The translations under genes and the position numbers were made by a program. From contig JADCGQ010000013.1 of assembly GCA_020248945.1 (NCBI GenBank), forward strand, positions 1 through 64,000: a stretch of 64,000 nt of DNA, given 5' to 3'. How positions within the stretch are numbered: the stretch's first letter is position 1; every line of letters starts with the position of its first letter. Shown here in pieces: positions 1 through 64,000 of this stretch. The notes below the pieces were generated by a model. That model had not been told where the DNA came from. It did not search any database and worked only from the letters and a program-made list of their open reading frames with translations. Source of the DNA: Rubrivivax sp. Lineage in GTDB: Bacteria; Pseudomonadota; Gammaproteobacteria; Burkholderiales; Burkholderiaceae_C.

Positions 1-202
1 AACGCCGAGCCGAAACCGTTCATATGGACAGCCAGTGCCTCGGACATCCTGGCTAAGGTGACCAGAGCCAAGGCAGCGCTGGCAGCTGTCTCAAGATAAG
101 TGCACAACAGGACCGCGCACTACACTAGAGCGTTGGCCCGAGGGTGAAGGCCAGCAACAGGAATCGGCGGTCCGTCGCCGGATGTGAGTCGAGCCGGCTC
201 CG
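1..202. other. Window edge, no confirmed gene
   Basis: No recognisable gene lies here. On the minus strand an ATG at position 47 opens a reading frame that runs off the window (MSEALAVHMNG...), and it could be the first codons of the next gene of the operon. About 15 codons are too few to identify anything and there is no clear ribosome binding site, so this is only a possibility. Confidence 0.25.
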
Positions 203-1783
203 TCATGCAATGCGACAGACCTCGGGTCGAGTCGTGGTGGAGGTGACCCGCAGCAGGCAACGTGTGCTGCCACGGACGATGACCTGGCAGCGGTGATAGG
301 TGCCATTTATCGAGGTGCTGAGGGCCTGCGCGTCGCGGACCCGCTCAACCTGCCAGGTGCTGCCGTCTAGTCCGCTCAGTCGATACAGCGGCCCCCCTTC
401 GAGATTGCTCTGCAGCCACAAGCACTGACCCCAGTGGTCGTACGTCCCACCGGCAGCGAACAGCTGCGTTTCTGGCGAGGTGTCCAGCCAGTTGGCTGCC
501 GTGTCGAACTCGCGGTGCGAGCCATCAGCCGAGGTCAGAACGATGGCGTCGTGGAAGGCTGACCAGTTGCTGCGGTTGCCCGAGTCCATGGCCTGCCCGA
601 GACGCACGCGCACATGCCCTGACGATCCGCCCGGCGCGGCCAGGATCACGAACTCGCGCCGCTGCGGCATGCGGATCATTGTCTTGTGGTTGTAGACCAC
701 GCGTCTGCCCGATTCGAACTGGCGCAGGAAGTGACCACGGCTGTCGCCATTCCAGACCGTGACGCTACGGCTGGCGGGTGCAAAGTCCCAATGGCGGTAG
801 AAGAAGTCCGCCCGCGCATGCATCGCATTCCAACCGTCCATGACGACGATGCGGTACGACATGTCGATGCCGAGATCGCCGTCGAAGTGCGCGGTGTCGT
901 AGATTCCGGTGTCGAGGTCCAGAACAGACTTGGTGACGTTGAACATCAGCAAGGCACCGCGCTGGTTGCCGGCCACGTTGGGCGGCACCCAGTCCAGCGA
1001 GTCATAGGTGTGGCTGGCGCCTGGGGTGCCGTCGGCGAGCGGCATGTCGGCTGACTCGTTGAGTGGATCGGATGCGCTCAGGACCGGAATTGCCCGCCGG
1101 TTCAAGGTGTCCCAGCGCTGGGCCGCCGAGACCGGTGAGCGCTCACGCACGACGCCGAACCTCAAGGTCGAAGCCGAGAGGCTGTAGACGCCGTTTTCGC
1201 ACAGGTGCGAGTCACCATGGCCTCCGCCCGAGAGGTACATCACTTGGTCGACATAGTCGTAAGCCGCTCCGCACCAGGCATTGACGATCGAAGGCGATCC
1301 ATCCGGCTGGCCCAGCTTGGTGGCATAGCGGGGCCGCGGCACCACATCGTCCAGAGTGTGAGTGTCCACCGTCAGCCATCGGTTCATCGGCAGTTGATCG
1401 AAGTCCGACGCCAGGACTTGTTGCTGGGCACCGGTGTTGGGCGTCCAGAGGTTCCCCGCCAGTCGCAATGCCGGCCCATTGGAAGCTGCCGAAGCGGGCC
1501 TTGGCGGCAACGGCGGGGGCGGCGGTGCCGGCACCGGTGCCGGTCCGGGTGTGGGCGCCGGCGTCGGCGATGGGCCCGGTGCCGGTGCCGGAGTCGGCGA
1601 CGGTGTTGGCGCTGGTGTTGGCGACGGTGTCGGCGCAGGTGGCTGCCCAGCAGCCGCCGCATTGGCATCGGCGCTGCCACCTCCATCGCCGCAGGCGGTC
1701 AGCCACGTCAGAACCGACAAGGACCAGACGCTGTGTGTCAGCAGATCGCGCCTCTTCGAGTCGACGGGCGGAGGCATGGTCAT
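203..1783 (-). CDS. Secreted lipoprotein with proline-rich linker and kelch-like domain
   Basis: Unrecognised secreted protein of about 526 residues, last gene of the minus-strand operon that begins at 15152. The N-terminus has a basic stretch (SKRRDLL, residues 9-14), a hydrophobic segment and a lipobox LTAC with the lipidated cysteine near residue 31, so it should be a membrane-anchored lipoprotein; the paired arginines resemble a Tat signal. A proline/serine/threonine/alanine linker of about 50 residues follows. The remaining ~400 residues contain short glycine-rich strands such as YLSGGGHGDSH and a histidine/tryptophan-rich repeat pattern that looks like a kelch or galactose-oxidase-type beta-propeller. 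No catalytic residue can be assigned. An upstream ATG at 1813 would add ten residues. A surface or periplasmic role in polysaccharide handling is inferred only from position. Confidence 0.6.
   Translation of the reverse strand: MTMPPPVDSKRRDLLTHSVWSLSVLTWLTACGDGGGSADANAAAAGQPPAPTPSPTPAPTPSPTPAPAPGPSPTPAPTPGPAPVPAPPPPPLPPRPASAASNGPALRLAGNLWTPNTGAQQQVLASDFDQLPMNRWLTVDTHTLDDVVPRPRYATKLGQPDGSPSIVNAWCGAAYDYVDQVMYLSGGGHGDSHLCENGVYSLSASTLRFGVVRERSPVSAAQRWDTLNRRAIPVLSASDPLNESADMPLADGTPGASHTYDSLDWVPPNVAGNQRGALLMFNVTKSVLDLDTGIYDTAHFDGDLGIDMSYRIVVMDGWNAMHARADFFYRHWDFAPASRSVTVWNGDSRGHFLRQFESGRRVVYNHKTMIRMPQRREFVILAAPGGSSGHVRVRLGQAMDSGNRSNWSAFHDAIVLTSADGSHREFDTAANWLDTSPETQLFAAGGTYDHWGQCLWLQSNLEGGPLYRLSGLDGSTWQVERVRDAQALSTSINGTYHRCQVIVRGSTRCLLRVTSTTTRPEVCRIA
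1524..1640. repeat. Imperfect hexamer repeat coding for Pro-rich linker
   Basis: Imperfect tandem copies of a GGTGCC/GGCGTC-like hexamer. They encode alternating proline with Ser/Thr/Ala/Gly in the linker of the lipoprotein on the minus strand. The six-base period keeps the reading frame. Confidence 0.6.
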
Positions 1784-1904
1784 GGTCTGAATAGGGAAGC
1801 TGAGGCTAAGCATCTTGCCACGTAGCGCTCCGGACCGACGGGTGAAGATGTGTCGCTTTGGCCGCGCACTTCTCCCGTTGCCGGACGGGTAACTGAAGTG
1901 CGCC

Positions 1905-2867
1905 TCAAGTCGCGTCGCCGGGCGTTGCGGCGCAGGGCTTCCAGCCCAGGGTCGCCGCAGCTATCAGCGCGCCGTACTTGAGCCTTGCCGGGTGATGGCG
2001 CCAAGCGCGGGCGAAAGCGCCGATCGCCACCCGACGCCGGCCATGCTCCAACTGATGAAGTCCGAATTGCATGTGATAACGGGCCAGGTTTTGCGCAAAG
2101 CGCTCGCGATCCAGCTTTCGGCCATCCCGACTGGCCAGACCGTGCCGAGCCGCGTTGGACTCCAGGAGCCGCGTGCGATAGTCCACCTCCCGCAGCTTGC
2201 GGTTGCCCTGTTCCATATGCTGGCGGTACAGGGTCGACACCACGGCCAGCTTCACAAACGGCACCCGGACCGAAAGCCGCAGCCACAAGTCCCAGTCCTC
2301 CGAGTACGGTAGCGCGGGATCGAATGCTCCAGCCGAGTCCAGCGCGCTGCGACGAATCATCGCGGTGCTGGTGAGGGCCCAGCAGTCGATCAAGAACTGA
2401 TGGTAGATCCAGCCACTGAACTCGTTGTCGTGCGCGGGAACACCTTCGAGCGCCGGCAAGACTGAATCCGGTTCGGCGAATCCGCTCTCAGTTGAAAACC
2501 AGTTAAGGAAGTCGCTGAACACCACCCCGGCATCGGGCGCGCGGCCAAAGGCCGCCAGTTGCTCGGCCAGCTTCCAGGGCGCCCACCAGTCGTCGTGATC
2601 CAGGAAACAGAGGAATGAGCCGCGGCTTTCGGCCAGGCCGCGATTTCGCGCCACGCACACGCCTTGATTGGCCTGGGAGACGAGCCTGACCCGGGGGTCG
2701 GCGGCGGCCACGGCTACGACCAAATCGCGTGTGCAGTCACTCGATCCGTCGTCGACGACCAGCACCTCCAACGCGCGATGGCTTTGCGCCAGCACCGACT
2801 GCAGCGTCTGCTCAATGTAGCGCTCGACGTTGTACGTCGGGATCACCACCGAAACCAGCACCGTCAC
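1905..2867 (-). CDS. Glycosyltransferase family 2
   Basis: Cytoplasmic GT-A fold glycosyltransferase of 320 residues that would add one sugar to the lipid-linked repeat unit. The N-terminus carries the family 2 signature VSVVIPTYN, followed by VVDDGSSD and the metal-binding region FLDHDDWW near residue 90. The chosen start is a GTG at 2867 that shares GTGA with the stop codon of the upstream asparagine-synthetase-like gene; a 13-residue longer ATG form at 2906 would overlap that gene by 43 bases and adds residues that are not family-like. Donor and acceptor cannot be read from the sequence. Confidence 0.88.
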   Translation of the reverse strand: MTVLVSVVIPTYNVERYIEQTLQSVLAQSHRALEVLVVDDGSSDCTRDLVVAVAAADPRVRLVSQANQGVCVARNRGLAESRGSFLCFLDHDDWWAPWKLAEQLAAFGRAPDAGVVFSDFLNWFSTESGFAEPDSVLPALEGVPAHDNEFSGWIYHQFLIDCWALTSTAMIRRSALDSAGAFDPALPYSEDWDLWLRLSVRVPFVKLAVVSTLYRQHMEQGNRKLREVDYRTRLLESNAARHGLASRDGRKLDRERFAQNLARYHMQFGLHQLEHGRRRVAIGAFARAWRHHPARLKYGALIAAATLGWKPCAATPGDAT

Positions 2868-4525
2868 GGCTGGAACCTCCAGTCGGGCGCGTGATGACGC
2901 AGCCATTGCTCGAACATCATCAGGATCCAGACCATCTCGCCGTAGTAGCCCGGGTGTTCGGGCAGGCGCTGTTCGAGCAGTTCCTTAACGAAGGCCGGCC
3001 GCACCACCCCGCGTGTGGCCACGCCTTGAAGCGACTCCAGCGCCAGGGCCTGCAATTCGGCATGGCGCGTAGCCCAGACCCCGAACGGCAGGCCGAAGCC
3101 CTTCTTCTGCTTGACGATGATCTCTGGCGGCAGGAAGTCCTTCAACGCCTCCTTGAAGAACCAGCGCAGCTTCAGACCCTTGAGCTTGTACTCCGGTGGC
3201 AGGTCGAGCGCGATGTCCAGCAGCTTCTCGTCGAGCATCGGATACGCGACCTCGACGCCTGCCAACCGCGTGCTGCTGTTGACCTTGGGCAGATCGCTCT
3301 CGGCAAGCGTGTAGCGCCAGTCGTACGCCAGCATGCGGTCGATGGCATGGTCGGCCTTGGCAGCCCGCCAGACCTCGCGCTGTTGCGCCAGCGGGGCCGC
3401 GAGCGAGATGGAGGCCAGGAAAGCAGGCTCCAGTACGTCGACAAAGCCGAGCCGCCGCAGCAGGTTGTAGTGCTGCAGCCGATCCGGCAGAGGCACTTTG
3501 GCGTCGCGGATATAGCTCGAGCCCTTCTTCAGGATCGGCATGCGCGCCACCGCGGCAAGGCCGAAAAACGGCTCCATCAGGCCCTGCCGCACGAAAGCCG
3601 GTATGCCCTCGTACCAGCCGTAGATGCGTTGCATCGCATAGCGCGAATTGCCGCCGAACAGCTCGTCCCCGCCATCTCCGGCCAGCAGCCGGGTCACGCC
3701 GTCCTCACGGGCCCGCAGGGCGCAGCAATAGGCGGGCAGCGCGGAACTGTTGCCAAAGGGCTGGTCGTGGAAGGCAGCGACCTCGGGAATCCGCGCCACA
3801 AGGTCGTCTGGGGTGACATAGTACTCTCGGTGTTCAGCACCGAAATGCTTGGCAGCGATCCGCGCATAGGCCATCTCGTCGTATCCAGCGGCGTCAAAGC
3901 CTATCGAGTAGGTCACGGCGCGACCGGCGCTGCGCATCATCATGCCGGCAACCGTCGAGCTGTCAGTTCCGCCACTGAGAAAACACGCCGGCGTGCTGCC
4001 GTCCAGCCGTGATGCGACCGAACCTTGCAAGGCCTCAAGGAATCGCGACTTCCATTGCTCGAAGCTCGGCTGCGACCCGGTGGCACGACGCGTGAAGTCG
4101 GCGCGCCAGTACGGCTTGACGTCGACATGTCTGCCGTCGAACACCGCGCAGTGACCCGGCAGCAGGCGCTGAACGCCGGCCCAGGCCGTGCGCGGGCTGG
4201 GTATGGCGTGGAAGTAGAGGTACTCGAACACCGCTTGCGAATCCAGCTTCGCGGCCCCCAGCGTATCGGCCCGTTCGGCAACGCGAAGGCCATCTGCGGG
4301 ATCCAGGCTCCAGCACAGGGTCCGCTCGGCAAAGCGGTCAATGGCCAGAAGCCAGCGGCCGTCAGCCAGCGGCATCGAGACGGCAAAACCTCCGCAAGCA
4401 CGAGCGGCTGCGCCTTCTGGGCCGAAGCGGACCACGGCAGCGTCCCAGTTCGTCGGAGCAGGCTGGCCATCCGCAGCGGGCCAGGTAGGCTGCCCCAGGC
4501 TGAGGCGGGAAGGAGTTGCGGTCAC
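2864..4525 (-). CDS. Asparagine-synthetase-like protein lacking the Cys2 glutaminase nucleophile
   Basis: 553-residue protein related to the asparagine synthase / XrtA amidotransferase group. The C-terminal ATP-pyrophosphatase domain is intact, with the P-loop SGGTDSST at residues 184-191. The N-terminal glutaminase half is present but degenerate: the protein opens with a GTG codon and MTATPSRL instead of Met-Cys-Gly, and no catalytic cysteine occupies position 2. It therefore probably cannot take nitrogen from glutamine; it may use free ammonia or another amine, or form an adenylate for ligation. The gene sits between a flippase and a glycosyltransferase, which suggests modification of a carboxylated sugar. 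It is one of three such proteins in the window. Confidence 0.8.
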   Translation of the reverse strand: MTATPSRLSLGQPTWPAADGQPAPTNWDAAVVRFGPEGAAARACGGFAVSMPLADGRWLLAIDRFAERTLCWSLDPADGLRVAERADTLGAAKLDSQAVFEYLYFHAIPSPRTAWAGVQRLLPGHCAVFDGRHVDVKPYWRADFTRRATGSQPSFEQWKSRFLEALQGSVASRLDGSTPACFLSGGTDSSTVAGMMMRSAGRAVTYSIGFDAAGYDEMAYARIAAKHFGAEHREYYVTPDDLVARIPEVAAFHDQPFGNSSALPAYCCALRAREDGVTRLLAGDGGDELFGGNSRYAMQRIYGWYEGIPAFVRQGLMEPFFGLAAVARMPILKKGSSYIRDAKVPLPDRLQHYNLLRRLGFVDVLEPAFLASISLAAPLAQQREVWRAAKADHAIDRMLAYDWRYTLAESDLPKVNSSTRLAGVEVAYPMLDEKLLDIALDLPPEYKLKGLKLRWFFKEALKDFLPPEIIVKQKKGFGLPFGVWATRHAELQALALESLQGVATRGVVRPAFVKELLEQRLPEHPGYYGEMVWILMMFEQWLRHHAPDWRFQP

Positions 4526-4663
4526 GGGCAGATTAGCGGGCGAAGGCCGCTGGGGGTCCAGGCGGCGACGGTCGTCGGAACAGGCTAGTCTGCGAGTCTC
4601 TCCCGGAAACCGGCCGCTCCGGCGGCATTAGCTGGCCCCGGGCGTGACGGATTCCGAACTCCC

Positions 4664-6115
4664 TCAGCGTGCGCGCAGCTTCTGGAACAGGCGCTTGGAT
4701 AGACCGGAGATCTCGTCCCACAGCGGGTGCCTCAACGCGCGGGCCGCAAGCAGCCATAGCAGCAGCCCGCCGGAACCACCGAGAAGACCCCAACGCAGGT
4801 AGTTGCCTTCGACGATGGGCCAGATCTGGGCGACCAACAACAGCGGGCCGGCGGTGACGGCGGTCATCACCGCACTCGGGATCACGGCGCGACTCAGCGC
4901 GCCCAGCGCCAGCCCAATGCCACGATCGAGGTGCCACTGCGCGACGACCAGACCGATCAGGTTGCCGGCCATCCAGCCCCAGGCGGCACCGGTCAATCCG
5001 TAGGGGAACACCAGGGTCAGTCCAGACACCTGCAACAGCACCAGCTGGATCTGCAGGGCATTGGCCCGTCTCGCCTGACCCTTGGCGAGCAAGGCCTCGC
5101 GCGAAAGGGTCTGCAGCAGTTCCACTGCAGCTGCAGCGCACAGGATCTGAGCCAAGGTCACGGCAGCAAGCCACTGATCACCGTAGATCAGGCGTATCGC
5201 CGGGTAGGCGAGCACGCCCAGCAAAGCCAGAAGCGGCCAGCCGACGGCCGTCAGCAAGCCGACGCTGTGCAGATACGCCGGCACCAAGGTACCGCTTTCG
5301 CGGTCGCTCTTGGCAAAGTACGGCATGCAGACTTGAAACACAGGCCGCAGCACGAGTCGGTTGAACATCTCGACCAAGCCACCGGCGCGGCTGTAGATCC
5401 CCACCGGTGCGGTGCCCAGCGCGCGCCCGATCAACAGCTCGGGCGCACCCTTTCCGAGCTGGCCGACGATGTAGATGGAACTGGCGAACTTGCCGAACTG
5501 GAACACCTCGCCGATCCCGGCCAATGCTGGCCACTTTGGAAAGTCGGCCGGCCGGAACCACATCGCCACCACGACCGTGACGACGATGCCCGCCAGCGAA
5601 CTCCATGCCAAGCTCATGAAGCCGAAGCCGGCATACGCAAGGCTGACCGCAACGACAAAAGCCGCGATACTGGACAGCAGGTTGCCGATCACGATCGGCC
5701 GGTAGTTCAGCTCGCGCCTGAACCAAGCCTGGGTGACGGCACCAAAGGGCACGAGCATAAAGTTGAGGGCTTGCACCCACATGACGTACCCGACGCCGGG
5801 CTCGCGATAGAAGTCCGCCGCAAAGGGTGCCAGGACCGCCAGCAGCGCCGCAATGGCCCACGAGACGATGATGTTCAGCGCCAGTGCGGCGCGCAACTTG
5901 GCCGGTGTCAGATTACGGGCCTGGATCAGGTACTCGGCAACGCCGAAGTCACGGAAGGTGCTGGCCAGCGCCGCGAAGACGGCTGCGATCGCGAAGGTAC
6001 CGACCTCGGCCGGCGTGAGCAGGCGCGCGATCATGATCGTCGACGCCAGTTGAAGGACGACACCCAAGTAGCTGTCGGCCAACGACAGCAAGAAAGAGCG
6101 GCGGACCGACGACAA
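4664..6115 (-). CDS. Wzx-type oligosaccharide flippase (MOP superfamily)
   Basis: Integral inner-membrane protein of 483 residues with about a dozen hydrophobic helices, matching the length and pattern of lipid-linked oligosaccharide flippases. The opening RSFLLSLADSYLGV and the segment ARLLTPAEVGTFAIA are typical of this family. It would translocate undecaprenyl-pyrophosphate repeat units to the periplasm before polymerisation. The start is a TTG at 6115 because no ATG or GTG lies between the upstream stop and the conserved N-terminus. It lies 24 bases downstream of the TPR gene. Confidence 0.88.
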   Translation of the reverse strand: MSSVRRSFLLSLADSYLGVVLQLASTIMIARLLTPAEVGTFAIAAVFAALASTFRDFGVAEYLIQARNLTPAKLRAALALNIIVSWAIAALLAVLAPFAADFYREPGVGYVMWVQALNFMLVPFGAVTQAWFRRELNYRPIVIGNLLSSIAAFVVAVSLAYAGFGFMSLAWSSLAGIVVTVVVAMWFRPADFPKWPALAGIGEVFQFGKFASSIYIVGQLGKGAPELLIGRALGTAPVGIYSRAGGLVEMFNRLVLRPVFQVCMPYFAKSDRESGTLVPAYLHSVGLLTAVGWPLLALLGVLAYPAIRLIYGDQWLAAVTLAQILCAAAAVELLQTLSREALLAKGQARRANALQIQLVLLQVSGLTLVFPYGLTGAAWGWMAGNLIGLVVAQWHLDRGIGLALGALSRAVIPSAVMTAVTAGPLLLVAQIWPIVEGNYLRWGLLGGSGGLLLWLLAARALRHPLWDEISGLSKRLFQKLRAR

Positions 6116-6139
6116 GGTAACTGCGCGGTGGCGCGGGTC

Positions 6140-6859
6140 TCAGGGGCTGGGCGCTGCGGCCGACACTGGCGCTGACTCCCGGGCCGCAGGCGGCCGCGGC
6201 GCCGGGTCGCGCGGGCCAGGGGCAGCACGCTTGCCGGTCGGAGTGGCCAGAATGCGCTTGCGCAGTTCGGTCAGTTGCGGAGAACCCGGGATCGCCTCGA
6301 GACCCTCGTCAAGGATGCGCAAGGCGTCGGCGTTGCGACCGATCCGGGTATAGACCTGCGCGATCTGCTGGTAGGCCGGCCAGTAGTCGCGCTTGGAGTT
6401 GCGCGAAAGCTCGAAGGCCTCAAGCGCCAAGGCGGGAAGGCCGAGTTCGTTCTGGTACTGGCCGATGCGCAGGAACATCTCGGGCAGCAGCGGGAACTCC
6501 GGACTGGCCAGGCGCACGACGTACATCGTGTCGCCGATCGCCCAGCGGTACAAATGCTCCCGCTGGCCGCGGGTGAGTCCGGGCTGGGTAGCGCGCCGGG
6601 CGTTGATCAGCGCCCAGCAATAGTGGTGCAGGCCCCAGAACGGCTTGCCGAGCATCCCGACCCAACGGGCTTGGCGTTCCGTCGGCCCGTCGGGCGATCC
6701 CTGCGGCGTGAAGGTCTGGGTGTCGGGGCAGTACTCGGGGAGCAGCGCAAGCTCACCGACGGAAATGTTCTGGGGCGCATTGGCCGGCGCCGAGCCCGCC
6801 CCCAGGGCCAGACCGGCAACAGCGAGAAAACGCAAGAGCGGACGGGCGGACGAGTTCAT
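6140..6859 (-). CDS. Periplasmic TPR-repeat protein, unrecognised
   Basis: 239-residue protein with a cleavable signal peptide (hydrophobic run ending in APANA near residue 28), so it is periplasmic or secreted. An N-terminal segment with conserved cysteine, histidine and tryptophan (LLPEYCPDT; WGLHHYCWAL) precedes two or three tetratricopeptide helices at about residues 125-200 (for example AYQQIAQVYTRIGRNADAL). The C-terminus is a proline/alanine-rich tail. I do not recognise a named family; TPR proteins in EPS loci usually scaffold export or polymerisation proteins, and that role is inferred here from its place next to the flippase. Confidence 0.72.
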   Translation of the reverse strand: MNSSARPLLRFLAVAGLALGAGSAPANAPQNISVGELALLPEYCPDTQTFTPQGSPDGPTERQARWVGMLGKPFWGLHHYCWALINARRATQPGLTRGQREHLYRWAIGDTMYVVRLASPEFPLLPEMFLRIGQYQNELGLPALALEAFELSRNSKRDYWPAYQQIAQVYTRIGRNADALRILDEGLEAIPGSPQLTELRKRILATPTGKRAAPGPRDPAPRPPAARESAPVSAAAPSP

Positions 6860-6944
6860 GACAGACCAAAGATGCTAGCCGCTGGCCATGACCCGACTCG
6901 AACCCGGATCGCAGCAAAGGTCACACGCCGAGGGTATGCAGGCC

Positions 6945-8741
6945 TCACGCAGCGGGCGGTCCGACGTAACGACGGGACAGCACAACGCGGTCCAGGCGAT
7001 AACCCATGTCCCGAGGCGAGTTCAGCTGGCCGCCGTGAAACACGTTGAGCCAGCCGCCCTGCACGCCCATTTCGGGATTCCGCGTCCAGCGCATGTTGGT
7101 TGCCTCGTAAGCCAGCACGCCATTGACCCATGCCCGAAGCTCGCCGTCGCGGTTGCCCTCGCCGTTGCCGTTCGTGTCGAAGGGCCCGAAGACGGTGTTC
7201 ATCTTGACCTGCAGATCGATGCAGTACCAACGCCCACGCCGGATCAAGACGCCCTCCCAAAGCCGACCTTCGGGGAACGCTTGGGTCTGGTCGAGGTGGT
7301 AGGCGTAGTAGTCCAGCCAGATCAGGCCGTCGTAATCGGTCGGATCAGCCGGGGTGCGGCCCCAGTGGGTCCGGATCGAGTTGCCCGAATACTCCCAGCG
7401 CCGTTGAGCAGCGTTCCAGGTCTTGCGGCCGTCACCTGGCGCTCCCCCGTTGCCGCCGACCGATTGCCAGTAGCCGACCGGATTCCAGTAGCCAAAACGG
7501 GTTTCGAAGGCCGGACTCTTGGTCGAATCGACCGAGCTCCCGAAGTTGTCTTCCAAGTAGACCCAATACTGGATGAACATCTCATTGATCGTCGTCGCCG
7601 GCGTACCGTCGACGTTGGGCTGGATCAGGTTCAGCGTGACATCCAGACTGGTCCGTGTGCCGGCCTGAACGGTGCCGGCGGCATAGGTCGTTCCAGTGGC
7701 GGGGTTGAACACCCGCGGCGCTGCAGGCGTGAAGCCGTTGCCATAGGTCCCGTCGGCAAAGTCGGTCGCCAACAACACCTCGGGATGGGTGCGCAATGCC
7801 GCAAAGTTGGCAACAGCGGCGCCGATCCCCCGAACCGGGTTCGGGACCGAATCGGGAATGATGAACTGGGGTGGATCGGCCTCCAGAACCTGAAGAGTAC
7901 CGACGCGGCGCCAGACGGCGCAGGTCAGTTCCAGGCTTGCGCTCATCAGCGTGCCGCTGAGTACCGGCAACGGGAAGTGCACGATCGCCTGGGCCTGGCT
8001 GCTGGTCTGGAAGACAGTTCCCGTGTTGATGGCCGATGAGCTGGAGGTGACCCAGTTGGCGTTGCAACGCGCCACGATGCGGACCGTGCCGGCGGTCGTG
8101 TTGAGAACTAGGGTTGGGCGCTGGTCGGCGTCGCTAGACAGACGGCCGGTCCAGTCGAACGGGAAGTCTGTGCCGACAGTCCGTAGGTAGAAGCCGCGGT
8201 TCTCGTTGTTGCCGAGCCAGCGTTGTATCAGGGCCGTCACGTCGGCGGCATAGCGACCGGCGGCCGGAATGGCGACCGTGGCAAAGGGCTGGCTGCCATT
8301 CTCGATCTGCCGTGCGTCGAGCCAGTCGCCCTTGGTCCCACGCCGCCAACGCATGCCGAAATTGACGTTCCAGACGTCCTTGGTGGGACCGCTGCCGAGG
8401 GTGTCGTGCGTCAGAAACTGCGCAAACCCCATGTGCGTGACACCGACTCCTCCCGGCCGCGAAGAAGGCGGGGGGGTTGGGGCCGGTGACGGTGACGGTG
8501 ACGGTGACGGTGACGGTGACGGTGACGGTGACGGTGTCGGTGTCGGTGTCGGTGTCGGCGCAGGCGCAGGGGCCGGAGTCGGGGGCGGTGAAGGCGACGG
8601 GGCAGCTGAAGCTGGTTCGGAGGTGGCCGAGGCACTCCCTCCACCGCCGCAGGCCGCGAGCCAAGTCAGCGTCGAAAGCGAGGCAATCGTGCGACCGATA
8701 AGCACTCTGCGGTCCAAGCGGATCGGGGGGGTTTCGTCCAA
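6945..8741 (-). CDS. Lipoprotein with DNRLRE-like and polysaccharide lyase family 14-like domains
   Basis: About 598 residues. A signal with RRVLIG and the lipobox LAAC (Cys31 from the chosen start) is followed by a 50-residue Ser/Pro-Thr/Pro linker. Next comes a beta-sandwich resembling DNRLRE carbohydrate-adhesion modules (DVTALIQRW, RGFYLRT, RPTLVLNT). The C-terminal ~270 residues look like a concanavalin-fold lyase of the PL14 type (WLDYYAYH; GRWYCIDLQVKMNT; WLNVFHGG). Function proposed: binding or cleaving uronate-containing polysaccharide at the cell surface. The start is a TTG at 8741 placed six bases after TTGGAG; a TTG at 8753 is the alternative. The downstream product of the neighbouring gene (8940-10505) is a paralogue without the linker and lipobox. 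Confidence 0.68.
   Translation of the reverse strand: MDETPPIRLDRRVLIGRTIASLSTLTWLAACGGGGSASATSEPASAAPSPSPPPTPAPAPAPTPTPTPTPSPSPSPSPSPSPSPSPAPTPPPSSRPGGVGVTHMGFAQFLTHDTLGSGPTKDVWNVNFGMRWRRGTKGDWLDARQIENGSQPFATVAIPAAGRYAADVTALIQRWLGNNENRGFYLRTVGTDFPFDWTGRLSSDADQRPTLVLNTTAGTVRIVARCNANWVTSSSSAINTGTVFQTSSQAQAIVHFPLPVLSGTLMSASLELTCAVWRRVGTLQVLEADPPQFIIPDSVPNPVRGIGAAVANFAALRTHPEVLLATDFADGTYGNGFTPAAPRVFNPATGTTYAAGTVQAGTRTSLDVTLNLIQPNVDGTPATTINEMFIQYWVYLEDNFGSSVDSTKSPAFETRFGYWNPVGYWQSVGGNGGAPGDGRKTWNAAQRRWEYSGNSIRTHWGRTPADPTDYDGLIWLDYYAYHLDQTQAFPEGRLWEGVLIRRGRWYCIDLQVKMNTVFGPFDTNGNGEGNRDGELRAWVNGVLAYEATNMRWTRNPEMGVQGGWLNVFHGGQLNSPRDMGYRLDRVVLSRRYVGPPAA
8485..8556. repeat. Perfect hexamer repeat, 8 x GGTGAC plus 4 x GGTGTC
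   Basis: Twelve uninterrupted six-base units on the plus strand. Read on the minus strand they encode the (Ser-Pro) and (Thr-Pro) linker of the lyase-like lipoprotein. Copy-number changes would lengthen or shorten the linker by two residues per unit without a frameshift. Confidence 0.9.
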
Positions 8742-8939
8742 ATTGCACTCCAAGTCCGGCGCAGGGCCGATGCTGGATCACCGAAAGTAGCGGGATCCGT
8801 ATCACGCTCGGGGGTTATGGCCTCCGGCAACAGAGCGGAGCATCCGTCCGCAGCCTGAAACTGGATGTGAATTCGTGGGTCAACGGTGGCAAAAACGGGC
8901 CGCTTCGTGAATCTGTACACGTCGCTGCCCAAAACGCGG

Positions 8940-10505
8940 TCATCTTCTTTCGGTTGGCACGCCACCACTTGAAGGATGAGAAGGCAAAGGCCCGCTCAGT
9001 TCCGGCAGTGCCGAGGGAGGACCGATGTACCGCCGGGCAACGACGACATTATCGATCCAGGCGTGCATGTCGGCGTTGGCGACCGCCGTGCCGCCGTGGA
9101 AGACGTTCATCCAGACCTCCTCGATCCGCAACTCGGCGCGGTCTCGCAGCCGAAGATCGTCGCGCCGGAAAGCAGGCCGGCCATCGACCCAGACCTCGAG
9201 CAGGCCGTCGCCAGTGCCGGAGGTGTTGAGTCTCAGGTGCTGCTCGATGCAGTGCCAGCGGCCGGGTGATACGAGACCGGCCAGGCCCGACCCCATCCAG
9301 GGCAGGCCTTCGCCGTAACGGCCCTCGCTGCCCGCATGGTAGGCATAGGTGCCAAGCATGACCCGGCCCTGGGCTGGGTGCGGCGGTGCCACCGGCAGCC
9401 CGTAGGAACCGCGCAGCGACCAGCCCAACTGCCCGTCCCATGCACGGCCGCCCCAGCCGGCACGGCCATAGGTCCCGGCAAGCCCTGGCAGCTTGCCTCC
9501 GTCGCGGGTCAGCAACCAGCTCGGCGCCAACAACAGGCAGTAGCGGAAGTACACCTCATCAGGTTCGCGTCCCGCCTGATCCTTCAGCCGCAGCCGCCAG
9601 TCCAACCCGACCTGATCGCCGCGTACGATCTGCACCCGCAAGGCGCGACCGGACAGCGGCCGGAAGCCGGGTGTCGGATCCGACGCCACGCTGCGCGCCA
9701 GGGAACTCATGCCAAGGTTCCAGGTCGGATGGGGCGTCGTCGATTCGAATCCGTCGGCAAACACGACGTCCGGGTCGGCCGCGATCCCGGCATCCGCAGG
9801 ATATCGCTCAGCTAGGCCCGCAGGGGGTGGCGGACCCGCGTCACCCGTCGGCGAGACCAGCGCGTTGACCTCCAGGGTTCCCCGGCCCATCCGGTCGTCG
9901 GCCGCCCGCACCAGGACGAGTTCGGCGCGCAGCGGCGGCTGTGGGCCCAAGGCTGCCACCGCGGTTGCGAGATCGAATCGCATCGCCCCTGACGAGCCGC
10001 GGTGCAGGTTCAGCACCGGCTGGGTGCCAAGACCGCGAAAGGTCGAGCAGTCCAGCGCCGCATCGGCCACCGGCTCGACGTAGCGCACCACGCCATGGGC
10101 CATCTGCAAACGCAGCTGCGGACGCAGCGAAGGGTCTGGGTGCTCGCGCGCGATCAACCGCAAAGGCTCTGCCGTCGTGCGCAACAGCAGGCTGCCACCG
10201 GGGCGCGGCAGTCGCCACCAGGATTGCACCAGCGGCAGGACGTCGAGGCGGAGCACCCGCTGCGACGCCGACGGGTCGAGCACCAGTGCGGCGAGCGGGC
10301 TGTTGCCGTCGACGCGGCCCGCACGGTCGAGATGGGCGACGCGCCCACGGGGCCAGGGCAGCGCCAGCCCGACATCGTAGAAGCTGCAGGACACGCCATC
10401 CGGGCGGTCGGCGAACAGTTCGGTGGCCACGGCCCGCTCGGCCGCTCCGACCGGCAGCACCAGTGCCAGGAGGCCGAGCAGCAATGCCGATGCGGACCTG
10501 AGCAC
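8940..10505 (-). CDS. Secreted polysaccharide lyase family 14-like protein
   Basis: 521 residues with a cleavable signal peptide (hydrophobic core LLLGLLALVL followed by GAAERA) and no lipobox, so it is probably released to the periplasm or outside. The domain order copies the 598-residue neighbour: a DNRLRE-like beta-sandwich (LDVLPLVQSWW, LLLRTT, RPQLRLQM) and a C-terminal PL14-like region (LGTYAYHAG; GRWHCIEQHLRLNT; VWMNVFHGG; ARRYIGPPSA). The start is a GTG at 10505, nine bases after GGGAG and 19 bases after the upstream stop; a longer frame exists only because it overlaps the acyltransferase gene. Likely acts on acidic EPS, either trimming chains or releasing them. Confidence 0.68.
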   Translation of the reverse strand: MLRSASALLLGLLALVLPVGAAERAVATELFADRPDGVSCSFYDVGLALPWPRGRVAHLDRAGRVDGNSPLAALVLDPSASQRVLRLDVLPLVQSWWRLPRPGGSLLLRTTAEPLRLIAREHPDPSLRPQLRLQMAHGVVRYVEPVADAALDCSTFRGLGTQPVLNLHRGSSGAMRFDLATAVAALGPQPPLRAELVLVRAADDRMGRGTLEVNALVSPTGDAGPPPPAGLAERYPADAGIAADPDVVFADGFESTTPHPTWNLGMSSLARSVASDPTPGFRPLSGRALRVQIVRGDQVGLDWRLRLKDQAGREPDEVYFRYCLLLAPSWLLTRDGGKLPGLAGTYGRAGWGGRAWDGQLGWSLRGSYGLPVAPPHPAQGRVMLGTYAYHAGSEGRYGEGLPWMGSGLAGLVSPGRWHCIEQHLRLNTSGTGDGLLEVWVDGRPAFRRDDLRLRDRAELRIEEVWMNVFHGGTAVANADMHAWIDNVVVARRYIGPPSALPELSGPLPSHPSSGGVPTERR

Positions 10506-10524
10506 GGCAGGCGGCTCCCGGCCT

Positions 10525-11682
10525 TCAGGCCGACTTCGGCTGTTGTGCGGCGCGTCGGGCGCGCCAGCGCAGGACCCAAGGCTTGACGCGTCGCCCCAGG
10601 GCTTCAACCAGCCAGAGCCACAGGCCACGCGGCGTGGCCGGGCGGTAGGCCACCAGGCCCCAGCGCTCGCGCCGCTCGCTCATCCACTCCTTCTTGTAGC
10701 CGTCGTCACCGACCAGGAAGTCCACCTCTCGGACGAGGTCGACATCGAGGACATGACGCATCAGGACCGCGGTCAGAACCGTACCGGGCGAGTGCTTCTT
10801 GAACGCCTCGTCGTAGGCCACCTTGTAGATGTCCGCGCGGCCTGCACCGACCAGCCAGATCTGCGCCGCGATGGGTTGCCCCTCGAGCCAGGCGACGCCC
10901 AGACGCAGCTCGCCACGCGCCGCACTGGAGCGCACCAGCGCCGCGATGAACCCGGGATACGGCTCGGCCTGCTTCCAGCTGCGTGCGTAAACCGCCTCGT
11001 AGGCCGCCAGCGCGGGTTCGGCCTCGTCGGCGAGCTTGAAGATCTGCGTCGTGCCACCGGCCTCTGCAAAGCGCTTCTGGACCCTGACGATCTGGTTCCG
11101 CCCGCGCCCGTCGCGGCTGGCCAGGAACGCCGCGTAGTCGGCGACACCCTTCAAGACCCAGTTGCCGAAACAGAAGTACGTGAACGTCCGAAGACCGGCT
11201 CGAGTCAGCGCCATCTGCAACGCGACATACGCGGGCGCGGTCGGATCCATCGGCGCAAAGGTCATGCGGGCCAGGCCGCGGGTGTCGCGAATCAACTGTC
11301 GCAGCATGAGCGCCAGGGCCTGGGCTGCCCCATCGGTGCCCAGGTCTGCAGCCCAGACCGGCGAATACACCGCGGTGTAGTAGTTGGCCAGGGCTTCGGC
11401 ATCGTGGCCCAGGGCCGCCGGCCGCACGCGAACGGGCAGCACAGCCAGGCAGGCGGAGTCGGGCGCCGCACCGGCATGCAGGCAGTACCAGCGCACGTCG
11501 TCCTGCGGGAAGACGGTCTCGGCGAGCAGTGCCAGCCAGTCGTTGCCGAGTTGCAGGCTGGTGGTCTTTGCGGTGTCGAGCAATGCCACGGCCGTGGCTG
11601 GAAGCTCGGACGCGCGGCTGGTGCAGCGCACCGTTGCCGCGTGCAACGGACCGTTTGCCGTCACCAGGGAAGCGGAGTTCAT
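10525..11682 (-). CDS. GNAT/FemAB-fold acyltransferase
   Basis: Cytoplasmic protein of 385 residues in the BioF2-like acetyltransferase group (GNAT fold, related to FemAB). The region around residues 230-310 (NQIVRVQKRFAEAGG; GVAWLEGQPIAAQIWLV; YKVAYDEAFKKHSPG) is the typical acyl-CoA or aminoacyl-binding part, followed by VDFLVGDDGYKKEW. It probably N-acylates an amino sugar or amine, consistent with the DegT-like aminotransferase gene immediately upstream. The start is the ATG at 11682, 19 bases after the aminotransferase stop; the longer frame is an overlap artefact. Confidence 0.8.
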   Translation of the reverse strand: MNSASLVTANGPLHAATVRCTSRASELPATAVALLDTAKTTSLQLGNDWLALLAETVFPQDDVRWYCLHAGAAPDSACLAVLPVRVRPAALGHDAEALANYYTAVYSPVWAADLGTDGAAQALALMLRQLIRDTRGLARMTFAPMDPTAPAYVALQMALTRAGLRTFTYFCFGNWVLKGVADYAAFLASRDGRGRNQIVRVQKRFAEAGGTTQIFKLADEAEPALAAYEAVYARSWKQAEPYPGFIAALVRSSAARGELRLGVAWLEGQPIAAQIWLVGAGRADIYKVAYDEAFKKHSPGTVLTAVLMRHVLDVDLVREVDFLVGDDGYKKEWMSERRERWGLVAYRPATPRGLWLWLVEALGRRVKPWVLRWRARRAAQQPKSA

Positions 11683-11701
11683 CGGGGTGTGCGGGCAGGG
11701 G

Positions 11702-12982
11702 TCAAGGGGTCGTGCTGGATGGGGCGGCAAGCGCGCTGCGAGCGGCACGGCCCAGCACCTGGACGCTGTGCTCGACCTGGGCATCGGCCAGGTCCTGGTG
11801 GCAGAGCACCTGCAGCACGCATCGTTGCCATGTGGTACCGGTGTCGCCACCGACCGCGGGAGTGCCCGGCCAGACCCGGTCCCAGCGGAAGACCGCCAGG
11901 CCTTCGGCGCGGGAGACGGCGTAGACCGCGTCGGCGGCCGTGGCATCGTCAAACGCCCAGGCCAGCACGTAAGGCGCGGGCGCTTCGCCGGGCGGCATCA
12001 CGAGCACGCGCGTGCCCTCGATGCCGTCCAGGCCAAACGCCAGTCGATCAAACACCGCGCGGCGACGGGCCACGCTGCGCGCCATCGGCAACGACAGGGC
12101 CAGGACCTGGCTTGCCAGGGGCAAGGCGTCACCAACCCGCGCCAGATCGCAGTCCGCGGTCATCTGCGCGGCTGCGACATGCGGCGATGGCGCAGCGCCG
12201 CTGGCGATGGCCTGCAGCGGCGGATAGGTCTGCTCGACCTGATCCGCAAGAACGGGCCGAGGGCGGCGTCCGGGTCGCAGCCAAGCCAGGCCACGCAGCC
12301 TCCCCGCTTCGAGCGACCGATCCAGCACGTCCACCAGCGCCTTGGCCTGCGCACGCAAGCCCGGGCGGGCCAGCGTCGGCAGCACGCGCCCAGGCGCGGC
12401 GAGCAGCAACCCGCCTTCAGCCACTGGCATGAACTTGGTCAGGCTTGCGGTGGCGTAATCGCCCCAGCAGCCGACTGGTCGCTCGCCCGCCTCGCCGAAG
12501 AGGGCATGAGCACAGTCCTCAATCAGGACGATGCCATGGCGATCGCACCATTCACGCTCGCGGGCAAGCGAGCGCACGCGACCGAACCAATGCGCAGCCA
12601 GCAGCACCCGCAGGTGCCCCTGTGCGGCCTCGCGAGCCTGTTCCAGAGCGTCAAGCTCAGGTCGGCCCAGGGCATCGAGGGGATGGAACTGCAGGTCCAG
12701 ACCAAGCGCCGCAGCGGGCGCGACCAGGGTCGGGCAGTGGTAGCGGGGCAGCGACACGACACTGCCCGCAGGAAGGGCCAAGGCTCGCAGCGCCGCATGG
12801 ATCGCGGCGCGCCCGCTGGTCGTGAACATCCGTCGCGGGTGGTCAAACAACCAGGGCAGGCCAACGGGCCGACGCGGTCCGACCAGGCTTGCGAGACCGA
12901 GCACCGGACCACGCGGCTGTGCCACCGGCGAGCGGTCGGCGCCGCGCTGTGCAAGGGTGGGATCGGCAACGGCCAACGGCAT
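11702..12982 (-). CDS. DegT/DnrJ/EryC1/StrS-type PLP aminotransferase
   Basis: 426-residue PLP enzyme of the sugar-aminotransferase fold. The N-terminal part has the usual FTTSGRAAIHAAL signature, LIEDCAHALFG supplies the cofactor-stacking aspartate, and SLTKFMPVAEGG carries the Schiff-base lysine. It would transfer an amino group to a keto-sugar or keto-compound. The start is the ATG at 12982, two bases after the stop of hydrolase 1; about 107 codons further upstream are an open shadow of that gene. Placement between the XrtA hydrolases and an acyltransferase suggests an amine that is made here and then acylated. Confidence 0.82.
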   Translation of the reverse strand: MPLAVADPTLAQRGADRSPVAQPRGPVLGLASLVGPRRPVGLPWLFDHPRRMFTTSGRAAIHAALRALALPAGSVVSLPRYHCPTLVAPAAALGLDLQFHPLDALGRPELDALEQAREAAQGHLRVLLAAHWFGRVRSLAREREWCDRHGIVLIEDCAHALFGEAGERPVGCWGDYATASLTKFMPVAEGGLLLAAPGRVLPTLARPGLRAQAKALVDVLDRSLEAGRLRGLAWLRPGRRPRPVLADQVEQTYPPLQAIASGAAPSPHVAAAQMTADCDLARVGDALPLASQVLALSLPMARSVARRRAVFDRLAFGLDGIEGTRVLVMPPGEAPAPYVLAWAFDDATAADAVYAVSRAEGLAVFRWDRVWPGTPAVGGDTGTTWQRCVLQVLCHQDLADAQVEHSVQVLGRAARSALAAPSSTTP

Positions 12983-12984
12983 GG

Positions 12985-13938
12985 TCAGTTGCAATGACGC
13001 TGGAGCCAGGCCAGCACGGTTTGCTCCAGCGCAGCGGCCTCGGCCAGGTCGGAGAAGGTGTGGTCGGCTGCCGGCGCCTGGCAGACCGTCACGTTCTTGC
13101 GCAGCAGCGCCCCCGCCCAGGCCGACTGGCTGCGCACGGCTTCCTCGAACTCGCGAGCGGTGTAGTCCTGGCCACTGAGCACGAGCAGCAGCGGGGCGTC
13201 GAACGACTGCCACGCGGCGGCCATTCGCTCGACATAGCCCGAAGGCGCATCGGCCACGGCTGAGCGCGACCCGGTGCCGAGGATCGTGCGCACACTTCGC
13301 CACAGGCCGGCAACAGCCCCCAGCGCCACGCCGCCCGCGAGCAGCTTCTTCCAGAACGCCGGGTCGCGAAGGCGATCGACGTAGTAGTGGCGAACCTGAG
13401 CCGCCGCCTGTGTCTGCGCCGACCGCACCCAGGGGTTCAGCAGCACCAGCGCCCGGACACCCAGCGCGCGGGTGGTCTCGGGCTGACGCTGAAGCCAGAG
13501 CAGGGCCGCGGAAGCGGCGTCGCAGAGGCCGAACAATACGATGCGATCGAGTTCGGGACGCGCCTGCCGCAGGTCCAGCACGGCGGCATGCAGATCGTCA
13601 TCGAGCGTCTCGAAGCCACGTGCCGCGCCGGTGCTGTCGCCCATCCCGCGGACATCGAATCGAAGGCTCGGCCAGCCCGCCGCGGCCAGCGCGCGCGCCA
13701 TCTGCGTGAACTGCCGGTGCGACCCGGTGCGAACCTGCGGCCCGCCCACCACCAGCACGACGCCCGTGCGGCGCGGTGCGGCCGCCTGTGCGACGTCGGC
13801 GACGTTCGCCACCTGGGCAAGCACGCCGACCAACGAGTCCCCGGCGCAGGGCATCAGCCGGGCGACCTCGGTGATCGGCCATGCGCCAGTGCCCTCCTGG
13901 TGCGACCCGGGCCGCTGCGGGGCGTCGGCCAGGTTCAT
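12985..13938 (-). CDS. XrtA-associated hydrolase 1 (alpha/beta hydrolase)
   Basis: 317-residue alpha/beta-hydrolase of the family found only with exosortase A loci. Recognisable by VVLVVGGPQ, GSHRQFTQMARALA and RFDVRGMGDS near residues 60-102. The nucleophile elbow reads GLCDAAS with cysteine 139 in place of the usual serine, and the catalytic histidine is probably in AADHTFSD near residue 293. Substrate unknown; such genes always accompany the XrtA ligase, decarboxylase and ACP. Its ATG shares ATGA with the stop of hydrolase 2. Confidence 0.9.
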   Translation of the reverse strand: MNLADAPQRPGSHQEGTGAWPITEVARLMPCAGDSLVGVLAQVANVADVAQAAAPRRTGVVLVVGGPQVRTGSHRQFTQMARALAAAGWPSLRFDVRGMGDSTGAARGFETLDDDLHAAVLDLRQARPELDRIVLFGLCDAASAALLWLQRQPETTRALGVRALVLLNPWVRSAQTQAAAQVRHYYVDRLRDPAFWKKLLAGGVALGAVAGLWRSVRTILGTGSRSAVADAPSGYVERMAAAWQSFDAPLLLVLSGQDYTAREFEEAVRSQSAWAGALLRKNVTVCQAPAADHTFSDLAEAAALEQTVLAWLQRHCN

Positions 13939-14888
13939 GCGGCGTTCCCGGCCGCTGCGGCCGCCTCGGCAAGTGCCGATGGCAAGGGCCGGCCCTCCAG
14001 CAACGCAAGGCTGGCCGACACGAGCTCAGGCGCTTCGGCGATCTCGACGGTGGACCAGAACGGCGGCCCCGACACGGCCTCGGCACGCACCGAGTAGCCA
14101 GCCGCCCGCCAGCGTTCGAGACTCGGCAGCGATGCCGGCAGCAAGGTCGGCAGATCCCGCGAGCTGGTCTCGAGCCAGTGCAGCGCAGCACCTTCGGCAG
14201 CGGTCGGTGCGGGCGCAAGAACCGCCGCCTCAAGGCCGCAGGCGAGGTCTGCGGAAATGCGATAGCCGGCGATCTCGGTCGTCTGGCCTGCCGCGATGCC
14301 GGCGCGCAACGCTTCGCCCAAGGCCTTGGCCTGGGCGCCGTCGAGCCCGGCCGCGAGCTTGAGCCGCAGCAACTGCTGCAGGACCAGCTTGCCGCTGGTC
14401 GAGGGCTGCCAGAACAGGAAGTCGCAGGGCCTGCCCGCATCGGCCGCCGCGGCACTGGCCAGCAGAGCGCCGGCCCGCTGCGCCCACAACACCGGCCGCG
14501 GCAGAGGGTGCTGCGGCCAGGTCCGGGACGACAGCTCTGCGGCCCTTTCGATGGCCACCTGCACGTCGTGGATCCATTGCGTCCAGGTCGCCGCGCCGAA
14601 GTCGCCGTCGCTGTCGCCGCAGCCGAACAGGTCGAACTGGAGAACGGCGTAGCCATGGGCGGCGAGGGCCCTGGCCTGCAGGGCCGTCATGCGACGGCAC
14701 TTGTTCATCTCCTCGGCCAGGGCATGGACCTGCACCACGCAGCCGCGAGGGTGCGACACCGCGGGCTCGTGCCACAGGCAGAAGCGGTGGCCCCTGCCAG
14801 GCCGGTCGTGGGTCGACCAATCGGCGAAAAACGGTTCGATCCGGGCGGCAGCAGAGGCGCTCAAGTGGGCGGACACGGAGGCGGCCAT
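13935..14888 (-). CDS. XrtA-associated hydrolase 2 (alpha/beta hydrolase-like)
   Basis: 317 residues, matching the second XrtA-specific hydrolase family: VVQVHALAEEMNKCRRM near residue 50 and FDLFGCGDSDGDF near residue 85. At the expected nucleophile elbow the sequence is LWAQRAGALL, with no serine or cysteine in the G-x-S-x-G position, so catalysis may differ from ordinary esterases or be lost. It lies 15 bases downstream of the ACP gene and overlaps hydrolase 1 by four bases, so the three should be co-translated. Confidence 0.9.
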   Translation of the reverse strand: MAASVSAHLSASAAARIEPFFADWSTHDRPGRGHRFCLWHEPAVSHPRGCVVQVHALAEEMNKCRRMTALQARALAAHGYAVLQFDLFGCGDSDGDFGAATWTQWIHDVQVAIERAAELSSRTWPQHPLPRPVLWAQRAGALLASAAAADAGRPCDFLFWQPSTSGKLVLQQLLRLKLAAGLDGAQAKALGEALRAGIAAGQTTEIAGYRISADLACGLEAAVLAPAPTAAEGAALHWLETSSRDLPTLLPASLPSLERWRAAGYSVRAEAVSGPPFWSTVEIAEAPELVSASLALLEGRPLPSALAEAAAAAGNAA

Positions 14889-14903
14889 CGAGGGGACCGG
14901 ACC

Positions 14904-15152
14904 TCAGCCCAGTCGCTCGCGGACGAAGGCGGTCAGGCTGCCGACAGTCTCGAAGGTGCTGCCGTCGATGTCGCCATCGTCGACCACGATTCCCAGACGC
15001 TCCTCGAGCGCACCGATCAGCGAGACCACTGCCATCGAGTCCAGCTCGGGGACGGCGCCCAGCAGATGCGTGGTCGGTCCGAACCCGAGGGCCCGGCCGT
15101 TCAGGCTCAGCACCTCGTCGAGAACGAGCAGCACTTCCTTGTCGATGTCCAT
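14904..15152 (-). CDS. Acyl carrier protein, XrtA-associated
   Basis: 82-residue acidic carrier protein with the phosphopantetheine attachment serine in the motif ELDSMAVVSL. It would hold an acyl or aminoacyl thioester for the XrtA ligase that is encoded divergently (15337). The start is the ATG at 15152 (MDIDKEV); a longer ORF to 15197 would add 15 unusual residues. No clear Shine-Dalgarno sequence precedes this ATG. It is the promoter-proximal gene of the large minus-strand operon. Confidence 0.88.
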   Translation of the reverse strand: MDIDKEVLLVLDEVLSLNGRALGFGPTTHLLGAVPELDSMAVVSLIGALEERLGIVVDDGDIDGSTFETVGSLTAFVRERLG

Positions 15153-15336
15153 GGGGAGGGAGGCCGCACTGCGCCGGCCGTTGAGGGCAAACCGCAAATT
15201 CTAGGAGCCGCCCAAGGCGGCGAAGGGGCTGCGGCCGCCACTTCCCGGCTGCGCGGCACAACAACGTCACGCAAGCGCGTGGCTTGCGCAATGGGGCGCT
15301 CGGGTTGTCGCAAGACCCCCATGCAATACTTTCCCG
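15153..15336. promoter_or_regulatory. Divergent promoter region
   Basis: The 184-base gap separates the minus-strand ACP operon from the plus-strand ligase operon, so promoters for both should lie here. I looked for sigma-54 and sigma-70 elements and found no convincing match. A short inverted repeat, GCAAGCGCG-TGGCTTGC at about 15271-15288, is present and could be an operator. Confidence 0.4.
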
Positions 15337-16950
15337 ATGGCTTTGCGAGATGCTCATCTGTTGCACGAGCTCGTGCATCGCGCTGCCGAGCGCGCACCTG
15401 CTGCCGTGGCCCTCACCCATGGCCGGACCCACTTGGATTACGCGGGCCTTGACGCTCGGGTCCGGGCTGCCGCAGCCGGATTTGTCGGCCTGGGTCTGGC
15501 GCGCGGCGAGCGAATCGCGGTCTACCTCGAAAAGCGCGTCGAGATGGTGGTCAGCTGCTTCGGCAGCGCTGCCGCCGGGACGGTCTTCGTCCCGCTGAAT
15601 CCGCTGCTCAAGCCCGAGCAGGTGGGCTACGTGCTGCGCGACTGCGACGTGCGCGTGCTGGTCACCTCGCCGGAACGGCTGCCGCTGCTGGCCGCCACGC
15701 TGGCCGAGTGCCCGGCGCTGCGTCACATCATCGTCACCGAAGGGGCCGCTCTGCCCGCAGTCGACCTTCGACTGCCCGTGACGCCCTGGTCCGCCTTGCT
15801 CGACGCGCCAGCGCGGGCCGGCCACCGCGTCATCGACACCGACCTGCTGTCCATCCTCTACACTTCCGGTTCCACCGGTCGGCCCAAGGGCGTGGTGCTC
15901 AGCCACCGCAACATGGTCGCGGGTGCCAAGAGTGTCTCCAGCTACCTCGGCAACCACGAGGGCGACACGCTGCTGGCTGCGCTGCCCTTGTCGTTCGACG
16001 CCGGCTTCAGCCAGCTCACCACCGCTTTTCACGCCGGTGCGCGGGTGGTGCTGCTGAACTATCTGCTGCCACGCGATGTGCTCAAGGCGATGGAACTGGA
16101 GCGGGTGACCGGCCTCACGGCCGTGCCGCCGCTGTACATCCAGCTCGCCGCGCTGGACTGGCCGGCGGCCATGGTCGAGCCGCTGCGCTACTTCGCGAAC
16201 ACCGGCGGCCGCATGCCACGCGAGACGCTGATGGCGCTGCGCGAACGCGCCCCGAAGGCGCAACCGTTCCTGATGTACGGCCTGACCGAGGCCTTCCGCA
16301 GCACCTATCTGCCGCCGGAAGAGGTCGACCGTCGCCCGGACAGCATCGGCAAGGCCATCCCCAACGCCGAGATCCTGGTGCTGCGCGAGGACGGCACCGA
16401 GTGCGCGGCCGACGAGCCCGGCGAACTGGTGCACCGCGGTGCCTTGGTCGGCCAGGGCTACTGGGGCGATGCCGAAAAGACCGCCGAGCGCTACAAGCCG
16501 CTACCGGCCGCAGTCGGCGGCCGCGACCCGGCCTTGCAGATCCCGGAGGTCGTGGTCTTCTCGGGCGACACGGTGCGCCGGGATGCCGAGGGCTTTTTGT
16601 ACTTTGTCGGCCGACGCGACGAGATGATGAAGACCTCGGGCTATCGCGTCAGCCCGACCGAAGTCGAGGAGGCGCTGTACTCCACCCGGCTCGTGGGCGA
16701 GTGTGTCGCCTTCGGCATCGACCACGCCTCGCTGGGCCAGGCGATCCAGGTCATCGCCACCGCGCCAGACGGCAGCGCGGCGCTCGACGTGCCCGGCCTG
16801 CTGGCCGAGTGCCGCCAGCGCATGCCCGCCTACATGGTGCCGCATGGCGTCGAGGCCAAGGCCGGGCCGTTGCCGCGCAATCCCAACGGCAAGATCGACC
16901 GCAAGCTGCTCGCGACCGCCTTTGTCGAGCGCCTGCAGGCCCGCAGCTGA
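15337..16950 (+). CDS. XrtA-associated acyl-CoA ligase (AMP-forming)
   Basis: 537-residue adenylate-forming enzyme of the exosortase A-specific ligase family. The AMP-binding signature LYTSGSTGRPKG lies near residue 170, the A5 region MYGLTEAFRSTY near 310, and the C-terminal catalytic lysine in NPNGKIDRKLL near 527. It would activate a carboxylic acid with ATP and load it onto CoA or onto the ACP encoded divergently. It opens a four-gene plus-strand operon and is followed 10 bases later by the decarboxylase. Confidence 0.92.
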   Translation: MALRDAHLLHELVHRAAERAPAAVALTHGRTHLDYAGLDARVRAAAAGFVGLGLARGERIAVYLEKRVEMVVSCFGSAAAGTVFVPLNPLLKPEQVGYVLRDCDVRVLVTSPERLPLLAATLAECPALRHIIVTEGAALPAVDLRLPVTPWSALLDAPARAGHRVIDTDLLSILYTSGSTGRPKGVVLSHRNMVAGAKSVSSYLGNHEGDTLLAALPLSFDAGFSQLTTAFHAGARVVLLNYLLPRDVLKAMELERVTGLTAVPPLYIQLAALDWPAAMVEPLRYFANTGGRMPRETLMALRERAPKAQPFLMYGLTEAFRSTYLPPEEVDRRPDSIGKAIPNAEILVLREDGTECAADEPGELVHRGALVGQGYWGDAEKTAERYKPLPAAVGGRDPALQIPEVVVFSGDTVRRDAEGFLYFVGRRDEMMKTSGYRVSPTEVEEALYSTRLVGECVAFGIDHASLGQAIQVIATAPDGSAALDVPGLLAECRQRMPAYMVPHGVEAKAGPLPRNPNGKIDRKLLATAFVERLQARS

Positions 16951-16960
16951 AGCCATCCGC

Positions 16961-18214
16961 ATGACCGTCTCGAACCCGAACCCGAACCCGAAACCCCAGC
17001 ATGTCGCGATGGACCAGTTCGCGGTCCTGGACGGCGAGTTGCTCGTGGGCGGCCAGCGCCTGTCGGTGCTGGTCGCACGTGTCGGCAGCACGCCTTTTTT
17101 TGCCTACGACCGGTCGCTGCTGAGGCGCCGAGCGGGTGAGCTGAAGGCGGCCTTTCCGGCCGGCGTGAAGCTGCACTATGCGATGAAGGCCAACCCGATG
17201 CCGGCACTGGTGCAGACCATGGTCGGTCTGGTGGACGGCATCGACGTCGCTTCGGCCGGTGAGCTGAAGGTCGCGCTCGACGCAGGCGCCGACCCGGCCG
17301 AGGTCAGTTTTGCCGGACCGGGCAAGCGCGACGCCGAACTCCGCCAGGCGGTGGCCGCCGGCGTCCTGGTCAACGTCGAGTCGCTGCGCGAGCTGCCGGT
17401 CCTCGCCGAGGCCTCGCAGGCGCTCGGGCTGCCGGCGCGCGTGGCCGTGCGCGTCAATCCGGACTTCGAGCTAAAGGGCTCGGGCATGAAGATGGGCGGC
17501 GGGGCCAAGCAGTTCGGCGTCGATGTCGATGTCGTGCCGGGTCTGCTGGCGCAGGTCGAGTCGCTGGGACTGGCGTTCGAGGGCTTTCACCTCTTCGCCG
17601 GCTCGCAGAACCTGCGCGCCGACTCGATCTGCGAGGCGCAGCAGAAGAGCTACGCGCTGGCGCTGCAGCTGGCCGAATCGGCCCCCGGGCCGGTGAAGTT
17701 CCTCAACCTGGGCGGCGGCTTCGGCATCCCGTACTTTCCGGGCGAACAGCGGCTGGACCTGGCGCCGATCTCGGCCAACCTGCACGCCATCGCCGAGCGC
17801 GCACGGGCCGAGATGCCGGCGGCCAGCCTGGTCATCGAACTCGGGCGTTTTCTCGTCGGCGAGGCCGGCGTCTACGTCACCCGAATCGTCGACCGCAAGG
17901 TGTCGCGCGGACAGGTGTTCCTGATCGGCGACGGCGGGCTGCACCACCAGCTGGCGGCGTCGGGCAACTTCGGTCAGGTCGTGCGCAAGAACTACCCCGT
18001 CGCGATCAGCAAGCCCGATGCCGGCGCCGCGCGCGAGAGCGCCTCGCTGGTCGGACCACTGTGCACGCCGCTGGACCTGCTGGCCGACCGGATGGAACTG
18101 CCGGTGGCCGATGTCGGCGACCTCGCGGTCGTGTTCCAGAGCGGCGCCTACGGGCCGAGTGCAAGCCCGTCCGCCTTCCTCGGCCACCCGGCGGCGGCCG
18201 AGGTCCTGGTGTGA
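16961..18214 (+). CDS. XrtA-associated PLP-dependent decarboxylase
   Basis: 417-residue fold-type III PLP decarboxylase, the XrtA-specific relative of diaminopimelate and ornithine decarboxylases. The PLP lysine is in HYAMKANP near residue 72, the phosphate-binding loop is GGGFGIPY, and the second active-site parts are GPLCTP and SGAYGPSASP near the C-terminus. It should decarboxylate an amino acid or amino-acyl intermediate; the substrate is unknown. The ATG at 16961 is chosen; an in-frame ATG at 17009 would remove an Asn-Pro repeat encoded by a CGAACC hexamer and may be the real start. It overlaps the next gene by GTGA. Confidence 0.9.
   Translation: MTVSNPNPNPKPQHVAMDQFAVLDGELLVGGQRLSVLVARVGSTPFFAYDRSLLRRRAGELKAAFPAGVKLHYAMKANPMPALVQTMVGLVDGIDVASAGELKVALDAGADPAEVSFAGPGKRDAELRQAVAAGVLVNVESLRELPVLAEASQALGLPARVAVRVNPDFELKGSGMKMGGGAKQFGVDVDVVPGLLAQVESLGLAFEGFHLFAGSQNLRADSICEAQQKSYALALQLAESAPGPVKFLNLGGGFGIPYFPGEQRLDLAPISANLHAIAERARAEMPAASLVIELGRFLVGEAGVYVTRIVDRKVSRGQVFLIGDGGLHHQLAASGNFGQVVRKNYPVAISKPDAGAARESASLVGPLCTPLDLLADRMELPVADVGDLAVVFQSGAYGPSASPSAFLGHPAAAEVLV
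16971..16994. repeat. Short CGAACC hexamer repeat at gene start
   Basis: Three perfect CGAACC units and a degenerate fourth lie directly after the first four codons of the decarboxylase. They encode Asn-Pro pairs that are absent from the folded enzyme, which favours the alternative ATG at 17009. Confidence 0.6.
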
Positions 18215-19701
18215 GCGATCTGTCCGAGTCGGTCGCCGCTGCCGGTACCACGCTGTTGTCCGCCGAGGTGGCCGACTGCGTGCTCGTGGTGGACCTTGAC
18301 GGCACCTTGACCCCGACCGACACGCTGATCGAGTCGACCCTGCTGCTAATCAAGCAACGGCCCTTGGCGGCGGCAGGCCTGCTGCCCGCACTGCTGGGCG
18401 GACGCTCGAATCTCAAGGCCTACATCAGCGACCGGGCGGCACTCGACCCGGCCAACCTGCCATGGCGGGAGGACTTCATCGCCTTCCTGCGTGCCGAGCG
18501 CGCGCGGGGCCGTCGCATCGTCCTGGCGACCGCCGCGGATCGGCGCATCGCCGAGCGGGTCGCGTCGCATCTGGGGGTGTTCGACGAGGTCCTGGCCAGC
18601 GACCGTGACCTGAACCTCAAGGGCCCGCGCAAGCTGGCCGCGCTGCGCGAGCGATTCGGCCAGCGTTTCGTCTACTGCGGCGACAGCGAAGCCGATCTGG
18701 CGGTCTGGGAAGGCTCGGCCGGCGCGGTGCTGGTGGGCACGACTGCGGCACTGCAGGGACGCGTGCGGACCAGCACTAGTACACCGACGCTGGCGAAGTT
18801 TGGTCCTGACAGTGGCGGAACCCTGCGTCTGTGGACCAAGGCGATGCGCGTTCACCAGTGGGTCAAGAACGTGCTCGTCTTCCTGCCGCTTCTGACCGCC
18901 TTCGCCTTCACCAGCCTCGTGCCGGTGCTCGAGGCACTGGCTGCCTTCATCGCGTTTTCGCTCGCCGCCAGCGCCACCTACATCGGCAACGACCTGTGGG
19001 ACCTGGAGAGCGACCGCGCCCACCGCAGCAAGAAGAACCGCCCGTTCGCCAGCGGCGCCCTGATGCCACACCACGGCGTGGCCGTGGCCGCGGTGCTGAT
19101 GGGCATCGGACTGGGCATCGCCGCGATGCTGTCGCTGCCCTTTCTGGCGATGGTCGTCGGCTACGTGGTCGTGACGACGGCCTACAGCTGGTCGCTCAAG
19201 CGCTACGTCGTGCTGGACGTGATCACGCTGGCCGTGCTGTACACATGGCGCGTGCTCGCCGGGGCGATCGCGATCGAGGTCACGATCAGCACCTGGCTGC
19301 TGGCGTTTTCGGTCTTCCTCTTCGCGTCGCTGGCGCTGATCAAGCGCTGCGCCGAGCTCGTGGCCCTGCAGCAAGAGGGCAAGACCGGGACCCGCGGCCG
19401 CAACTACGAGGTCGGCGATCTCGTCGTGTTGTGGCCGCTGGGGATCGGCGCGGGCCTGTCGTCGGTTGTCGTGTTCGGCCTGTTCATCGGGGCACCCGAC
19501 ACCATTGGCCGCTACGCCGATGCCAGGCTGCTGTGGCTGGTCGCGATCGGCCTGATGTACTGGCTCAGCCGGCTGTGGATCAAGACCGCGCGCGGGGTCA
19601 TGCATGACGACCCCATCGTCTTCGCGCTGCGCGACCGGGGCAGCCGGCTCACCATCCTGGGCATGGTCGCGGTCACGGTTGCCGCCTGGTGGCTGAAATG
19701 A
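18211..19701 (+). CDS. HAD phosphatase-UbiA prenyltransferase fusion
   Basis: 496-residue bifunctional protein. Residues 1-190 form a HAD-type phosphatase: DLDGT (Asp28, Asp30), VLATAADRR and YCGDSEADLAVW. Residues 200-496 form a UbiA-type polyprenyl-phosphate transferase with about eight membrane helices and the Mg-binding motif NDLWDLESD (Asn260, Asp261, Asp264, Asp268), plus YSWSLKRY. The closest known function is decaprenyl-phosphate phosphoribosyltransferase, which puts a ribose-5-phosphate on a polyprenyl phosphate; the HAD part could remove the 5-phosphate. The GTG start at 18211 overlaps the previous stop. The next gene, an SMR flippase, overlaps by ATGA, suggesting a lipid-linked pentose donor that is flipped. 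Confidence 0.88.
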   Translation: MSDLSESVAAAGTTLLSAEVADCVLVVDLDGTLTPTDTLIESTLLLIKQRPLAAAGLLPALLGGRSNLKAYISDRAALDPANLPWREDFIAFLRAERARGRRIVLATAADRRIAERVASHLGVFDEVLASDRDLNLKGPRKLAALRERFGQRFVYCGDSEADLAVWEGSAGAVLVGTTAALQGRVRTSTSTPTLAKFGPDSGGTLRLWTKAMRVHQWVKNVLVFLPLLTAFAFTSLVPVLEALAAFIAFSLAASATYIGNDLWDLESDRAHRSKKNRPFASGALMPHHGVAVAAVLMGIGLGIAAMLSLPFLAMVVGYVVVTTAYSWSLKRYVVLDVITLAVLYTWRVLAGAIAIEVTISTWLLAFSVFLFASLALIKRCAELVALQQEGKTGTRGRNYEVGDLVVLWPLGIGAGLSSVVVFGLFIGAPDTIGRYADARLLWLVAIGLMYWLSRLWIKTARGVMHDDPIVFALRDRGSRLTILGMVAVTVAAWWLK

Positions 19702-20063
19702 AGATCCTGCTGCTGGCCTTGCTGAGCATTGGCATGTCGGTGGCGGCGCAGTTCGCGCTGAAGGCTGGCATGGCCACGGAGCGTGCGCAGACGGCGCTTG
19801 CGGCGCTGCCCAGGCCGCACGCGATGCTTCAGCTGTTCACGGTGCCGGGCATCGCCATCGGCTTTGCCCTGTACGGGCTCGGTGCGGTGGTGTGGCTGGC
19901 GGTGCTGTCGCGCTGGGACGTCAGCAAGGCTTACCCGTTGGTCGGCATCGGATTTGCTCTGGCGGTCGGCATCGGCTGGCTGCTCGGCGAAAGCGTCAAT
20001 GCGCAACGCATCGCCGGCGTGGCGCTGATCGTCGCCGGCATCGTGCTCACGGCGAGGAGCTAA
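19698..20063 (+). CDS. Small SMR/EamA-type flippase subunit
   Basis: 121-residue protein with four hydrophobic helices, the size and pattern of ArnE/ArnF and SMR transporters (YGLGAVVWLAVLSRWDVSKAYPL is typical). It most likely flips a polyprenyl-phosphate-linked sugar made by the HAD-UbiA protein. The ATG at 19698 shares ATGA with the previous stop. Its 3' end overlaps the convergent GT39 gene by 17 bases, so neither gene has room for a separate terminator. Confidence 0.8.
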   Translation: MKILLLALLSIGMSVAAQFALKAGMATERAQTALAALPRPHAMLQLFTVPGIAIGFALYGLGAVVWLAVLSRWDVSKAYPLVGIGFALAVGIGWLLGESVNAQRIAGVALIVAGIVLTARS

Positions 20064-21363
20064 GTCCGCGACGGGCCGCGGCGGGCGCTGCGCGGCGGCG
20101 CCATGCGGCCGCTGCTGAAACCAGCACGATGGCCGCGATTGCGGCGACCAGCGGCATCACCGGCTCGCGGTAGCGGGTCAAGACGTAGAACGGTAGGTGC
20201 GCGACCCAGTAGCCGAGCACGCCGGCCCAGAGCACCCATATGCCGCGCGGCAGGTGTCGCCAGAGCAGCAGCGTTCCGACGGCAGCCAGAGCCGCGAGCA
20301 CCACGAACTGTGCCGACCAGACCCACCGGACGAGCGCCTCGACCCGTCCGACGCCGTGTTTGGATTCCGGCGGGCTCCAGAACCAGACCGCCTTCTGCAC
20401 CACCAGTTCGAAAAAGCGACCCGGGTTGGCGCGCACCCAGGCCAGTGCCTCCTGGCGCAGCGTTTCGGACGCCAGCACCTCGCCCTCGCGGCGCAGTGCC
20501 TCCCAGCGCGGCGCCACCGGGGTATCAGCTATCGACACGAAGCGGCCGGTGGCCGCCGGGTTGTTGCCCAGGTACAGGTTGAAGCCCCCGTTGGTGTTGA
20601 GCACCGGGGCGCCGATCTGCTGCGCGTTGCGCCACATCCAGGGCGCGGCGATGGCCGCGGCAACGACGGCGATCAGCACCGCGTGGCCGAACGCAGCATG
20701 TGTCGGCGCAACAGCCGAGGTCGAGACCTCGTGCTGCCGGTTCCACGCCAACCACAGCGCGACCGGAACCGCCAGCGCGAGGCTCAGTGCCGAGTTGCCG
20801 ACCAGTGCCAGCAGGCCGAAAGCGAATCCGACCGCAACCGCTGGCCACCAGCCCGATGCGCGGGCCAGCCGCAACAGCGCGATCAGAAGCCCGACCATCA
20901 ACGGCACCTGGAGGTTCTCCTTCAGCACCGACTCGGCCATCGTCATGGCCGGCACGTAGAACGCCCAGGCGGCAGCGGCCAGCACCGCCGCCCCGCGTCC
21001 CGCGTCGACCGCGCGAACCAGCGCATAGACCAGCACCACGGTCAGCCCCCCCAGCGCGACCTGCAGGGCCTGCAAAGCGACCACGCTGTCGCCCACGACG
21101 GCAAACAGCGGGACGATGACGAACAACGGGTAACCGACGTTGTACATCGCCCGGTTGCCCATGAAGTCGACGACGCCTTGGCCACCCAGCAGGCTGGTCG
21201 CCATGCTGTGGTACGCCAGCTCGTCGCTTTCCAGTGGCGAGCCCAGCGCCACGACGGCCATGGCCCGCAGCACCATGCCCAGCAGCACCACCGCCACCAG
21301 CAGGCCCCAGGCCCGGCGCCGACTCCAGGGCTCGAGCACCGTCGCGAAGAGGCCCGCAGTCAT
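20047..21363 (-). CDS. GT39 / ArnT-like membrane glycosyltransferase
   Basis: 438-residue polytopic membrane protein of the GT-C class. After the first helix it has the acidic catalytic motif ESDELAYHS at residues 45-53, which faces the periplasm in ArnT and protein mannosyltransferases. About ten more hydrophobic segments follow and a basic tail ends the protein. It would transfer a sugar from a polyprenyl-phosphate donor to the EPS or a lipid. The convergent HAD-UbiA and SMR genes next to it would supply that donor. The ATG at 21363 overlaps the deacetylase stop by four bases. Confidence 0.85.
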   Translation of the reverse strand: MTAGLFATVLEPWSRRRAWGLLVAVVLLGMVLRAMAVVALGSPLESDELAYHSMATSLLGGQGVVDFMGNRAMYNVGYPLFVIVPLFAVVGDSVVALQALQVALGGLTVVLVYALVRAVDAGRGAAVLAAAAWAFYVPAMTMAESVLKENLQVPLMVGLLIALLRLARASGWWPAVAVGFAFGLLALVGNSALSLALAVPVALWLAWNRQHEVSTSAVAPTHAAFGHAVLIAVVAAAIAAPWMWRNAQQIGAPVLNTNGGFNLYLGNNPAATGRFVSIADTPVAPRWEALRREGEVLASETLRQEALAWVRANPGRFFELVVQKAVWFWSPPESKHGVGRVEALVRWVWSAQFVVLAALAAVGTLLLWRHLPRGIWVLWAGVLGYWVAHLPFYVLTRYREPVMPLVAAIAAIVLVSAAAAWRRRAAPAAARRGLSSSP

Positions 21364-22361
21364 GCGGCCACCGTGGCTGCCGCCACCTCGGTCGGAGCTG
21401 GGCGAACACGTTGCAGCATCAGGCGCGCCATCCAACGCGCCAGGCCGGTGTCCCAGGGCGTGAAGCGCGGGAGCTGGAAGCGATCACTGCTGCCGTCATC
21501 CACACCCTGGGCGGTGCTCACGGCTCCCGCGAAGCCGGCCTCGCGAACCATCGCCACATGGCGGTGGTCGTAGTCGTGTCCGGGACGTCCATTGGGGTAC
21601 GCGAAGCTGGTCACCGGCGCCTGAAGCAGGTCCTGCAGACGCTCCCGGCCGCGCACGATCTGCTCGCGTGCCTCGGCCTCGGGCAGCACACGCAGGATCG
21701 GGTGGTCGCAGGTGTGGCCGCCGATCTCCATGCCCGCCTGGTGCAGGCGACGCAGCTTCTGCGTGCTCATCATCAGGTCGTCGGGCAAAGCCGGATGACC
21801 TGCCGCCTTGGCCAATGCGACAAGGCCTTGCTCGCGTTCGGCCAGCGGGCTGTACTTCAGCCGCGGCAGCACCGCGTCGATCGCCCGTCGACGCTGCGCG
21901 GCATCGCCCAGCGGCAGCCGCCCCAGGCCCAGGGCCGAGGCATCCAGCTCGATTGCGCGACAGCCACGGATGGTCTCGATCGCACTGTCGTTCCACATCC
22001 GGCCACCGTCGAGGAAGCCGCTGGCGACGAAGAAGCTTGCCTTCAGGCCATGGCGTTGCAGGATCGGCAGGGCGATGTCCGCGTTGTCGGCATAGCCGTC
22101 GTCGAACGTGATCGCCAGCGCACGCGATGGCAACTGCTGCCGCTCGCGTCGCTCCAGCGCCTGGGCCAGCGTCAGCACGTTGAAGCCGCGTGCCACGCGC
22201 GCCATCAGGGCGTCGAAGCGTGCGGCATGCATCTCGCCGGGGAACAGCGGGTCAGGCTCCGGAAGCACACGGTGGAAGATCAGGATCGCCAGGCGATTCG
22301 GTGCCCAAAGGTCGGCGACGCCAGCCGCCGCGCGCCAGGCCAGCGAGTCGGGCGCACTCAT
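21360..22361 (-). CDS. Polysaccharide deacetylase (CE4, NodB-type)
   Basis: 333 residues of the NodB homology type. The metal/catalytic motif 1 is TFDDGYADN near residue 87, motif 2 is GGHTCDHP near residue 223 and motif 3 is FAYPNGRPGHDYD near residue 258. No signal peptide is evident, so it may act in the cytoplasm on lipid-linked or nucleotide-linked intermediates. It removes N- or O-acetyl groups. The gene overlaps both neighbours by ATGA. Confidence 0.9.
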   Translation of the reverse strand: MSAPDSLAWRAAAGVADLWAPNRLAILIFHRVLPEPDPLFPGEMHAARFDALMARVARGFNVLTLAQALERRERQQLPSRALAITFDDGYADNADIALPILQRHGLKASFFVASGFLDGGRMWNDSAIETIRGCRAIELDASALGLGRLPLGDAAQRRRAIDAVLPRLKYSPLAEREQGLVALAKAAGHPALPDDLMMSTQKLRRLHQAGMEIGGHTCDHPILRVLPEAEAREQIVRGRERLQDLLQAPVTSFAYPNGRPGHDYDHRHVAMVREAGFAGAVSTAQGVDDGSSDRFQLPRFTPWDTGLARWMARLMLQRVRPAPTEVAAATVAA

Positions 22362-23779
22362 CGCGGCACCTTGCCGGCCTGCGGCAGGACACGGGGCTTC
22401 AGCCCGGCCGCCGCCACCGACGGATCGCGAGCTGCGGCCGCGGGTACCGCCGGTGCAGCGAAGTTCGGCGGCGTCCCCGGCACCGGCAATCCGGCCTCGA
22501 CACGCCGCACGATGGCGTACCCGATGACAACGAACCCGCAGATGTAGTACGGCAGGTCGAGATACGCGATGCTCAGGAAGCTGCCGCCGATGGCGTATCC
22601 GATCAGGCTGACCTGAACCATGCGCATCAGCACCGGCAGCCAGAGCGCGAGATCGGCCCCCTCGCCAGGCTTCTCGGCCAGCGCCTTGGCTCGCCGGGCG
22701 ACACCACCAGCGCTCAGCCAGGTGGCGACGCCAATGCCGACGAACAGCCCGAAGCCGACGAAACCGTGTTCGCCCATCACCTGGAACCAGATGCTATGCG
22801 CCACATATACCGCGCCGGCGAAGACCTCCCACTGCCCGCCCTGTGGGGCGTATCGCGAGAAGACCGCGGGGTTGTCAGCTACAAAGCCGGCGCCGACGAA
22901 TGGCCTGTCGACGGCGGCATTGAAGAGCGTCTGCCAGGTCCAGATGCGAGACATAGCGGAACCGTCCTGCTGGTAGGTCTTGATCGTGTCCATGCGGTCC
23001 GACCAGGTGTCGGGCATGAAGGCCAGGGCCACCATCAACAGCGCCACGATGCCCAGGCTGGTGCGGACCGGGTACTTGCCCTTGAGTCCCAGGAACATGG
23101 CCATCGAGACCAGGGCCAGCAAGGCGCCACGTGACTGGCTGCCGAGAATGGAGAACGCGCAGGAAATCATGGAGAACAGCAGCACATGCCGGACCCAGGC
23201 ACGCGACTCGGTCGCTCGCAGGAAGTACATCATCGGCATCAGCATCACTAGCCCGACCGCCAGCTCGTTGTTGCCCTGGAGCATGCCCCCGGGAGGCCCC
23301 CAAACGCGACCGCCGCCACCGGTCAACACCGTCCAGACCCCGCCCTTGATGCCGAAGAAGGCGACAGAGAGCGTCACCACCCAGACCAGCACGCGGAGCT
23401 GTTTGCCGTCTACGACCAGCGCCCAGGTGACAAACAGCATCAACTGAATCTTCATCACGAAGAACCAGCGATCCCGCACCGCGTCGGCGGGCGCTATCGC
23501 GAAGAACGAGGTCACGGTCATCCAGGTCAGCAGGGCCAACAGCAGGACAACGATGGGACTCGACCACGGTATGTTCTGGCGCTTTCGCGTCATCATGAAC
23601 ATGCCTAGGACCACCAGCGCTGAGATCTGGGCGAACGGCAGGCTGTGCGCGAAGCCATAGGCCAGCTTGTGCGGGTTCATCAGCGAGACCCAGGTGTACA
23701 GGTAGGCCCCGATCACCGGATGCTTGAACGCCACGGGCAGCAGCACCGCGAACAAGGCCACGAGGGCGATGTCACGCAT
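22358..23779 (-). CDS. XrtA-associated O-antigen ligase-like protein (O-glycosylation ligase family)
   Basis: 473-residue membrane protein of the exosortase A-associated ligase family, WzyC-fold. It has about eleven helices and a long periplasmic loop with WGPPGGMLQGNNELAVGL; SQSRGALLAL and the loop around PFVGAGF and VAHSIWFQVMGEHG contain the conserved arginine and histidine. It would either polymerise repeat units or transfer the glycan to proteins. The ATG at 23779 overlaps the CapK-like gene by eight bases; an upstream GTG is less likely. The C-terminal 60 residues are a Pro/Ala-rich tail. Confidence 0.92.
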   Translation of the reverse strand: MRDIALVALFAVLLPVAFKHPVIGAYLYTWVSLMNPHKLAYGFAHSLPFAQISALVVLGMFMMTRKRQNIPWSSPIVVLLLALLTWMTVTSFFAIAPADAVRDRWFFVMKIQLMLFVTWALVVDGKQLRVLVWVVTLSVAFFGIKGGVWTVLTGGGGRVWGPPGGMLQGNNELAVGLVMLMPMMYFLRATESRAWVRHVLLFSMISCAFSILGSQSRGALLALVSMAMFLGLKGKYPVRTSLGIVALLMVALAFMPDTWSDRMDTIKTYQQDGSAMSRIWTWQTLFNAAVDRPFVGAGFVADNPAVFSRYAPQGGQWEVFAGAVYVAHSIWFQVMGEHGFVGFGLFVGIGVATWLSAGGVARRAKALAEKPGEGADLALWLPVLMRMVQVSLIGYAIGGSFLSIAYLDLPYYICGFVVIGYAIVRRVEAGLPVPGTPPNFAAPAVPAAAARDPSVAAAGLKPRVLPQAGKVPR

Positions 23780-25166
23780 GGCCGACACCCGCAGTGGCTG
23801 ACGTTTCCGGCTCGGTCAGCGCGTGGCTGACGATGTAGCGGTGCTTGCCGGACTTCTCGGGCGCGATGGCCTCGACCAGCGACACGTCGACCTGCACCGC
23901 TTCGCCAAGCCGGCGGCGGACCCCGGCCGCGATCTGCGCCAGCAGCGCCGGATCGAAACCCGGCTCGGGGACGATGCTGACCTCGGTGCGCTGCCGGCTC
24001 CACTGCACGACCTTGAAGCTCTGGATGCGCGGCAGCTCGCGGATCACGTAGATCAGCGCCAGGCCATGCATCACGGTGCCGTTGGCGGCGACGACGAAGT
24101 CGGTCGTGCGCCCCTGCAGCTCGCGAAGGATCGGCAGCCCGCGGCCGCAGGCGCAGCGGGTGTCGGCATCGAGCACGCCGACATCGCCGGTGCGATAGCG
24201 CACGAACGGGAACTCCGCCGTCGCGAGGTGCGTGACCACGATCTCCCCGGCCTGCCCCGCGGCCACCGGCCGGCCTTCGGGGTCGACCGTCTCGACGACG
24301 ATGTCCTCGGCGCTGAGGTGCAGGCTGCCGGAAGGGCACTCGTGGGCAATGAAGCCGGCGTCGCGTCCCCCGTAGCCGTTGGCGACCGGGCAACCGAGGA
24401 TGCGCTGGATGCGCGAACGCTGCTCGTCGTACAGACGTTCGCTGGTGACGAAGGCGACGCGGATGCCGAGGTCGTCGAGTCGCTGGCCGTGGCTCTCGGC
24501 ATGGCGCGCGATGTGGTCGATCGCTGACGGGTAACCGAACACCATCGCCGGCCGTTTGCGGCGCAGCGCCGCGACAAACCCGTTCAGCCGCTGCGGCGAC
24601 ATCTCGAAAGCCGGCAGCAGCGTGCTGCGCAGCAGGCCGTCGCGCAGGGCCCGGACTCGGTCCTGCGCGCCGTGCTCGATGGGCGAGCCCCAGATCACCG
24701 CTTCGCGGTCGCCAATGTCCACGCCCCACCAGCGCGTCGCGCGCCACTTGGCCGCCACGTCGTGGCTCTTGCGCGCCTTGCCGATGAAGAACACCAGCGG
24801 CTCACCCGACGAGCCGCCGGTGTTGTAGCGCGACAGCGGACCATGGCCCTCGGCCTTCATCGCGTCGGCGTTCTGCCGGATGGTCGCCTTGGTCAGCAGC
24901 GGCAGCGCTGCCAGGTCGGCCACCGAGCGCAGCGATGCCGGCTCGAACCGCTGCGCACGGAACAAGTCGCGCCAGTACGGGACGCGTCTGCCGATGTCGA
25001 CCAGGAAGTCCCGCAGGCGCTGAACCTGCAGCACGCGGATCTGCTCGGGCTCCAGCCACTGGGAGGCTTCCAGCCGGCGCCGCTCGGCAACGCTGGCGTG
25101 ACCCTTGAGCCGCTCGTGCAGCGGGAACAACACGCCACTGGCCAGATGCGTGTAGAGGTCGCGCAT
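23772..25166 (-). CDS. CapK-like phenylacetate-CoA ligase family protein
   Basis: 464-residue adenylate-forming enzyme of the CapK/PaaK group common in capsule and EPS loci. RYNTGGSSGEPLVFF near residue 118 is the ATP-binding loop, GYGGRDAGFIAHEC near 265 and FPFVRYRTGDVG near 316 are later core motifs, and APEKSGKHRYIV at the C-terminus carries the lysine. A zinc-like cysteine pair lies in CACGRG. Probably activates an acyl or amino acid group for transfer to the polysaccharide. It lies four bases upstream of the methyltransferase stop-start junction. Confidence 0.85.
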   Translation of the reverse strand: MRDLYTHLASGVLFPLHERLKGHASVAERRRLEASQWLEPEQIRVLQVQRLRDFLVDIGRRVPYWRDLFRAQRFEPASLRSVADLAALPLLTKATIRQNADAMKAEGHGPLSRYNTGGSSGEPLVFFIGKARKSHDVAAKWRATRWWGVDIGDREAVIWGSPIEHGAQDRVRALRDGLLRSTLLPAFEMSPQRLNGFVAALRRKRPAMVFGYPSAIDHIARHAESHGQRLDDLGIRVAFVTSERLYDEQRSRIQRILGCPVANGYGGRDAGFIAHECPSGSLHLSAEDIVVETVDPEGRPVAAGQAGEIVVTHLATAEFPFVRYRTGDVGVLDADTRCACGRGLPILRELQGRTTDFVVAANGTVMHGLALIYVIRELPRIQSFKVVQWSRQRTEVSIVPEPGFDPALLAQIAAGVRRRLGEAVQVDVSLVEAIAPEKSGKHRYIVSHALTEPETSATAGVGHA

Positions 25167-25170
25167 CGGC

Positions 25171-25893
25171 TCAGTGCCCCGGTTTTCGCAAGGTCACGAG
25201 GATCCAGCCGCGCAAGCCGCGCAAGGCGTCGAAGCGGCTGATCAGCTTTTCGAACGCGGTGCCGATCGCAAAGAGAACGCCACTGAACAGCAGGTAGTTC
25301 GGGTACTGGCTCAAGTACTCGAAGCCGTCGATCTTCAGGCCCGCGGAATGCGCCAGGCGTTGCACGTCGGATCGCGTGTTGGTCAGGTAGGCCGTCGGGA
25401 AGGTGTCTTCTTCGGCGCGGCCTTCGACGGCCTTGACGACCTTGGCATGGAAGCGGTTGGGCACGAGCCGCGCCACCAGGGTGCCGTAGTCCCAGAGATT
25501 GGCCGTCAGGAAGACCACCCGGCCGCCCGGACGGAGGACACGCGCGAACTCGCGGTAGACCGAGTCCGGATCCTGAAGGTGTTCGAACACGCTGCGCGAG
25601 ATGATCAGGTCGACGCAGGCGTCGGGCAAAGGCAGATGGGCGAGGTCGGCGTTGTGGGTCTCGATGCCCGGGGGCACGTCGGTAAACGCGACGAGTTCGA
25701 CCCCGATCAGCTGCGGGACCCGGCCCAGGTACTTGCGCAGCACCGGCACGGTGCGGCCGCAGCCGGCATCGAGCAGGGTATGCACACCGCCTGCGGCGAT
25801 CAGACGGTCCGCCTGCTGCTCGAAGAGCCGGTAAGGATGAGGCAGGTGGCCGTAGTAGCGGTCCAGCAGACGTTGAGCGAGGGCAGAAGTCAT
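25171..25893 (-). CDS. Class I SAM-dependent methyltransferase
   Basis: 240 residues with SAM motif I LLDAGCGRTVP near residue 35, acidic motif II VELV, and post I SRSVFEHLQDPD near residue 88, followed by REFARVLRPGGRVVFLT. Typical of methyltransferases that methylate EPS sugars or lipid-linked intermediates. The ATG at 25893 is chosen, 31 bases after the stop of the upstream GT4 fusion; an ATG at 25950 would overlap that gene. The upstream 93 codons of the longer frame read as an antisense-like shadow. Substrate unknown. Confidence 0.85.
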   Translation of the reverse strand: MTSALAQRLLDRYYGHLPHPYRLFEQQADRLIAAGGVHTLLDAGCGRTVPVLRKYLGRVPQLIGVELVAFTDVPPGIETHNADLAHLPLPDACVDLIISRSVFEHLQDPDSVYREFARVLRPGGRVVFLTANLWDYGTLVARLVPNRFHAKVVKAVEGRAEEDTFPTAYLTNTRSDVQRLAHSAGLKIDGFEYLSQYPNYLLFSGVLFAIGTAFEKLISRFDALRGLRGWILVTLRKPGH

Positions 25894-25924
25894 GTTGCGA
25901 GTATCGGAAGAATCGGCTTCGCCA

Positions 25925-28090
25925 TCAGTGCTGACGAATGGACTCGCCATCGGCCGCCAGCGCCACACCAGCGCGGCGGTAGGCGCTGAGCCACTGCTGG
26001 CGCACCTGCGGCCAGGCAAAACGTGCGGCCTCGGCCCTGCCGTGGCGACGCAGGGTCTCGGCCAGTGCCGGATCGGCGAGCAGGCGCAGGGCCTGCTCGG
26101 CCATCGCCTGCACGTCACCCACCGGCACGAGCAGCGCGCTGCGGCCATGTTCGACCATGTCCGGGATGCCACCGGCGCGGGTGCTGACCACCGGCACGCC
26201 GCTGGCCAGCGCCTCGAGGATGGAGATCGGCATGTTGTCTGCAGTGCTCGGGTTCAGCATCAGGTCGGCACTGGCGTACAGCGCGCCGATGTCGGCGTTC
26301 TCGATCCGGCCACTGAAGCGCACCGCGTTGGCGATGCCCAGCGACGCGGCCAGGTCCTGAAGCGCCGACAGCTCAGGGCCGCTTCCGGCCACCGTGAGCC
26401 GGGCATTCGGGTGGGTGGCGCGCAGCAAGGCAAACGCACGCAATGCGGTCGGGATGTCGTAGATCGCCTCGAGGTTTCGCGTCACGACGACATGCGGCCC
26501 GGCGCTTGTCGCGGCCAGCGGCGGCGCGAAGGCGAAGCGCTGCAGGTCGATGATGTTCGGGATGATCTCGGCGCTCAGCCCGTGGCGGGCAAACACCCGC
26601 TGCAGGAAGACCGATGGCGTCACCCGCAGCGCCGCTGCGGCGAGATGGCGCTTGACGTGCGACGGTGCGGCGTTGAAGAAGTCATCGGCCTGCCCGCCCC
26701 GGTAGTTGACGATCGTCGGCACGCCACGCCAGGCGGCGATGCGCAACGCAGGCGCTGCACAGAGATGCCAGGCCCAGCCCGAGTTGGCGAACACGTGCAT
26801 CACCTGCGCCCGCCCGCAAGCGCGCCACAGCGCCAGCAGGTAGGGCAGCAGCCGGAACGCTGCCCGCAGCATCGGGACGCGCCCGGCCCAGGCCGGCCGA
26901 TACGGCGCATTCGTGCGCACCAGCTCGACCCGTGCGCCTTCGCCTTGCAACAGACGCACCAGCTGCTCGCACTGGTTGGCCATGCCACCGGACGGCGGTG
27001 GCAACGGGCCGACGACGCAGACCCGCGGCCAGGCGTCGGCCGCCAGCGGGGCCGAGGAGACCGCCATCGCGGCACCCGAGCGCCGTGGCCAGACCAGCAG
27101 CAGCAGGCCCAGCACGCCGAGCAGCATCGCGGCATGCAGGCGCAGCTTCAGTCGCGCCATGGCCTCGCGCTGCGCCACGTTGCCGGGCTCGGCCAGGATG
27201 CGGATACCGGGCTGCACGCCCGAGGCGATGGCGCCCACGCCCTCGAGGATGCGCGAGGTGCCGGCGAACAGGCGCACCACCGGCGCGGCGTCGAACGTGA
27301 ACGGGTTGCGTCCCCAGGGCAGATACCACTCGGCCAGGCCCTGGCGCAAGTAGTGCCAGGCCTTGTCCGGCTCGATGTAGCCGGGCCGGCTGCCTTCATG
27401 GAGCAGGTTCAGCTGCAAGGCAGCGCCGCTGCGCATCGCGTCGCGCAGGGCCAGGGCCGACAACGGAAGCTGCGGATCGTCCGCGCGCGAGAACCAGTAG
27501 TTGTCGAACACGTCGGCGAGTTGCCAGCGCGACTGGGCCGCGTTCCAGACCTCGACCCAGATGTGGCCGTGCCCGCCAAAGCCGTCGAACGAAAACGCCC
27601 ACGGCCGCACCTGCATGCCGGCCGCCCCGGCAATGGCCATGAAGGCGCGGACGTAGTCGCCGCAATAGCCTTGCCCCTGCTTCACGATGGCCGAGTGGGT
27701 TTCGACCAGGCCGGCCTGGACGGGCCCACCGACCAGCACCGGCGCCGACCCCAGAAGATGCTGCGTGATCGCCCGCGTGCGCGCCCAGTCGTCGGGCAGA
27801 TCGGCCAGATTCAGCTTCGCCACCAGGTCGACGAAGTAAGGCGCGGGAGCCACACGCTCGGTCTCGTAGCCCTTCGGCACCACCGGGGGTTGCCAGTCGT
27901 CGCGTTCGGGCACGAAGTCCGGCCCCAAGGCCAGGGCATGGCGGATGCGAACCAGCTCGGTGCCGCTGAACAGATGCGGCGCCACCAGCGCCACGGCTAC
28001 CACCAGCAGCAGCGCGCCCAGGCCGCGTCGGCCGATGCCGCCGCGTTGGCGTCGCTGCGGCAGGCGGATGACCGCCGGCTCCGGAGTCAC
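25925..28090 (-). CDS. Membrane transglutaminase-like domain fused to GT4 glycosyltransferase
   Basis: A single open frame of 721 residues with two activities. A basic N-terminus (RRQRGGIGRR) precedes a helix at about 24-40; residues 60-310 form a transglutaminase/protease-like domain with GYCGDY (Cys143), GHGHIW (His176) and ADVFDNYW (Asp193), the expected triad order. A second helix at 320-334 is followed by basic residues and by a GT-B family 4 glycosyltransferase (GPLPPPSGGMANQ at 361; EIIPNIIDL; SADLMLNPS and EALASGVPVVS). The positive charges place the first domain in the periplasm and the GT4 in the cytoplasm. The GTG at 28090 shares GTGA with the dehydrogenase stop. No internal stop or frameshift is seen, so this is a real fusion rather than two genes. 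Confidence 0.85.
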   Translation of the reverse strand: MTPEPAVIRLPQRRQRGGIGRRGLGALLLVVAVALVAPHLFSGTELVRIRHALALGPDFVPERDDWQPPVVPKGYETERVAPAPYFVDLVAKLNLADLPDDWARTRAITQHLLGSAPVLVGGPVQAGLVETHSAIVKQGQGYCGDYVRAFMAIAGAAGMQVRPWAFSFDGFGGHGHIWVEVWNAAQSRWQLADVFDNYWFSRADDPQLPLSALALRDAMRSGAALQLNLLHEGSRPGYIEPDKAWHYLRQGLAEWYLPWGRNPFTFDAAPVVRLFAGTSRILEGVGAIASGVQPGIRILAEPGNVAQREAMARLKLRLHAAMLLGVLGLLLLVWPRRSGAAMAVSSAPLAADAWPRVCVVGPLPPPSGGMANQCEQLVRLLQGEGARVELVRTNAPYRPAWAGRVPMLRAAFRLLPYLLALWRACGRAQVMHVFANSGWAWHLCAAPALRIAAWRGVPTIVNYRGGQADDFFNAAPSHVKRHLAAAALRVTPSVFLQRVFARHGLSAEIIPNIIDLQRFAFAPPLAATSAGPHVVVTRNLEAIYDIPTALRAFALLRATHPNARLTVAGSGPELSALQDLAASLGIANAVRFSGRIENADIGALYASADLMLNPSTADNMPISILEALASGVPVVSTRAGGIPDMVEHGRSALLVPVGDVQAMAEQALRLLADPALAETLRRHGRAEAARFAWPQVRQQWLSAYRRAGVALAADGESIRQH

Positions 28091-29415
28091 CAGCTCAACC
28101 CTTGCACCGGCACGGGCAAGGTCTGGCCGGCCGGCAGGCCCACCAGGTCGATCACCCGCTGCCCCGGGCGCAGCAGCGCCGCCAGCGCCTCGGTCACGAC
28201 CCGGCTGCTGCTGCCGAGCACGATGACGTCGCTCGCGCCGACGACCTCGTGCAGCTCGGCCTTCAGCATCTGGCCGATGTGCGGCAGGTGCTGGGCGATG
28301 AAGTTCTTGTTCGCGCCGAGCAGCCGCGCCAGGTGGACCTCGGGGTCGTAGATGGCCAGCTCGCAGCCCTTGCCGATCAGGCGCTCGGCAAGCGTCACCA
28401 GCGGGCTCTCGCGCAGGTCGTCGGTGCCGGTCTTGAAGCTCAGGCCGACAAAGCCGACCTTGCGGCTGCCGGCGGTGGCGCTGGCCGCCATCACCTTGTC
28501 GAAGGCCAGGTCCAGGTGCGCGTCGTTGCTGACCAGGATGCTCGCGAGCATCGGCAGCGCCACGTCGCGCTGCTTGGCCAGGTAGGCGGTGGCGCGCAGG
28601 TCCTTGGGCAGGCAGGAGCCGCCGAACGCAAAGCCGGGCTTGAGGTAGGCGCGGCTGATGTTGAGCTGGGTGTCCTGGCAGACCAGGTCCATGACCTCGA
28701 ACGGATCGACGCCCAGCGCACCGCACAGGCGCGCGGTTTCGTTGGCGAAGGTGATCTTCAGGGCGTGGAAGTTGTTGCAGCAGTACTTCATCATCTCGGC
28801 CGCCCGGACCGAGGTTTCGAGGTACTTGCACGGCAGGTGGCCGAACAGCTCGCGCAGCCGTTCGTGGGCGTAGGGCGCGTTGGCGCCGACGATGGTGAAC
28901 GGCGGCTTGTCGTAGTCGCGGATCGAGCTGCCCTCGCGCAGGAATTCGGGCTGGAAGCACAGGTGGAAGTCCGCGCCGTCCTTCTTGCCCGAGTGCTGCT
29001 CGATGATCGGCCGCAGCACGTCCTCGACCGTGCCCGGCACGAGCGTGGATCGCATGACGACGACATGCGGCGTGGCCTTGCGCTTCAGCGCCGCGCCCAT
29101 CTCGGCGGCCAGGCGCAGGATCGCACCCTGGTCCTGGCTGCCGTTGGCCGCCGACGGCGTGCCGACGCAGACCAGGCTGATGTCGGATTCGAGCACCGCC
29201 TTGGCGGCATCGGTCGTGACCTCGACGCGGCCGCTGGCGGCGACCTCGCGCATCAGGTCGACCATGCCTTCTTCGACCACCGGGGTGTTGCCTGCGGCAA
29301 TGAGGTCGAGCTTGGTGCGGTCGATGTCGACGCCGATCACGTGGTGGCCGTCGCGGGCCAGGCAGGCCAGCGACACCGCGCCGACGTAGCCCAGGCCGAA
29401 GATGCTGATGTTCAT
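28087..29415 (-). CDS. GDP-mannose 6-dehydrogenase-like nucleotide sugar dehydrogenase (AlgD-like)
   Basis: 442-residue dehydrogenase that oxidises C6 of a nucleotide sugar to a uronate with two NAD+. The Rossmann start is ISIFGLGYVGAV; the catalytic cysteine is Cys268 in FGGSCLPKD, the same number as in Pseudomonas AlgD; KVGFVGLSFKTGTDDLRESP and GANKNFI also follow AlgD rather than UDP-glucose dehydrogenase. It should make GDP-mannuronate, although UDP-glucose cannot be excluded. It overlaps both neighbours by four bases. Confidence 0.86.
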   Translation of the reverse strand: MNISIFGLGYVGAVSLACLARDGHHVIGVDIDRTKLDLIAAGNTPVVEEGMVDLMREVAASGRVEVTTDAAKAVLESDISLVCVGTPSAANGSQDQGAILRLAAEMGAALKRKATPHVVVMRSTLVPGTVEDVLRPIIEQHSGKKDGADFHLCFQPEFLREGSSIRDYDKPPFTIVGANAPYAHERLRELFGHLPCKYLETSVRAAEMMKYCCNNFHALKITFANETARLCGALGVDPFEVMDLVCQDTQLNISRAYLKPGFAFGGSCLPKDLRATAYLAKQRDVALPMLASILVSNDAHLDLAFDKVMAASATAGSRKVGFVGLSFKTGTDDLRESPLVTLAERLIGKGCELAIYDPEVHLARLLGANKNFIAQHLPHIGQMLKAELHEVVGASDVIVLGSSSRVVTEALAALLRPGQRVIDLVGLPAGQTLPVPVQGLSW

Positions 29416-30644
29416 GCGGAAGTACCAGAAGGAAGGCTTCGGTTGTTGCGGGCGGAGAACTCGCGCACGCAGCGGCCGACGATGCGGTCCAGGCGCTGCA
29501 TTGAGCTTGGCCAGGCGTGGTGGCTCAGCATGCGTTCGCGACCGGCAGCGGCCAGACGGGCCCGTTCGGCCGGGTGGTCGACGATGCGCAGCACCGCCTC
29601 GGCAATCGCCTCGGGGGCATCGGCGACCAGGAAGTGCTGGTCGGCCTCGGCATCGACGCCGCCGGCGGCGGCCGTCGAGGTGACCACCGGCACGCCCATC
29701 GCCATCGCTTCGAGGATCTTATTCTGCGTGCCGCGGGCGATGGCCAGCGGCGCCACCATCAGCGCCGAATCGCGGACATAGGGCTGGACCTCGGGCACCG
29801 AGCCGGTGACGACGACACCCGGCAGATCGCCCAGGGCGCGCATCTGCGGCGACGGATCGGCACCGACGATCTTCAGCTTCAGGCCCGGGCGGCGGGCCTT
29901 GAGCAGCGGCCAGACGTCCTTGCAGAAGCGCGCCATGCACTCCTGATTGGGGTAGTAGTCCATGCGGCCGATGAAGCTCAGCGTGTCGGCGTCATAGGCG
30001 CCGTCGGTGGGCGAAAAGACCTGGGCGTCGACGCCATTGGGGAACCAGTCGGTCGCCGCGCCGGTACCGTAGTCGTTCAGCGCCTGCCACTCGGCGCGCG
30101 TGGTCGCGGTGCACAGGTCGAAGCGGCGGGCCAGACGCTTCTCGGCCCACAGCATCTTCGTGCCTTCAAGCGTGTAGCCCCAGGACAGCGGCCAGGGCTT
30201 GTAGTTCGCGTACTCCAGCCACTTCTGCGAGTCCATGTCGCCGAAGTCCAGGATCTTGGGCGTGTCGGTAACGTGCTCCACGTACTGGGCGACCGACGAG
30301 CAGTGCACGAAGATCAGGTCGAAGCGATCCTTGGCCAGCAGCCGCTGCACCTTGGCGGCGAGTTCGCCGCTGTAGAAGTAGCCCATCGAGCTCGGTGTCG
30401 TCAGCGGCAGGCGGACGATCATCCGGGCGAACTGCACCGGCTCGCGGACGTGGCCCATCTCGAAGTGCGTGCAATGCGGGGCGATGCCACGGCCCTCTTC
30501 GGCCTCGGCCTCGCTGCGCGCGAGCGAACACACCGTGACACGATGCCCGGCCTGGTGCAGATGCCGGATCATGTTGAACGGCCGGATCTTGCCGCCACGC
30601 TTGGGCTTGAACGGAAAGCGGTGGCAGAGGTAGAGGATGTTCAT
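29412..30644 (-). CDS. XrtA-associated glycosyltransferase, stp1-type (GT4)
   Basis: 410-residue GT-B glycosyltransferase of the first PEP-CTERM/EpsH1-associated sugar transferase family. It starts with ILYLCHRFPFKPKRGGKIR, has DFGDMDSQKW near residue 130, WFPNGVDAQVF in the second domain and the nucleotide-sugar region APLAIARGTQNKILEAMAMG near residue 320. Located in the cytoplasm, it adds one sugar to the EPS repeat. The ATG at 30644 shares ATGA with the amidotransferase stop; the longer frame to 31445 is a shadow. Confidence 0.92.
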   Translation of the reverse strand: MNILYLCHRFPFKPKRGGKIRPFNMIRHLHQAGHRVTVCSLARSEAEAEEGRGIAPHCTHFEMGHVREPVQFARMIVRLPLTTPSSMGYFYSGELAAKVQRLLAKDRFDLIFVHCSSVAQYVEHVTDTPKILDFGDMDSQKWLEYANYKPWPLSWGYTLEGTKMLWAEKRLARRFDLCTATTRAEWQALNDYGTGAATDWFPNGVDAQVFSPTDGAYDADTLSFIGRMDYYPNQECMARFCKDVWPLLKARRPGLKLKIVGADPSPQMRALGDLPGVVVTGSVPEVQPYVRDSALMVAPLAIARGTQNKILEAMAMGVPVVTSTAAAGGVDAEADQHFLVADAPEAIAEAVLRIVDHPAERARLAAAGRERMLSHHAWPSSMQRLDRIVGRCVREFSARNNRSLPSGTSA

Positions 30645-32620
30645 GCCGCCATCCTCTGGACCCCACGGGCGCTGCCGGGCGCGGCCATCTCGTGCAACTC
30701 GTCGGCCAGGTCGCTGGCCGAGCGGCCGTCCAGGTACAGCCGGCTCCAGACCTCGAGGTTCATCAGCGTCAGCAAGGCATCGGTGCCGTCGCTGCGCTGG
30801 GCCTCGTGGTCGGCCATCAGGGCCGATACGACGTGGGGGTCGAACAGGCCGCGCCGGCGCACCGCCTCGGGGGCCAGCAGGCCACGCAGCACCGGGGCCA
30901 ACTCCTTCTTCAACCACGCGCCCATCGGCGTGCCGAACCCGCGCTTCTTGCGGTGCAGGATGTCGTCGGGCAAGGTCGGCGTCAACGCCTTCTTCAGCAC
31001 GTGCTTCAGCTGCCCGCCCTGCACCTTCAGTGCCGTCGGCATCGCCGCGGCCAGGTCGAGCAGGTTCTGGTCGAGCAGCGGTACGCGGCACTCCAGCGAC
31101 ACCGCCATGCTCATCTTGTCGGTCAGCAGCAGCAGGTCGTCGGGCAGCTGCGTCGCCATGTCCACCGCGAGCAGCCGGTTGAGCTCGTCGCCGCCCTCGT
31201 GCACCGCAGGGCCGGCTTGGGCAAAGGCCTCGGCCAGGCGGTCGTGCGCGGGCGGGCGATCGCCGAGCAGCAGGCTGGCGACGACATCGCGCGACATCAC
31301 CTGCACGTAGCTGCGGTAACGCTCGTCGGCCTGCATCTCGGCACTGGCGATGAAGCCCTTGGCCAGCCGCATCGCGTTCAGCAGCTTGTTGTGGCGGTCC
31401 GCCGGCAGCCGCGCGGCGGTGGCCGAGGCCATGCGGCGCGCCCAACCGGGAAGTGCATTGAAGCGGCCCGCGTAATGGCCGCCCAGGTAGCGCCGGTAGC
31501 CACCGAACAGCTCGTCGCCGCCGACGCCCGACAGGATCACCTTGACGTCCTTGCGTGCGAACTGCGACACCAGGTAGGTCGTGATGAACGCGGTGTCGGC
31601 GATCGGCTCGTCCATGTGCCAGAGCAGCTTGGGCAACAGGCCGACGACGTCGGGCTTGACGACGATCTCGTGGTGCTCGGTGCCGAAGAGCTGGGCGACG
31701 CGGCGGGCATAGGGCAGCTCGTTGTAGAGCTGCTCGGCCGGGCCGCCTTCGAAGCCAATCGCGTAGGTGCGGATCGGCTGCCCTCCGCCGTGCCGCGCCA
31801 TGCTGGCCACCACTGCGCTCGAATCGACGCCACCCGACAGAAAGGCACCGATCGGCACGTCGCTCACCATCTGCATGCGCACCGCTTCATCGAGCGTGTC
31901 GCGGACGCGCTCGACCCACTCGGCTTCGCAGGTCACGGTGTCGATGCGCGTCGACAGCGACCACCAGCGCCATTGGCGAACCTGGCCGTCCTCAACCGCC
32001 AGCAAGGTCGCCGGTGGCAGCTTGGCGATGCCCTTGAACAGGCTGTGCGGCGCGGCAACGTAGCCCAGGTGCAGGTAGTCGCCCAGGGCCTCGCGGTTCA
32101 GCTCGGCGCGCAGGCCCGGCAGTTGCAGCAGCGCCTTGGCCTCGGTGGCAAAGGCCAGCCGGCGGCCGTCTTGGTGCACGTACAGCGGCTTGACGCCGAT
32201 GCGGTCGCGGCCGATCAGCAGGCGGCGCCGCCGCGCGTCCCACAGTGCGAAGTCGAACATGCCGTTCAGTCGCGGGACGACCCCGTCGCCCCAAGCCGCA
32301 TAGCCATGCAGCAGGACCTCGGAGTCCGACCCGGTCTTGAAGACATGGCCCAGCGCCTGCAGCTCGGCCCGCAGCTCGCGGAAGTTGTAGATCTCGCCGT
32401 TGCAGACGATGGTGAGCTGGCCGTCGGCGGTGCTGATCGGCTGGTGGCCGCCGGCCAGGTCGATGATCGACAGCCGGCGCATCGCGATGCCACAGTGGCC
32501 GTCGATGTGCTGGCCTTCATCGTCCGGCCCACGGTGTGCAGTGACGCTGCCCATCGCCGTCAGCAGCGCCGACGAGACCGGGCTGCCGTCCAGATGGATC
32601 AGGCCGTGGATACCGCACAT
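30641..32620 (-). CDS. Asparagine-synthase-family amidotransferase
   Basis: 659-residue class II amidotransferase. Met-Cys2-Gly opens the glutaminase domain (MCGIHGLIH; RGPDDEG; CNGEIYNF), and the synthetase P-loop SGGVDSS is at residues 262-268 with SGVGGDELFGGYRR later. It would use glutamine nitrogen to amidate an activated carboxylate, for example a uronic acid in the EPS. In contrast to the 553-residue relative at 2864, the glutaminase nucleophile is intact. The ATG at 32620 is five bases after the upstream glycosyltransferase stop. Confidence 0.9.
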   Translation of the reverse strand: MCGIHGLIHLDGSPVSSALLTAMGSVTAHRGPDDEGQHIDGHCGIAMRRLSIIDLAGGHQPISTADGQLTIVCNGEIYNFRELRAELQALGHVFKTGSDSEVLLHGYAAWGDGVVPRLNGMFDFALWDARRRRLLIGRDRIGVKPLYVHQDGRRLAFATEAKALLQLPGLRAELNREALGDYLHLGYVAAPHSLFKGIAKLPPATLLAVEDGQVRQWRWWSLSTRIDTVTCEAEWVERVRDTLDEAVRMQMVSDVPIGAFLSGGVDSSAVVASMARHGGGQPIRTYAIGFEGGPAEQLYNELPYARRVAQLFGTEHHEIVVKPDVVGLLPKLLWHMDEPIADTAFITTYLVSQFARKDVKVILSGVGGDELFGGYRRYLGGHYAGRFNALPGWARRMASATAARLPADRHNKLLNAMRLAKGFIASAEMQADERYRSYVQVMSRDVVASLLLGDRPPAHDRLAEAFAQAGPAVHEGGDELNRLLAVDMATQLPDDLLLLTDKMSMAVSLECRVPLLDQNLLDLAAAMPTALKVQGGQLKHVLKKALTPTLPDDILHRKKRGFGTPMGAWLKKELAPVLRGLLAPEAVRRRGLFDPHVVSALMADHEAQRSDGTDALLTLMNLEVWSRLYLDGRSASDLADELHEMAAPGSARGVQRMAA

Positions 32621-32625
32621 GCGCG

Positions 32626-33843
32626 TCAGGCCCCCAGCGCTGCCGGCACGGCCAGGCCTCGGCGCGACAAGGCCAGACGATAGACCTCGGCATAGCGCGC
32701 CACGCTCGCGGTCCAGGTGCGCTCCTGTTCGACGAATCGACGTGCACTGGCGCGCATCTGCGGCCAGCGGTCCTGGTCGGCCAGCGCATCGACAAGGCCC
32801 TGCGCCAGCGCCGTCGCATCGCCGGCCGGGCACAGGTAGCCGGTGTCGCGGTGGCGGATCAGCTCGCGGTGGCCGCCGACGTTGCTGGCGACAAAGATGC
32901 GACCCTGGGCCATGGCCTCCAGCGGCTTGAGCGGCGTCACCAGTTCGGTCAGTCGAATGGGCAGCCGCGGGTAGGCCAGCACGTCGATCAGCCCGTAGTA
33001 GCGCTGGACCTCGGCATGCGGCACGCGTCCCGTGAAGACCACCGCATCGGCCAGGCCCGCGGCCTGGACCTGCGCCTTCAGCGCCGCCTCCTGCGGTCCG
33101 CCGCCGACAAGCAGCAGCACCACGTCGGGGCGCGTCCGGCGCAGCTGCGCCAGCGCGTCGACCAGGAGATGCAGGCCCTCGTAACCATAGAACGAACCGG
33201 CAAAGCCGATCACCGTCTTGCCTTGCAGTCCGAGCTTGGCTTGCAGTTCGGCCGAGGCCGGCATCCCGAACTGGAAATTGGTCACGTCGACCGCGTTCGG
33301 GATCACGGTGATCTTCTGCTCGGCGATCCCGCGCGCGGCAATGTCGCCGCGCAGGCCTTCGCAGATCGTCGTGATCTGGTCGGCGCCCTTGAGTGCCAGG
33401 GTCTCCAGTCCACGCGACACGCGGTAGCGCAGGCTGCCCTCGGTCGTCGTGCCGTGGTCGACCGCGGCATCCTCCCACGAGGCCCGCATCTCGTAGACCA
33501 CCGGCAGCCGCTTGCGAAGCCGCACCCACAGCGCCGGCAGCGCGTTGAGCACCGGCGAATGGGCGTGGATCAGGTCCGGGCGTTCGGCCTCGCAGACTTC
33601 GGCGATGCGCGCTGCGGTCAGGCGCATCTGCGCCAGCAGGCCCTCGTGTCCGCCATTCGGGGTGCGGTGCAGCGTCAGGCCGTCGACCGACTCCTCGCGC
33701 GCGGCGCCGGCGCCCTGTTTGGGCGTCGTCAACTGCAGCGTGGTCCAGCCGCGGCGACGCTGCTCGCGCAGGATCGCCAGCGTGCGGAACGTGTAGCCGC
33801 TGTGCAGCGGGATCGAGTGATCCAGCACGTGCAGTATGCGCAT
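32626..33843 (-). CDS. XrtA-associated GT4 glycosyltransferase
   Basis: 405-residue GT-B glycosyltransferase of the exosortase A-associated family that begins ILHVLDHSIPLHSGYTFRT. Later motifs are HAHSPVLNALPA, YEMRASWEDAAVDHG, VIPNAVDVTNF and the donor site region RLTELVTPLKPLEAMAQG. Probably adds a hexose to the lipid-linked intermediate. Its ATG and the upstream stop share one base (TGATG), consistent with coupling. Confidence 0.92.
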   Translation of the reverse strand: MRILHVLDHSIPLHSGYTFRTLAILREQRRRGWTTLQLTTPKQGAGAAREESVDGLTLHRTPNGGHEGLLAQMRLTAARIAEVCEAERPDLIHAHSPVLNALPALWVRLRKRLPVVYEMRASWEDAAVDHGTTTEGSLRYRVSRGLETLALKGADQITTICEGLRGDIAARGIAEQKITVIPNAVDVTNFQFGMPASAELQAKLGLQGKTVIGFAGSFYGYEGLHLLVDALAQLRRTRPDVVLLLVGGGPQEAALKAQVQAAGLADAVVFTGRVPHAEVQRYYGLIDVLAYPRLPIRLTELVTPLKPLEAMAQGRIFVASNVGGHRELIRHRDTGYLCPAGDATALAQGLVDALADQDRWPQMRASARRFVEQERTWTASVARYAEVYRLALSRRGLAVPAALGA

Positions 33844-35789
33844 CAGGCAGCGGCCTCCAGGGCCGTCGGCACGGCGGCGCTGCCACCCGTGCCCTGGCCG
33901 TCCATCACGTTGCGCAGGAAGCCGTCGAACATAAGCAGCGTCCACAACGGCGCGCTGTAGTCGCGCTGGCCGCTGCTGTGGGCGTCGACCAGGTGGCGCA
34001 GGTAGGTCGGGTCGAACCAGCCGGTGTCGAGCAGCCGCGGGCCGAGCAGGCTGTCGCGCACGCGCTGCTTCAGCGGACCGCGGAACCAGCGCGCCAGCGG
34101 CACCGCAAAGCCCATCTTCGGCCGGTACAGGATGTCATGCGGCAGGGCCGGCTCCATCGCCTTCTTCAGCAGCCACTTGCCTTCGTTGCCGCGCACCTTC
34201 ATGTCGGTGGGCAGCGTCGCCAGCCACTCGACCAGCGGGTGGTCCATCAGCGGCTCGCGGACCTCCAGGCTGTGCGCCATGCTGGCGCGGTCGACCTTGG
34301 TGTTGATGTCACCGACGAGGTAGGTCTTCAGGTCCAGGTACTGGATCAGCGCCAGCGGATCGTCGGTCCCGGCGTTGGCGGCATGCCGGTCGAACACCGC
34401 GCGGGCGTTGTAGCCGCCGAGCTCGCGCTTGAACGCCGGGCTGAACATCTGCGCGCGCATCGGGTCGCGCAGGATCGAGACGCTGTGGAAGTAGGCCTCG
34501 ACCGAGCTGCGCGCCATGCCCTCGAAGGTGGTCTTGGCGCGGAACATGCGCGGCGCCCAGTCGGCCTTCGGGTACACCCGTCCGAGCAGGCCGAACACCG
34601 GCCGGCGCAGGCCTGCAGGCAGTACCGAGCGCATGCGCTCTTCCATCAGGTGCAGTCGGTAGCGCCGGTAGCCGCCGAAGCTCTCGTCGCCACCGTCGCC
34701 CGAAAGCGCCACCGTCACGCGCTTGCGCGCCAGCTGGCACACCCGGTAGGTCGGGATCGCCGAGCTGTCGGCGTAGGGCTCGTCGTAGAGGCTGGCCAGC
34801 GTGTCGAGCAGGCCGAAGTCGTCGCTCTTGACGGTCTCGACGAAGTGGTCGGTGCGGTAGCGGTCGGCCACCGTCTTGGCGAACGCCGCTTCATCGAAGG
34901 CCGGGTCGTCGAAGGCGATCGAGCAGGTGTGCACCGGCGCGTCCGACAGCCCCGCCATCGTCGCGACCACGGCCGAGCTGTCCACGCCGCCGCTCAGGAA
35001 GGCGCCAAGCGGCACCTCGGAGATCATGCGCAGCTTCACCGATTCGGCCAGCCGCTCGCGCAGCTCGACCTGGGCATCGGCCGCCGAGACCGGGTTGTCG
35101 AGCGTGAAGCGCACATCCCAGTAGGGGTTGGACTGCGGCATCGGCTCGCCACGCCGCCACAGCATCAGGTGCCCGGGCTCGAGCTTGCGCGCCTGGCGGA
35201 AGACGGTCCGCGGCTCGGCCGAATAGCCAAGCGCGAAGTACTCCTCCACCGCATACGGGTCGATCTCGCGCTTCAGGCCGCCGTGGGCCAGCAGGGTCTT
35301 CAGTTCGGAGCCGAAGAGCAGCCAGCCGTCGTCCAGCAACGCGTAGTGCATGGGCTTGACGCCGAGCCGGTCGCGCGCCATGAACAGGGTCTGCTTCGTC
35401 CGGTCCCAGAGCGTGAACGCGAACATGCCGCGCAGCCGCTGCACGCAATCCGCACCCCAGGCCCGCCAGGCGTTGACGATGACTTCGGTGTCGCTCTTGG
35501 TCCGGAACGCCAAGCCCAGGGCCTGCAGTTCGGCCATCAGCGGCTGGTAGTTGTAGATCTCGCCGTTGAACACGATGACGACGCTGCCGTCGGCGCTGTG
35601 CAGCGGCTGCTGGCCGGTGGCGATGTCGATGATCGACAGCCGCCGGTGGCCGAAGCCCAGGCCCGGCTCAAGGTGCACGCTGCCTTCGTCCGGGCCGCGG
35701 TGGTGCTGAGCATCGTTCATGCGCGCCAGCACGCTAGCGTCGGGCGCGCGCGCGCCACGGGTATCGAAGAGGCCGGTGATACCGCACAT
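33843..35789 (-). CDS. XrtA-associated amidotransferase 1 (asparagine synthase family)
   Basis: 648 residues, closest to the exosortase A-specific amidotransferase 1 family. Cys2 in MCGITGLFDTRG is the glutaminase nucleophile, followed by HRGPDEG, HRRLSIIDIATGQQPL and FNGEIYNY. The synthetase loop SGGVDSS is at residues 266-272 and ALSGDGGDESFGGYRR follows. It should transfer glutamine nitrogen to an EPS precursor. The ATG at 35789 is chosen because it supplies Cys2; seven further upstream codons are out of family. It is the first gene of the eleven-gene operon; its promoter must be in 35790-36626. Confidence 0.93.
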   Translation of the reverse strand: MCGITGLFDTRGARAPDASVLARMNDAQHHRGPDEGSVHLEPGLGFGHRRLSIIDIATGQQPLHSADGSVVIVFNGEIYNYQPLMAELQALGLAFRTKSDTEVIVNAWRAWGADCVQRLRGMFAFTLWDRTKQTLFMARDRLGVKPMHYALLDDGWLLFGSELKTLLAHGGLKREIDPYAVEEYFALGYSAEPRTVFRQARKLEPGHLMLWRRGEPMPQSNPYWDVRFTLDNPVSAADAQVELRERLAESVKLRMISEVPLGAFLSGGVDSSAVVATMAGLSDAPVHTCSIAFDDPAFDEAAFAKTVADRYRTDHFVETVKSDDFGLLDTLASLYDEPYADSSAIPTYRVCQLARKRVTVALSGDGGDESFGGYRRYRLHLMEERMRSVLPAGLRRPVFGLLGRVYPKADWAPRMFRAKTTFEGMARSSVEAYFHSVSILRDPMRAQMFSPAFKRELGGYNARAVFDRHAANAGTDDPLALIQYLDLKTYLVGDINTKVDRASMAHSLEVREPLMDHPLVEWLATLPTDMKVRGNEGKWLLKKAMEPALPHDILYRPKMGFAVPLARWFRGPLKQRVRDSLLGPRLLDTGWFDPTYLRHLVDAHSSGQRDYSAPLWTLLMFDGFLRNVMDGQGTGGSAAVPTALEAAA

Positions 35790-36626
35790 GGGCTGGTCAG
35801 GTGGGCTCAAGCCCCGAATCCAAAGCCTGGAATCCTACGCCAGCACCTCGTCCCGGTCGGTGCGGTCATGGCGGCGCAGGCTGGGCCGCATGACTTCTGG
35901 CACGAAGATATGCCGGGCACTCGCAGAACCCGGGAGCTAGACAATCGGATGTGTCTGCTATCGCTCAAACAGAGGTGCTCAATTGATCTGTGACCTTGTT
36001 ACTGGACAGAGGAGCTTGAAGCCTTCGTAAGGAAGCTCAGGTGGTTCATGAGCGAAGAAGTAGTGTTTGCATCTTCAAGGTTTCGGCTTAGTGCGTGGGG
36101 TTGCATTCGGGCGCGGGGCCTTTCGCACTGATCAGTACGTAACTTGCCACGCGCCGACAGCCATCGAAGCTGAGCGAGTTCTAGAGTTCGGTCAACGCTC
36201 AGAGGTCGCAGAGATTCTGCGCCGCTTCGATGCTCGCATTGGGAGCAGCAGGCGCAAAGGCGCGCTCTTGCCGGTCACGCGTAGCAAGCCTGTGGACGGA
36301 CTCCAACTCCGAGTTCCGCAAATCCGGGCGCCCCACGGAGGCCACGGTAAGCTGCTCGAGCCGCCCGGCGTCATCACTACGGGCCTCTAAGAGTTGGACG
36401 TAGCTCCGCGAGAAGCCGTGGGGGAGCTTGATTGAATCGGAGAGTCAGCTCTTCTGCCGCCATGGACTGTCGAAGTTGGGAAGTCAGTCTACGCCGGGAG
36501 GGCTGCCGTGGATGTACGGCCAGAAGCAGGTCGGCGCCTCAGATTCAATGCCATCCCGCCTTTAGCACCGGACCTCGACATCGATTGTGACGAACGCGTC
36601 TAGCGGTTGCGCCGGAGGCCGCGCTC
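35790..36626. other. Lower-GC stretch without a recognisable gene
   Basis: An 837-base gap, by far the longest in the window, with visibly more A and T than its neighbours. Both flanking operons run on the minus strand, so the left part must hold the promoter of the amidotransferase operon. Short open frames exist, such as a plus-strand 107-codon frame at 36067-36390, but none resembles a protein I know and none has a good ribosome binding site. No inverted terminal repeats or transposase motifs are seen. Confidence 0.55.
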
Positions 36627-37790
36627 TCACCGAGATGACCTTGTTTCCGGAGGTCGCATGCAGTTGTAGATGGCTTCATAGTTGCGCACCATGGAGGCGA
36701 GGCTGTACTTGGCCAGAACCCGATCGCGTCCACGCTGCCCCATTCGACGAGCCTCGGCTGGCGATTCCGAGAGGCGCCGCAGCGCGAGAGCTAGCGCGTC
36801 AGGACGACCCGCTTCGACCAGATGCCCAGTCAAGCCATCCTCAACAAGCTCCGAGTTAGCGCCCACCTTGGTCGCGATCACAGGAAGGGCAGAGGCCATG
36901 GCCTCGAGAATGGTGTTGGATATCCCTTCTGCCAGCGACGGCAAGACGAACCCGTCGAGGCCGCGCATAACCTCTGGCACGTCGCCACGCTGACCGGCAA
37001 ACCACGCCAGATCAGACAGCCCCGCTTCGGCAAGCACTGCCTCACACTCAGCGCGCAAAGGTCCGTCTCCCACGAACACCAGCCGCACGCGCTTGCGCAG
37101 TAGAGGAGCATCACGGAGGGCCGTCACGAAGGCCCGCGCGAGCGTCGGCTGCGACTTCACGGTTAGCATGCGACCGACCGTACCGAGAATCCACAGAGAT
37201 GGGTCGTCGAAAGGGCAGCCCGTGATCGCAGCCCGACCGTTCTGCGCTGGCGAAAAGCACTCGGCATCGACCCCGTTATAGATGGTGTGCAGGCGCTCGG
37301 GCGGCGTGCCGACTCGGGTGCGGCAGTAGTCGGCAAGCTCGCGGCCGAGCGCGATTGTGTGGTGCACGAAGGGCCGGTAGGCGCGCCGCATCCACTGATG
37401 CTTGCGACTGGTGCCGTGGGGGTCTTCGACATCGCGGCCGTGTTCGCCATGCACCCGTCCGGGCACGCCGGCCCACCAGGCCGCGGCTTGGGCCTCGAGT
37501 GCGGCTAGGTTGCGGGTGTGAACGATGGCGGGCCGCAGATCGCGGAACAGCCGTGCCAGCGCCGGCCACTGCATGCAGCCCTGGCCCGGGGGCTTGTGCA
37601 GCGCATGCAGGGCCACGCCGGAGGTATGGATGCGCGCGGCAAAGCCAGCGTCGATGTGTGTGAGCGATACCACCGCGTGGCGCCAGCGCTCGGGCGGGAG
37701 GCGGTTGATCAGGTTAACGACGCCGTTTTCCAGGCCGCCCACTGCGAAGCGGTAAACGACGTGGCAGATCAGTGGGCGGAGTTCAGGCAC
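36627..37790 (-). CDS. XrtA-associated glycosyltransferase, stp2-type (GT4)
   Basis: 387-residue GT-B glycosyltransferase of the second PEP-CTERM/EpsH1-associated family. It opens with ICHVVYRFAVGGLENGVVN, has VHTRNLAALEAQ near residue 90, VHGEHGRDVEDP near 115, YNGVDAECFSP near 172 and the donor-binding region LPSLAEGISNTILEAMA near 280. Cytoplasmic sugar addition. The start is a GTG at 37790. Base composition is slightly less GC-rich near its 3' end, next to the low-GC gap. Confidence 0.92.
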   Translation of the reverse strand: MPELRPLICHVVYRFAVGGLENGVVNLINRLPPERWRHAVVSLTHIDAGFAARIHTSGVALHALHKPPGQGCMQWPALARLFRDLRPAIVHTRNLAALEAQAAAWWAGVPGRVHGEHGRDVEDPHGTSRKHQWMRRAYRPFVHHTIALGRELADYCRTRVGTPPERLHTIYNGVDAECFSPAQNGRAAITGCPFDDPSLWILGTVGRMLTVKSQPTLARAFVTALRDAPLLRKRVRLVFVGDGPLRAECEAVLAEAGLSDLAWFAGQRGDVPEVMRGLDGFVLPSLAEGISNTILEAMASALPVIATKVGANSELVEDGLTGHLVEAGRPDALALALRRLSESPAEARRMGQRGRDRVLAKYSLASMVRNYEAIYNCMRPPETRSSR

Positions 37791-37856
37791 GTGCGCAACC
37801 GGGGCTACGACAGGCTCAGCCCGGCGGAGTTGGGCTTAGGCGGCACGGGGTTGGCC

Positions 37857-39137
<1,281 letters not shown>

Positions 39138-39173
39138 GGGGGGGAAGTTCCGATGTGCAAGTGAAGCAAGGTT

Positions 39174-40748
39174 TCAGCGAGCCGAGGAGCGCACCTGCTC
39201 CAGGTGCGCCACCAGCGCCGGCAGGTGCTGGCCGATGAAGGTGTCGACGCGGTTAACCGCCGCGGGGCCGTCGCCGTTGGTGTAGATGGTCAGGAGTGCG
39301 GCATCGTCGCCCTGGCCTCCTAGTCGCGTCAGCACGCCGGCTGCCACGGCTTGCTGGCCACTTGTGGTCAGACGGCCGCCGGCCCACAGCACTTGCCGCA
39401 CCACGAGCGCGTCGCGCTGCGCGCTGATCGCGCCAGTGCGACCGCCCACCAGTTGGGTGGCCCGCATCGCCACCGCATCCGCGCCTAGTCCGGGGACCGG
39501 CACGCGCACGGTGCCGCCTGACAAGCGGTTCCAGTAAGAGTCGTCCGAACGGACCAGTACGTTGTTGGAACTCGTGACCTTGATGCCGTAAGTCTGGTGG
39601 CGGTAATAGCCCACGTCCACGGTCACAGGCTGGCCGTCGACGGTGTACACGCGGTGCGCTTGGGCGGCTGCGCCTTCGAAGTGGGGCTGCAGTTTCAGCG
39701 TCTGGTCTGCCGCCGCGGGCGCTCCGGGCAGATCGGGCAGCACCAGCTTCAACGGCGGCATGGTCGAAGGGTGCTGCAGCGCCCATGACGCCGCAGGACC
39801 GATGGCCAAGGCGGCGACCGCCAGTCCGGCCGCGGGCCACTGTCGCAGCCCGAAGGCACCCTGCATGGCTGCGGGCCCGACGGTCGGAGAGGGATCCGGC
39901 TCAAGCGGGGGCTCTGACCAGCGCGCGCCAATCACGAACATGATGCCGATGACGACGCCGAAGAACACCCAACCGTAGATGAGGTGGTCCACGCCGACGG
40001 CGATCTTGTTGCCCGACAGGTGCCCGAGCATCACGATCATGTAGGCGCGCACCCAGTTGGCCACGATGGGCACGAGGATGGACACGCCGACGAAGATCCA
40101 GCGCCGCTTGGCCGAGTTGTAGTTGAGGTAAGCGAACAGCGTGCCTACCATGAAGCTAGCGATGAGGTAGCGCACACCGCTGCAGGCCTCGACCACGCTC
40201 CAGGCGCCCGAGGGGATGATGAACTGCAGGCCCTCGCGGTACACCGGTATGCCGGTGGCGACCAGCGCCCACACGGTGAAGTCGGCCGTCCACTCCATCA
40301 TCACGTCGGTGGTGAACTCGCCGATCGGCACCATGAAGAGCAGGAAGCCGAGCGGGAACATGATCTGCCGCGCCACCGCCAGGCCCAGCACGGCCGGCAC
40401 GGCAAGCACCAGCAGCGCCGTCACCGCCAGCTGCGTGACGGCGTTGATGCCGGCCAGGTCGCCGAGCAGCCAGCCGAAGGCCACCACCGCCATGGGCAGC
40501 AGCACCCAGGGCGCGGGCTTAGGCGTCAGCAGGACCAGCTCTCCGCGCAGGCGCCACACCAGCCAGATCACGATGGGCGGCACGAGCCAGGCGTGGGCGA
40601 AGGTCTCGGAGCGTGTCCAGATGCCAGCCATCGCGACGAAAGTGTCGCGATACAGAAGGCCGATGGCCAGCAAAACAGCCAAAACCGACAGTAAGGCAGG
40701 ACGCCATGGCGACAGGGCGGTTGGAAAGGAGACGATAGTGGTGGACAT
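39174..40748 (-). CDS. xrtA: Exosortase A with C-terminal EpsI domain
   Basis: 524-residue integral membrane transpeptidase-like enzyme that cleaves PEP-CTERM proteins at the membrane. About eight helices fill residues 15-275; the catalytic triad-like residues are Cys189 in VVEACSGVRYL, Arg234 in NWVRAYMI and His255 in VGVDHLIYGW. Residues 290-524 form the periplasmic EpsI domain usual for XrtA. The ATG at 40748 follows AGGGTGAG at good spacing; a GTG at 40760 overlapping the FemAB stop is the alternative. Its known local substrate is the PEP-CTERM protein at 53367. Confidence 0.96.
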   Translation of the reverse strand: MSTTIVSFPTALSPWRPALLSVLAVLLAIGLLYRDTFVAMAGIWTRSETFAHAWLVPPIVIWLVWRLRGELVLLTPKPAPWVLLPMAVVAFGWLLGDLAGINAVTQLAVTALLVLAVPAVLGLAVARQIMFPLGFLLFMVPIGEFTTDVMMEWTADFTVWALVATGIPVYREGLQFIIPSGAWSVVEACSGVRYLIASFMVGTLFAYLNYNSAKRRWIFVGVSILVPIVANWVRAYMIVMLGHLSGNKIAVGVDHLIYGWVFFGVVIGIMFVIGARWSEPPLEPDPSPTVGPAAMQGAFGLRQWPAAGLAVAALAIGPAASWALQHPSTMPPLKLVLPDLPGAPAAADQTLKLQPHFEGAAAQAHRVYTVDGQPVTVDVGYYRHQTYGIKVTSSNNVLVRSDDSYWNRLSGGTVRVPVPGLGADAVAMRATQLVGGRTGAISAQRDALVVRQVLWAGGRLTTSGQQAVAAGVLTRLGGQGDDAALLTIYTNGDGPAAVNRVDTFIGQHLPALVAHLEQVRSSAR

Positions 40749-40756
40749 GCTCAATC

Positions 40757-41794
40757 TCACCCTAGGCTCTTGACGATGTGCGGCCCCAGCCAGTTCGCCA
40801 CGCCCAGCGGCAGCCGGCGCCAGCCTTCGATCATCAGCCGGTACTTCGCGTTGGTCGGGTTGTTCTGGGGCACGGTGTCGCGCTTGTAGAGGCGGTACTC
40901 GTAGTGCAGGGGTTCGGGCTCGAAGCCCCAGTTCTTCTTGAAGTCGAACGGGCCGGTGCCGCGCTTGCTGCGGCCGTAGTCGAACGTGGTGCAGCCGCGC
41001 GCCGCCGCGCGGCGCATCAGCTCCCAGTATTTGAAGTCATTGGCCGCCAGGCCGCGGGCAGCTTCGTCGTCGCCGGCATAGTAGGGCAGCACTTCGTCAC
41101 GGAAGTAGAAGCTCACCACGCTCGAGAGCAGCCGGCCCTCGGGCGAGGTGACGGTGAGTACTTCACAGTCCTTGCCGAACTCGCGCTTCAGCGTCTCGAA
41201 CCAGCGCTTGGGCAGCGCCGGCGTGCCGTGGCGGTGCACGTTGTCGGCGTACAGCGCGAAGAAGCGCTCCATGCCCTCGTCCTGCGTCGCCACGAGGCCG
41301 TTCTTGATGCCCTTGCGCACCATCGCGCGCTGCTTGCGCGGGATGGCATTCATGTTGGCCTCGTCGTCGGCCGTGATGGCCTTGCGGAAGGTGACGTACA
41401 GGTCCTGCTCGGGCCAGTCGGGGTGGCGGCGCGTGGTGTGGCGCAGCTCCAGATGCGGCACGTCGAGCTGGCGCGCCATCGCATCGGCTGCGGCCACCAG
41501 GGCTTGCGCGCTGGCCTCGTCGGCCGCCGCCACGCCGCCGTACACGCAGAACGGCAGGCTGGTGAGCGAGTTGCCGAACAGCCGGCTCTTCACATGCGCC
41601 AGCGGCAGCACGCCGGTGATGCGGCCAGCCTGCGTGGCCTGCAGGAAGTGCGTCTCGTGGCGGAACACGCTTTCGAGCGCGCGGCCCCAGCCGCTGAGGT
41701 GGCAAAAGCGCGCCTCGGGGCATTCGCGCACGAAGGCGTCCCAGCGCGACGCCGCGGTGGCGTCGCCTACCGAAAGGCGATCGACCTGCACCAT
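40757..41794 (-). CDS. XrtA-associated FemAB-type acyl/aminoacyltransferase
   Basis: 345 residues of the FemAB family specific to PEP-CTERM systems. Signature parts are ARFCHLSGWGRALESVF, PFCVYGGV, MNAIPRKQRAMVRKGIKNGL near residue 150, FDYGRSKRGTGPFDFKKNWGF near residue 285. FemAB enzymes add amino acids from aminoacyl-tRNA or acyl groups; here it probably modifies the EPS or a lipid intermediate. It overlaps or abuts xrtA and follows the deacetylase by nine bases. Confidence 0.93.
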   Translation of the reverse strand: MVQVDRLSVGDATAASRWDAFVRECPEARFCHLSGWGRALESVFRHETHFLQATQAGRITGVLPLAHVKSRLFGNSLTSLPFCVYGGVAAADEASAQALVAAADAMARQLDVPHLELRHTTRRHPDWPEQDLYVTFRKAITADDEANMNAIPRKQRAMVRKGIKNGLVATQDEGMERFFALYADNVHRHGTPALPKRWFETLKREFGKDCEVLTVTSPEGRLLSSVVSFYFRDEVLPYYAGDDEAARGLAANDFKYWELMRRAAARGCTTFDYGRSKRGTGPFDFKKNWGFEPEPLHYEYRLYKRDTVPQNNPTNAKYRLMIEGWRRLPLGVANWLGPHIVKSLG

Positions 41795-41803
41795 GTTCGC
41801 GCC

Positions 41804-42736
41804 TCAGCCGCGGGCGGTGGCCGGCGTGCGCGGGTGGGCGGCAGTGGCGCGGGTGGGCGGCCGGCTGGCGGCGCCGCCGCCGAGGAAGATCTGGTCCATG
41901 CGGCCCCAGCGGAAATCGCCCAGCAGCTGCTGAAGGCGCGCTTCCATTCGGCCGATGTTCACGTAGTGGCGGAAGCGGCTCTTGGCGTCGATGCCGGCCA
42001 CGCGCGGCTGGCCGGCGTCGATCTCCCAGGGGTGGAAGTAGAAGACGGCCGACTCGTCGTCGTCGCGGTTGACCTTGCCGATCATCCAGCGCGAGACGGC
42101 ATACGGCAGCAGCCGGAAGTAGCCGCCGCCACTGGACGGCAGGTTGCGCTTGAAAAGGCGCAACGTCGTCACCGGCACCTCCAGCAGGCCGTTCGGCAGC
42201 CGGTAGGCGAAGCGCGGCGAATCGGGCATGCCGTAGTGATCGTGCTTGATCGGGTAGATGCTGCTGCTGTACTGGTAGCCCGCCTCGGCCAGCGTGTCGA
42301 AGGCCCACAGGTTGGCGGTGCCGATCGAAAAGCTCGGCGCGCGGTAGCCGCGCACGGCGCGGCCGCCCAGGTCTTCGAGGATGGTCTTGGCGCGGCTCAC
42401 GTCGGCATGGAAGGTGGCGCGGTTGAGATCGCTCGCGCGCTCGTGGCCGTAGCCGTGGCTGGCCAGCTCGTGGCCTTGCTCGACGATGTCGCGCACCAGC
42501 TGCGGGTAGCGCTCGGCGATCCAGCCGAGCGTGAAGAACGTGGCCTTCACGTCGCGCGCGGCCAGCAGCTCGAGGATGCGGTTCACGTTGCGCTCGACGC
42601 GGCACTCCCGGGTGTCCCACTCGTCGCGCCGGATGTAGGGCGCGAAGGCGGAGACCTGGAAGTAGTCTTCCACGTCGATCGTCAGGGCATTGATGGGCCC
42701 CGACAGCGGCGGGGCCCCGGGCTTGAGCGCGGGCAT
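41804..42736 (-). CDS. XrtA system polysaccharide deacetylase
   Basis: 310-residue NodB-type deacetylase of the PEP-CTERM-associated family with the extra C-terminal domain (formerly DUF3473). Motif 1 is LTIDVEDYFQV near residue 18, the zinc-binding pair is in ELASHGYGHE near residue 90, and RGYRAPSFSIG is near 128; FYFHPWEID near 230 carries the late histidine. It probably de-N-acetylates the polymer. No signal peptide is seen. Confidence 0.94.
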   Translation of the reverse strand: MPALKPGAPPLSGPINALTIDVEDYFQVSAFAPYIRRDEWDTRECRVERNVNRILELLAARDVKATFFTLGWIAERYPQLVRDIVEQGHELASHGYGHERASDLNRATFHADVSRAKTILEDLGGRAVRGYRAPSFSIGTANLWAFDTLAEAGYQYSSSIYPIKHDHYGMPDSPRFAYRLPNGLLEVPVTTLRLFKRNLPSSGGGYFRLLPYAVSRWMIGKVNRDDDESAVFYFHPWEIDAGQPRVAGIDAKSRFRHYVNIGRMEARLQQLLGDFRWGRMDQIFLGGGAASRPPTRATAAHPRTPATARG

Positions 42737-42747
42737 GGCCGGGATTG

Positions 42748-43890
42748 TCAGCCGGCGCCCGCCTGCAGCCAGCGGTACAAATCGGCAGCGATGCGCTCGG
42801 CGGCGCGGCCATCCCAGTTTTCGGGGACGCGGCCGCTCTTGCCCTGACCGGCCAGGATGGCGCTGACGCCGTCGCGGATGGCCTGCACGTCGCGGCCGAC
42901 CATGGTGTTGGTGCCTTCGTCCACAGTGATGGGGCGCTCGGTGTTCTCGCGCAGCGTCAGGCAGGGCACGCCCAGGGCGGTGGTTTCTTCCTGCAGGCCG
43001 CCGCTGTCCGTCAGCACCACGGTGGCGCCGGCCATCAGGCCCAGCATCTCGAGATAGCCCTGCGGCGGCAGCAAGGCCATGCGGCCGTTGTCGACCAGGT
43101 GCTGCAGGCCGAAGCGCTCGATGTTGCCGCGCGTGCGCGGGTGCAGCGCAAACACGAGCGGCAGGCGCTCCGACACCTCGCGCAGCACGCCGAGCAGGCT
43201 GCTCAGCGTGGCTGCGTCGTCCACGTTGCTTGGGCGGTGCAAGGTGACAACGCCATAGCCACCCGCGGCACGCACCAGGGCGGGGTCGGCGCCGTGCGCA
43301 GCCAGCGTGTCGGCCGGGGGCCGCGCATGGGGGCGGTTCGACAGCAGCGAGTCAATCATCACGTTGCCGGCAAAGCACACGCGCTCTTCCGCGACGCCCT
43401 CGCGCAGCAGGTTGGCCAGCGCGCTGCGCTCGGTGGTGTACAGGCGGTCGGCCACCTGGTCAGTGAGCACGCGGTTGATCTCTTCGGGCATGCGGCGGTC
43501 CCAGCTGCGCAGGCCGGCCTCCACATGCACCACGGGCACGCCCTTCTTCACCGCCACCAGCGTGCAGGCGAGCGTGGAGTTCACGTCGCCCACTACCAGC
43601 ACGCAGCTGGGCTTGTGCTCGTCCATGGCGGGCTCGAAGCGCTTCATCACCTCGGCCGTCTGCACGGCGTGGCTGCCGGAGCCGACCTCGAGGTTGATGT
43701 CGGGGCGCGGCAGGCGCAGGTCGGTGAAGAGCTGGTCGCTCATGCTGGCGTCGTAGTGCTGGCCGGTGTGCACCAGCAAAGCCGGCAGCGGCGGCTGGTG
43801 CTCGGCCAGCGCGCGCAGGATGGGTGCCATCTTCATGAAGTTGGGCCGTGCACCGACGATGCACATCACCGGGCCGTTCAAGGCGCTCAT
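42748..43890 (-). CDS. wecB: UDP-N-acetylglucosamine 2-epimerase
   Basis: 380-residue non-hydrolysing epimerase that interconverts UDP-GlcNAc and UDP-ManNAc. Motifs: VGARPNFMKMAPI at residue 12, HTGQHYDASMSD, VHVEAGLRSWDRRMPEEINR, VTLHRPSNVDD, and LTDSGGLQEETTALG near 290. Length and sequence are full and intact. The product can feed the TviB-like dehydrogenase to give ManNAcA-type sugars. It ends 11 bases before the deacetylase. Confidence 0.95.
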   Translation of the reverse strand: MSALNGPVMCIVGARPNFMKMAPILRALAEHQPPLPALLVHTGQHYDASMSDQLFTDLRLPRPDINLEVGSGSHAVQTAEVMKRFEPAMDEHKPSCVLVVGDVNSTLACTLVAVKKGVPVVHVEAGLRSWDRRMPEEINRVLTDQVADRLYTTERSALANLLREGVAEERVCFAGNVMIDSLLSNRPHARPPADTLAAHGADPALVRAAGGYGVVTLHRPSNVDDAATLSSLLGVLREVSERLPLVFALHPRTRGNIERFGLQHLVDNGRMALLPPQGYLEMLGLMAGATVVLTDSGGLQEETTALGVPCLTLRENTERPITVDEGTNTMVGRDVQAIRDGVSAILAGQGKSGRVPENWDGRAAERIAADLYRWLQAGAG

Positions 43891-43899
43891 GCCGACACC

Positions 43900-45012
43900 T
43901 TACTCGGCAGGGCCGCCGGGCTTCTTCAGGCCGGCCACCAGTTTGGACAGCATGCCCAGGATCTGCACGTTGGTGCGCTCCAGGCGCAACAGGCTGCGCT
44001 CCAGGCGCTGGAGCTGGTCGCCGCGGGCGTCGGCCGTCAGCGCGGCCAGCTGCTTGCTCATGCCTTCGGCGTCTTCGGGGTTGATGCGCAACTGCGTCAG
44101 GTCGACATCCACCGAGGCACCGGCCAGGCCGCCGCGCATCGAGGGCTCGCCGCCCAGCAGCGCGGGCTGCGGCGCGGCGGTGGCCGGGCGCTGGGAGACG
44201 GCGTTCTCCTGGGCGAACTCCTTCACCACGTCTTCCACGTCGGCCAGCGTCAGCGCGGTGCGGCCGGCCAGGAAGCCCGCCAGCAGCAGCCGGTCGCACA
44301 GCGCGTTGATGCGCCGCGGAATGCCGCCACTGGCCTTGAAGATGGCCTCGAAGGCCGCCGGCTCGAAGCTGGGTTTGCCCTTGCTGCCGGCGCAGCGCAG
44401 GCGGTGCTCGATGTAGCCGCGGGTTTCGTCCAGATCGAGCGGGCCGATGTGGCAGGTGGCCGCCACGCGCTGGCGGAACTGCTCCATCTCGGGCCGCTGC
44501 AGGATCTCGCGGAACTCGGGCTGGCCGACCAGAAAGCTCTGCAGCAGCGCCTGGTTGCCGAACTGGAAGTTGCTCAGCATGCGCAGCTCTTCCACCGCGC
44601 GCGGCGTGAGGTTCTGCGCCTCGTCGACGATGAGCAGGCAGCGCTTGCCCTTGCTCGTCTGGCTGATGAGGAAGGCCTCAAGCGTGATCAGCAGCTCGCT
44701 CTTGGGAACGTCCTTCACGCGGAAACCGAAGGCCGCGCCCACCATGCGCAGCGTGTCCTCGGCGCCCAGTTGCGTGGTGACGAGGTGGCCGGTGATGACG
44801 TTGCTGCCGTTCAGGCCCTCGATCAGGCTGCGCAGCACCATGGTCTTGCCGGCACCGATTTCGCCGGTGATGACGATGAAGCCCTCGTTGCGGGAGACGC
44901 CGTACTCCAGGTAGGCCTTGGCGCGCCGGTGCTGCTTGCTGGCGAAGTAGAAACTGGGGTCGGGGTTGAGCTGGAACGGCTTGGCCGTCAGCCCGTAGAA
45001 GGCCTCGTACAT
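43900..45012 (-). CDS. XrtA-associated ExeA/GspA-type ATPase
   Basis: 370-residue AAA ATPase of the PEP-CTERM-associated family. The N-terminus MYEAFYGLTAKPFQLNPDP is diagnostic, Walker A is GEIGAGKTM near residue 52 and Walker B is LLIVDEAQNLT near residue 127; sensor elements are in the GGIPRRINALCDRLLLA segment. It is cytoplasmic and may assist assembly of the export machinery. The ATG at 45012 lies eight bases after the outer-membrane gene stop. Confidence 0.94.
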   Translation of the reverse strand: MYEAFYGLTAKPFQLNPDPSFYFASKQHRRAKAYLEYGVSRNEGFIVITGEIGAGKTMVLRSLIEGLNGSNVITGHLVTTQLGAEDTLRMVGAAFGFRVKDVPKSELLITLEAFLISQTSKGKRCLLIVDEAQNLTPRAVEELRMLSNFQFGNQALLQSFLVGQPEFREILQRPEMEQFRQRVAATCHIGPLDLDETRGYIEHRLRCAGSKGKPSFEPAAFEAIFKASGGIPRRINALCDRLLLAGFLAGRTALTLADVEDVVKEFAQENAVSQRPATAAPQPALLGGEPSMRGGLAGASVDVDLTQLRINPEDAEGMSKQLAALTADARGDQLQRLERSLLRLERTNVQILGMLSKLVAGLKKPGGPAE

Positions 45013-45020
45013 GGCGGCAC

Positions 45021-46565
45021 CTAGAAGCGCATCACCAGCGATGCCGTGATGGCGGCCTCGCGGTAGGGGTCGGTGGCGCTGTTGAACACCGAGTAGCGGG
45101 TCGACAGCGAGGCGTTGGTGCGGCGGCCGAGCTGCTCGGTCCAGGTCAGGGACGCCGACTTGAGGTCGTTCGAGGGCTGTGTGGACGTGCCCCTGGTCAT
45201 CTGCCGCGAGCCCGTGGCCGCGAGGCTGCTGGTGGGGCTGAGACGGTATCCCACGTTGGCGCTGTAGCCCTGCTGCCGCACCCGCTCGCGGGCGCTGGCG
45301 CTGGCTGCGGCATCGATCACGTTGTTCGTGGAACGGTTCGCTTGGGCGCTGAAGTTCAGCCGCAGGCCACTCCAGGCCCAGCGGAGCTGGTGGCGCTCGG
45401 TTACCGACACCGCGGCGGTGACGAAACCGGGCTGCACCACTTGCAGGGGATCGATGCCCAACGAGGTGAGCCGTTCGCGCACGGCAGCCTCGCGCGCCAC
45501 CGGGTCCGGAAAATCGACCGCGAACAGCGCCATCAACTGCTGGAACTCCGTAATCGACTCGAAACGGCTGCCGGTGCCATCGCTGGTGTCGCGGTTGCTC
45601 GTCCAGGTGAACGAGGTGCGTGGCAGCCGGTACTCAGCCACCACCGAGTAGCCGCGGCCGAAGAAACGATCGTCGAGATCGGCTTGCAGGCGCGTACGGG
45701 GTGACGGGCGCCAAGTGGCGCCCACGCCCCAGGTGCTGGTGCGCCGGCTCTCGAACTCCTGCACATCCTGCGATTCAGTACCGCCGCGAGCGCTGAAAGA
45801 CAGGTCGGCGTCGGCCTGCCAGCCCAGGCTGGCGGTGGCGCTGTCGGCGCGCGTGGTGCGGCCGATGCGGAAGTCGGTTTCGGTGCTGCGCGCAGACAAG
45901 CCCCAGGTGATCAGCGTGCCGGGCAGCGCTGAAGACATCGACAGCGAGCCGCCCGTCTGCGTGTTGTCGCCCACCGACGTGCGGCGGGTGTTCACGACTG
46001 CCGCGTCGAGCCGGGCCTCGACGCTCACGGCGCCGGCGAGCACGCCACGCAGCACCGGCGACAAGGAAGCCGTGCCCACCTCGGCGCGGTTCGGATTCTC
46101 GGAGACGCTGTTGCTCACCGACTGCAGGCCGAAAGCCGAGTTCGACTGCTGCGCGATCGAGGCCGACCCGTCGATGTAAAGGTGACGCGGCACCGCCTCG
46201 GCCGAGAACTTGGCCGCAAGCCGGTTGGTGATGTCGCTGCTCGGCTCCTGCCGGGAACGCTCGATCAAGGTGAGGTCGTAGTCGAGCGACCCGACGACAC
46301 GGCCCGTGCGACTCTGCAAGCTGACCGATGGCGTGACGCGGCCGATCCACTCGGCGCCATCACGGCCGCCCAAGCGACTGTTGATGTTGTAGCTGAGATC
46401 CGTGCTCAGGCCCGCCGAGACCCCCGTGCCGCGGGCCTGGGCCCCAGCCGAAAGGGGCGATGCAGCGCCGACCGCCAGCGTCAGCACGCACAGTGGCCAT
46501 AGGCGGGCGTTCACCGGTCGTTGCGAGGTCGGTGGTTCAAGCCGAAACGGCAAGTGCAGGCGCAT
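45021..46565 (-). CDS. PEP-CTERM system outer-membrane beta-barrel protein
   Basis: 514-residue protein of the XrtA-associated outer-membrane family. A signal peptide (LCVLTLAVGAASPLSAGAQA) is followed by repeated amphipathic strands and a terminal phenylalanine (SLVMRF), which is the usual end of a barrel recognised by the BAM complex. It is presumably the outer-membrane channel or partner for EPS export. The ATG at 46565 is used; a GTG at 46574 is close. Confidence 0.9.
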   Translation of the reverse strand: MRLHLPFRLEPPTSQRPVNARLWPLCVLTLAVGAASPLSAGAQARGTGVSAGLSTDLSYNINSRLGGRDGAEWIGRVTPSVSLQSRTGRVVGSLDYDLTLIERSRQEPSSDITNRLAAKFSAEAVPRHLYIDGSASIAQQSNSAFGLQSVSNSVSENPNRAEVGTASLSPVLRGVLAGAVSVEARLDAAVVNTRRTSVGDNTQTGGSLSMSSALPGTLITWGLSARSTETDFRIGRTTRADSATASLGWQADADLSFSARGGTESQDVQEFESRRTSTWGVGATWRPSPRTRLQADLDDRFFGRGYSVVAEYRLPRTSFTWTSNRDTSDGTGSRFESITEFQQLMALFAVDFPDPVAREAAVRERLTSLGIDPLQVVQPGFVTAAVSVTERHQLRWAWSGLRLNFSAQANRSTNNVIDAAASASARERVRQQGYSANVGYRLSPTSSLAATGSRQMTRGTSTQPSNDLKSASLTWTEQLGRRTNASLSTRYSVFNSATDPYREAAITASLVMRF

Positions 46566-46579
46566 CCGGCGCACGGCGC

Positions 46580-47698
46580 TCAGGACGAGCGGCTGACAGC
46601 CGCGGAAGGCACCGGTGCCTCGGGGACGGGTGCTGCGCCCGTCTGCGGCCCAGCGGCATCAGCCGGCGTGCCATCGGGACCGCGTGAACCATAGCCGTAG
46701 CCATAACCATAGCCGTAACCGTACCCGTAGCCGTAGCCGTAACCGTAGCCTTCTCCGTAGCCACCACCGGAGCCCTGGCGCGCCTTGTTCAGTACCGTCA
46801 TCTTCACCGGGCAGGTCTCGATGGCGGCGAGCGCCTGCTTCACGGTGCTCTGCAAGGTGCGGTCGGCATGCACCACGACAACGATCTGCCCCATGTGCGT
46901 GGCCAGCACGCGCGACTCGGTGGTCAGCAGCAGCGGCGGCGAGTCGAAGATGATGATGCGGTCGGGGTAGCGGGTGGCCATGTCCTCGAGCAAAGCCGAC
47001 ATGGCGTCGCTGGCCAGCAGCTCGGTGGCTTTGGGATGCGGCGAGCCACTGGGCAGGATCGTCAGCTTGTCGACGTTCGTGCGCATCAGCACGCTGGCCA
47101 TGTCGGCCTTGCCCTCGAGCAACTCGAGCAGGCCTGGCCCAGGCGGCAAGCCCAGCATCTTCAGCACCGACGGCCGAGCGACGTCAGCGTCGACCAGCAT
47201 CACGGTGTGGTCGAGCTCGGCGGCGATGCTCATCGCCAGGTTGATGGACGTGAAGCTCTTGCCCTCGCCTGGCAAGGCACTGGTCACCATGATGAGGTTG
47301 CCATGGGTGACCATGGACGCTCCCCGGCCCACGGCGTTGGCGATCAGCGGCCGCTTGATGACGCGGTACTGATCCGCCATGTGCGAACGCGGCGCTTGCG
47401 GCGTGACGATACCGGCCGCGGCAATGGCAGCCAGGTTGAGCTCCACCTTGCGCGACTTGTACGCACCGTCCGGCAGCTGGGGCAAGGCCGCAAGCGAAGG
47501 CGCCGAGGCAGGGAGCCCGAGGTCGGCGCGATCGAATTCGGCGTCGAGCTGCTGCGCAGGCTGAGCCCAAGGCGACGGGGCCGCAGGCATGCGGGCAGCC
47601 GGCGCAACAGGCGCTGGTTCGTCGATGTTGGGGACCTCGACGCCCGCCGCACGCAGCTGGGCTAGCCGTTCGGCGGCTTGTTCGATCAGGCTGCTCAT
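46580..47698 (-). CDS. XrtA-associated tyrosine autokinase (CpsD/BY-kinase family)
   Basis: 372-residue bacterial tyrosine kinase. Walker A is ALPGEGKSF (Lys147), Walker A' is VMLVDAD near residues 166-172 and Walker B is IIIFDSPP near 250. The C-terminus holds a Gly-Tyr repeat with 11 tyrosines, which should be the autophosphorylated cluster that controls polymerisation. It works with the chain-length protein encoded immediately upstream, like CpsC/CpsD pairs. The N-terminal 100 residues are Ala/Pro-rich. The repeat is unusually regular. Confidence 0.93.
   Translation of the reverse strand: MSSLIEQAAERLAQLRAAGVEVPNIDEPAPVAPAARMPAAPSPWAQPAQQLDAEFDRADLGLPASAPSLAALPQLPDGAYKSRKVELNLAAIAAAGIVTPQAPRSHMADQYRVIKRPLIANAVGRGASMVTHGNLIMVTSALPGEGKSFTSINLAMSIAAELDHTVMLVDADVARPSVLKMLGLPPGPGLLELLEGKADMASVLMRTNVDKLTILPSGSPHPKATELLASDAMSALLEDMATRYPDRIIIFDSPPLLLTTESRVLATHMGQIVVVVHADRTLQSTVKQALAAIETCPVKMTVLNKARQGSGGGYGEGYGYGYGYGYGYGYGYGYGYGSRGPDGTPADAAGPQTGAAPVPEAPVPSAAVSRSS
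46691..46759. repeat. Hexamer repeat coding for the Tyr cluster
   Basis: Tandem six-base units of the form GTAGCC/ATAACC encode the Gly-Tyr repeat of the kinase on the minus strand; ten tyrosines follow each other at two-residue spacing and an eleventh is separated by Gly-Glu. Unit loss or gain would change the number of phosphorylatable tyrosines without breaking the frame. Confidence 0.85.
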
Positions 47699-47704
47699 GG
47701 AATC

Positions 47705-49297
47705 TCAGCCTCCGAAGCGGGACACGAGCGACAAAGTGATCAGGCCCGCCATGAACAACCCGACGAGCCCCCCCGACGCCGCAACGAAACGGAACAGACT
47801 CGCGCGCTCCTGCTGCTTGTCGACTTCGCTGCGAAGCATCGTCACGACACCCAACAGCGGCAGGCCCGTTTGCTTGCGGAGATCTTCGCCGCTTGCGAAG
47901 GTAGGGCGCATCTGGGCGGCGGCAAATGCGAAGAACACGCCGGCACCGATGGCAGCCAGCAGCACGCCAGGCAGCAACAGCATGCGGTTGGGCGACACAG
48001 GCTTGGGGGCCACGCGGGGCGGGTCGATCAGACGGAACTCGGCTACGCCCGAGGCGACGTCGAGCTCGCCCGACATCACGGCCGACTGGCGCCGAGTGAC
48101 CAAGTCCTCGTAGTTCTTCTTGGTGATCGCGTAGTCGCGGTTCAGTTGCGCCTCTTCGGCTTCGATCTGAGGTGCCGTCTTGAGAGCTTCTCGAGCCCCT
48201 GCGGCACGGGCTGCAAACTCGGAAACGCGTGCGCGCAGCGCCGCCACTTGAACCTCGGCTGCAGCCGAAGACCTTGCCAACTCTTGCGCGGCCAAGCTTT
48301 GGGTACCGCCTGAGCGGCCCCCTGCCCCTGCCTGAGTGTGCCGGGCCTGGGCTGCACGAATCTCGCTACGCTCGGTGTCTCGCTGCGCCTCGAGTTCAGC
48401 AATCCGCCGCTTCGTCGTCACGACGTCGGGGTGCTTGTCGGTGTACCGCTGCAGGAGCGCATCGAGTCCTCGCCGTTGCTCGCCCAACCTGGCGTCAAGC
48501 TCAGGGGTTGCAGGAGCAACATCCGTCCCTGCCAGCAGGTCGGGCAGAGCTTGCGCGGACTGACCGCGGCGCTCGATTTCAAGCTGTTGCCGTGCGGCAT
48601 CTCGTGCGTTCTCGGCTTCGCGCAGTTGAAGCTTCGCGACTTCCAGCTGTTGGTTGGCTTCGGCGAGGCGGGCTGCCGCGTCTTTTCCGTCCGCGAACTG
48701 CGTGTCGATGTTGCGCAACCGAAACTGCTTCATGCGCGCTTCGGCCTCTTCGAGCTTCGCTTCGAAGGTCTTTATCTGCTCATTCAGGAAGGTCTTGGCG
48801 GCGTCCGTGTCCTTGCGGCTGCTGCCGAGGCCGGATTCGACGAAGATCGACACCAGGGACTGGATCACGCGCTTGGCACGGTCTTGCTCGCTATCGCGGT
48901 AGGCCAGCGAATACAGGTTCAGCCCACCCGCGGTGCGGATCTGGATACCGCTGGTGAGCCTCTCGATCAGCGCTTCCTGATCGCCCTTGCCCGCGCTCTT
49001 GAGGTCGAGATCGGCCATGCGGATGAGCTTCTCAAGGTTCGGCCGGCTGATCAGCGTGCGACTCAGCATGCCGATCTGCTGCTCGACGTTGGGCTGAACC
49101 GTCAGGCCGGCCATCAAGGGCTTCAGGATGGAGTCGGTGTCGACGTAGATGCGCGCCGTAGCCTCGTACTGGTCGGGGATCTTCATCACCACCACCACGC
49201 CCACGATGGCTGTCGCCCAGGCCACGACGAGCCCGGGCCAGCGGAACTTCCACATTCCGCGAAGGATGACCAGAACCTGTTGAAGAATCTCTTGCAT
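47705..49297 (-). CDS. XrtA-associated polysaccharide chain-length determinant (Wzz/Wzc-like)
   Basis: 530-residue polysaccharide co-polymerase. A membrane helix near residues 18-40 and another near 430-450 bracket a periplasmic coiled-coil region rich in Glu, Ala and Arg; SPNRMLLLPGVLLAAIG marks the second helix and a further helix lies at the C-terminus. It fixes chain length with the tyrosine kinase and the outer-membrane lipoprotein. No kinase domain is fused, as in Gram-positive CpsC. Confidence 0.94.
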   Translation of the reverse strand: MQEILQQVLVILRGMWKFRWPGLVVAWATAIVGVVVVMKIPDQYEATARIYVDTDSILKPLMAGLTVQPNVEQQIGMLSRTLISRPNLEKLIRMADLDLKSAGKGDQEALIERLTSGIQIRTAGGLNLYSLAYRDSEQDRAKRVIQSLVSIFVESGLGSSRKDTDAAKTFLNEQIKTFEAKLEEAEARMKQFRLRNIDTQFADGKDAAARLAEANQQLEVAKLQLREAENARDAARQQLEIERRGQSAQALPDLLAGTDVAPATPELDARLGEQRRGLDALLQRYTDKHPDVVTTKRRIAELEAQRDTERSEIRAAQARHTQAGAGGRSGGTQSLAAQELARSSAAAEVQVAALRARVSEFAARAAGAREALKTAPQIEAEEAQLNRDYAITKKNYEDLVTRRQSAVMSGELDVASGVAEFRLIDPPRVAPKPVSPNRMLLLPGVLLAAIGAGVFFAFAAAQMRPTFASGEDLRKQTGLPLLGVVTMLRSEVDKQQERASLFRFVAASGGLVGLFMAGLITLSLVSRFGG

Positions 49298-49338
49298 GCC
49301 GTGACGACCGTATGCTTGGTTGCGTTCGTGCCGTCAGC

Positions 49339-49959
49339 TCAGAACAGACCCTGGGGAATGATCAAGATGTCCCCGGGCCGCATCTCGACGTTGGCGCTGA
49401 GGTCGCCGCGCTTGATGAGGTCCTTCAGGCGCACGGCGTACTGCTTGTTGCCGTCGGAGGTGCGCTGGATGATGGCGCGGTTGCCATCGGCGAAATCGGT
49501 CAGTCCGCCGACGGCGATCATCACGTCGAGCAGCGTCATCTTCTGCTTGTAGGGCAGGAACAGCGGCCGAGCAGCCTCGCCCACCACGCGGATCTGCTCG
49601 CTATAGGGCCCGACGAAGCCGGTGACGATGACCGTGACGACGGGGTCGCGCACGTAGGTGGAGAGCTTCTTCTCGACGTCGCGCGCCAGCTCGACCGAGG
49701 TCTTGCCCTGGGCGACCAGCTCTTCCACCAGGGGCGCCGAGATCTTGCCGTCTGGGCGCACCGGGTACGAACCCGAGAGCTCGGGGTTGCGCCAGACGAC
49801 GATGTTGACACTGTCGCCGGCGCCGATGATGTAGTTGTAATCAGCGGTCGCGGCTTGGGCGGGGGCGGGGGGGAGGTCGGTGGAGGCGCAACCCGCGAGC
49901 AGGACCATGCTCACGCTACAGGCGCAAAGGGCAGCGGCACGGATGAGCTTACGGTTCAT
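49339..49959 (-). CDS. XrtA-type polysaccharide export lipoprotein (Wza-like)
   Basis: 206-residue outer-membrane lipoprotein with the signal and lipobox LAGC near residue 26 and the polysaccharide export domain starting YNYIIGAGDSVNIVVW. SYPVRPDGKISAPLVEEL and the SLBB-like segment VVGEAARPLFLPY are present. It forms the export channel ring. The ATG at 49959 follows GAGAAG; the frame to 50172 is only open by chance. First gene of the minus-strand core operon. Confidence 0.93.
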   Translation of the reverse strand: MNRKLIRAAALCACSVSMVLLAGCASTDLPPAPAQAATADYNYIIGAGDSVNIVVWRNPELSGSYPVRPDGKISAPLVEELVAQGKTSVELARDVEKKLSTYVRDPVVTVIVTGFVGPYSEQIRVVGEAARPLFLPYKQKMTLLDVMIAVGGLTDFADGNRAIIQRTSDGNKQYAVRLKDLIKRGDLSANVEMRPGDILIIPQGLF

Positions 49960-50292
49960 ATGACTTCTCACAGTCCTGGCAATGATCGGGCTCACGCGGC
50001 ATCTTTGGTGCGGCGAGCGGGGTTGCACATTGCATCGCCCATCGCCATGCACGCGCACCGGTCGGGACGTACATTTACGCGAACAACTCAATGATCGCAC
50101 GGCCCCCCCGGTGCGAACCCCACAGGCACCGTCGGCGCCCTCGCCGCGCGCTGAATGTGGGAATATTGTCACGTGCGGAGCTAGGCCCGCTTGGCCGATG
50201 CGGCCGTGTCACGCCGCGCTCGGATAGAAGCTGCCCACTGCCGACAAGCGCCCACACAGCGGGTCGTTCCGCAGAAACTGGAGACCCGGTCC
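49960..50292. promoter_or_regulatory. Divergent control region between export gene and prsT
   Basis: This 333-base gap should carry the promoters for the minus-strand XrtA core operon and for plus-strand prsT. I find no consensus sigma-54 or sigma-70 element; one sigma-54-like string on the minus strand (TGGCGATGGGCGATGCA, 50040-50056) has the wrong spacing. A Shine-Dalgarno GGAG at 50279-50282 serves prsT. Nothing else can be supported. Confidence 0.45.
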
Positions 50293-53067
50293 TTGAAACA
50301 AGTTACTCCCCGTGCGGCGACGCTGGTCGCGATTGCCGCCTGCCTAGTTGCCTGCAGCCAGCCGTCGCCTGAAGAATTGGCGACACAAGCGGGCGACTTT
50401 GCGGCCAAAGGCGACCACGTCTCGGCCATCATTGCAGCTAAGGCCGCGCTGGCTCAGGGTCAGGGATCTGCCGAACTGCGTTTCCGGCTGGGGCAGTTGC
50501 TGCTGACGTCAAGGGATGGCAACTCGGCCATCCAGGAGTTCCGCAAGGCGATTGAACTCGGGCACCCACGCGACCAGGTCATCCCGCAGATGGCGCGGGC
50601 GCATCTGCTGGCCGGCCAGCCCGAGGCGTTGACGCGGGGCCTGGCCAACCCGCCCCTGAAGGACCGGCAAGCAGCCGCCTCCCTTGCTGCATCGGTTGCT
50701 GAAGCGTGGTCGATGCTGCGCGAGCCCGCGAAGATGCAGCAGAGCCTGGACGAAGCCCTGCGGCTGGACCCGGAGCAGGCCCACGCACTGCGGTTCAAGG
50801 CGCGCCTGCTGGGCGCCCGCGGCGACACCGCCGGAGCGTCAGCCATCGTCCAGGACCTGCTGAAGCGCGCCCCCGCCGATGCCGAGGCGCTGCAGTTGCG
50901 AGGGGAGATTCAGCGGGTTCAAGGCGACACCGCGGGCGCGACGGCGAGTTTCCGCGAGGCTCTCGAGAAGAACGCTTCCTTGATCGAACCCAGACTGCAC
51001 CTGATCGGGCAGCACCTGGTCGACAAGGATGTCGCGGCGGCTCGCAAGGAACTCGAGAGCATGCGCCAGGCCTTGCCGCGGCATCCGATGGTCAGCTATG
51101 CGGAGGCGCAGATCCTGCTGCGTGAAGGTGACGCCGCGCGGGCGCGCGACCTCGGTCTGGCCCTCCTGCGGGCCGCACCGGACAACGTGAACGTGCTGCT
51201 GCTGGCCGGCACGGCCGAGATGCAGGCGGGTTCGCTCCTGGTGGCCCGTTCGCACCTGGCGAAGGCCTCACAGATCGAGCCGGAACATGCCGCCGTCCGC
51301 CGCAGCCTGGCCATGGTTCTGTTGAGACTGGGCCAACCCCAGGCCGCGTCGGCGGCGCTTGCCGACCTGGCAGCCCAGCCCAATGCGGACGCCTTGACCC
51401 TGACGCTGGCCGGCCGCGCCGCGATGGCCAACGACGACATCGCCGGCGCCGAGCGGTTGCTGGCGCGTGCCCTGCAGCAGGCGCCGGATGACCGCAACGC
51501 GCGGCTGGCACGGGCGATGGCTTCGCTTCAGTCGAGCACCGGTGCCGAGCGCGGTTTGGCCCAGCTGCAGGAGCTTTCCGCCAGTGACACCGATACCGAG
51601 GCGGACAAGGCCTTGGCCGGCGTGCTCGTGGCCCGGCGCCAGTGGGATCAGGCCGTAGCGGCAATCGATTCGGCGCTCAAGAAGACGCCGAAGGATCCTG
51701 CACTGCATGAGATGAAGGGGCGTGTCTACGCCGCCCAGCAACGCTTTCCTGAAGCCCGCAGCGCGCTGGAGCTGGCGCTTCAGAGCGATCCACGGCACTT
51801 CGCGGCCACACTCGTGCTGGCACAGATCGACCTGGTCCAGAAGCAACCGCAGCAGGCCCTCGAACGCGTCAAGGCGGCCGCTGTCGCAGATCGCCGCAAC
51901 ACGGCCGCCTCCCTGGCCCAGCTGAAGCTGATGGCCGCCACGGGCGCATCGGCTGATGAGCAGCGCGACATGTTGGTCGCTTCGATCAAGGCCAACCCAG
52001 GCGACGCCGATCTGCGCACGGCGCTGGTCGAGCTGCTTCTTTCGCGCAAGAGGTTTCGCGAAGCGCTTGCCGCGGCTCAGGAGGCCGACTCGGCCATGTC
52101 GGGCAGCCTGGCGCTGCTGGACAGCCTGGGGCGGGCACAACGCGCCACGGGTTCCATCGAGCAGGCCATCAACACCTTCAAGCGCGCCGCCAGCCTCGAC
52201 CCCACGTCAGCGGTGCCGCACAGTCGGCTGGCCGACATGGCGCTCGCGCTCGGCGACATCAAGCAAGCCGAGGTGCACCTGAGGCAGGCGCTTGCGGTGG
52301 CCCCGGAGCTTGGTGCGCTGCAGATGCGGCTTGTCGAGCTGCTGCTGAGCAACAGGCGCCCGGCCGAGGCGCTGGCGTTCGCGCGGCAGGTGCAGCAGTC
52401 GAGCCCGCAACGAGCCAACGGCCATCTGCTGGAAGGCGCTCTGCAGGAGCGTGCGGGCGCTCTTGACAAGGCTGTGCCCGCATACAAGGCAGCCGCCCAG
52501 CGCGAACCCGATCGCTCGGACGTGATGTTGCCACTGCACAAGGCGCTGCTGGCGGTGGGGTCTGCCGCAGAGGCGGATGCACTGGCCGTCAAGTGGCTTG
52601 AGCGTCGACCGAACGACGTCGAGTTCGCTTACCAGGTGGCGATCGCCGACATGGTTCGTGAGCGGTACGCGCTGGCCGAAGAACGGCTGGCAGCCATCGT
52701 CAAGGCCTACCCGACCCATCCGCTGGCCCTGAACAACCTGGCGTGGCTTCTCACGCGCGCAGGCAAGCCCGGCGGCACCGAGCTCGCACGGCGTGCGGAT
52801 GCCGCCCTGCCGAACACGCCCGCGATCCTCGACACGCTGGCCATGGCTCTTGCGGGCGAGAAGAAGATTGACGAGGCAGTCAAGGTGCAGCGCCGGGCCA
52901 TCGAATTGGCGCCGGACAACCACAACGTGCGGCTCAACCTGGCGCGGCTGGAGATCCAGGCAGCCGATGCAAAGGCTGCGCGGCTGAACCTGCAACGGCT
53001 GGCTGAGCTCGGGTCGAAGTTCCCTCACCAGGCCGAGGTGAGCCGCTTGCTGGGCACTTTGCGCTGA
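50293..53067 (+). CDS. prsT: PrsT, PEP-CTERM system TPR-repeat lipoprotein
   Basis: 924-residue lipoprotein with lipobox LVAC (Cys21) and then about twenty tetratricopeptide helices over nearly the whole length, matching the PEP-CTERM-associated TPR family. The start is the TTG at 50293, nine bases after GGAG; upstream codons of the open frame look noncoding. It is probably outer- or inner-membrane-anchored and periplasmic, with a role in PEP-CTERM protein and EPS sorting. A second copy lies at 59502. Confidence 0.9.
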   Translation: MKQVTPRAATLVAIAACLVACSQPSPEELATQAGDFAAKGDHVSAIIAAKAALAQGQGSAELRFRLGQLLLTSRDGNSAIQEFRKAIELGHPRDQVIPQMARAHLLAGQPEALTRGLANPPLKDRQAAASLAASVAEAWSMLREPAKMQQSLDEALRLDPEQAHALRFKARLLGARGDTAGASAIVQDLLKRAPADAEALQLRGEIQRVQGDTAGATASFREALEKNASLIEPRLHLIGQHLVDKDVAAARKELESMRQALPRHPMVSYAEAQILLREGDAARARDLGLALLRAAPDNVNVLLLAGTAEMQAGSLLVARSHLAKASQIEPEHAAVRRSLAMVLLRLGQPQAASAALADLAAQPNADALTLTLAGRAAMANDDIAGAERLLARALQQAPDDRNARLARAMASLQSSTGAERGLAQLQELSASDTDTEADKALAGVLVARRQWDQAVAAIDSALKKTPKDPALHEMKGRVYAAQQRFPEARSALELALQSDPRHFAATLVLAQIDLVQKQPQQALERVKAAAVADRRNTAASLAQLKLMAATGASADEQRDMLVASIKANPGDADLRTALVELLLSRKRFREALAAAQEADSAMSGSLALLDSLGRAQRATGSIEQAINTFKRAASLDPTSAVPHSRLADMALALGDIKQAEVHLRQALAVAPELGALQMRLVELLLSNRRPAEALAFARQVQQSSPQRANGHLLEGALQERAGALDKAVPAYKAAAQREPDRSDVMLPLHKALLAVGSAAEADALAVKWLERRPNDVEFAYQVAIADMVRERYALAEERLAAIVKAYPTHPLALNNLAWLLTRAGKPGGTELARRADAALPNTPAILDTLAMALAGEKKIDEAVKVQRRAIELAPDNHNVRLNLARLEIQAADAKAARLNLQRLAELGSKFPHQAEVSRLLGTLR

Positions 53068-53285
53068 GCAAGGACTGTCGGGCTGGTTTACACCCCGGAG
53101 TTCGAGCCCTGGCACCACGCCGCGAGCGTCCATCGATCCCACGTTCGGCACTTGAAGACAGCACCCTGATTGAACCCTTTTCGGCAACCAATACCAACCA
53201 GATTGGCCGCTTCTTCCCTCGATTGATGATCTCCAGATGCGTAATGGACACCCCGGCAAGCGCCACGCCCCTCAAGCCAACCCAC

Positions 53286-53303
53286 CTGGCACAGGCGTTG
53301 CTT
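53286..53303 (+). promoter_or_regulatory. Sigma-54 promoter of the PEP-CTERM gene
   Basis: The string CTGGCACAGGCGTTGCTT matches the -24/-12 consensus TGGCAC-N5-TTGCW exactly, with GG at 53288-53289 and GC at 53300-53301. Transcription should start near 53313, 54 bases before the ATG at 53367. The PrsR regulator encoded at 58057 is a sigma-54 activator and is the obvious candidate to act here; its binding site would be in 53090-53270. Confidence 0.82.
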
Positions 53304-53366
53304 AGTAGATCGCAAGCCAAGAGGTAGTCGCCTCAGGTCCCGTCAATATCTTCCTTGGAGCGAACC

Positions 53367-54152
53367 ATGAAGAAGTCCCTGATCTCTCTCGCCGTGCTGG
53401 CGGCCTCGACCTTCGGTGCATCCTCGGCTCACGCCCTGGCCATCGTGATCGACAGCTTCTCGCAGCCCACCACGGGTATCGTGGTTGCTGACGTGAACGG
53501 CGTTGTCGACCGCCCGGTCGCCGGCACGGGCGCCGCGGGTAACCCGCTCGCCGATACGGTGTCCACGGGTGGCATCTCTGCCTTCGTGACGTCCCGGTCA
53601 CTTGACCACTTGATGGATACGACCGGCATCATCACTGCCAACGGTGGCGTGGGCGCCGCTCCTGGTCTTTGCACGGTCAATTGCGGTGGCGCATTTTCTT
53701 CAGCTGGCATTGGTGGCCTGCCGAACTTCGAGCCGGACCGCCTGAACATGTCCAATGGCTCGGCCATCGACGCCACGGTCGGTGTGACCTGGGCCCTTGG
53801 CCCGATCGTCACCACCAGTGCGACCTTCACGCTGGACGTTCTCACTAACGACACTGGCACCACCACGGGCGCGGTTCCCAACACGGTGACTTGGTTCATC
53901 AACGGTGGCCCCGCCATCGGCACGTTCAACATCATCGGTACCGGCGCTGGTGTCATTTCGTTCAGCCTGAACGCCGCGCAATCGGCTCTGCTGGCTCCGG
54001 GTGCCCTGCTCCGCGCCGAGTTCAACGGCTCGCCCGAGTGGGACCTGTCGCTCGACAACCTGACGCTGCGCATCCCCGAGCCGGGCACGCTGGCTCTGGC
54101 TGGCCTGGCTGTCCTGGGTGCTGGTCTCGCCGCCCGCCGCCGGAAGGCCTGA
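53367..54152 (+). CDS. PEP-CTERM sorting domain protein
   Basis: 261-residue secreted protein with an N-terminal signal peptide (MKKSLISLAV, cleavage after AHA near residue 23) and a C-terminal sorting signal: PEP at residues 237-239, a hydrophobic helix and the basic end ARRRKA. This is a substrate of exosortase A. The central 200 residues are Gly/Ser/Thr/Asn-rich with a Cys-x3-Cys pair (LCTVNCG) and look like a beta-rich extracellular protein; no known domain is seen. The ATG at 53367 follows GGAG. It is transcribed from a sigma-54 promoter. Confidence 0.93.
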   Translation: MKKSLISLAVLAASTFGASSAHALAIVIDSFSQPTTGIVVADVNGVVDRPVAGTGAAGNPLADTVSTGGISAFVTSRSLDHLMDTTGIITANGGVGAAPGLCTVNCGGAFSSAGIGGLPNFEPDRLNMSNGSAIDATVGVTWALGPIVTTSATFTLDVLTNDTGTTTGAVPNTVTWFINGGPAIGTFNIIGTGAGVISFSLNAAQSALLAPGALLRAEFNGSPEWDLSLDNLTLRIPEPGTLALAGLAVLGAGLAARRRKA

Positions 54153-54195
54153 GCAACGCCCTCGTGAGCGCGGCGCTCCTGCCGCGCTGACAGTG

Positions 54196-54250
54196 TCACC
54201 CCCGAACGCACCGGTTCCGACCGGTTGGCTTCGGGGGTGATTCCTTTTTC
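54196..54250 (+). terminator. Rho-independent terminator after the PEP-CTERM gene
   Basis: A perfect 11-base inverted repeat, TCACCCCCGAA at 54196-54206 and TTCGGGGGTGA at 54230-54240, is followed by TTCCTTTTT. The loop contains a second small ACCGGT hairpin. It ends transcription from the sigma-54 promoter, so the PEP-CTERM gene is probably monocistronic. The rest of 54153-54483 holds no gene. Confidence 0.85.
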
Positions 54251-54266
54251 CGGCACGCGCTCTGCA
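54250..54266 (+). promoter_or_regulatory. Possible sigma-54 promoter for the sugar transferase
   Basis: CCGGCACGCGCTCTGCA lies just after the terminator and keeps the -24 GG and -12 GC at the proper spacing, but has C in place of T at two consensus positions (TGGCAC and TTGC). It is about 220 bases upstream of the ATG at 54484. Plausible as a weaker PrsR-controlled promoter; not proven. Confidence 0.4.
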
Positions 54267-54483
54267 GCAGCAGGGCCGGGCTCCGCAAGACAAGACGGCC
54301 GCAACCGCGACTTCTTGCCGCGCCAGCTTGCCGACCCCCGAGCGCGGGGATTGCCCCTCCGATTCAGCGACTCTTACATTGCGTCGCACTCGCTGCCGGG
54401 CTGAAACGCCGCCGACAGGCGCCGGCCGACCGGCGCTCAGGCACCCCTGTCAGGGCCACGCGAGCGGCATTGCAGGCTCCGCC

Positions 54484-55866
54484 ATGATTCGCATCTTCAA
54501 CCACTACGTTCCTCGCGCGGCCCTGCGGGCCCTGGTCTTTGACCTCGGGTTGGTGCTGGTGCTGGTGATGCTGGCCGTGTCCATCGGCACCGGCGGCATC
54601 TCACAGGTCATGCCGGTTGCGGGCACACACGTGGTCTCCTTCGCGGCGTGCCTCATCCTCGTTGGCAGCGCCTCGGGCTTGTATGAGTCCTCCGGTCGCG
54701 GCAGCGCGTCGCGTTCGATGGTGCGGGCGGCGATCGTGCTGCTGGTGCTGCTGCCGGTGGCCTACCTGATCTTCGGCCTGCTGCCGGCCGGCACTGGCGA
54801 CCATGGCACCGTCCAGCTCTCCGTCATGGCTGGCGTGGCTGCCCTGGTGGTGCGCCGCGCCTACCTGTCGCACGCCTCCGCGGCTGCTTCGGCCCGCACC
54901 CGCATCCTCATCTTCGGCGCCGGCAATGCCGCCCGCGACGTGAGCGAAACGCTGCGCAAGAACGATCCCAACGCCGACATCGTCGGCTTCGTGCCCGGCC
55001 CCAACGAGAAGGAGGCCGCGGTTCCGGCACACCGCATCCTGGCCCTCGACGACACCTTGCCGGCCACTGCCCTGCGCCTGGGTGTCGACGAGATCGTGGT
55101 CGCGCTCACCGAGCGCCGCTCGGGCAGCATGCCGCTGCGGCAGCTGCTGGACTGCAAGGCCTCGGGCACCAAGGTGCACGACCTGAACACCCACTTCGAG
55201 AAGACGCTCGGCCAGATCCGCATCGACTACCTCAATGCCAGCTGGCTGATCTTCGGCGACGGCTTCAACCAGGGCGCCTGGCGCAGCGGCGTCAAGCGCG
55301 TGTTCGACCTGTTCTGCGCCACGCTGCTGCTCGTGCTGGCCACGCCCATCATGCTGGTCACGACCGTGCTCATCAAGCTCGAGAGCCCGGGCCCGGTGCT
55401 CTACCGGCAAGAGCGCACCGGCCTCAACGGCCGCGGCTTCAGCATCGCCAAGTTCCGCAGCATGCGCAACGACGCCGAACGCGACGGCAAGCCGGTCTGG
55501 GCGGCAGCCAACGACGCCCGCGTCACGAAGGTCGGCGCCGTCATCCGCCGGCTGCGCATCGACGAGCTGCCTCAACTGTTCAACGTGCTGGTGGGCGACA
55601 TGAGCCTGGTGGGCCCGCGTCCGGAGCGCCCCTACTTCGTCGAGCAGCTGACGCAGGAGATCCCGTTCTACGCGCTGCGCCACAGCGTCAAGCCTGGCGT
55701 CACCGGCTGGGCGCAGGTGCGCTACCCTTATGGCGCCACCGTCGAAGACTCGCAAGAGAAGCTCCAATACGACCTCTACTACGTCAAGAACCACACCCTG
55801 TTCCTCGACCTCGTGGTCTTGATGGAAACGGTCAGCGTGGTGCTCACCGGCAGGGGCGCTCGCTAA
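54484..55866 (+). CDS. Initiating undecaprenyl-phosphate sugar transferase (EpsB/XrtA type)
   Basis: 460-residue polyprenyl-phosphate sugar-phosphotransferase of the PEP-CTERM-associated family. Four N-terminal helices, a CoA-binding-like Rossmann domain (ILIFGAGNAARDV near residue 140) and the catalytic C-terminal domain with RVFDLFCATLLL, KFRSMRNDAE, RIDELPQLFNVL and VGPRPERPYF. It starts EPS synthesis by putting the first sugar phosphate on undecaprenyl phosphate. The ATG at 54484 begins MIRIFNHYV, the conserved family start. Confidence 0.94.
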   Translation: MIRIFNHYVPRAALRALVFDLGLVLVLVMLAVSIGTGGISQVMPVAGTHVVSFAACLILVGSASGLYESSGRGSASRSMVRAAIVLLVLLPVAYLIFGLLPAGTGDHGTVQLSVMAGVAALVVRRAYLSHASAAASARTRILIFGAGNAARDVSETLRKNDPNADIVGFVPGPNEKEAAVPAHRILALDDTLPATALRLGVDEIVVALTERRSGSMPLRQLLDCKASGTKVHDLNTHFEKTLGQIRIDYLNASWLIFGDGFNQGAWRSGVKRVFDLFCATLLLVLATPIMLVTTVLIKLESPGPVLYRQERTGLNGRGFSIAKFRSMRNDAERDGKPVWAAANDARVTKVGAVIRRLRIDELPQLFNVLVGDMSLVGPRPERPYFVEQLTQEIPFYALRHSVKPGVTGWAQVRYPYGATVEDSQEKLQYDLYYVKNHTLFLDLVVLMETVSVVLTGRGAR

Positions 55867-55934
55867 GCGCCCCCGCCAGCGCCCGCTCCTGCAGCGGCGG
55901 CGCAGCCTTGACACCCTTCAGGAGCGCCTGAGGC

Positions 55935-58043
55935 ATGGGCATGGTGCCTTTCACTGTTGCGTCTGCCGGCTACGGCCTGAGCTTGCTCGCCCATCTGGCG
56001 CTGGCGCTCTACCTTGCCCGCAGCGGCCGCTCGGTCACGGGCACCCAGGCTGCGCGTTGGCCCGTGGTGGCCGCGCTGCTGGCATCGGCCGCCTGGTGCG
56101 GCTTCTTGTTGCTGGGCCTGGTCTGGCGCGATCTTGCGGCCGACTACCTGGCGCAGCTCGCCGACCTGGCCCGGTACGGGTTGTGGTTCACGTTCCTGCT
56201 GATGCTGCTGCCGCACGAGGTGGACGGCACGCCGTCGGCCACCACGCGGCTGATGCGGCGCGTGGCCATTGCCATCGTGGTGACGGCCGCTCTGCTGATG
56301 GCCCTTCACGCGGTGGGTGTGCTTCAGGATGAGGTCTCGCGCCTGGCCATTGCCGGCGAGCTGGCCCTGCCGGTATGCGGCCTACTGATGGTGGAACAGC
56401 TGTTCCGCAACCTTGGCGAAGACCAGCGCTGGAACGCCAAGCCCGTGTGCCTGGGCCTGGCCTGCGTGTTCGTGTTCGACATCTACCTGTTCTCCGAGGG
56501 GCTGCTGTTCGCCATCTTCGACCCGGATGCGGTCTCGGTGCGCGGGGCCGTGCATGCGCTGGCGGTGCCGTTTCTGCTGGTGGCCGCACGGCGCAGCCCG
56601 AACTGGATCGCCAAGCTGCATGTCTCGCGCGCGGCGGCGTTCTACTCCGCGTCGTTGCTGCTGGCCGGCGCCTACCTGCTGTTCATGGCGGCCGTGGGCT
56701 ACTACGTGCGCTTCTTCGGCGGCGACTGGGGCCGCGCGCTGCAGCTGGGCCTGGCCGTGGCCGGCTTCGCGCTGCTGGGCATGCTGGTGTTCTCGGGTGC
56801 CTTTCGCTCGTGGCTGCGCGTGTTCGTCGGCAAGCACTTCTACAGCTACCGCTACGACTACCGCGAGGAGTGGCTGCGCTTCACCGCCATGCTGTCAGCC
56901 AAGCGCAGCCCGCAGGAAACCGGCGAGATGATCGTCCGCGGCCTGGCCAAGATGGTCGAGTGCCCGGCCGGCAGCCTCTGGACGCGCCAGGGCGCGGGCC
57001 CGGCCTTCGGGCAGAGCGCCGCCTGGAACACGCCGCGCGTGGCCGAGTCCGAAGGTGCCGACTCTTCCCTGGCGCGTTTTCTGTCGACCCAGGGCTGGGT
57101 GATCGACCTCGACGAGTACCGCTCGTCGCCGCGCAAGTACGGTGACCTGGCACTGCCGACCTGGCTGCTGGGCTCGAAGAACGCCTGGCTGGTGGTGCCT
57201 CTGCTGCTGGGCGACGAGCTGCAGGGCTTCGTCGTGCTGTCGCGGCCGCTCACGGCACTCAATCTGAACTGGGAAGTGCTCGACCTGCTCAAGACCGCGG
57301 GCCGCCAGGCGGCGGGCTACCTGGCGCAGATGGAAGCCACCGAGGCGCTGCTCGACGCGCGCAAGTTCGAGGCCTTCAACAAGATGTCGGCCTTCGTCGT
57401 GCACGACCTCAAGAACATCGTCGCGCAGCTGTCGCTCATGCTGAAGAATGCGGAACGCCTGCACGACAACCGCGAGTTCCAGCAGGACATGCTGTTGACC
57501 GTCGAAAGCTCGCTTGAGAAGATGAAGCGGCTGATGCTGCAGCTGCGCGAGGGGGCCAAGCCCCCGGGTGGCAGCCGCGGTGTCGAGCTGACTCCCATCG
57601 TGCGCCGCCTGGTCGCGATGGCCCGGGCCCAGGGCCGCACCCTCGAAGTCGATGAAGGCGAACACTTGTTCACCCGTGGCCACGACGACCGCCTTGAACG
57701 CGTGCTGGGCCACCTGGTGCAGAACGCGCTCGACGCCACCCCCGCCAGCGGCCGCGTGTGGCTGCGCACGGCCCGGTCGGCGGGCAGCGTGCGCGTCGAG
57801 GTGGGCGACACCGGCGCCGGCATGACCGAGGAGTTCGTGCGCACACAACTCTTCCGCCCCTTCAGCAGCACCAAGGCCAGTGGCATGGGCATCGGCAGCT
57901 TCGAGAGCGCACAGTACATCCGAGAGCTCGGCGGCAGCATTGACGTGGCCAGCCGCTCGGGCGAAGGGAGCATCTTCACGGTGCTGCTGCCGGCCTTCGA
58001 GGCCTCGCACGGCTCGGACCTGATGCGCCAAACGGCCCGATGA
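55935..58043 (+). CDS. prsK: PrsK, PEP-CTERM system histidine kinase
   Basis: 702-residue sensor kinase. About ten N-terminal membrane helices (residues 1-300), a GAF-like domain around 320-470, the phospho-acceptor His490 in VVHDLKNIVAQ and the ATPase domain with VQNALDATP, GDTGAGM and GMGIGSF. The long membrane part is usual for PrsK. It phosphorylates PrsR, encoded 13 bases downstream. Signal unknown. Confidence 0.95.
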   Translation: MGMVPFTVASAGYGLSLLAHLALALYLARSGRSVTGTQAARWPVVAALLASAAWCGFLLLGLVWRDLAADYLAQLADLARYGLWFTFLLMLLPHEVDGTPSATTRLMRRVAIAIVVTAALLMALHAVGVLQDEVSRLAIAGELALPVCGLLMVEQLFRNLGEDQRWNAKPVCLGLACVFVFDIYLFSEGLLFAIFDPDAVSVRGAVHALAVPFLLVAARRSPNWIAKLHVSRAAAFYSASLLLAGAYLLFMAAVGYYVRFFGGDWGRALQLGLAVAGFALLGMLVFSGAFRSWLRVFVGKHFYSYRYDYREEWLRFTAMLSAKRSPQETGEMIVRGLAKMVECPAGSLWTRQGAGPAFGQSAAWNTPRVAESEGADSSLARFLSTQGWVIDLDEYRSSPRKYGDLALPTWLLGSKNAWLVVPLLLGDELQGFVVLSRPLTALNLNWEVLDLLKTAGRQAAGYLAQMEATEALLDARKFEAFNKMSAFVVHDLKNIVAQLSLMLKNAERLHDNREFQQDMLLTVESSLEKMKRLMLQLREGAKPPGGSRGVELTPIVRRLVAMARAQGRTLEVDEGEHLFTRGHDDRLERVLGHLVQNALDATPASGRVWLRTARSAGSVRVEVGDTGAGMTEEFVRTQLFRPFSSTKASGMGIGSFESAQYIRELGGSIDVASRSGEGSIFTVLLPAFEASHGSDLMRQTAR

Positions 58044-58056
58044 AGCGGCACGCCCG

Positions 58057-59415
58057 ATGAGCCAGGAAGCCCCGCTGCTGATCGTCGAGGACGACCTCGC
58101 GCTGCAAAAGCAGATCAAGTGGACGCTCGACCGCTTCGAGTCCGTCACGGCCTCCGACCGCGAGAGCGCGTTGCTGCAGCTGCGCCGCCACCAGCCGGCC
58201 GTCGTCACGATGGACCTCGGCCTGCCGCCCGACCCCGACTCGGTGTCCGAGGGCTTCAAGCTGCTGGAGCAGATCCTCGACATCGAGCCCGCCACCAAGG
58301 TAATCGTGCTCACGGGCCAGAACGACCAGGGCCATGCACTGCGCGCCGTGGCGCTGGGTGCCTACGACTTTCTGGCCAAGCCCTTCGAGCCCGACGTGCT
58401 CAACCTCGTCGTCGAGCGCGCCAGCCGGCTGGCCGAGCTGCAGGCTGAAAACCGGCGCCTGCAGGCCCTGCATCAGCCCGACGCGCTGTCGGGCCTGATC
58501 ACGCGCGACACCGAGATGCTGCGCATCAGCCGCCTCATCGAGCGCGTGGCCGGTGCCGACGCCACGGTGCTGCTGCTCGGCGAAAGCGGCACCGGCAAGG
58601 AGGTGCTGTCGCAGGGCCTGCACACCGCGAGCAAGCGCCAGGGCCGCTTCATCGCCATCAACTGCGCCGCGATCCCCGAGAACCTGCTCGAAAGCGAGCT
58701 CTTCGGCTACGAGAAGGGCGCCTTCACGGGTGCTGCCAAGACAACGCCCGGCAAGATCGAGACCGCCCACCACGGCACGCTCTTCCTCGACGAGATCGGC
58801 GATCTGCCGCACAGCCTGCAAGCCAAGTTGCTGCGCTTCCTGCAGCAGCGCACGATCGAGCGCCTGGGCGGGCGCAGCGAGATCCCGGTCGACGTGCGCG
58901 TGGTCTGCGCCACGCACCAGGACCTGAAGACACAGATCAGTGAAGGCCGCTTCCGCGAAGACCTGTACTACAGGCTGGCAGAGATCGTGGTCAACATCCC
59001 GCCGCTGCGCAGCCGCAACGGCGACGCCGTGCTGCTGGCGCATGCTTTCCTGCGGCGCTTTTCGCAGGAGCAACGGCGCGGCTCGCTGCAGTTCAGCGAC
59101 GACGCGCTCGATGCCATCGAGCGCCACCCGTGGCCCGGCAACGTGCGCGAGCTGCTCAACGCGGTGAAGCGGGCCTCGATCATGGCCGACGGCGAACGCA
59201 TCACCTGCGACGACCTCGGCCTGCCGGCCCCCGCCCGCGAGGGCGCCGCCGCCGCTGCGGAGCTCGATCTGCGCACGGTGCGCGAGGCGGCCGAGCGGCA
59301 GGCCATCGTCGCGGCACTCGCACGAGCCAACGGCAACATCGTCAAGGCGTCCGAGCTGTTGGGCGTGAGCCGGCCAACGCTCTACGACCTGATGAAGAAG
59401 CTCTCGATCAAGTAA
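58057..59415 (+). CDS. prsR: PrsR, sigma-54-dependent response regulator of the PEP-CTERM system
   Basis: 452 residues in three parts: a receiver domain with phospho-acceptor Asp53 (VVTMDLGLPP), an AAA sigma-54-interacting domain with Walker A GESGTGKEV and the GAFTGA loop, and a C-terminal Fis-type helix-turn-helix (NIVKASELLGVSRPTLYDLM). Complete and intact. It activates PEP-CTERM and EPS genes from sigma-54 promoters; the match at 53286 is the likely local target. Confidence 0.96.
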   Translation: MSQEAPLLIVEDDLALQKQIKWTLDRFESVTASDRESALLQLRRHQPAVVTMDLGLPPDPDSVSEGFKLLEQILDIEPATKVIVLTGQNDQGHALRAVALGAYDFLAKPFEPDVLNLVVERASRLAELQAENRRLQALHQPDALSGLITRDTEMLRISRLIERVAGADATVLLLGESGTGKEVLSQGLHTASKRQGRFIAINCAAIPENLLESELFGYEKGAFTGAAKTTPGKIETAHHGTLFLDEIGDLPHSLQAKLLRFLQQRTIERLGGRSEIPVDVRVVCATHQDLKTQISEGRFREDLYYRLAEIVVNIPPLRSRNGDAVLLAHAFLRRFSQEQRRGSLQFSDDALDAIERHPWPGNVRELLNAVKRASIMADGERITCDDLGLPAPAREGAAAAAELDLRTVREAAERQAIVAALARANGNIVKASELLGVSRPTLYDLMKKLSIK

Positions 59416-59430
59416 CGTTCCAGTCGTATC

Positions 59431-59453
59431 TGGGCGCCCCGCGGGGCAGCCCA
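59431..59453. other. GC-rich hairpin between prsR and the second prsT
   Basis: TGGGCGCCCC and GGGGCAGCCCA can pair to a strong stem with one bulge. There is no T-tract, so it is not a clear terminator; it could reduce read-through or stabilise the upstream mRNA end. Confidence 0.3.
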
Positions 59454-59501
59454 CCACCCCAGGAGCGGGCGCGGCCCCCACCGCAGCCCGGGAGACACAC
59501 G

Positions 59502-62315
59502 ATGATCCGCCCAGCCCTCGCCCCGATCCGTTCAGCTGCCCAGCCGCGCCCCCTGCCGGGCCGGCTGGCGGCCACGCTGCTGGCAGCCGCCATCACCCTG
59601 GCCGCCTGCGGCGGCAAGAGTAGCGACGAACTCGCCGCCGCGGGCAAGGCGGCGATGGACAAGCGCGACTACGCCGCCGCGGTGATCCAGTTCAAGAGCG
59701 CGCTGCAGAAAGAGCCCGAGTCGGCCAACCTGCGGCTGCAGCTGGGCCTTGCCCTGCTCGAGGCCGGCGACCCCGTCTCGGCGCTCGTCGAGCTGCAGAA
59801 GGCGCAGGAGCTGCAGGCCCCCGATGCCCAGGCGATCCCGCCGCTGGCACGTGCCCTGCTGGCCGTGGGTGACGAGACCAAGCTGCTGGCCCAGTACGGC
59901 GACACCCGCCTGGCCGACCCCAAGGCCCAGGCCGACCTGCTCACGTCGATCGCTGGCGCCCACCTCGTGCGCGGCGACGCCAAGCGCGGCGCCGAGGTGG
60001 CCGACGCGGCCCTGCGCACGCTGCCCGGCTACTCGCCAGCCATCGTGCTGCAGGCACGCCTGAAGGCCGGCAGCAGCGACTTCGACGGTGCCCTGGCCCT
60101 GCTCGACGGCGTGCTCTCGAAAGAAGCCGACAACGAGCGGGCCGGTGTCTTCAAGGGAGAAGTGCAGTGGTTCGGCAAGCGCGACCGCGACGCCGCACTG
60201 GCTACCTTCAAGCGCGTGCTCGAAAAGAACCCGAAGTCGGTGGCGGCGCACACCTCGGCCATCACCATCCTGAACGAGCAGAACCAGCGCGATCCCGCGC
60301 GGGCGCAGTTTGCCGAGCTCAAGGGTGTGGCGCCCAACCACCCCGACACGCTGTTCTTCGAGGCCCAGTTCGCCTTCGTCGACCAGGACTTCAAGAAGAG
60401 CCGCGAGATCACCGACCGCCTGCTCAAGGGCGTGCCGAACAACGCCCGCGTGCTCGAGCTCGCCGGCGCAGCCGACTTCCGGCTCGGGCGCCTCACCGAG
60501 GCCGAGGCCTTCCTGGGCCGCTCGATCAAGAACGCGCCGAACCGGCTGCTGTCACGCCAGCTGCTGGCGCAGACCTACCTGCGCCTGGGCCAGCCGGCCA
60601 AGGCCGTCGAGGCGCTGAACCCCATCATCGAGGGCAAGACGCCCGACGGCACCAGCCTGGCGCTGGCCGGCGAGGCCTTTATGCGCCTGGGTGACAACAA
60701 GCGCGCCGATGCCGCCTTTGCGGCGGCGGCCAAGGTGGCGCCCGACGACACACGCGTGCGCACCTCGGTGGCCCTGGCCGAGATGGCGCGGGGCAACAGC
60801 AGCGGCGCCATCGCCAAGCTCGAAGCCGTCGCGGCCGAGGACAAGGGCACGCGCGCCGACATCGCGCTGGTCAGCGCACGGCTGCGCGCCAACGACATGA
60901 ACGGGGCCCTGAAGGCCATCGACAACATCGAGAAGAAGCTGCCCGACAAGGCGCTGCCCTACCACCTGCGGGGCCGCGTGCAGCTGCTCAAGCGCGAGAT
61001 CCCGGCCGCGGCCAAGTCGTTCGAGATGGCGCTGAGCAAGGAGCCCAACTACTTTCCGGCCGTCGCCAGCCTGGCCGGCATCGACCTCGATGCCGGCAAG
61101 CCCGGCAACGCGCGCCAGCGCTTCGAAGACCACCTGAAGACGAACCCGACCAGCCATCAGGCGCACCTGTCGCTGGCCGAGCTGTCTCTGCGCACCGGCG
61201 ACACGCCCGAGGTGCTGCTGAAACACCTGCGCAATGCCGTGAAGGCCAACGCGGGCGAGGTGCAACCGCACCTGATGCTGGTGAACCAGCTGTTGTCCAG
61301 CGGCGACACGGCCTCGGCCCTGACCGCCGCGCGCGAAGCGGCCGCCGCGCTGCCGGGCAACCCGACGATCCAGGACACGCTGGGCCGCACGCAGATGGCC
61401 GCCAACGACGCCGCCAGCGCCGTGGCCACGCTCAAGCAGTTGACGGCCCAACACGGCACGAACCCGACCTACCAGGTGCGCCTGGCCGAAGCCCTTTTGG
61501 CCACGAAAGACACCGAGGGCGCCAGGCACGCACTCGATGAGGCCCTCAAGCTGCAGCCCGGCTTCCAGCCCGCCCGTCGCGGCCTGGTGAGCCTGGCCAT
61601 GCGGCAAGAAAAGCCACAGGAGGCACTGGCCCTCGCGCGCGAGATGCAGAAGGCCGACCCGAAGGACGTGGGCCCGATCCTGCTCGAAGGCGACATCGAA
61701 GCCAGCCGGCGCAACTGGGACGGCGCCATCACGGCCTACCGCAACGCGTTCAACCAGTCCAAGAACACCGACATCACGGTGCGCCTGCACATGGCCCTGC
61801 GCAGCGGGGGCCGCCAGGCCGATGCCGACAAGCTGGCCGCCGAGTGGACGCGCAACAACCCCAAGGACAGCGGTTTCCGCTACTACCAGGGCGACCTCGC
61901 GCTGGCCCGCGGCGAGCTGGCTGCCGCCGAAGAGCACTACCGCGCCGTGCTGGTGGCACAGCCGCGCAACGCGCTGGCCATGAACAACATCGCCTACCTG
62001 CTGCTGAAGCAGGGCAAGCCGGGCGCGCTCGACCTGGCCAAGAAGTCCAACGAGCTGCTGCCCGGGCGGCCGCAGCTGATGGACACGATGGCGCTGGCGC
62101 TGGCGTCGGAGAAGAAGCTGCCCGAGGCCATCGAGCTGCAGAAGGCCGCCATCTCGCGCGCACCGGCCGATCCCTCGCTGAAGCTCACGCTCGCACGGCT
62201 GCTCATCCAGTCGGGCGACAAGGCCTACGCGCGCGCCGAACTGGAAGAGTTGGTCAAGCTCGGTGATCGCTTCCGCGACCAGGCCGAGGTCGGCAAGCTG
62301 CTGAAGAGCTTGTGA
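59502..62315 (+). CDS. prsT: PrsT, second PEP-CTERM system TPR-repeat lipoprotein
   Basis: 937-residue lipoprotein with lipobox LAAC (Cys36) and TPR helices throughout, clearly homologous to the copy at 50293 in size, start of the mature part (SSDELAAAGKAAMDKRDY versus the first copy's related start) and C-terminal end (RFRDQAEVGKLLKSL versus KFPHQAEVSRLLGTL). The ATG at 59502 follows GGGAG at seven bases. Likely periplasmic scaffold for EPS or PEP-CTERM processing. Overlaps the protease gene by GTGA. Confidence 0.93.
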   Translation: MIRPALAPIRSAAQPRPLPGRLAATLLAAAITLAACGGKSSDELAAAGKAAMDKRDYAAAVIQFKSALQKEPESANLRLQLGLALLEAGDPVSALVELQKAQELQAPDAQAIPPLARALLAVGDETKLLAQYGDTRLADPKAQADLLTSIAGAHLVRGDAKRGAEVADAALRTLPGYSPAIVLQARLKAGSSDFDGALALLDGVLSKEADNERAGVFKGEVQWFGKRDRDAALATFKRVLEKNPKSVAAHTSAITILNEQNQRDPARAQFAELKGVAPNHPDTLFFEAQFAFVDQDFKKSREITDRLLKGVPNNARVLELAGAADFRLGRLTEAEAFLGRSIKNAPNRLLSRQLLAQTYLRLGQPAKAVEALNPIIEGKTPDGTSLALAGEAFMRLGDNKRADAAFAAAAKVAPDDTRVRTSVALAEMARGNSSGAIAKLEAVAAEDKGTRADIALVSARLRANDMNGALKAIDNIEKKLPDKALPYHLRGRVQLLKREIPAAAKSFEMALSKEPNYFPAVASLAGIDLDAGKPGNARQRFEDHLKTNPTSHQAHLSLAELSLRTGDTPEVLLKHLRNAVKANAGEVQPHLMLVNQLLSSGDTASALTAAREAAAALPGNPTIQDTLGRTQMAANDAASAVATLKQLTAQHGTNPTYQVRLAEALLATKDTEGARHALDEALKLQPGFQPARRGLVSLAMRQEKPQEALALAREMQKADPKDVGPILLEGDIEASRRNWDGAITAYRNAFNQSKNTDITVRLHMALRSGGRQADADKLAAEWTRNNPKDSGFRYYQGDLALARGELAAAEEHYRAVLVAQPRNALAMNNIAYLLLKQGKPGALDLAKKSNELLPGRPQLMDTMALALASEKKLPEAIELQKAAISRAPADPSLKLTLARLLIQSGDKAYARAELEELVKLGDRFRDQAEVGKLLKSL

Positions 62316-63103
62316 CGACACGCCGGCGCTGGCTCGGGGCAACGCTGGCGCTGGGTCTGGCCGGTGGGGGCCACGTCGGTGCCGCATCGGCTGCCGACCT
62401 GCCGGGCCTGATTGCCGCGGCGCGGCCCTCGGTGCTGCCGGTAGGCACCTTCAGCGCCACCGACAGCCCGCGCTTCGGCTTCCGCGGCACGGGCTTCGTG
62501 GTCGGTGACGGCACGCTGGTGGCCACCAACTTCCACGTGCTGGCCCCCGGCGCCGACACCAGCGAGCCCGGCACGGGCCCGCAGATGATGGTGATGCTCG
62601 GCCGCAGCGGCGAGCAATCGATCGGCCGGCGCGCGCGTGTCGTGGCCACCGACCGTGCGCGCGACCTCGCCCTGCTGCGCATCGAAGGGCCGCCGCTGAA
62701 GCCGCTGGAACTGGCCGAGGCCGGCAGCGCGCGCGAGGGCCAGGACATCGCGCTGATGGGCTTCCCGATCGGCGGCACGCTGGGCTTCGCACCCGTCACG
62801 CACCGCGGCATCGTCGCCAGCATCACCACGGCCGCGCTGCCCGCGGCCACGGCATCCAACCTCGATCCACGGGCGCTGCTGCGGCTGCGCGAGGGCAACT
62901 TCGAGCTGCTGCAGCTCGACGCCACCGCCTACCCCGGCAACAGCGGCGGGCCGGTGTTCGACGCCACCACGGGCCGCGTGATCGGCGTCGTCAACATGGT
63001 GCTGGTGAAGGCCGGCCGCGAGAGCGCGCTCAGCGCGCCCACGGGCATCAGCTACGCGGTGCCGGTGGCGGCGCTGCGCGCGCTGATGGCCGAGCTTCGT
63101 TGA
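62312..63103 (+). CDS. Tat-exported trypsin-like serine protease
   Basis: 263-residue secreted S1-type protease. A Tat-like signal TRRRWLG at residues 3-9 is followed by a hydrophobic run and ASA cleavage near residue 27. The catalytic triad is visible: His75 (ATNFHVL), Asp118 (RARDLALL) and Ser211 (YPGNSGGPVF). No PDZ domain follows, so it is a short DegP-like or HtrA-core protease. The GTG at 62312 overlaps the PrsT stop, which links its production to PrsT. It may process secreted EPS or PEP-CTERM proteins. Confidence 0.85.
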   Translation: MTTRRRWLGATLALGLAGGGHVGAASAADLPGLIAAARPSVLPVGTFSATDSPRFGFRGTGFVVGDGTLVATNFHVLAPGADTSEPGTGPQMMVMLGRSGEQSIGRRARVVATDRARDLALLRIEGPPLKPLELAEAGSAREGQDIALMGFPIGGTLGFAPVTHRGIVASITTAALPAATASNLDPRALLRLREGNFELLQLDATAYPGNSGGPVFDATTGRVIGVVNMVLVKAGRESALSAPTGISYAVPVAALRALMAELR

Positions 63104-63140
63104 GCGCGGCCGCTCGGGATCCGGGTCTCCCGGTCCCGGG

Positions 63141-63185
63141 CGAGCCCCCTCGGGGGGTGGCGACCGCAGGGAGCCTGGGGGCTTG
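63141..63185. terminator. Possible bidirectional terminator hairpin
   Basis: AGCCCCC at 63143-63149 pairs with GGGGGCT at 63177-63183 between the convergent protease and epimerase genes, and an inner CCCC/GGGG pair competes with it. There is no long T-run. GC-rich hairpins of this type are frequent between genes in Burkholderiales, as far as I recall. Confidence 0.35.
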
Positions 63186-63187
63186 CT

Positions 63188-64000
63188 TCAAACCTTGTAG
63201 TAGGCGCGGTACCACTCGACGAAGCGGCCGATGCCGGTGCGGATGTCGGTGGCCGGCGCGAAGCCCGTCCAAGCCGTGAGCGCATCGACGTCGGCGTAGG
63301 TGGCCGGCACGTCGCCGTCCTGCAGCGGCAGCAGGTTCTTCTGCGCCTTCTGGCCGAGCGCGTCTTCGATGGCGGCGATGAAGTCCAGCAGCGGCACCGG
63401 GTCGTGGTTGCCGATGTTGAAGACGCGGAACGGCGCGTGGCTGGTGCCGGGGTCGGGCGTGTCGGACTGGTACCCGGGGTTGGGCGCCGCGATGCGGTCG
63501 GTGACGCGGATCACGCCCTCGACGATGTCGTCGACGAACGTGAAGTCGCGCTGCATCTGGCCGTGGTTGAACACGTCGATCGGCCGGCCCTCGAGGATGG
63601 CCTTGGTGAACAGGAACAAGGCCATGTCCGGCCGCCCCCAGGGCCCGTACACCGTGAAGAAGCGCAGACCCGTGGTCGGCAGGCCGAACAGGTGGCTGTA
63701 GGTGTGCGCCATCAGCTCGTTGGCCTTCTTGGTGGCGGCGTACATGCTCACCGGGTGGTCGACGCTGTCGTGCTCGGAGAACGGCATGCGCGTGTTGCCG
63801 CCGTAGACGCTGGAGCTGCTGGCGTAGACCAGGTGCTGCACCTTGGCATGGCGGCAGCCCTCGAGGATGTTCATGAAGCCGACGACGTTGCTGTCGATGT
63901 AGGCGTGCGGGTTGACGAGCGAGTAGCGCACGCCGGCCTGCGCGGCCAGGTGGATGACGCGGTCGAAGCCGCCTTCGGCGAACAGCTTCTCGATGCCGGG
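63188..64000 (-). CDS. NAD-dependent nucleotide-sugar epimerase (CapI/UDP-glucuronate epimerase type), 5' end missing
   Basis: The last 270 codons of a short-chain dehydrogenase/reductase epimerase; the N-terminal NAD-binding loop lies beyond the window. Visible parts are the segment [12 protein letters not shown], the [10 protein letters not shown] strand with the catalytic Ser/Thr, [10 protein letters not shown] with the catalytic Tyr and Lys, and [14 protein letters not shown], which fits the CapI / UDP-glucuronate 4-epimerase group. It would epimerise a UDP-uronate at C4 for the EPS. The C-terminus YRAYYKV is complete. Confidence 0.9.

Follow-up and report, generated by a model that had tools for sequence, protein, structure and literature searches.

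The finishing of XrtA polymers and the joining of PEP-CTERM proteins are poorly known. In the 64,000-nucleotide stretch of Rubrivivax sp. DNA analysed here (hereafter the window), a gene within an exosortase-A (XrtA) exopolysaccharide (EPS) locus appears to place a transglutaminase (TG)-fold domain and a GT4 glycosyltransferase domain in one polypeptide, which raises the questions of whether such a protein is real, how it came about and what it might do to the polymer. Floc formation depends on an XrtA EPS system in at least one bacterium of activated sludge (PMC9850573), and the fusion points to a putative step in EPS finishing.

The sequence-only reading of this DNA had described a single 721-codon frame without a stop, giving no strand. 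This was borne out: the frame (721 codons plus stop) lies on the minus strand, and its first codon, GTG, overlaps the stop of the upstream dehydrogenase gene (GTGA). Positions 25925-28090 are also an open frame on the plus strand, which we set aside since it is the minus strand that encodes the domains. The gene and its parts are as follows.

25925..28090, minus strand: TG::GT4 fusion gene (721 aa, GTG start; Pfam)
27974..28030, minus strand: first transmembrane (TM) helix, residues 21-39 (AlphaFold helix; hydropathy)
27194..27964, minus strand: TG-fold part, residues 43-299, predicted periplasmic
27662..27664, minus strand: Cys143, putative nucleophile
27563..27565, minus strand: His176
27512..27514, minus strand: Asp193
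27089..27145, minus strand: second TM segment, residues 316-334, inside AlphaFold helix 302-333
27029..27088, minus strand: linker, residues 335-354 (pLDDT <50 at 337-346)
25955..27028, minus strand: GT4 domain, residues 355-712, GT-B fold
26213..26239, minus strand: D618-x7-E626, at the place of the GT4 EX7E motif (alignment to BshA)

From N to C terminus, the protein comprises a TM helix, the TG-fold domain, a second TM helix, a short linker modelled with low confidence and a complete GT4 domain. Hydropathy revealed two hydrophobic stretches, with peak windows at residues 23-41 and 316-334, and AlphaFold helices were found at residues 21-39 and 302-333; the TG domain is predicted to be periplasmic and the GT4 domain cytoplasmic. 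The full-chain model has a pTM of 0.57 and so does not fix the relative placing of the two domains. The GT4 part matched the Pfam families Glycos_transf_1 (116 bits) and Glyco_transf_4 (32.5 bits), has the GT-B fold and carries an acidic residue-x7-Glu in its C-terminal Rossmann domain, D618-x7-E626, which we take to be the GT4 EX7E motif; Asp618 corresponds to the first Glu of EX7E in BshA, which is 20% identical to the window GT4.

Over the TG part, the sole matching Pfam family was Transglut_core (PF01841; residues 133-193, 28.5 bits against a cut-off of 23). Profile, predicted TG fold and a Cys-His-Asp order on a helix and two strands all place it in the TG superfamily: in the AlphaFold model Cys143 starts helix 143-156, His176 lies in strand 175-183 and Asp193 ends strand 188-193. 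These are the residues, in the same numbering, that the sequence-only reading had picked out, and the anatomy it proposed (a TG-type domain with an intact triad, two TM helices and a GT4 domain) is supported by profile, structural and comparative evidence.

For comparison we used 39 named TG loci, retrieved from one-genome-per-species contigs with two peptide patterns (at least six are apparently shared with the G-numbered genomes mentioned below). The aligned TG rows, 39 in number, came from the window and 38 of these loci, the partial L083 being left out, and all matched PF01841 at E <= 0.01, an E-value threshold and not the curated cut-off. Cys143 and His176 were kept in every row and Asp193 in 37, with Gly in its place in L064 and L069. 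Because one retrieval pattern holds His176, part of the conservation around residues 161-178 follows from the search itself; Cys143 and Asp193 lie outside both patterns, and the TG of genome G567, found without patterns, has Cys, His and Asp at the three triad places. L069:9001-9948 is the second Accumulibacter TG with Gly for the triad Asp.

The best Foldseek matches of the TG domain, all weak, included the TG-type chains TglA of Streptococcus pyogenes (9crn; E 0.0043) and the periplasmic domain of TgpA of Pseudomonas aeruginosa (6g49; E 0.013), both without GT4, and two putative proteases. Searched by sequence against the PDB, the TG part gave only chance-level peptide:N-glycanase matches (E 0.34 and 0.061), the better of which, the mouse protein 2f4m, covers the triad region, is not significant and has an architecture unlike that of the window protein. 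Peptide:N-glycanase is a TG-superfamily enzyme that acts on a sugar-linked amide. Four TG proteins scanned against NCBIfam at E <= 0.001 matched no model.

The surroundings of the gene identify an XrtA/PEP-CTERM EPS locus. Exosortase A is accompanied by FemAB, deacetylase, chain-length, export, PrsT, stp1, stp2, stp3 and ligase genes, and the NCBIfam models TIGR03109, 03019, 03006, 03015, 03016, 03018, 03007, 03027 and 02917 were all matched over cut-off (frames 18346-19605 and 20047-21435 of the locus matched none at E <= 0.01). The neighbours that matter here are listed below.

22358..23788, minus strand: exosortase-A-associated O-glycosylation ligase (TIGR03097)
23772..25166, minus strand: PaaK-like AMP ligase, downstream of the fusion (Pfam, NCBIfam)
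28087..29415, minus strand: UGD, UDP-glucose/GDP-mannose-type dehydrogenase, directly upstream of the fusion (Pfam, NCBIfam)
29412..30644, minus strand: stp1, XrtA-system glycosyltransferase (TIGR03087, 454.4 bits, cut-off 316.65; start inferred)
30641..32620, minus strand: AsnS2, second AsnB-type amidotransferase (start inferred)
33843..35810, minus strand: AsnS1, XrtA/PEP-CTERM amidotransferase (TIGR03108, 1058.6 bits, over cut-off)
39174..40760, minus strand: exosortase A, XrtA (TIGR03109, 338.6 bits, cut-off 208)
40757..41794, minus strand: FemAB family XrtA-associated protein (TIGR03019)

AsnS1 and AsnS2, both in this one XrtA locus, share 39% identity. AsnS2 scored 541.8 bits with TIGR03108, under its cut-off of 816.9, and 482.5 bits with the TIGR01536 model, over the cut-off of 267.1, and may belong to a separate, unnamed amidotransferase subfamily.

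Much of this neighbourhood is conserved as the gene block AsnS2-stp1-UGD-TG-GT4. TG follows immediately after UGD in 36 of the 39 named loci; L095 is one of the three others, and the remaining two start close to the end of a contig. Of the 30 loci that extend 5.5 kb or more upstream, 28 have AsnS2, as do two that extend less far; one of the two exceptions, L081, has an AsnS2 (76%) elsewhere on its contig, some 1.2 kb beyond the examined stretch. The TG gene is nonetheless optional to the AsnS2-stp1-UGD block, since 11 of 21 TG-less loci (14 picked by stp1 scores, 7 by GT4) still have these three genes at >45% identity. Genome G052 (L095, L105) keeps its TG apart from the XrtA locus, which holds AsnS2-stp1-UGD without TG. 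L037, of the window's genus, likewise has AsnS2, stp1 and UGD without TG; the TG-less L039 and L041-L044, also of that genus, have no AsnS2, stp1 or UGD of this kind between stp3 and GT4. With 20 window genes as queries, L098 (UGD-deacetylase-GT4) and L086 (UGD-TG-deacetylase-GT4) differ there by TG alone. The more distant G567 has its TG in another XrtA-type locus, together with a GT4 of the L064 kind (54%), one AsnS1-like gene and one AsnS2-like gene (46% to AsnS2, 35% to AsnS1); the 28 kb searched around this TG gave no UGD or stp1 match.

The sequence-only reading did not recognise the fusion in XrtA loci. As regards the literature this stands: we found no description of a TG::GT4 fusion or of a TG component in the open-licence publications searched. 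The TG/GT4 pair itself turns up repeatedly in loci of the XrtA type, where it is split into two genes more often than it is fused. TG and the same GT4 share one frame in 9 of the 39 named loci (L057, L059, L060, L062, L063, L066, L081, L082, L083) and are adjacent genes in 17 (L061, L065, L067-L078, L080, L084, L085). One gene lies between them in another nine, a deacetylase in L086 and L087 (Sterolibacterium) and an stp3-type glycosyltransferase in L088-L094 (Arsukibacterium). The remaining loci are single cases: a fusion of TG with a GT4 from a different subfamily in L064 (Candidatus Accumulibacter regalis, frame 8176-11280; triad Asp replaced by Gly), a GT4 of that subfamily adjacent to TG in L079, a contig that ends after TG in L058, and a TG without these neighbours in L095. 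The GT4s of L064, L079 and L110 are 40-54% identical among themselves and 28-36% identical to the window GT4 over shorter stretches (28% for L064).

A stop or frameshift missed through sequencing error between the domains is unlikely, given that nine other named loci have the same fusion, although these are not all independent, L081/L082 (near-identical in the TG tree) and L063/L066 being close pairs. Both halves of the gene are under purifying selection, as judged by dN/dS (NG86) between the window and the 92% identical L057, namely 0.058/0.287 for codons 43-315 and 0.027/0.264 for codons 356-712.

The TG is rare. It was present in at least 7 of 61 near relatives (among the matches listed), in at least 4 of 399 genomes of the order sample (where 10 genomes matched in all and six weak matches, at E 1e-5 to 1e-3, were not counted), in at least 2 of 369 of the class sample and in at least 1 of 398, the window's own, of the phylum sample; these counts are lower bounds, as only the first few candidates per genome were scored. 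We considered the TG as a general XrtA component and rejected this, since stp1 occurred in 99 of 399 genomes of what is apparently the same order sample, the four TG genomes among them.

How the fusion arose was examined in a TG tree of the same 39 rows, with three states (fused to this GT4, fused to another GT4, and split for all the rest; L058 was not scored). The tree needs three changes of fusion state, in the Rubrivivax-like clade that contains the window, in Paucibacter/PBB2 and in Accumulibacter regalis. A single origin of the same-type fusions was rejected (p-AU 0.0017 for the nine fused rows as a clade, a group named after the tree was seen), and the linkers of the Rubrivivax-like and Paucibacter/PBB2 groups show no resemblance by eye. 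From these comparisons, genes that were neighbours seem to have fused on more than one occasion.

What might the protein do? The sequence and structural models establish one frame with a predicted TG-superfamily Cys-His-Asp domain, a GT-B/GT4 fold, two hydrophobic helices and a place in a conserved gene block. The sequence-only reading had proposed that sugar addition inside could be coupled to crosslinking or proteolysis outside; gene context adds sugar-carboxamide chemistry as a candidate. UDP-glucuronic acid is the product of UDP-glucose dehydrogenases, GT4 enzymes work on activated sugars in the cytoplasm, and TG-fold enzymes attack amides with a cysteine and then transfer the acyl group to an amine or to water. 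Our preferred reading, held tentatively and at less than even probability, is a two-sided inner-membrane enzyme of the XrtA EPS locus, with sugar transfer inside and Cys-dependent amide chemistry outside on the nascent polymer or a partner. Two neighbouring genes would have fused to give one inner-membrane protein, whose cytoplasmic GT4 domain would, by its family, extend the lipid-linked EPS repeat by one sugar. UGD would supply UDP-glucuronic acid and stp1 would add a sugar of that module, again judging from their families, and AsnS2, by family resemblance, may amidate that sugar to a uronamide, so that the UGD and AsnS2 combination could yield uronic acid and uronamide sugars. On the outer face, in what is the least certain step, Cys143 might attack a carboxamide of the exported polymer (the uronamide) or of a partner, and the acyl group would pass to water or an amine, leaving the EPS deamidated, decorated or crosslinked. 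The fusion would tether sugar transfer and the amide step; it is not needed for pairing them, because most relatives keep two proteins. We prefer this mechanism because the polymer may carry both uronamides and amines, which suit TG chemistry. Counted against it are the block without TG in 11 of 21 loci, the lack of a UGD or stp1 match in the 28 kb searched around the TG of G567, and Gly for Asp193 in L064 and L069. A more specific form, which we regard as quite unlikely, is a sugar transglutaminase that would take AsnS2-made uronamides as acyl donors and join them in the periplasm to amines, linking EPS strands to one another or to proteins by amide bonds. Candidate acceptors would be amino sugars that have been deacetylated, aminoacyl groups and lysines of PEP-CTERM proteins. 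If true, this would amount to covalent crosslinking of a bacterial EPS by an enzyme that is physically joined to a sugar-adding one.

The main rival, which we rate only slightly below the preferred reading, makes the TG a cysteine protease or amidase of the periplasm that acts on a protein and thereby regulates the EPS machinery. Among TG-fold proteins encoded with polysaccharide genes, the nearest experimentally tested case that we found is HvyA of Caulobacter. This TG-like homologue of cysteine proteases is encoded inside a capsule export locus; it is proposed to limit capsule formation, and its function depends on Cys, His and Asp, the three catalytic residues (PMC4241560). By analogy, the TG substrate could be a protein, and TglA, TgpA and the two putative proteases, weak as these Foldseek matches are, point the same way. 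HvyA resembles the window TG in its TG-like fold, triad, periplasmic location (predicted for the window) and surface-polysaccharide locus, but has a signal sequence and a BTLCP domain only, with no GT domain, a comparison made with its published description (PMC4241560). In the loci examined, moreover, the TG stands behind a sugar-precursor gene and not among export genes. The window TG matches Transglut_core alone in Pfam, where BTLCP has a separate model, which may set it apart from the family of HvyA.

Should the substrates of TG and GT4 be unrelated, the two would have fused as operon neighbours and gained co-expression only, which we consider unlikely. The split genes do stand close to fusion: in the 18 split loci (the 17 above and L079) a possible downstream start overlaps the TG stop by four bases in 10, by more in 4 and not at all in 4, judging from predicted starts. 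TG is joined in fused loci to the gene next in line, even where that is a GT4 of another subfamily, so fusion may follow from adjacency alone, and another gene separates the pair in 9 of 39 loci. Against this, the same-type fusion has been kept in diverged Rubrivivax-like genomes and separately in Paucibacter, and both halves of the window gene are under purifying selection. That the TG is a catalytically dead fold which binds polymer or a partner fits the loss of Asp193 in two of 39 rows; we judge it very unlikely in view of the invariant Cys143, which neither retrieval pattern contains, and of Asp in the other 37. Least probable of all, and in our view highly improbable, is that the window makes two products, the fusion and a free GT4. 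The internal start that this needs, which the sequence-only reading had considered near 27065, exists as an in-frame ATG at 27065-27067 (codon 342) with a weak GGGTG just upstream. No other ATG occurs in any linker of the 10 same-type fusions (the window and nine loci), not even in that of L057; the linkers of L057 and L063 have no ATG, GTG or TTG and the other seven have GTG or TTG. With the ATG confined to the window and 2 of 10 linkers lacking any start codon, internal starting is not a conserved feature.

The XrtA/PEP-CTERM loci of Haft 2006 (PMC1569441) share with the window exosortase A, FemAB, amidotransferase, stp1-3 and ligase, but the word transglutaminase is absent from the main text of that paper. 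Each domain is of a known kind. Within the reach of our searches, what is new is their combination across the membrane, the repeated origin of that combination and its link with the AsnS2-stp1-UGD block. The uronamide system of Porphyromonas offers a parallel, its final joining being done by the type IX sortase. In the accessible part of its description, the AsnB-type WbpS/PGN_1234 is needed for glucuronamide and, per the authors, matches the XrtA-locus asparagine synthases of TIGR03108, and VimA matches the XrtA FemAB family (PMC7468200). This pathway is like the window in having an AsnB-type amidotransferase next to sugar genes and unlike it in that the same part of the text mentions no TG-fold enzyme (PMC7468200).

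A rare TG behind a uronic-acid gene, repeatedly fused to GT4, offers a defined gene and residue (Cys143) for EPS amide chemistry, and apparently cultured hosts carry both forms, the split one in Chitinimonas taiwanensis DSM 18899 and the fused one in Paucibacter sp. DJ2R-2 (L081). The latter has two UGD copies (82-1395 and 7574-8887), each 75% identical to that of the window, one of them directly before the TG::GT4 fusion. In L058, a Rubrivivax MAG (L036 is the same contig reversed), the 3' end breaks off in a repeat of Asp-Ala codons that follows the second TM helix of TG, at the position expected for the linker to GT4.
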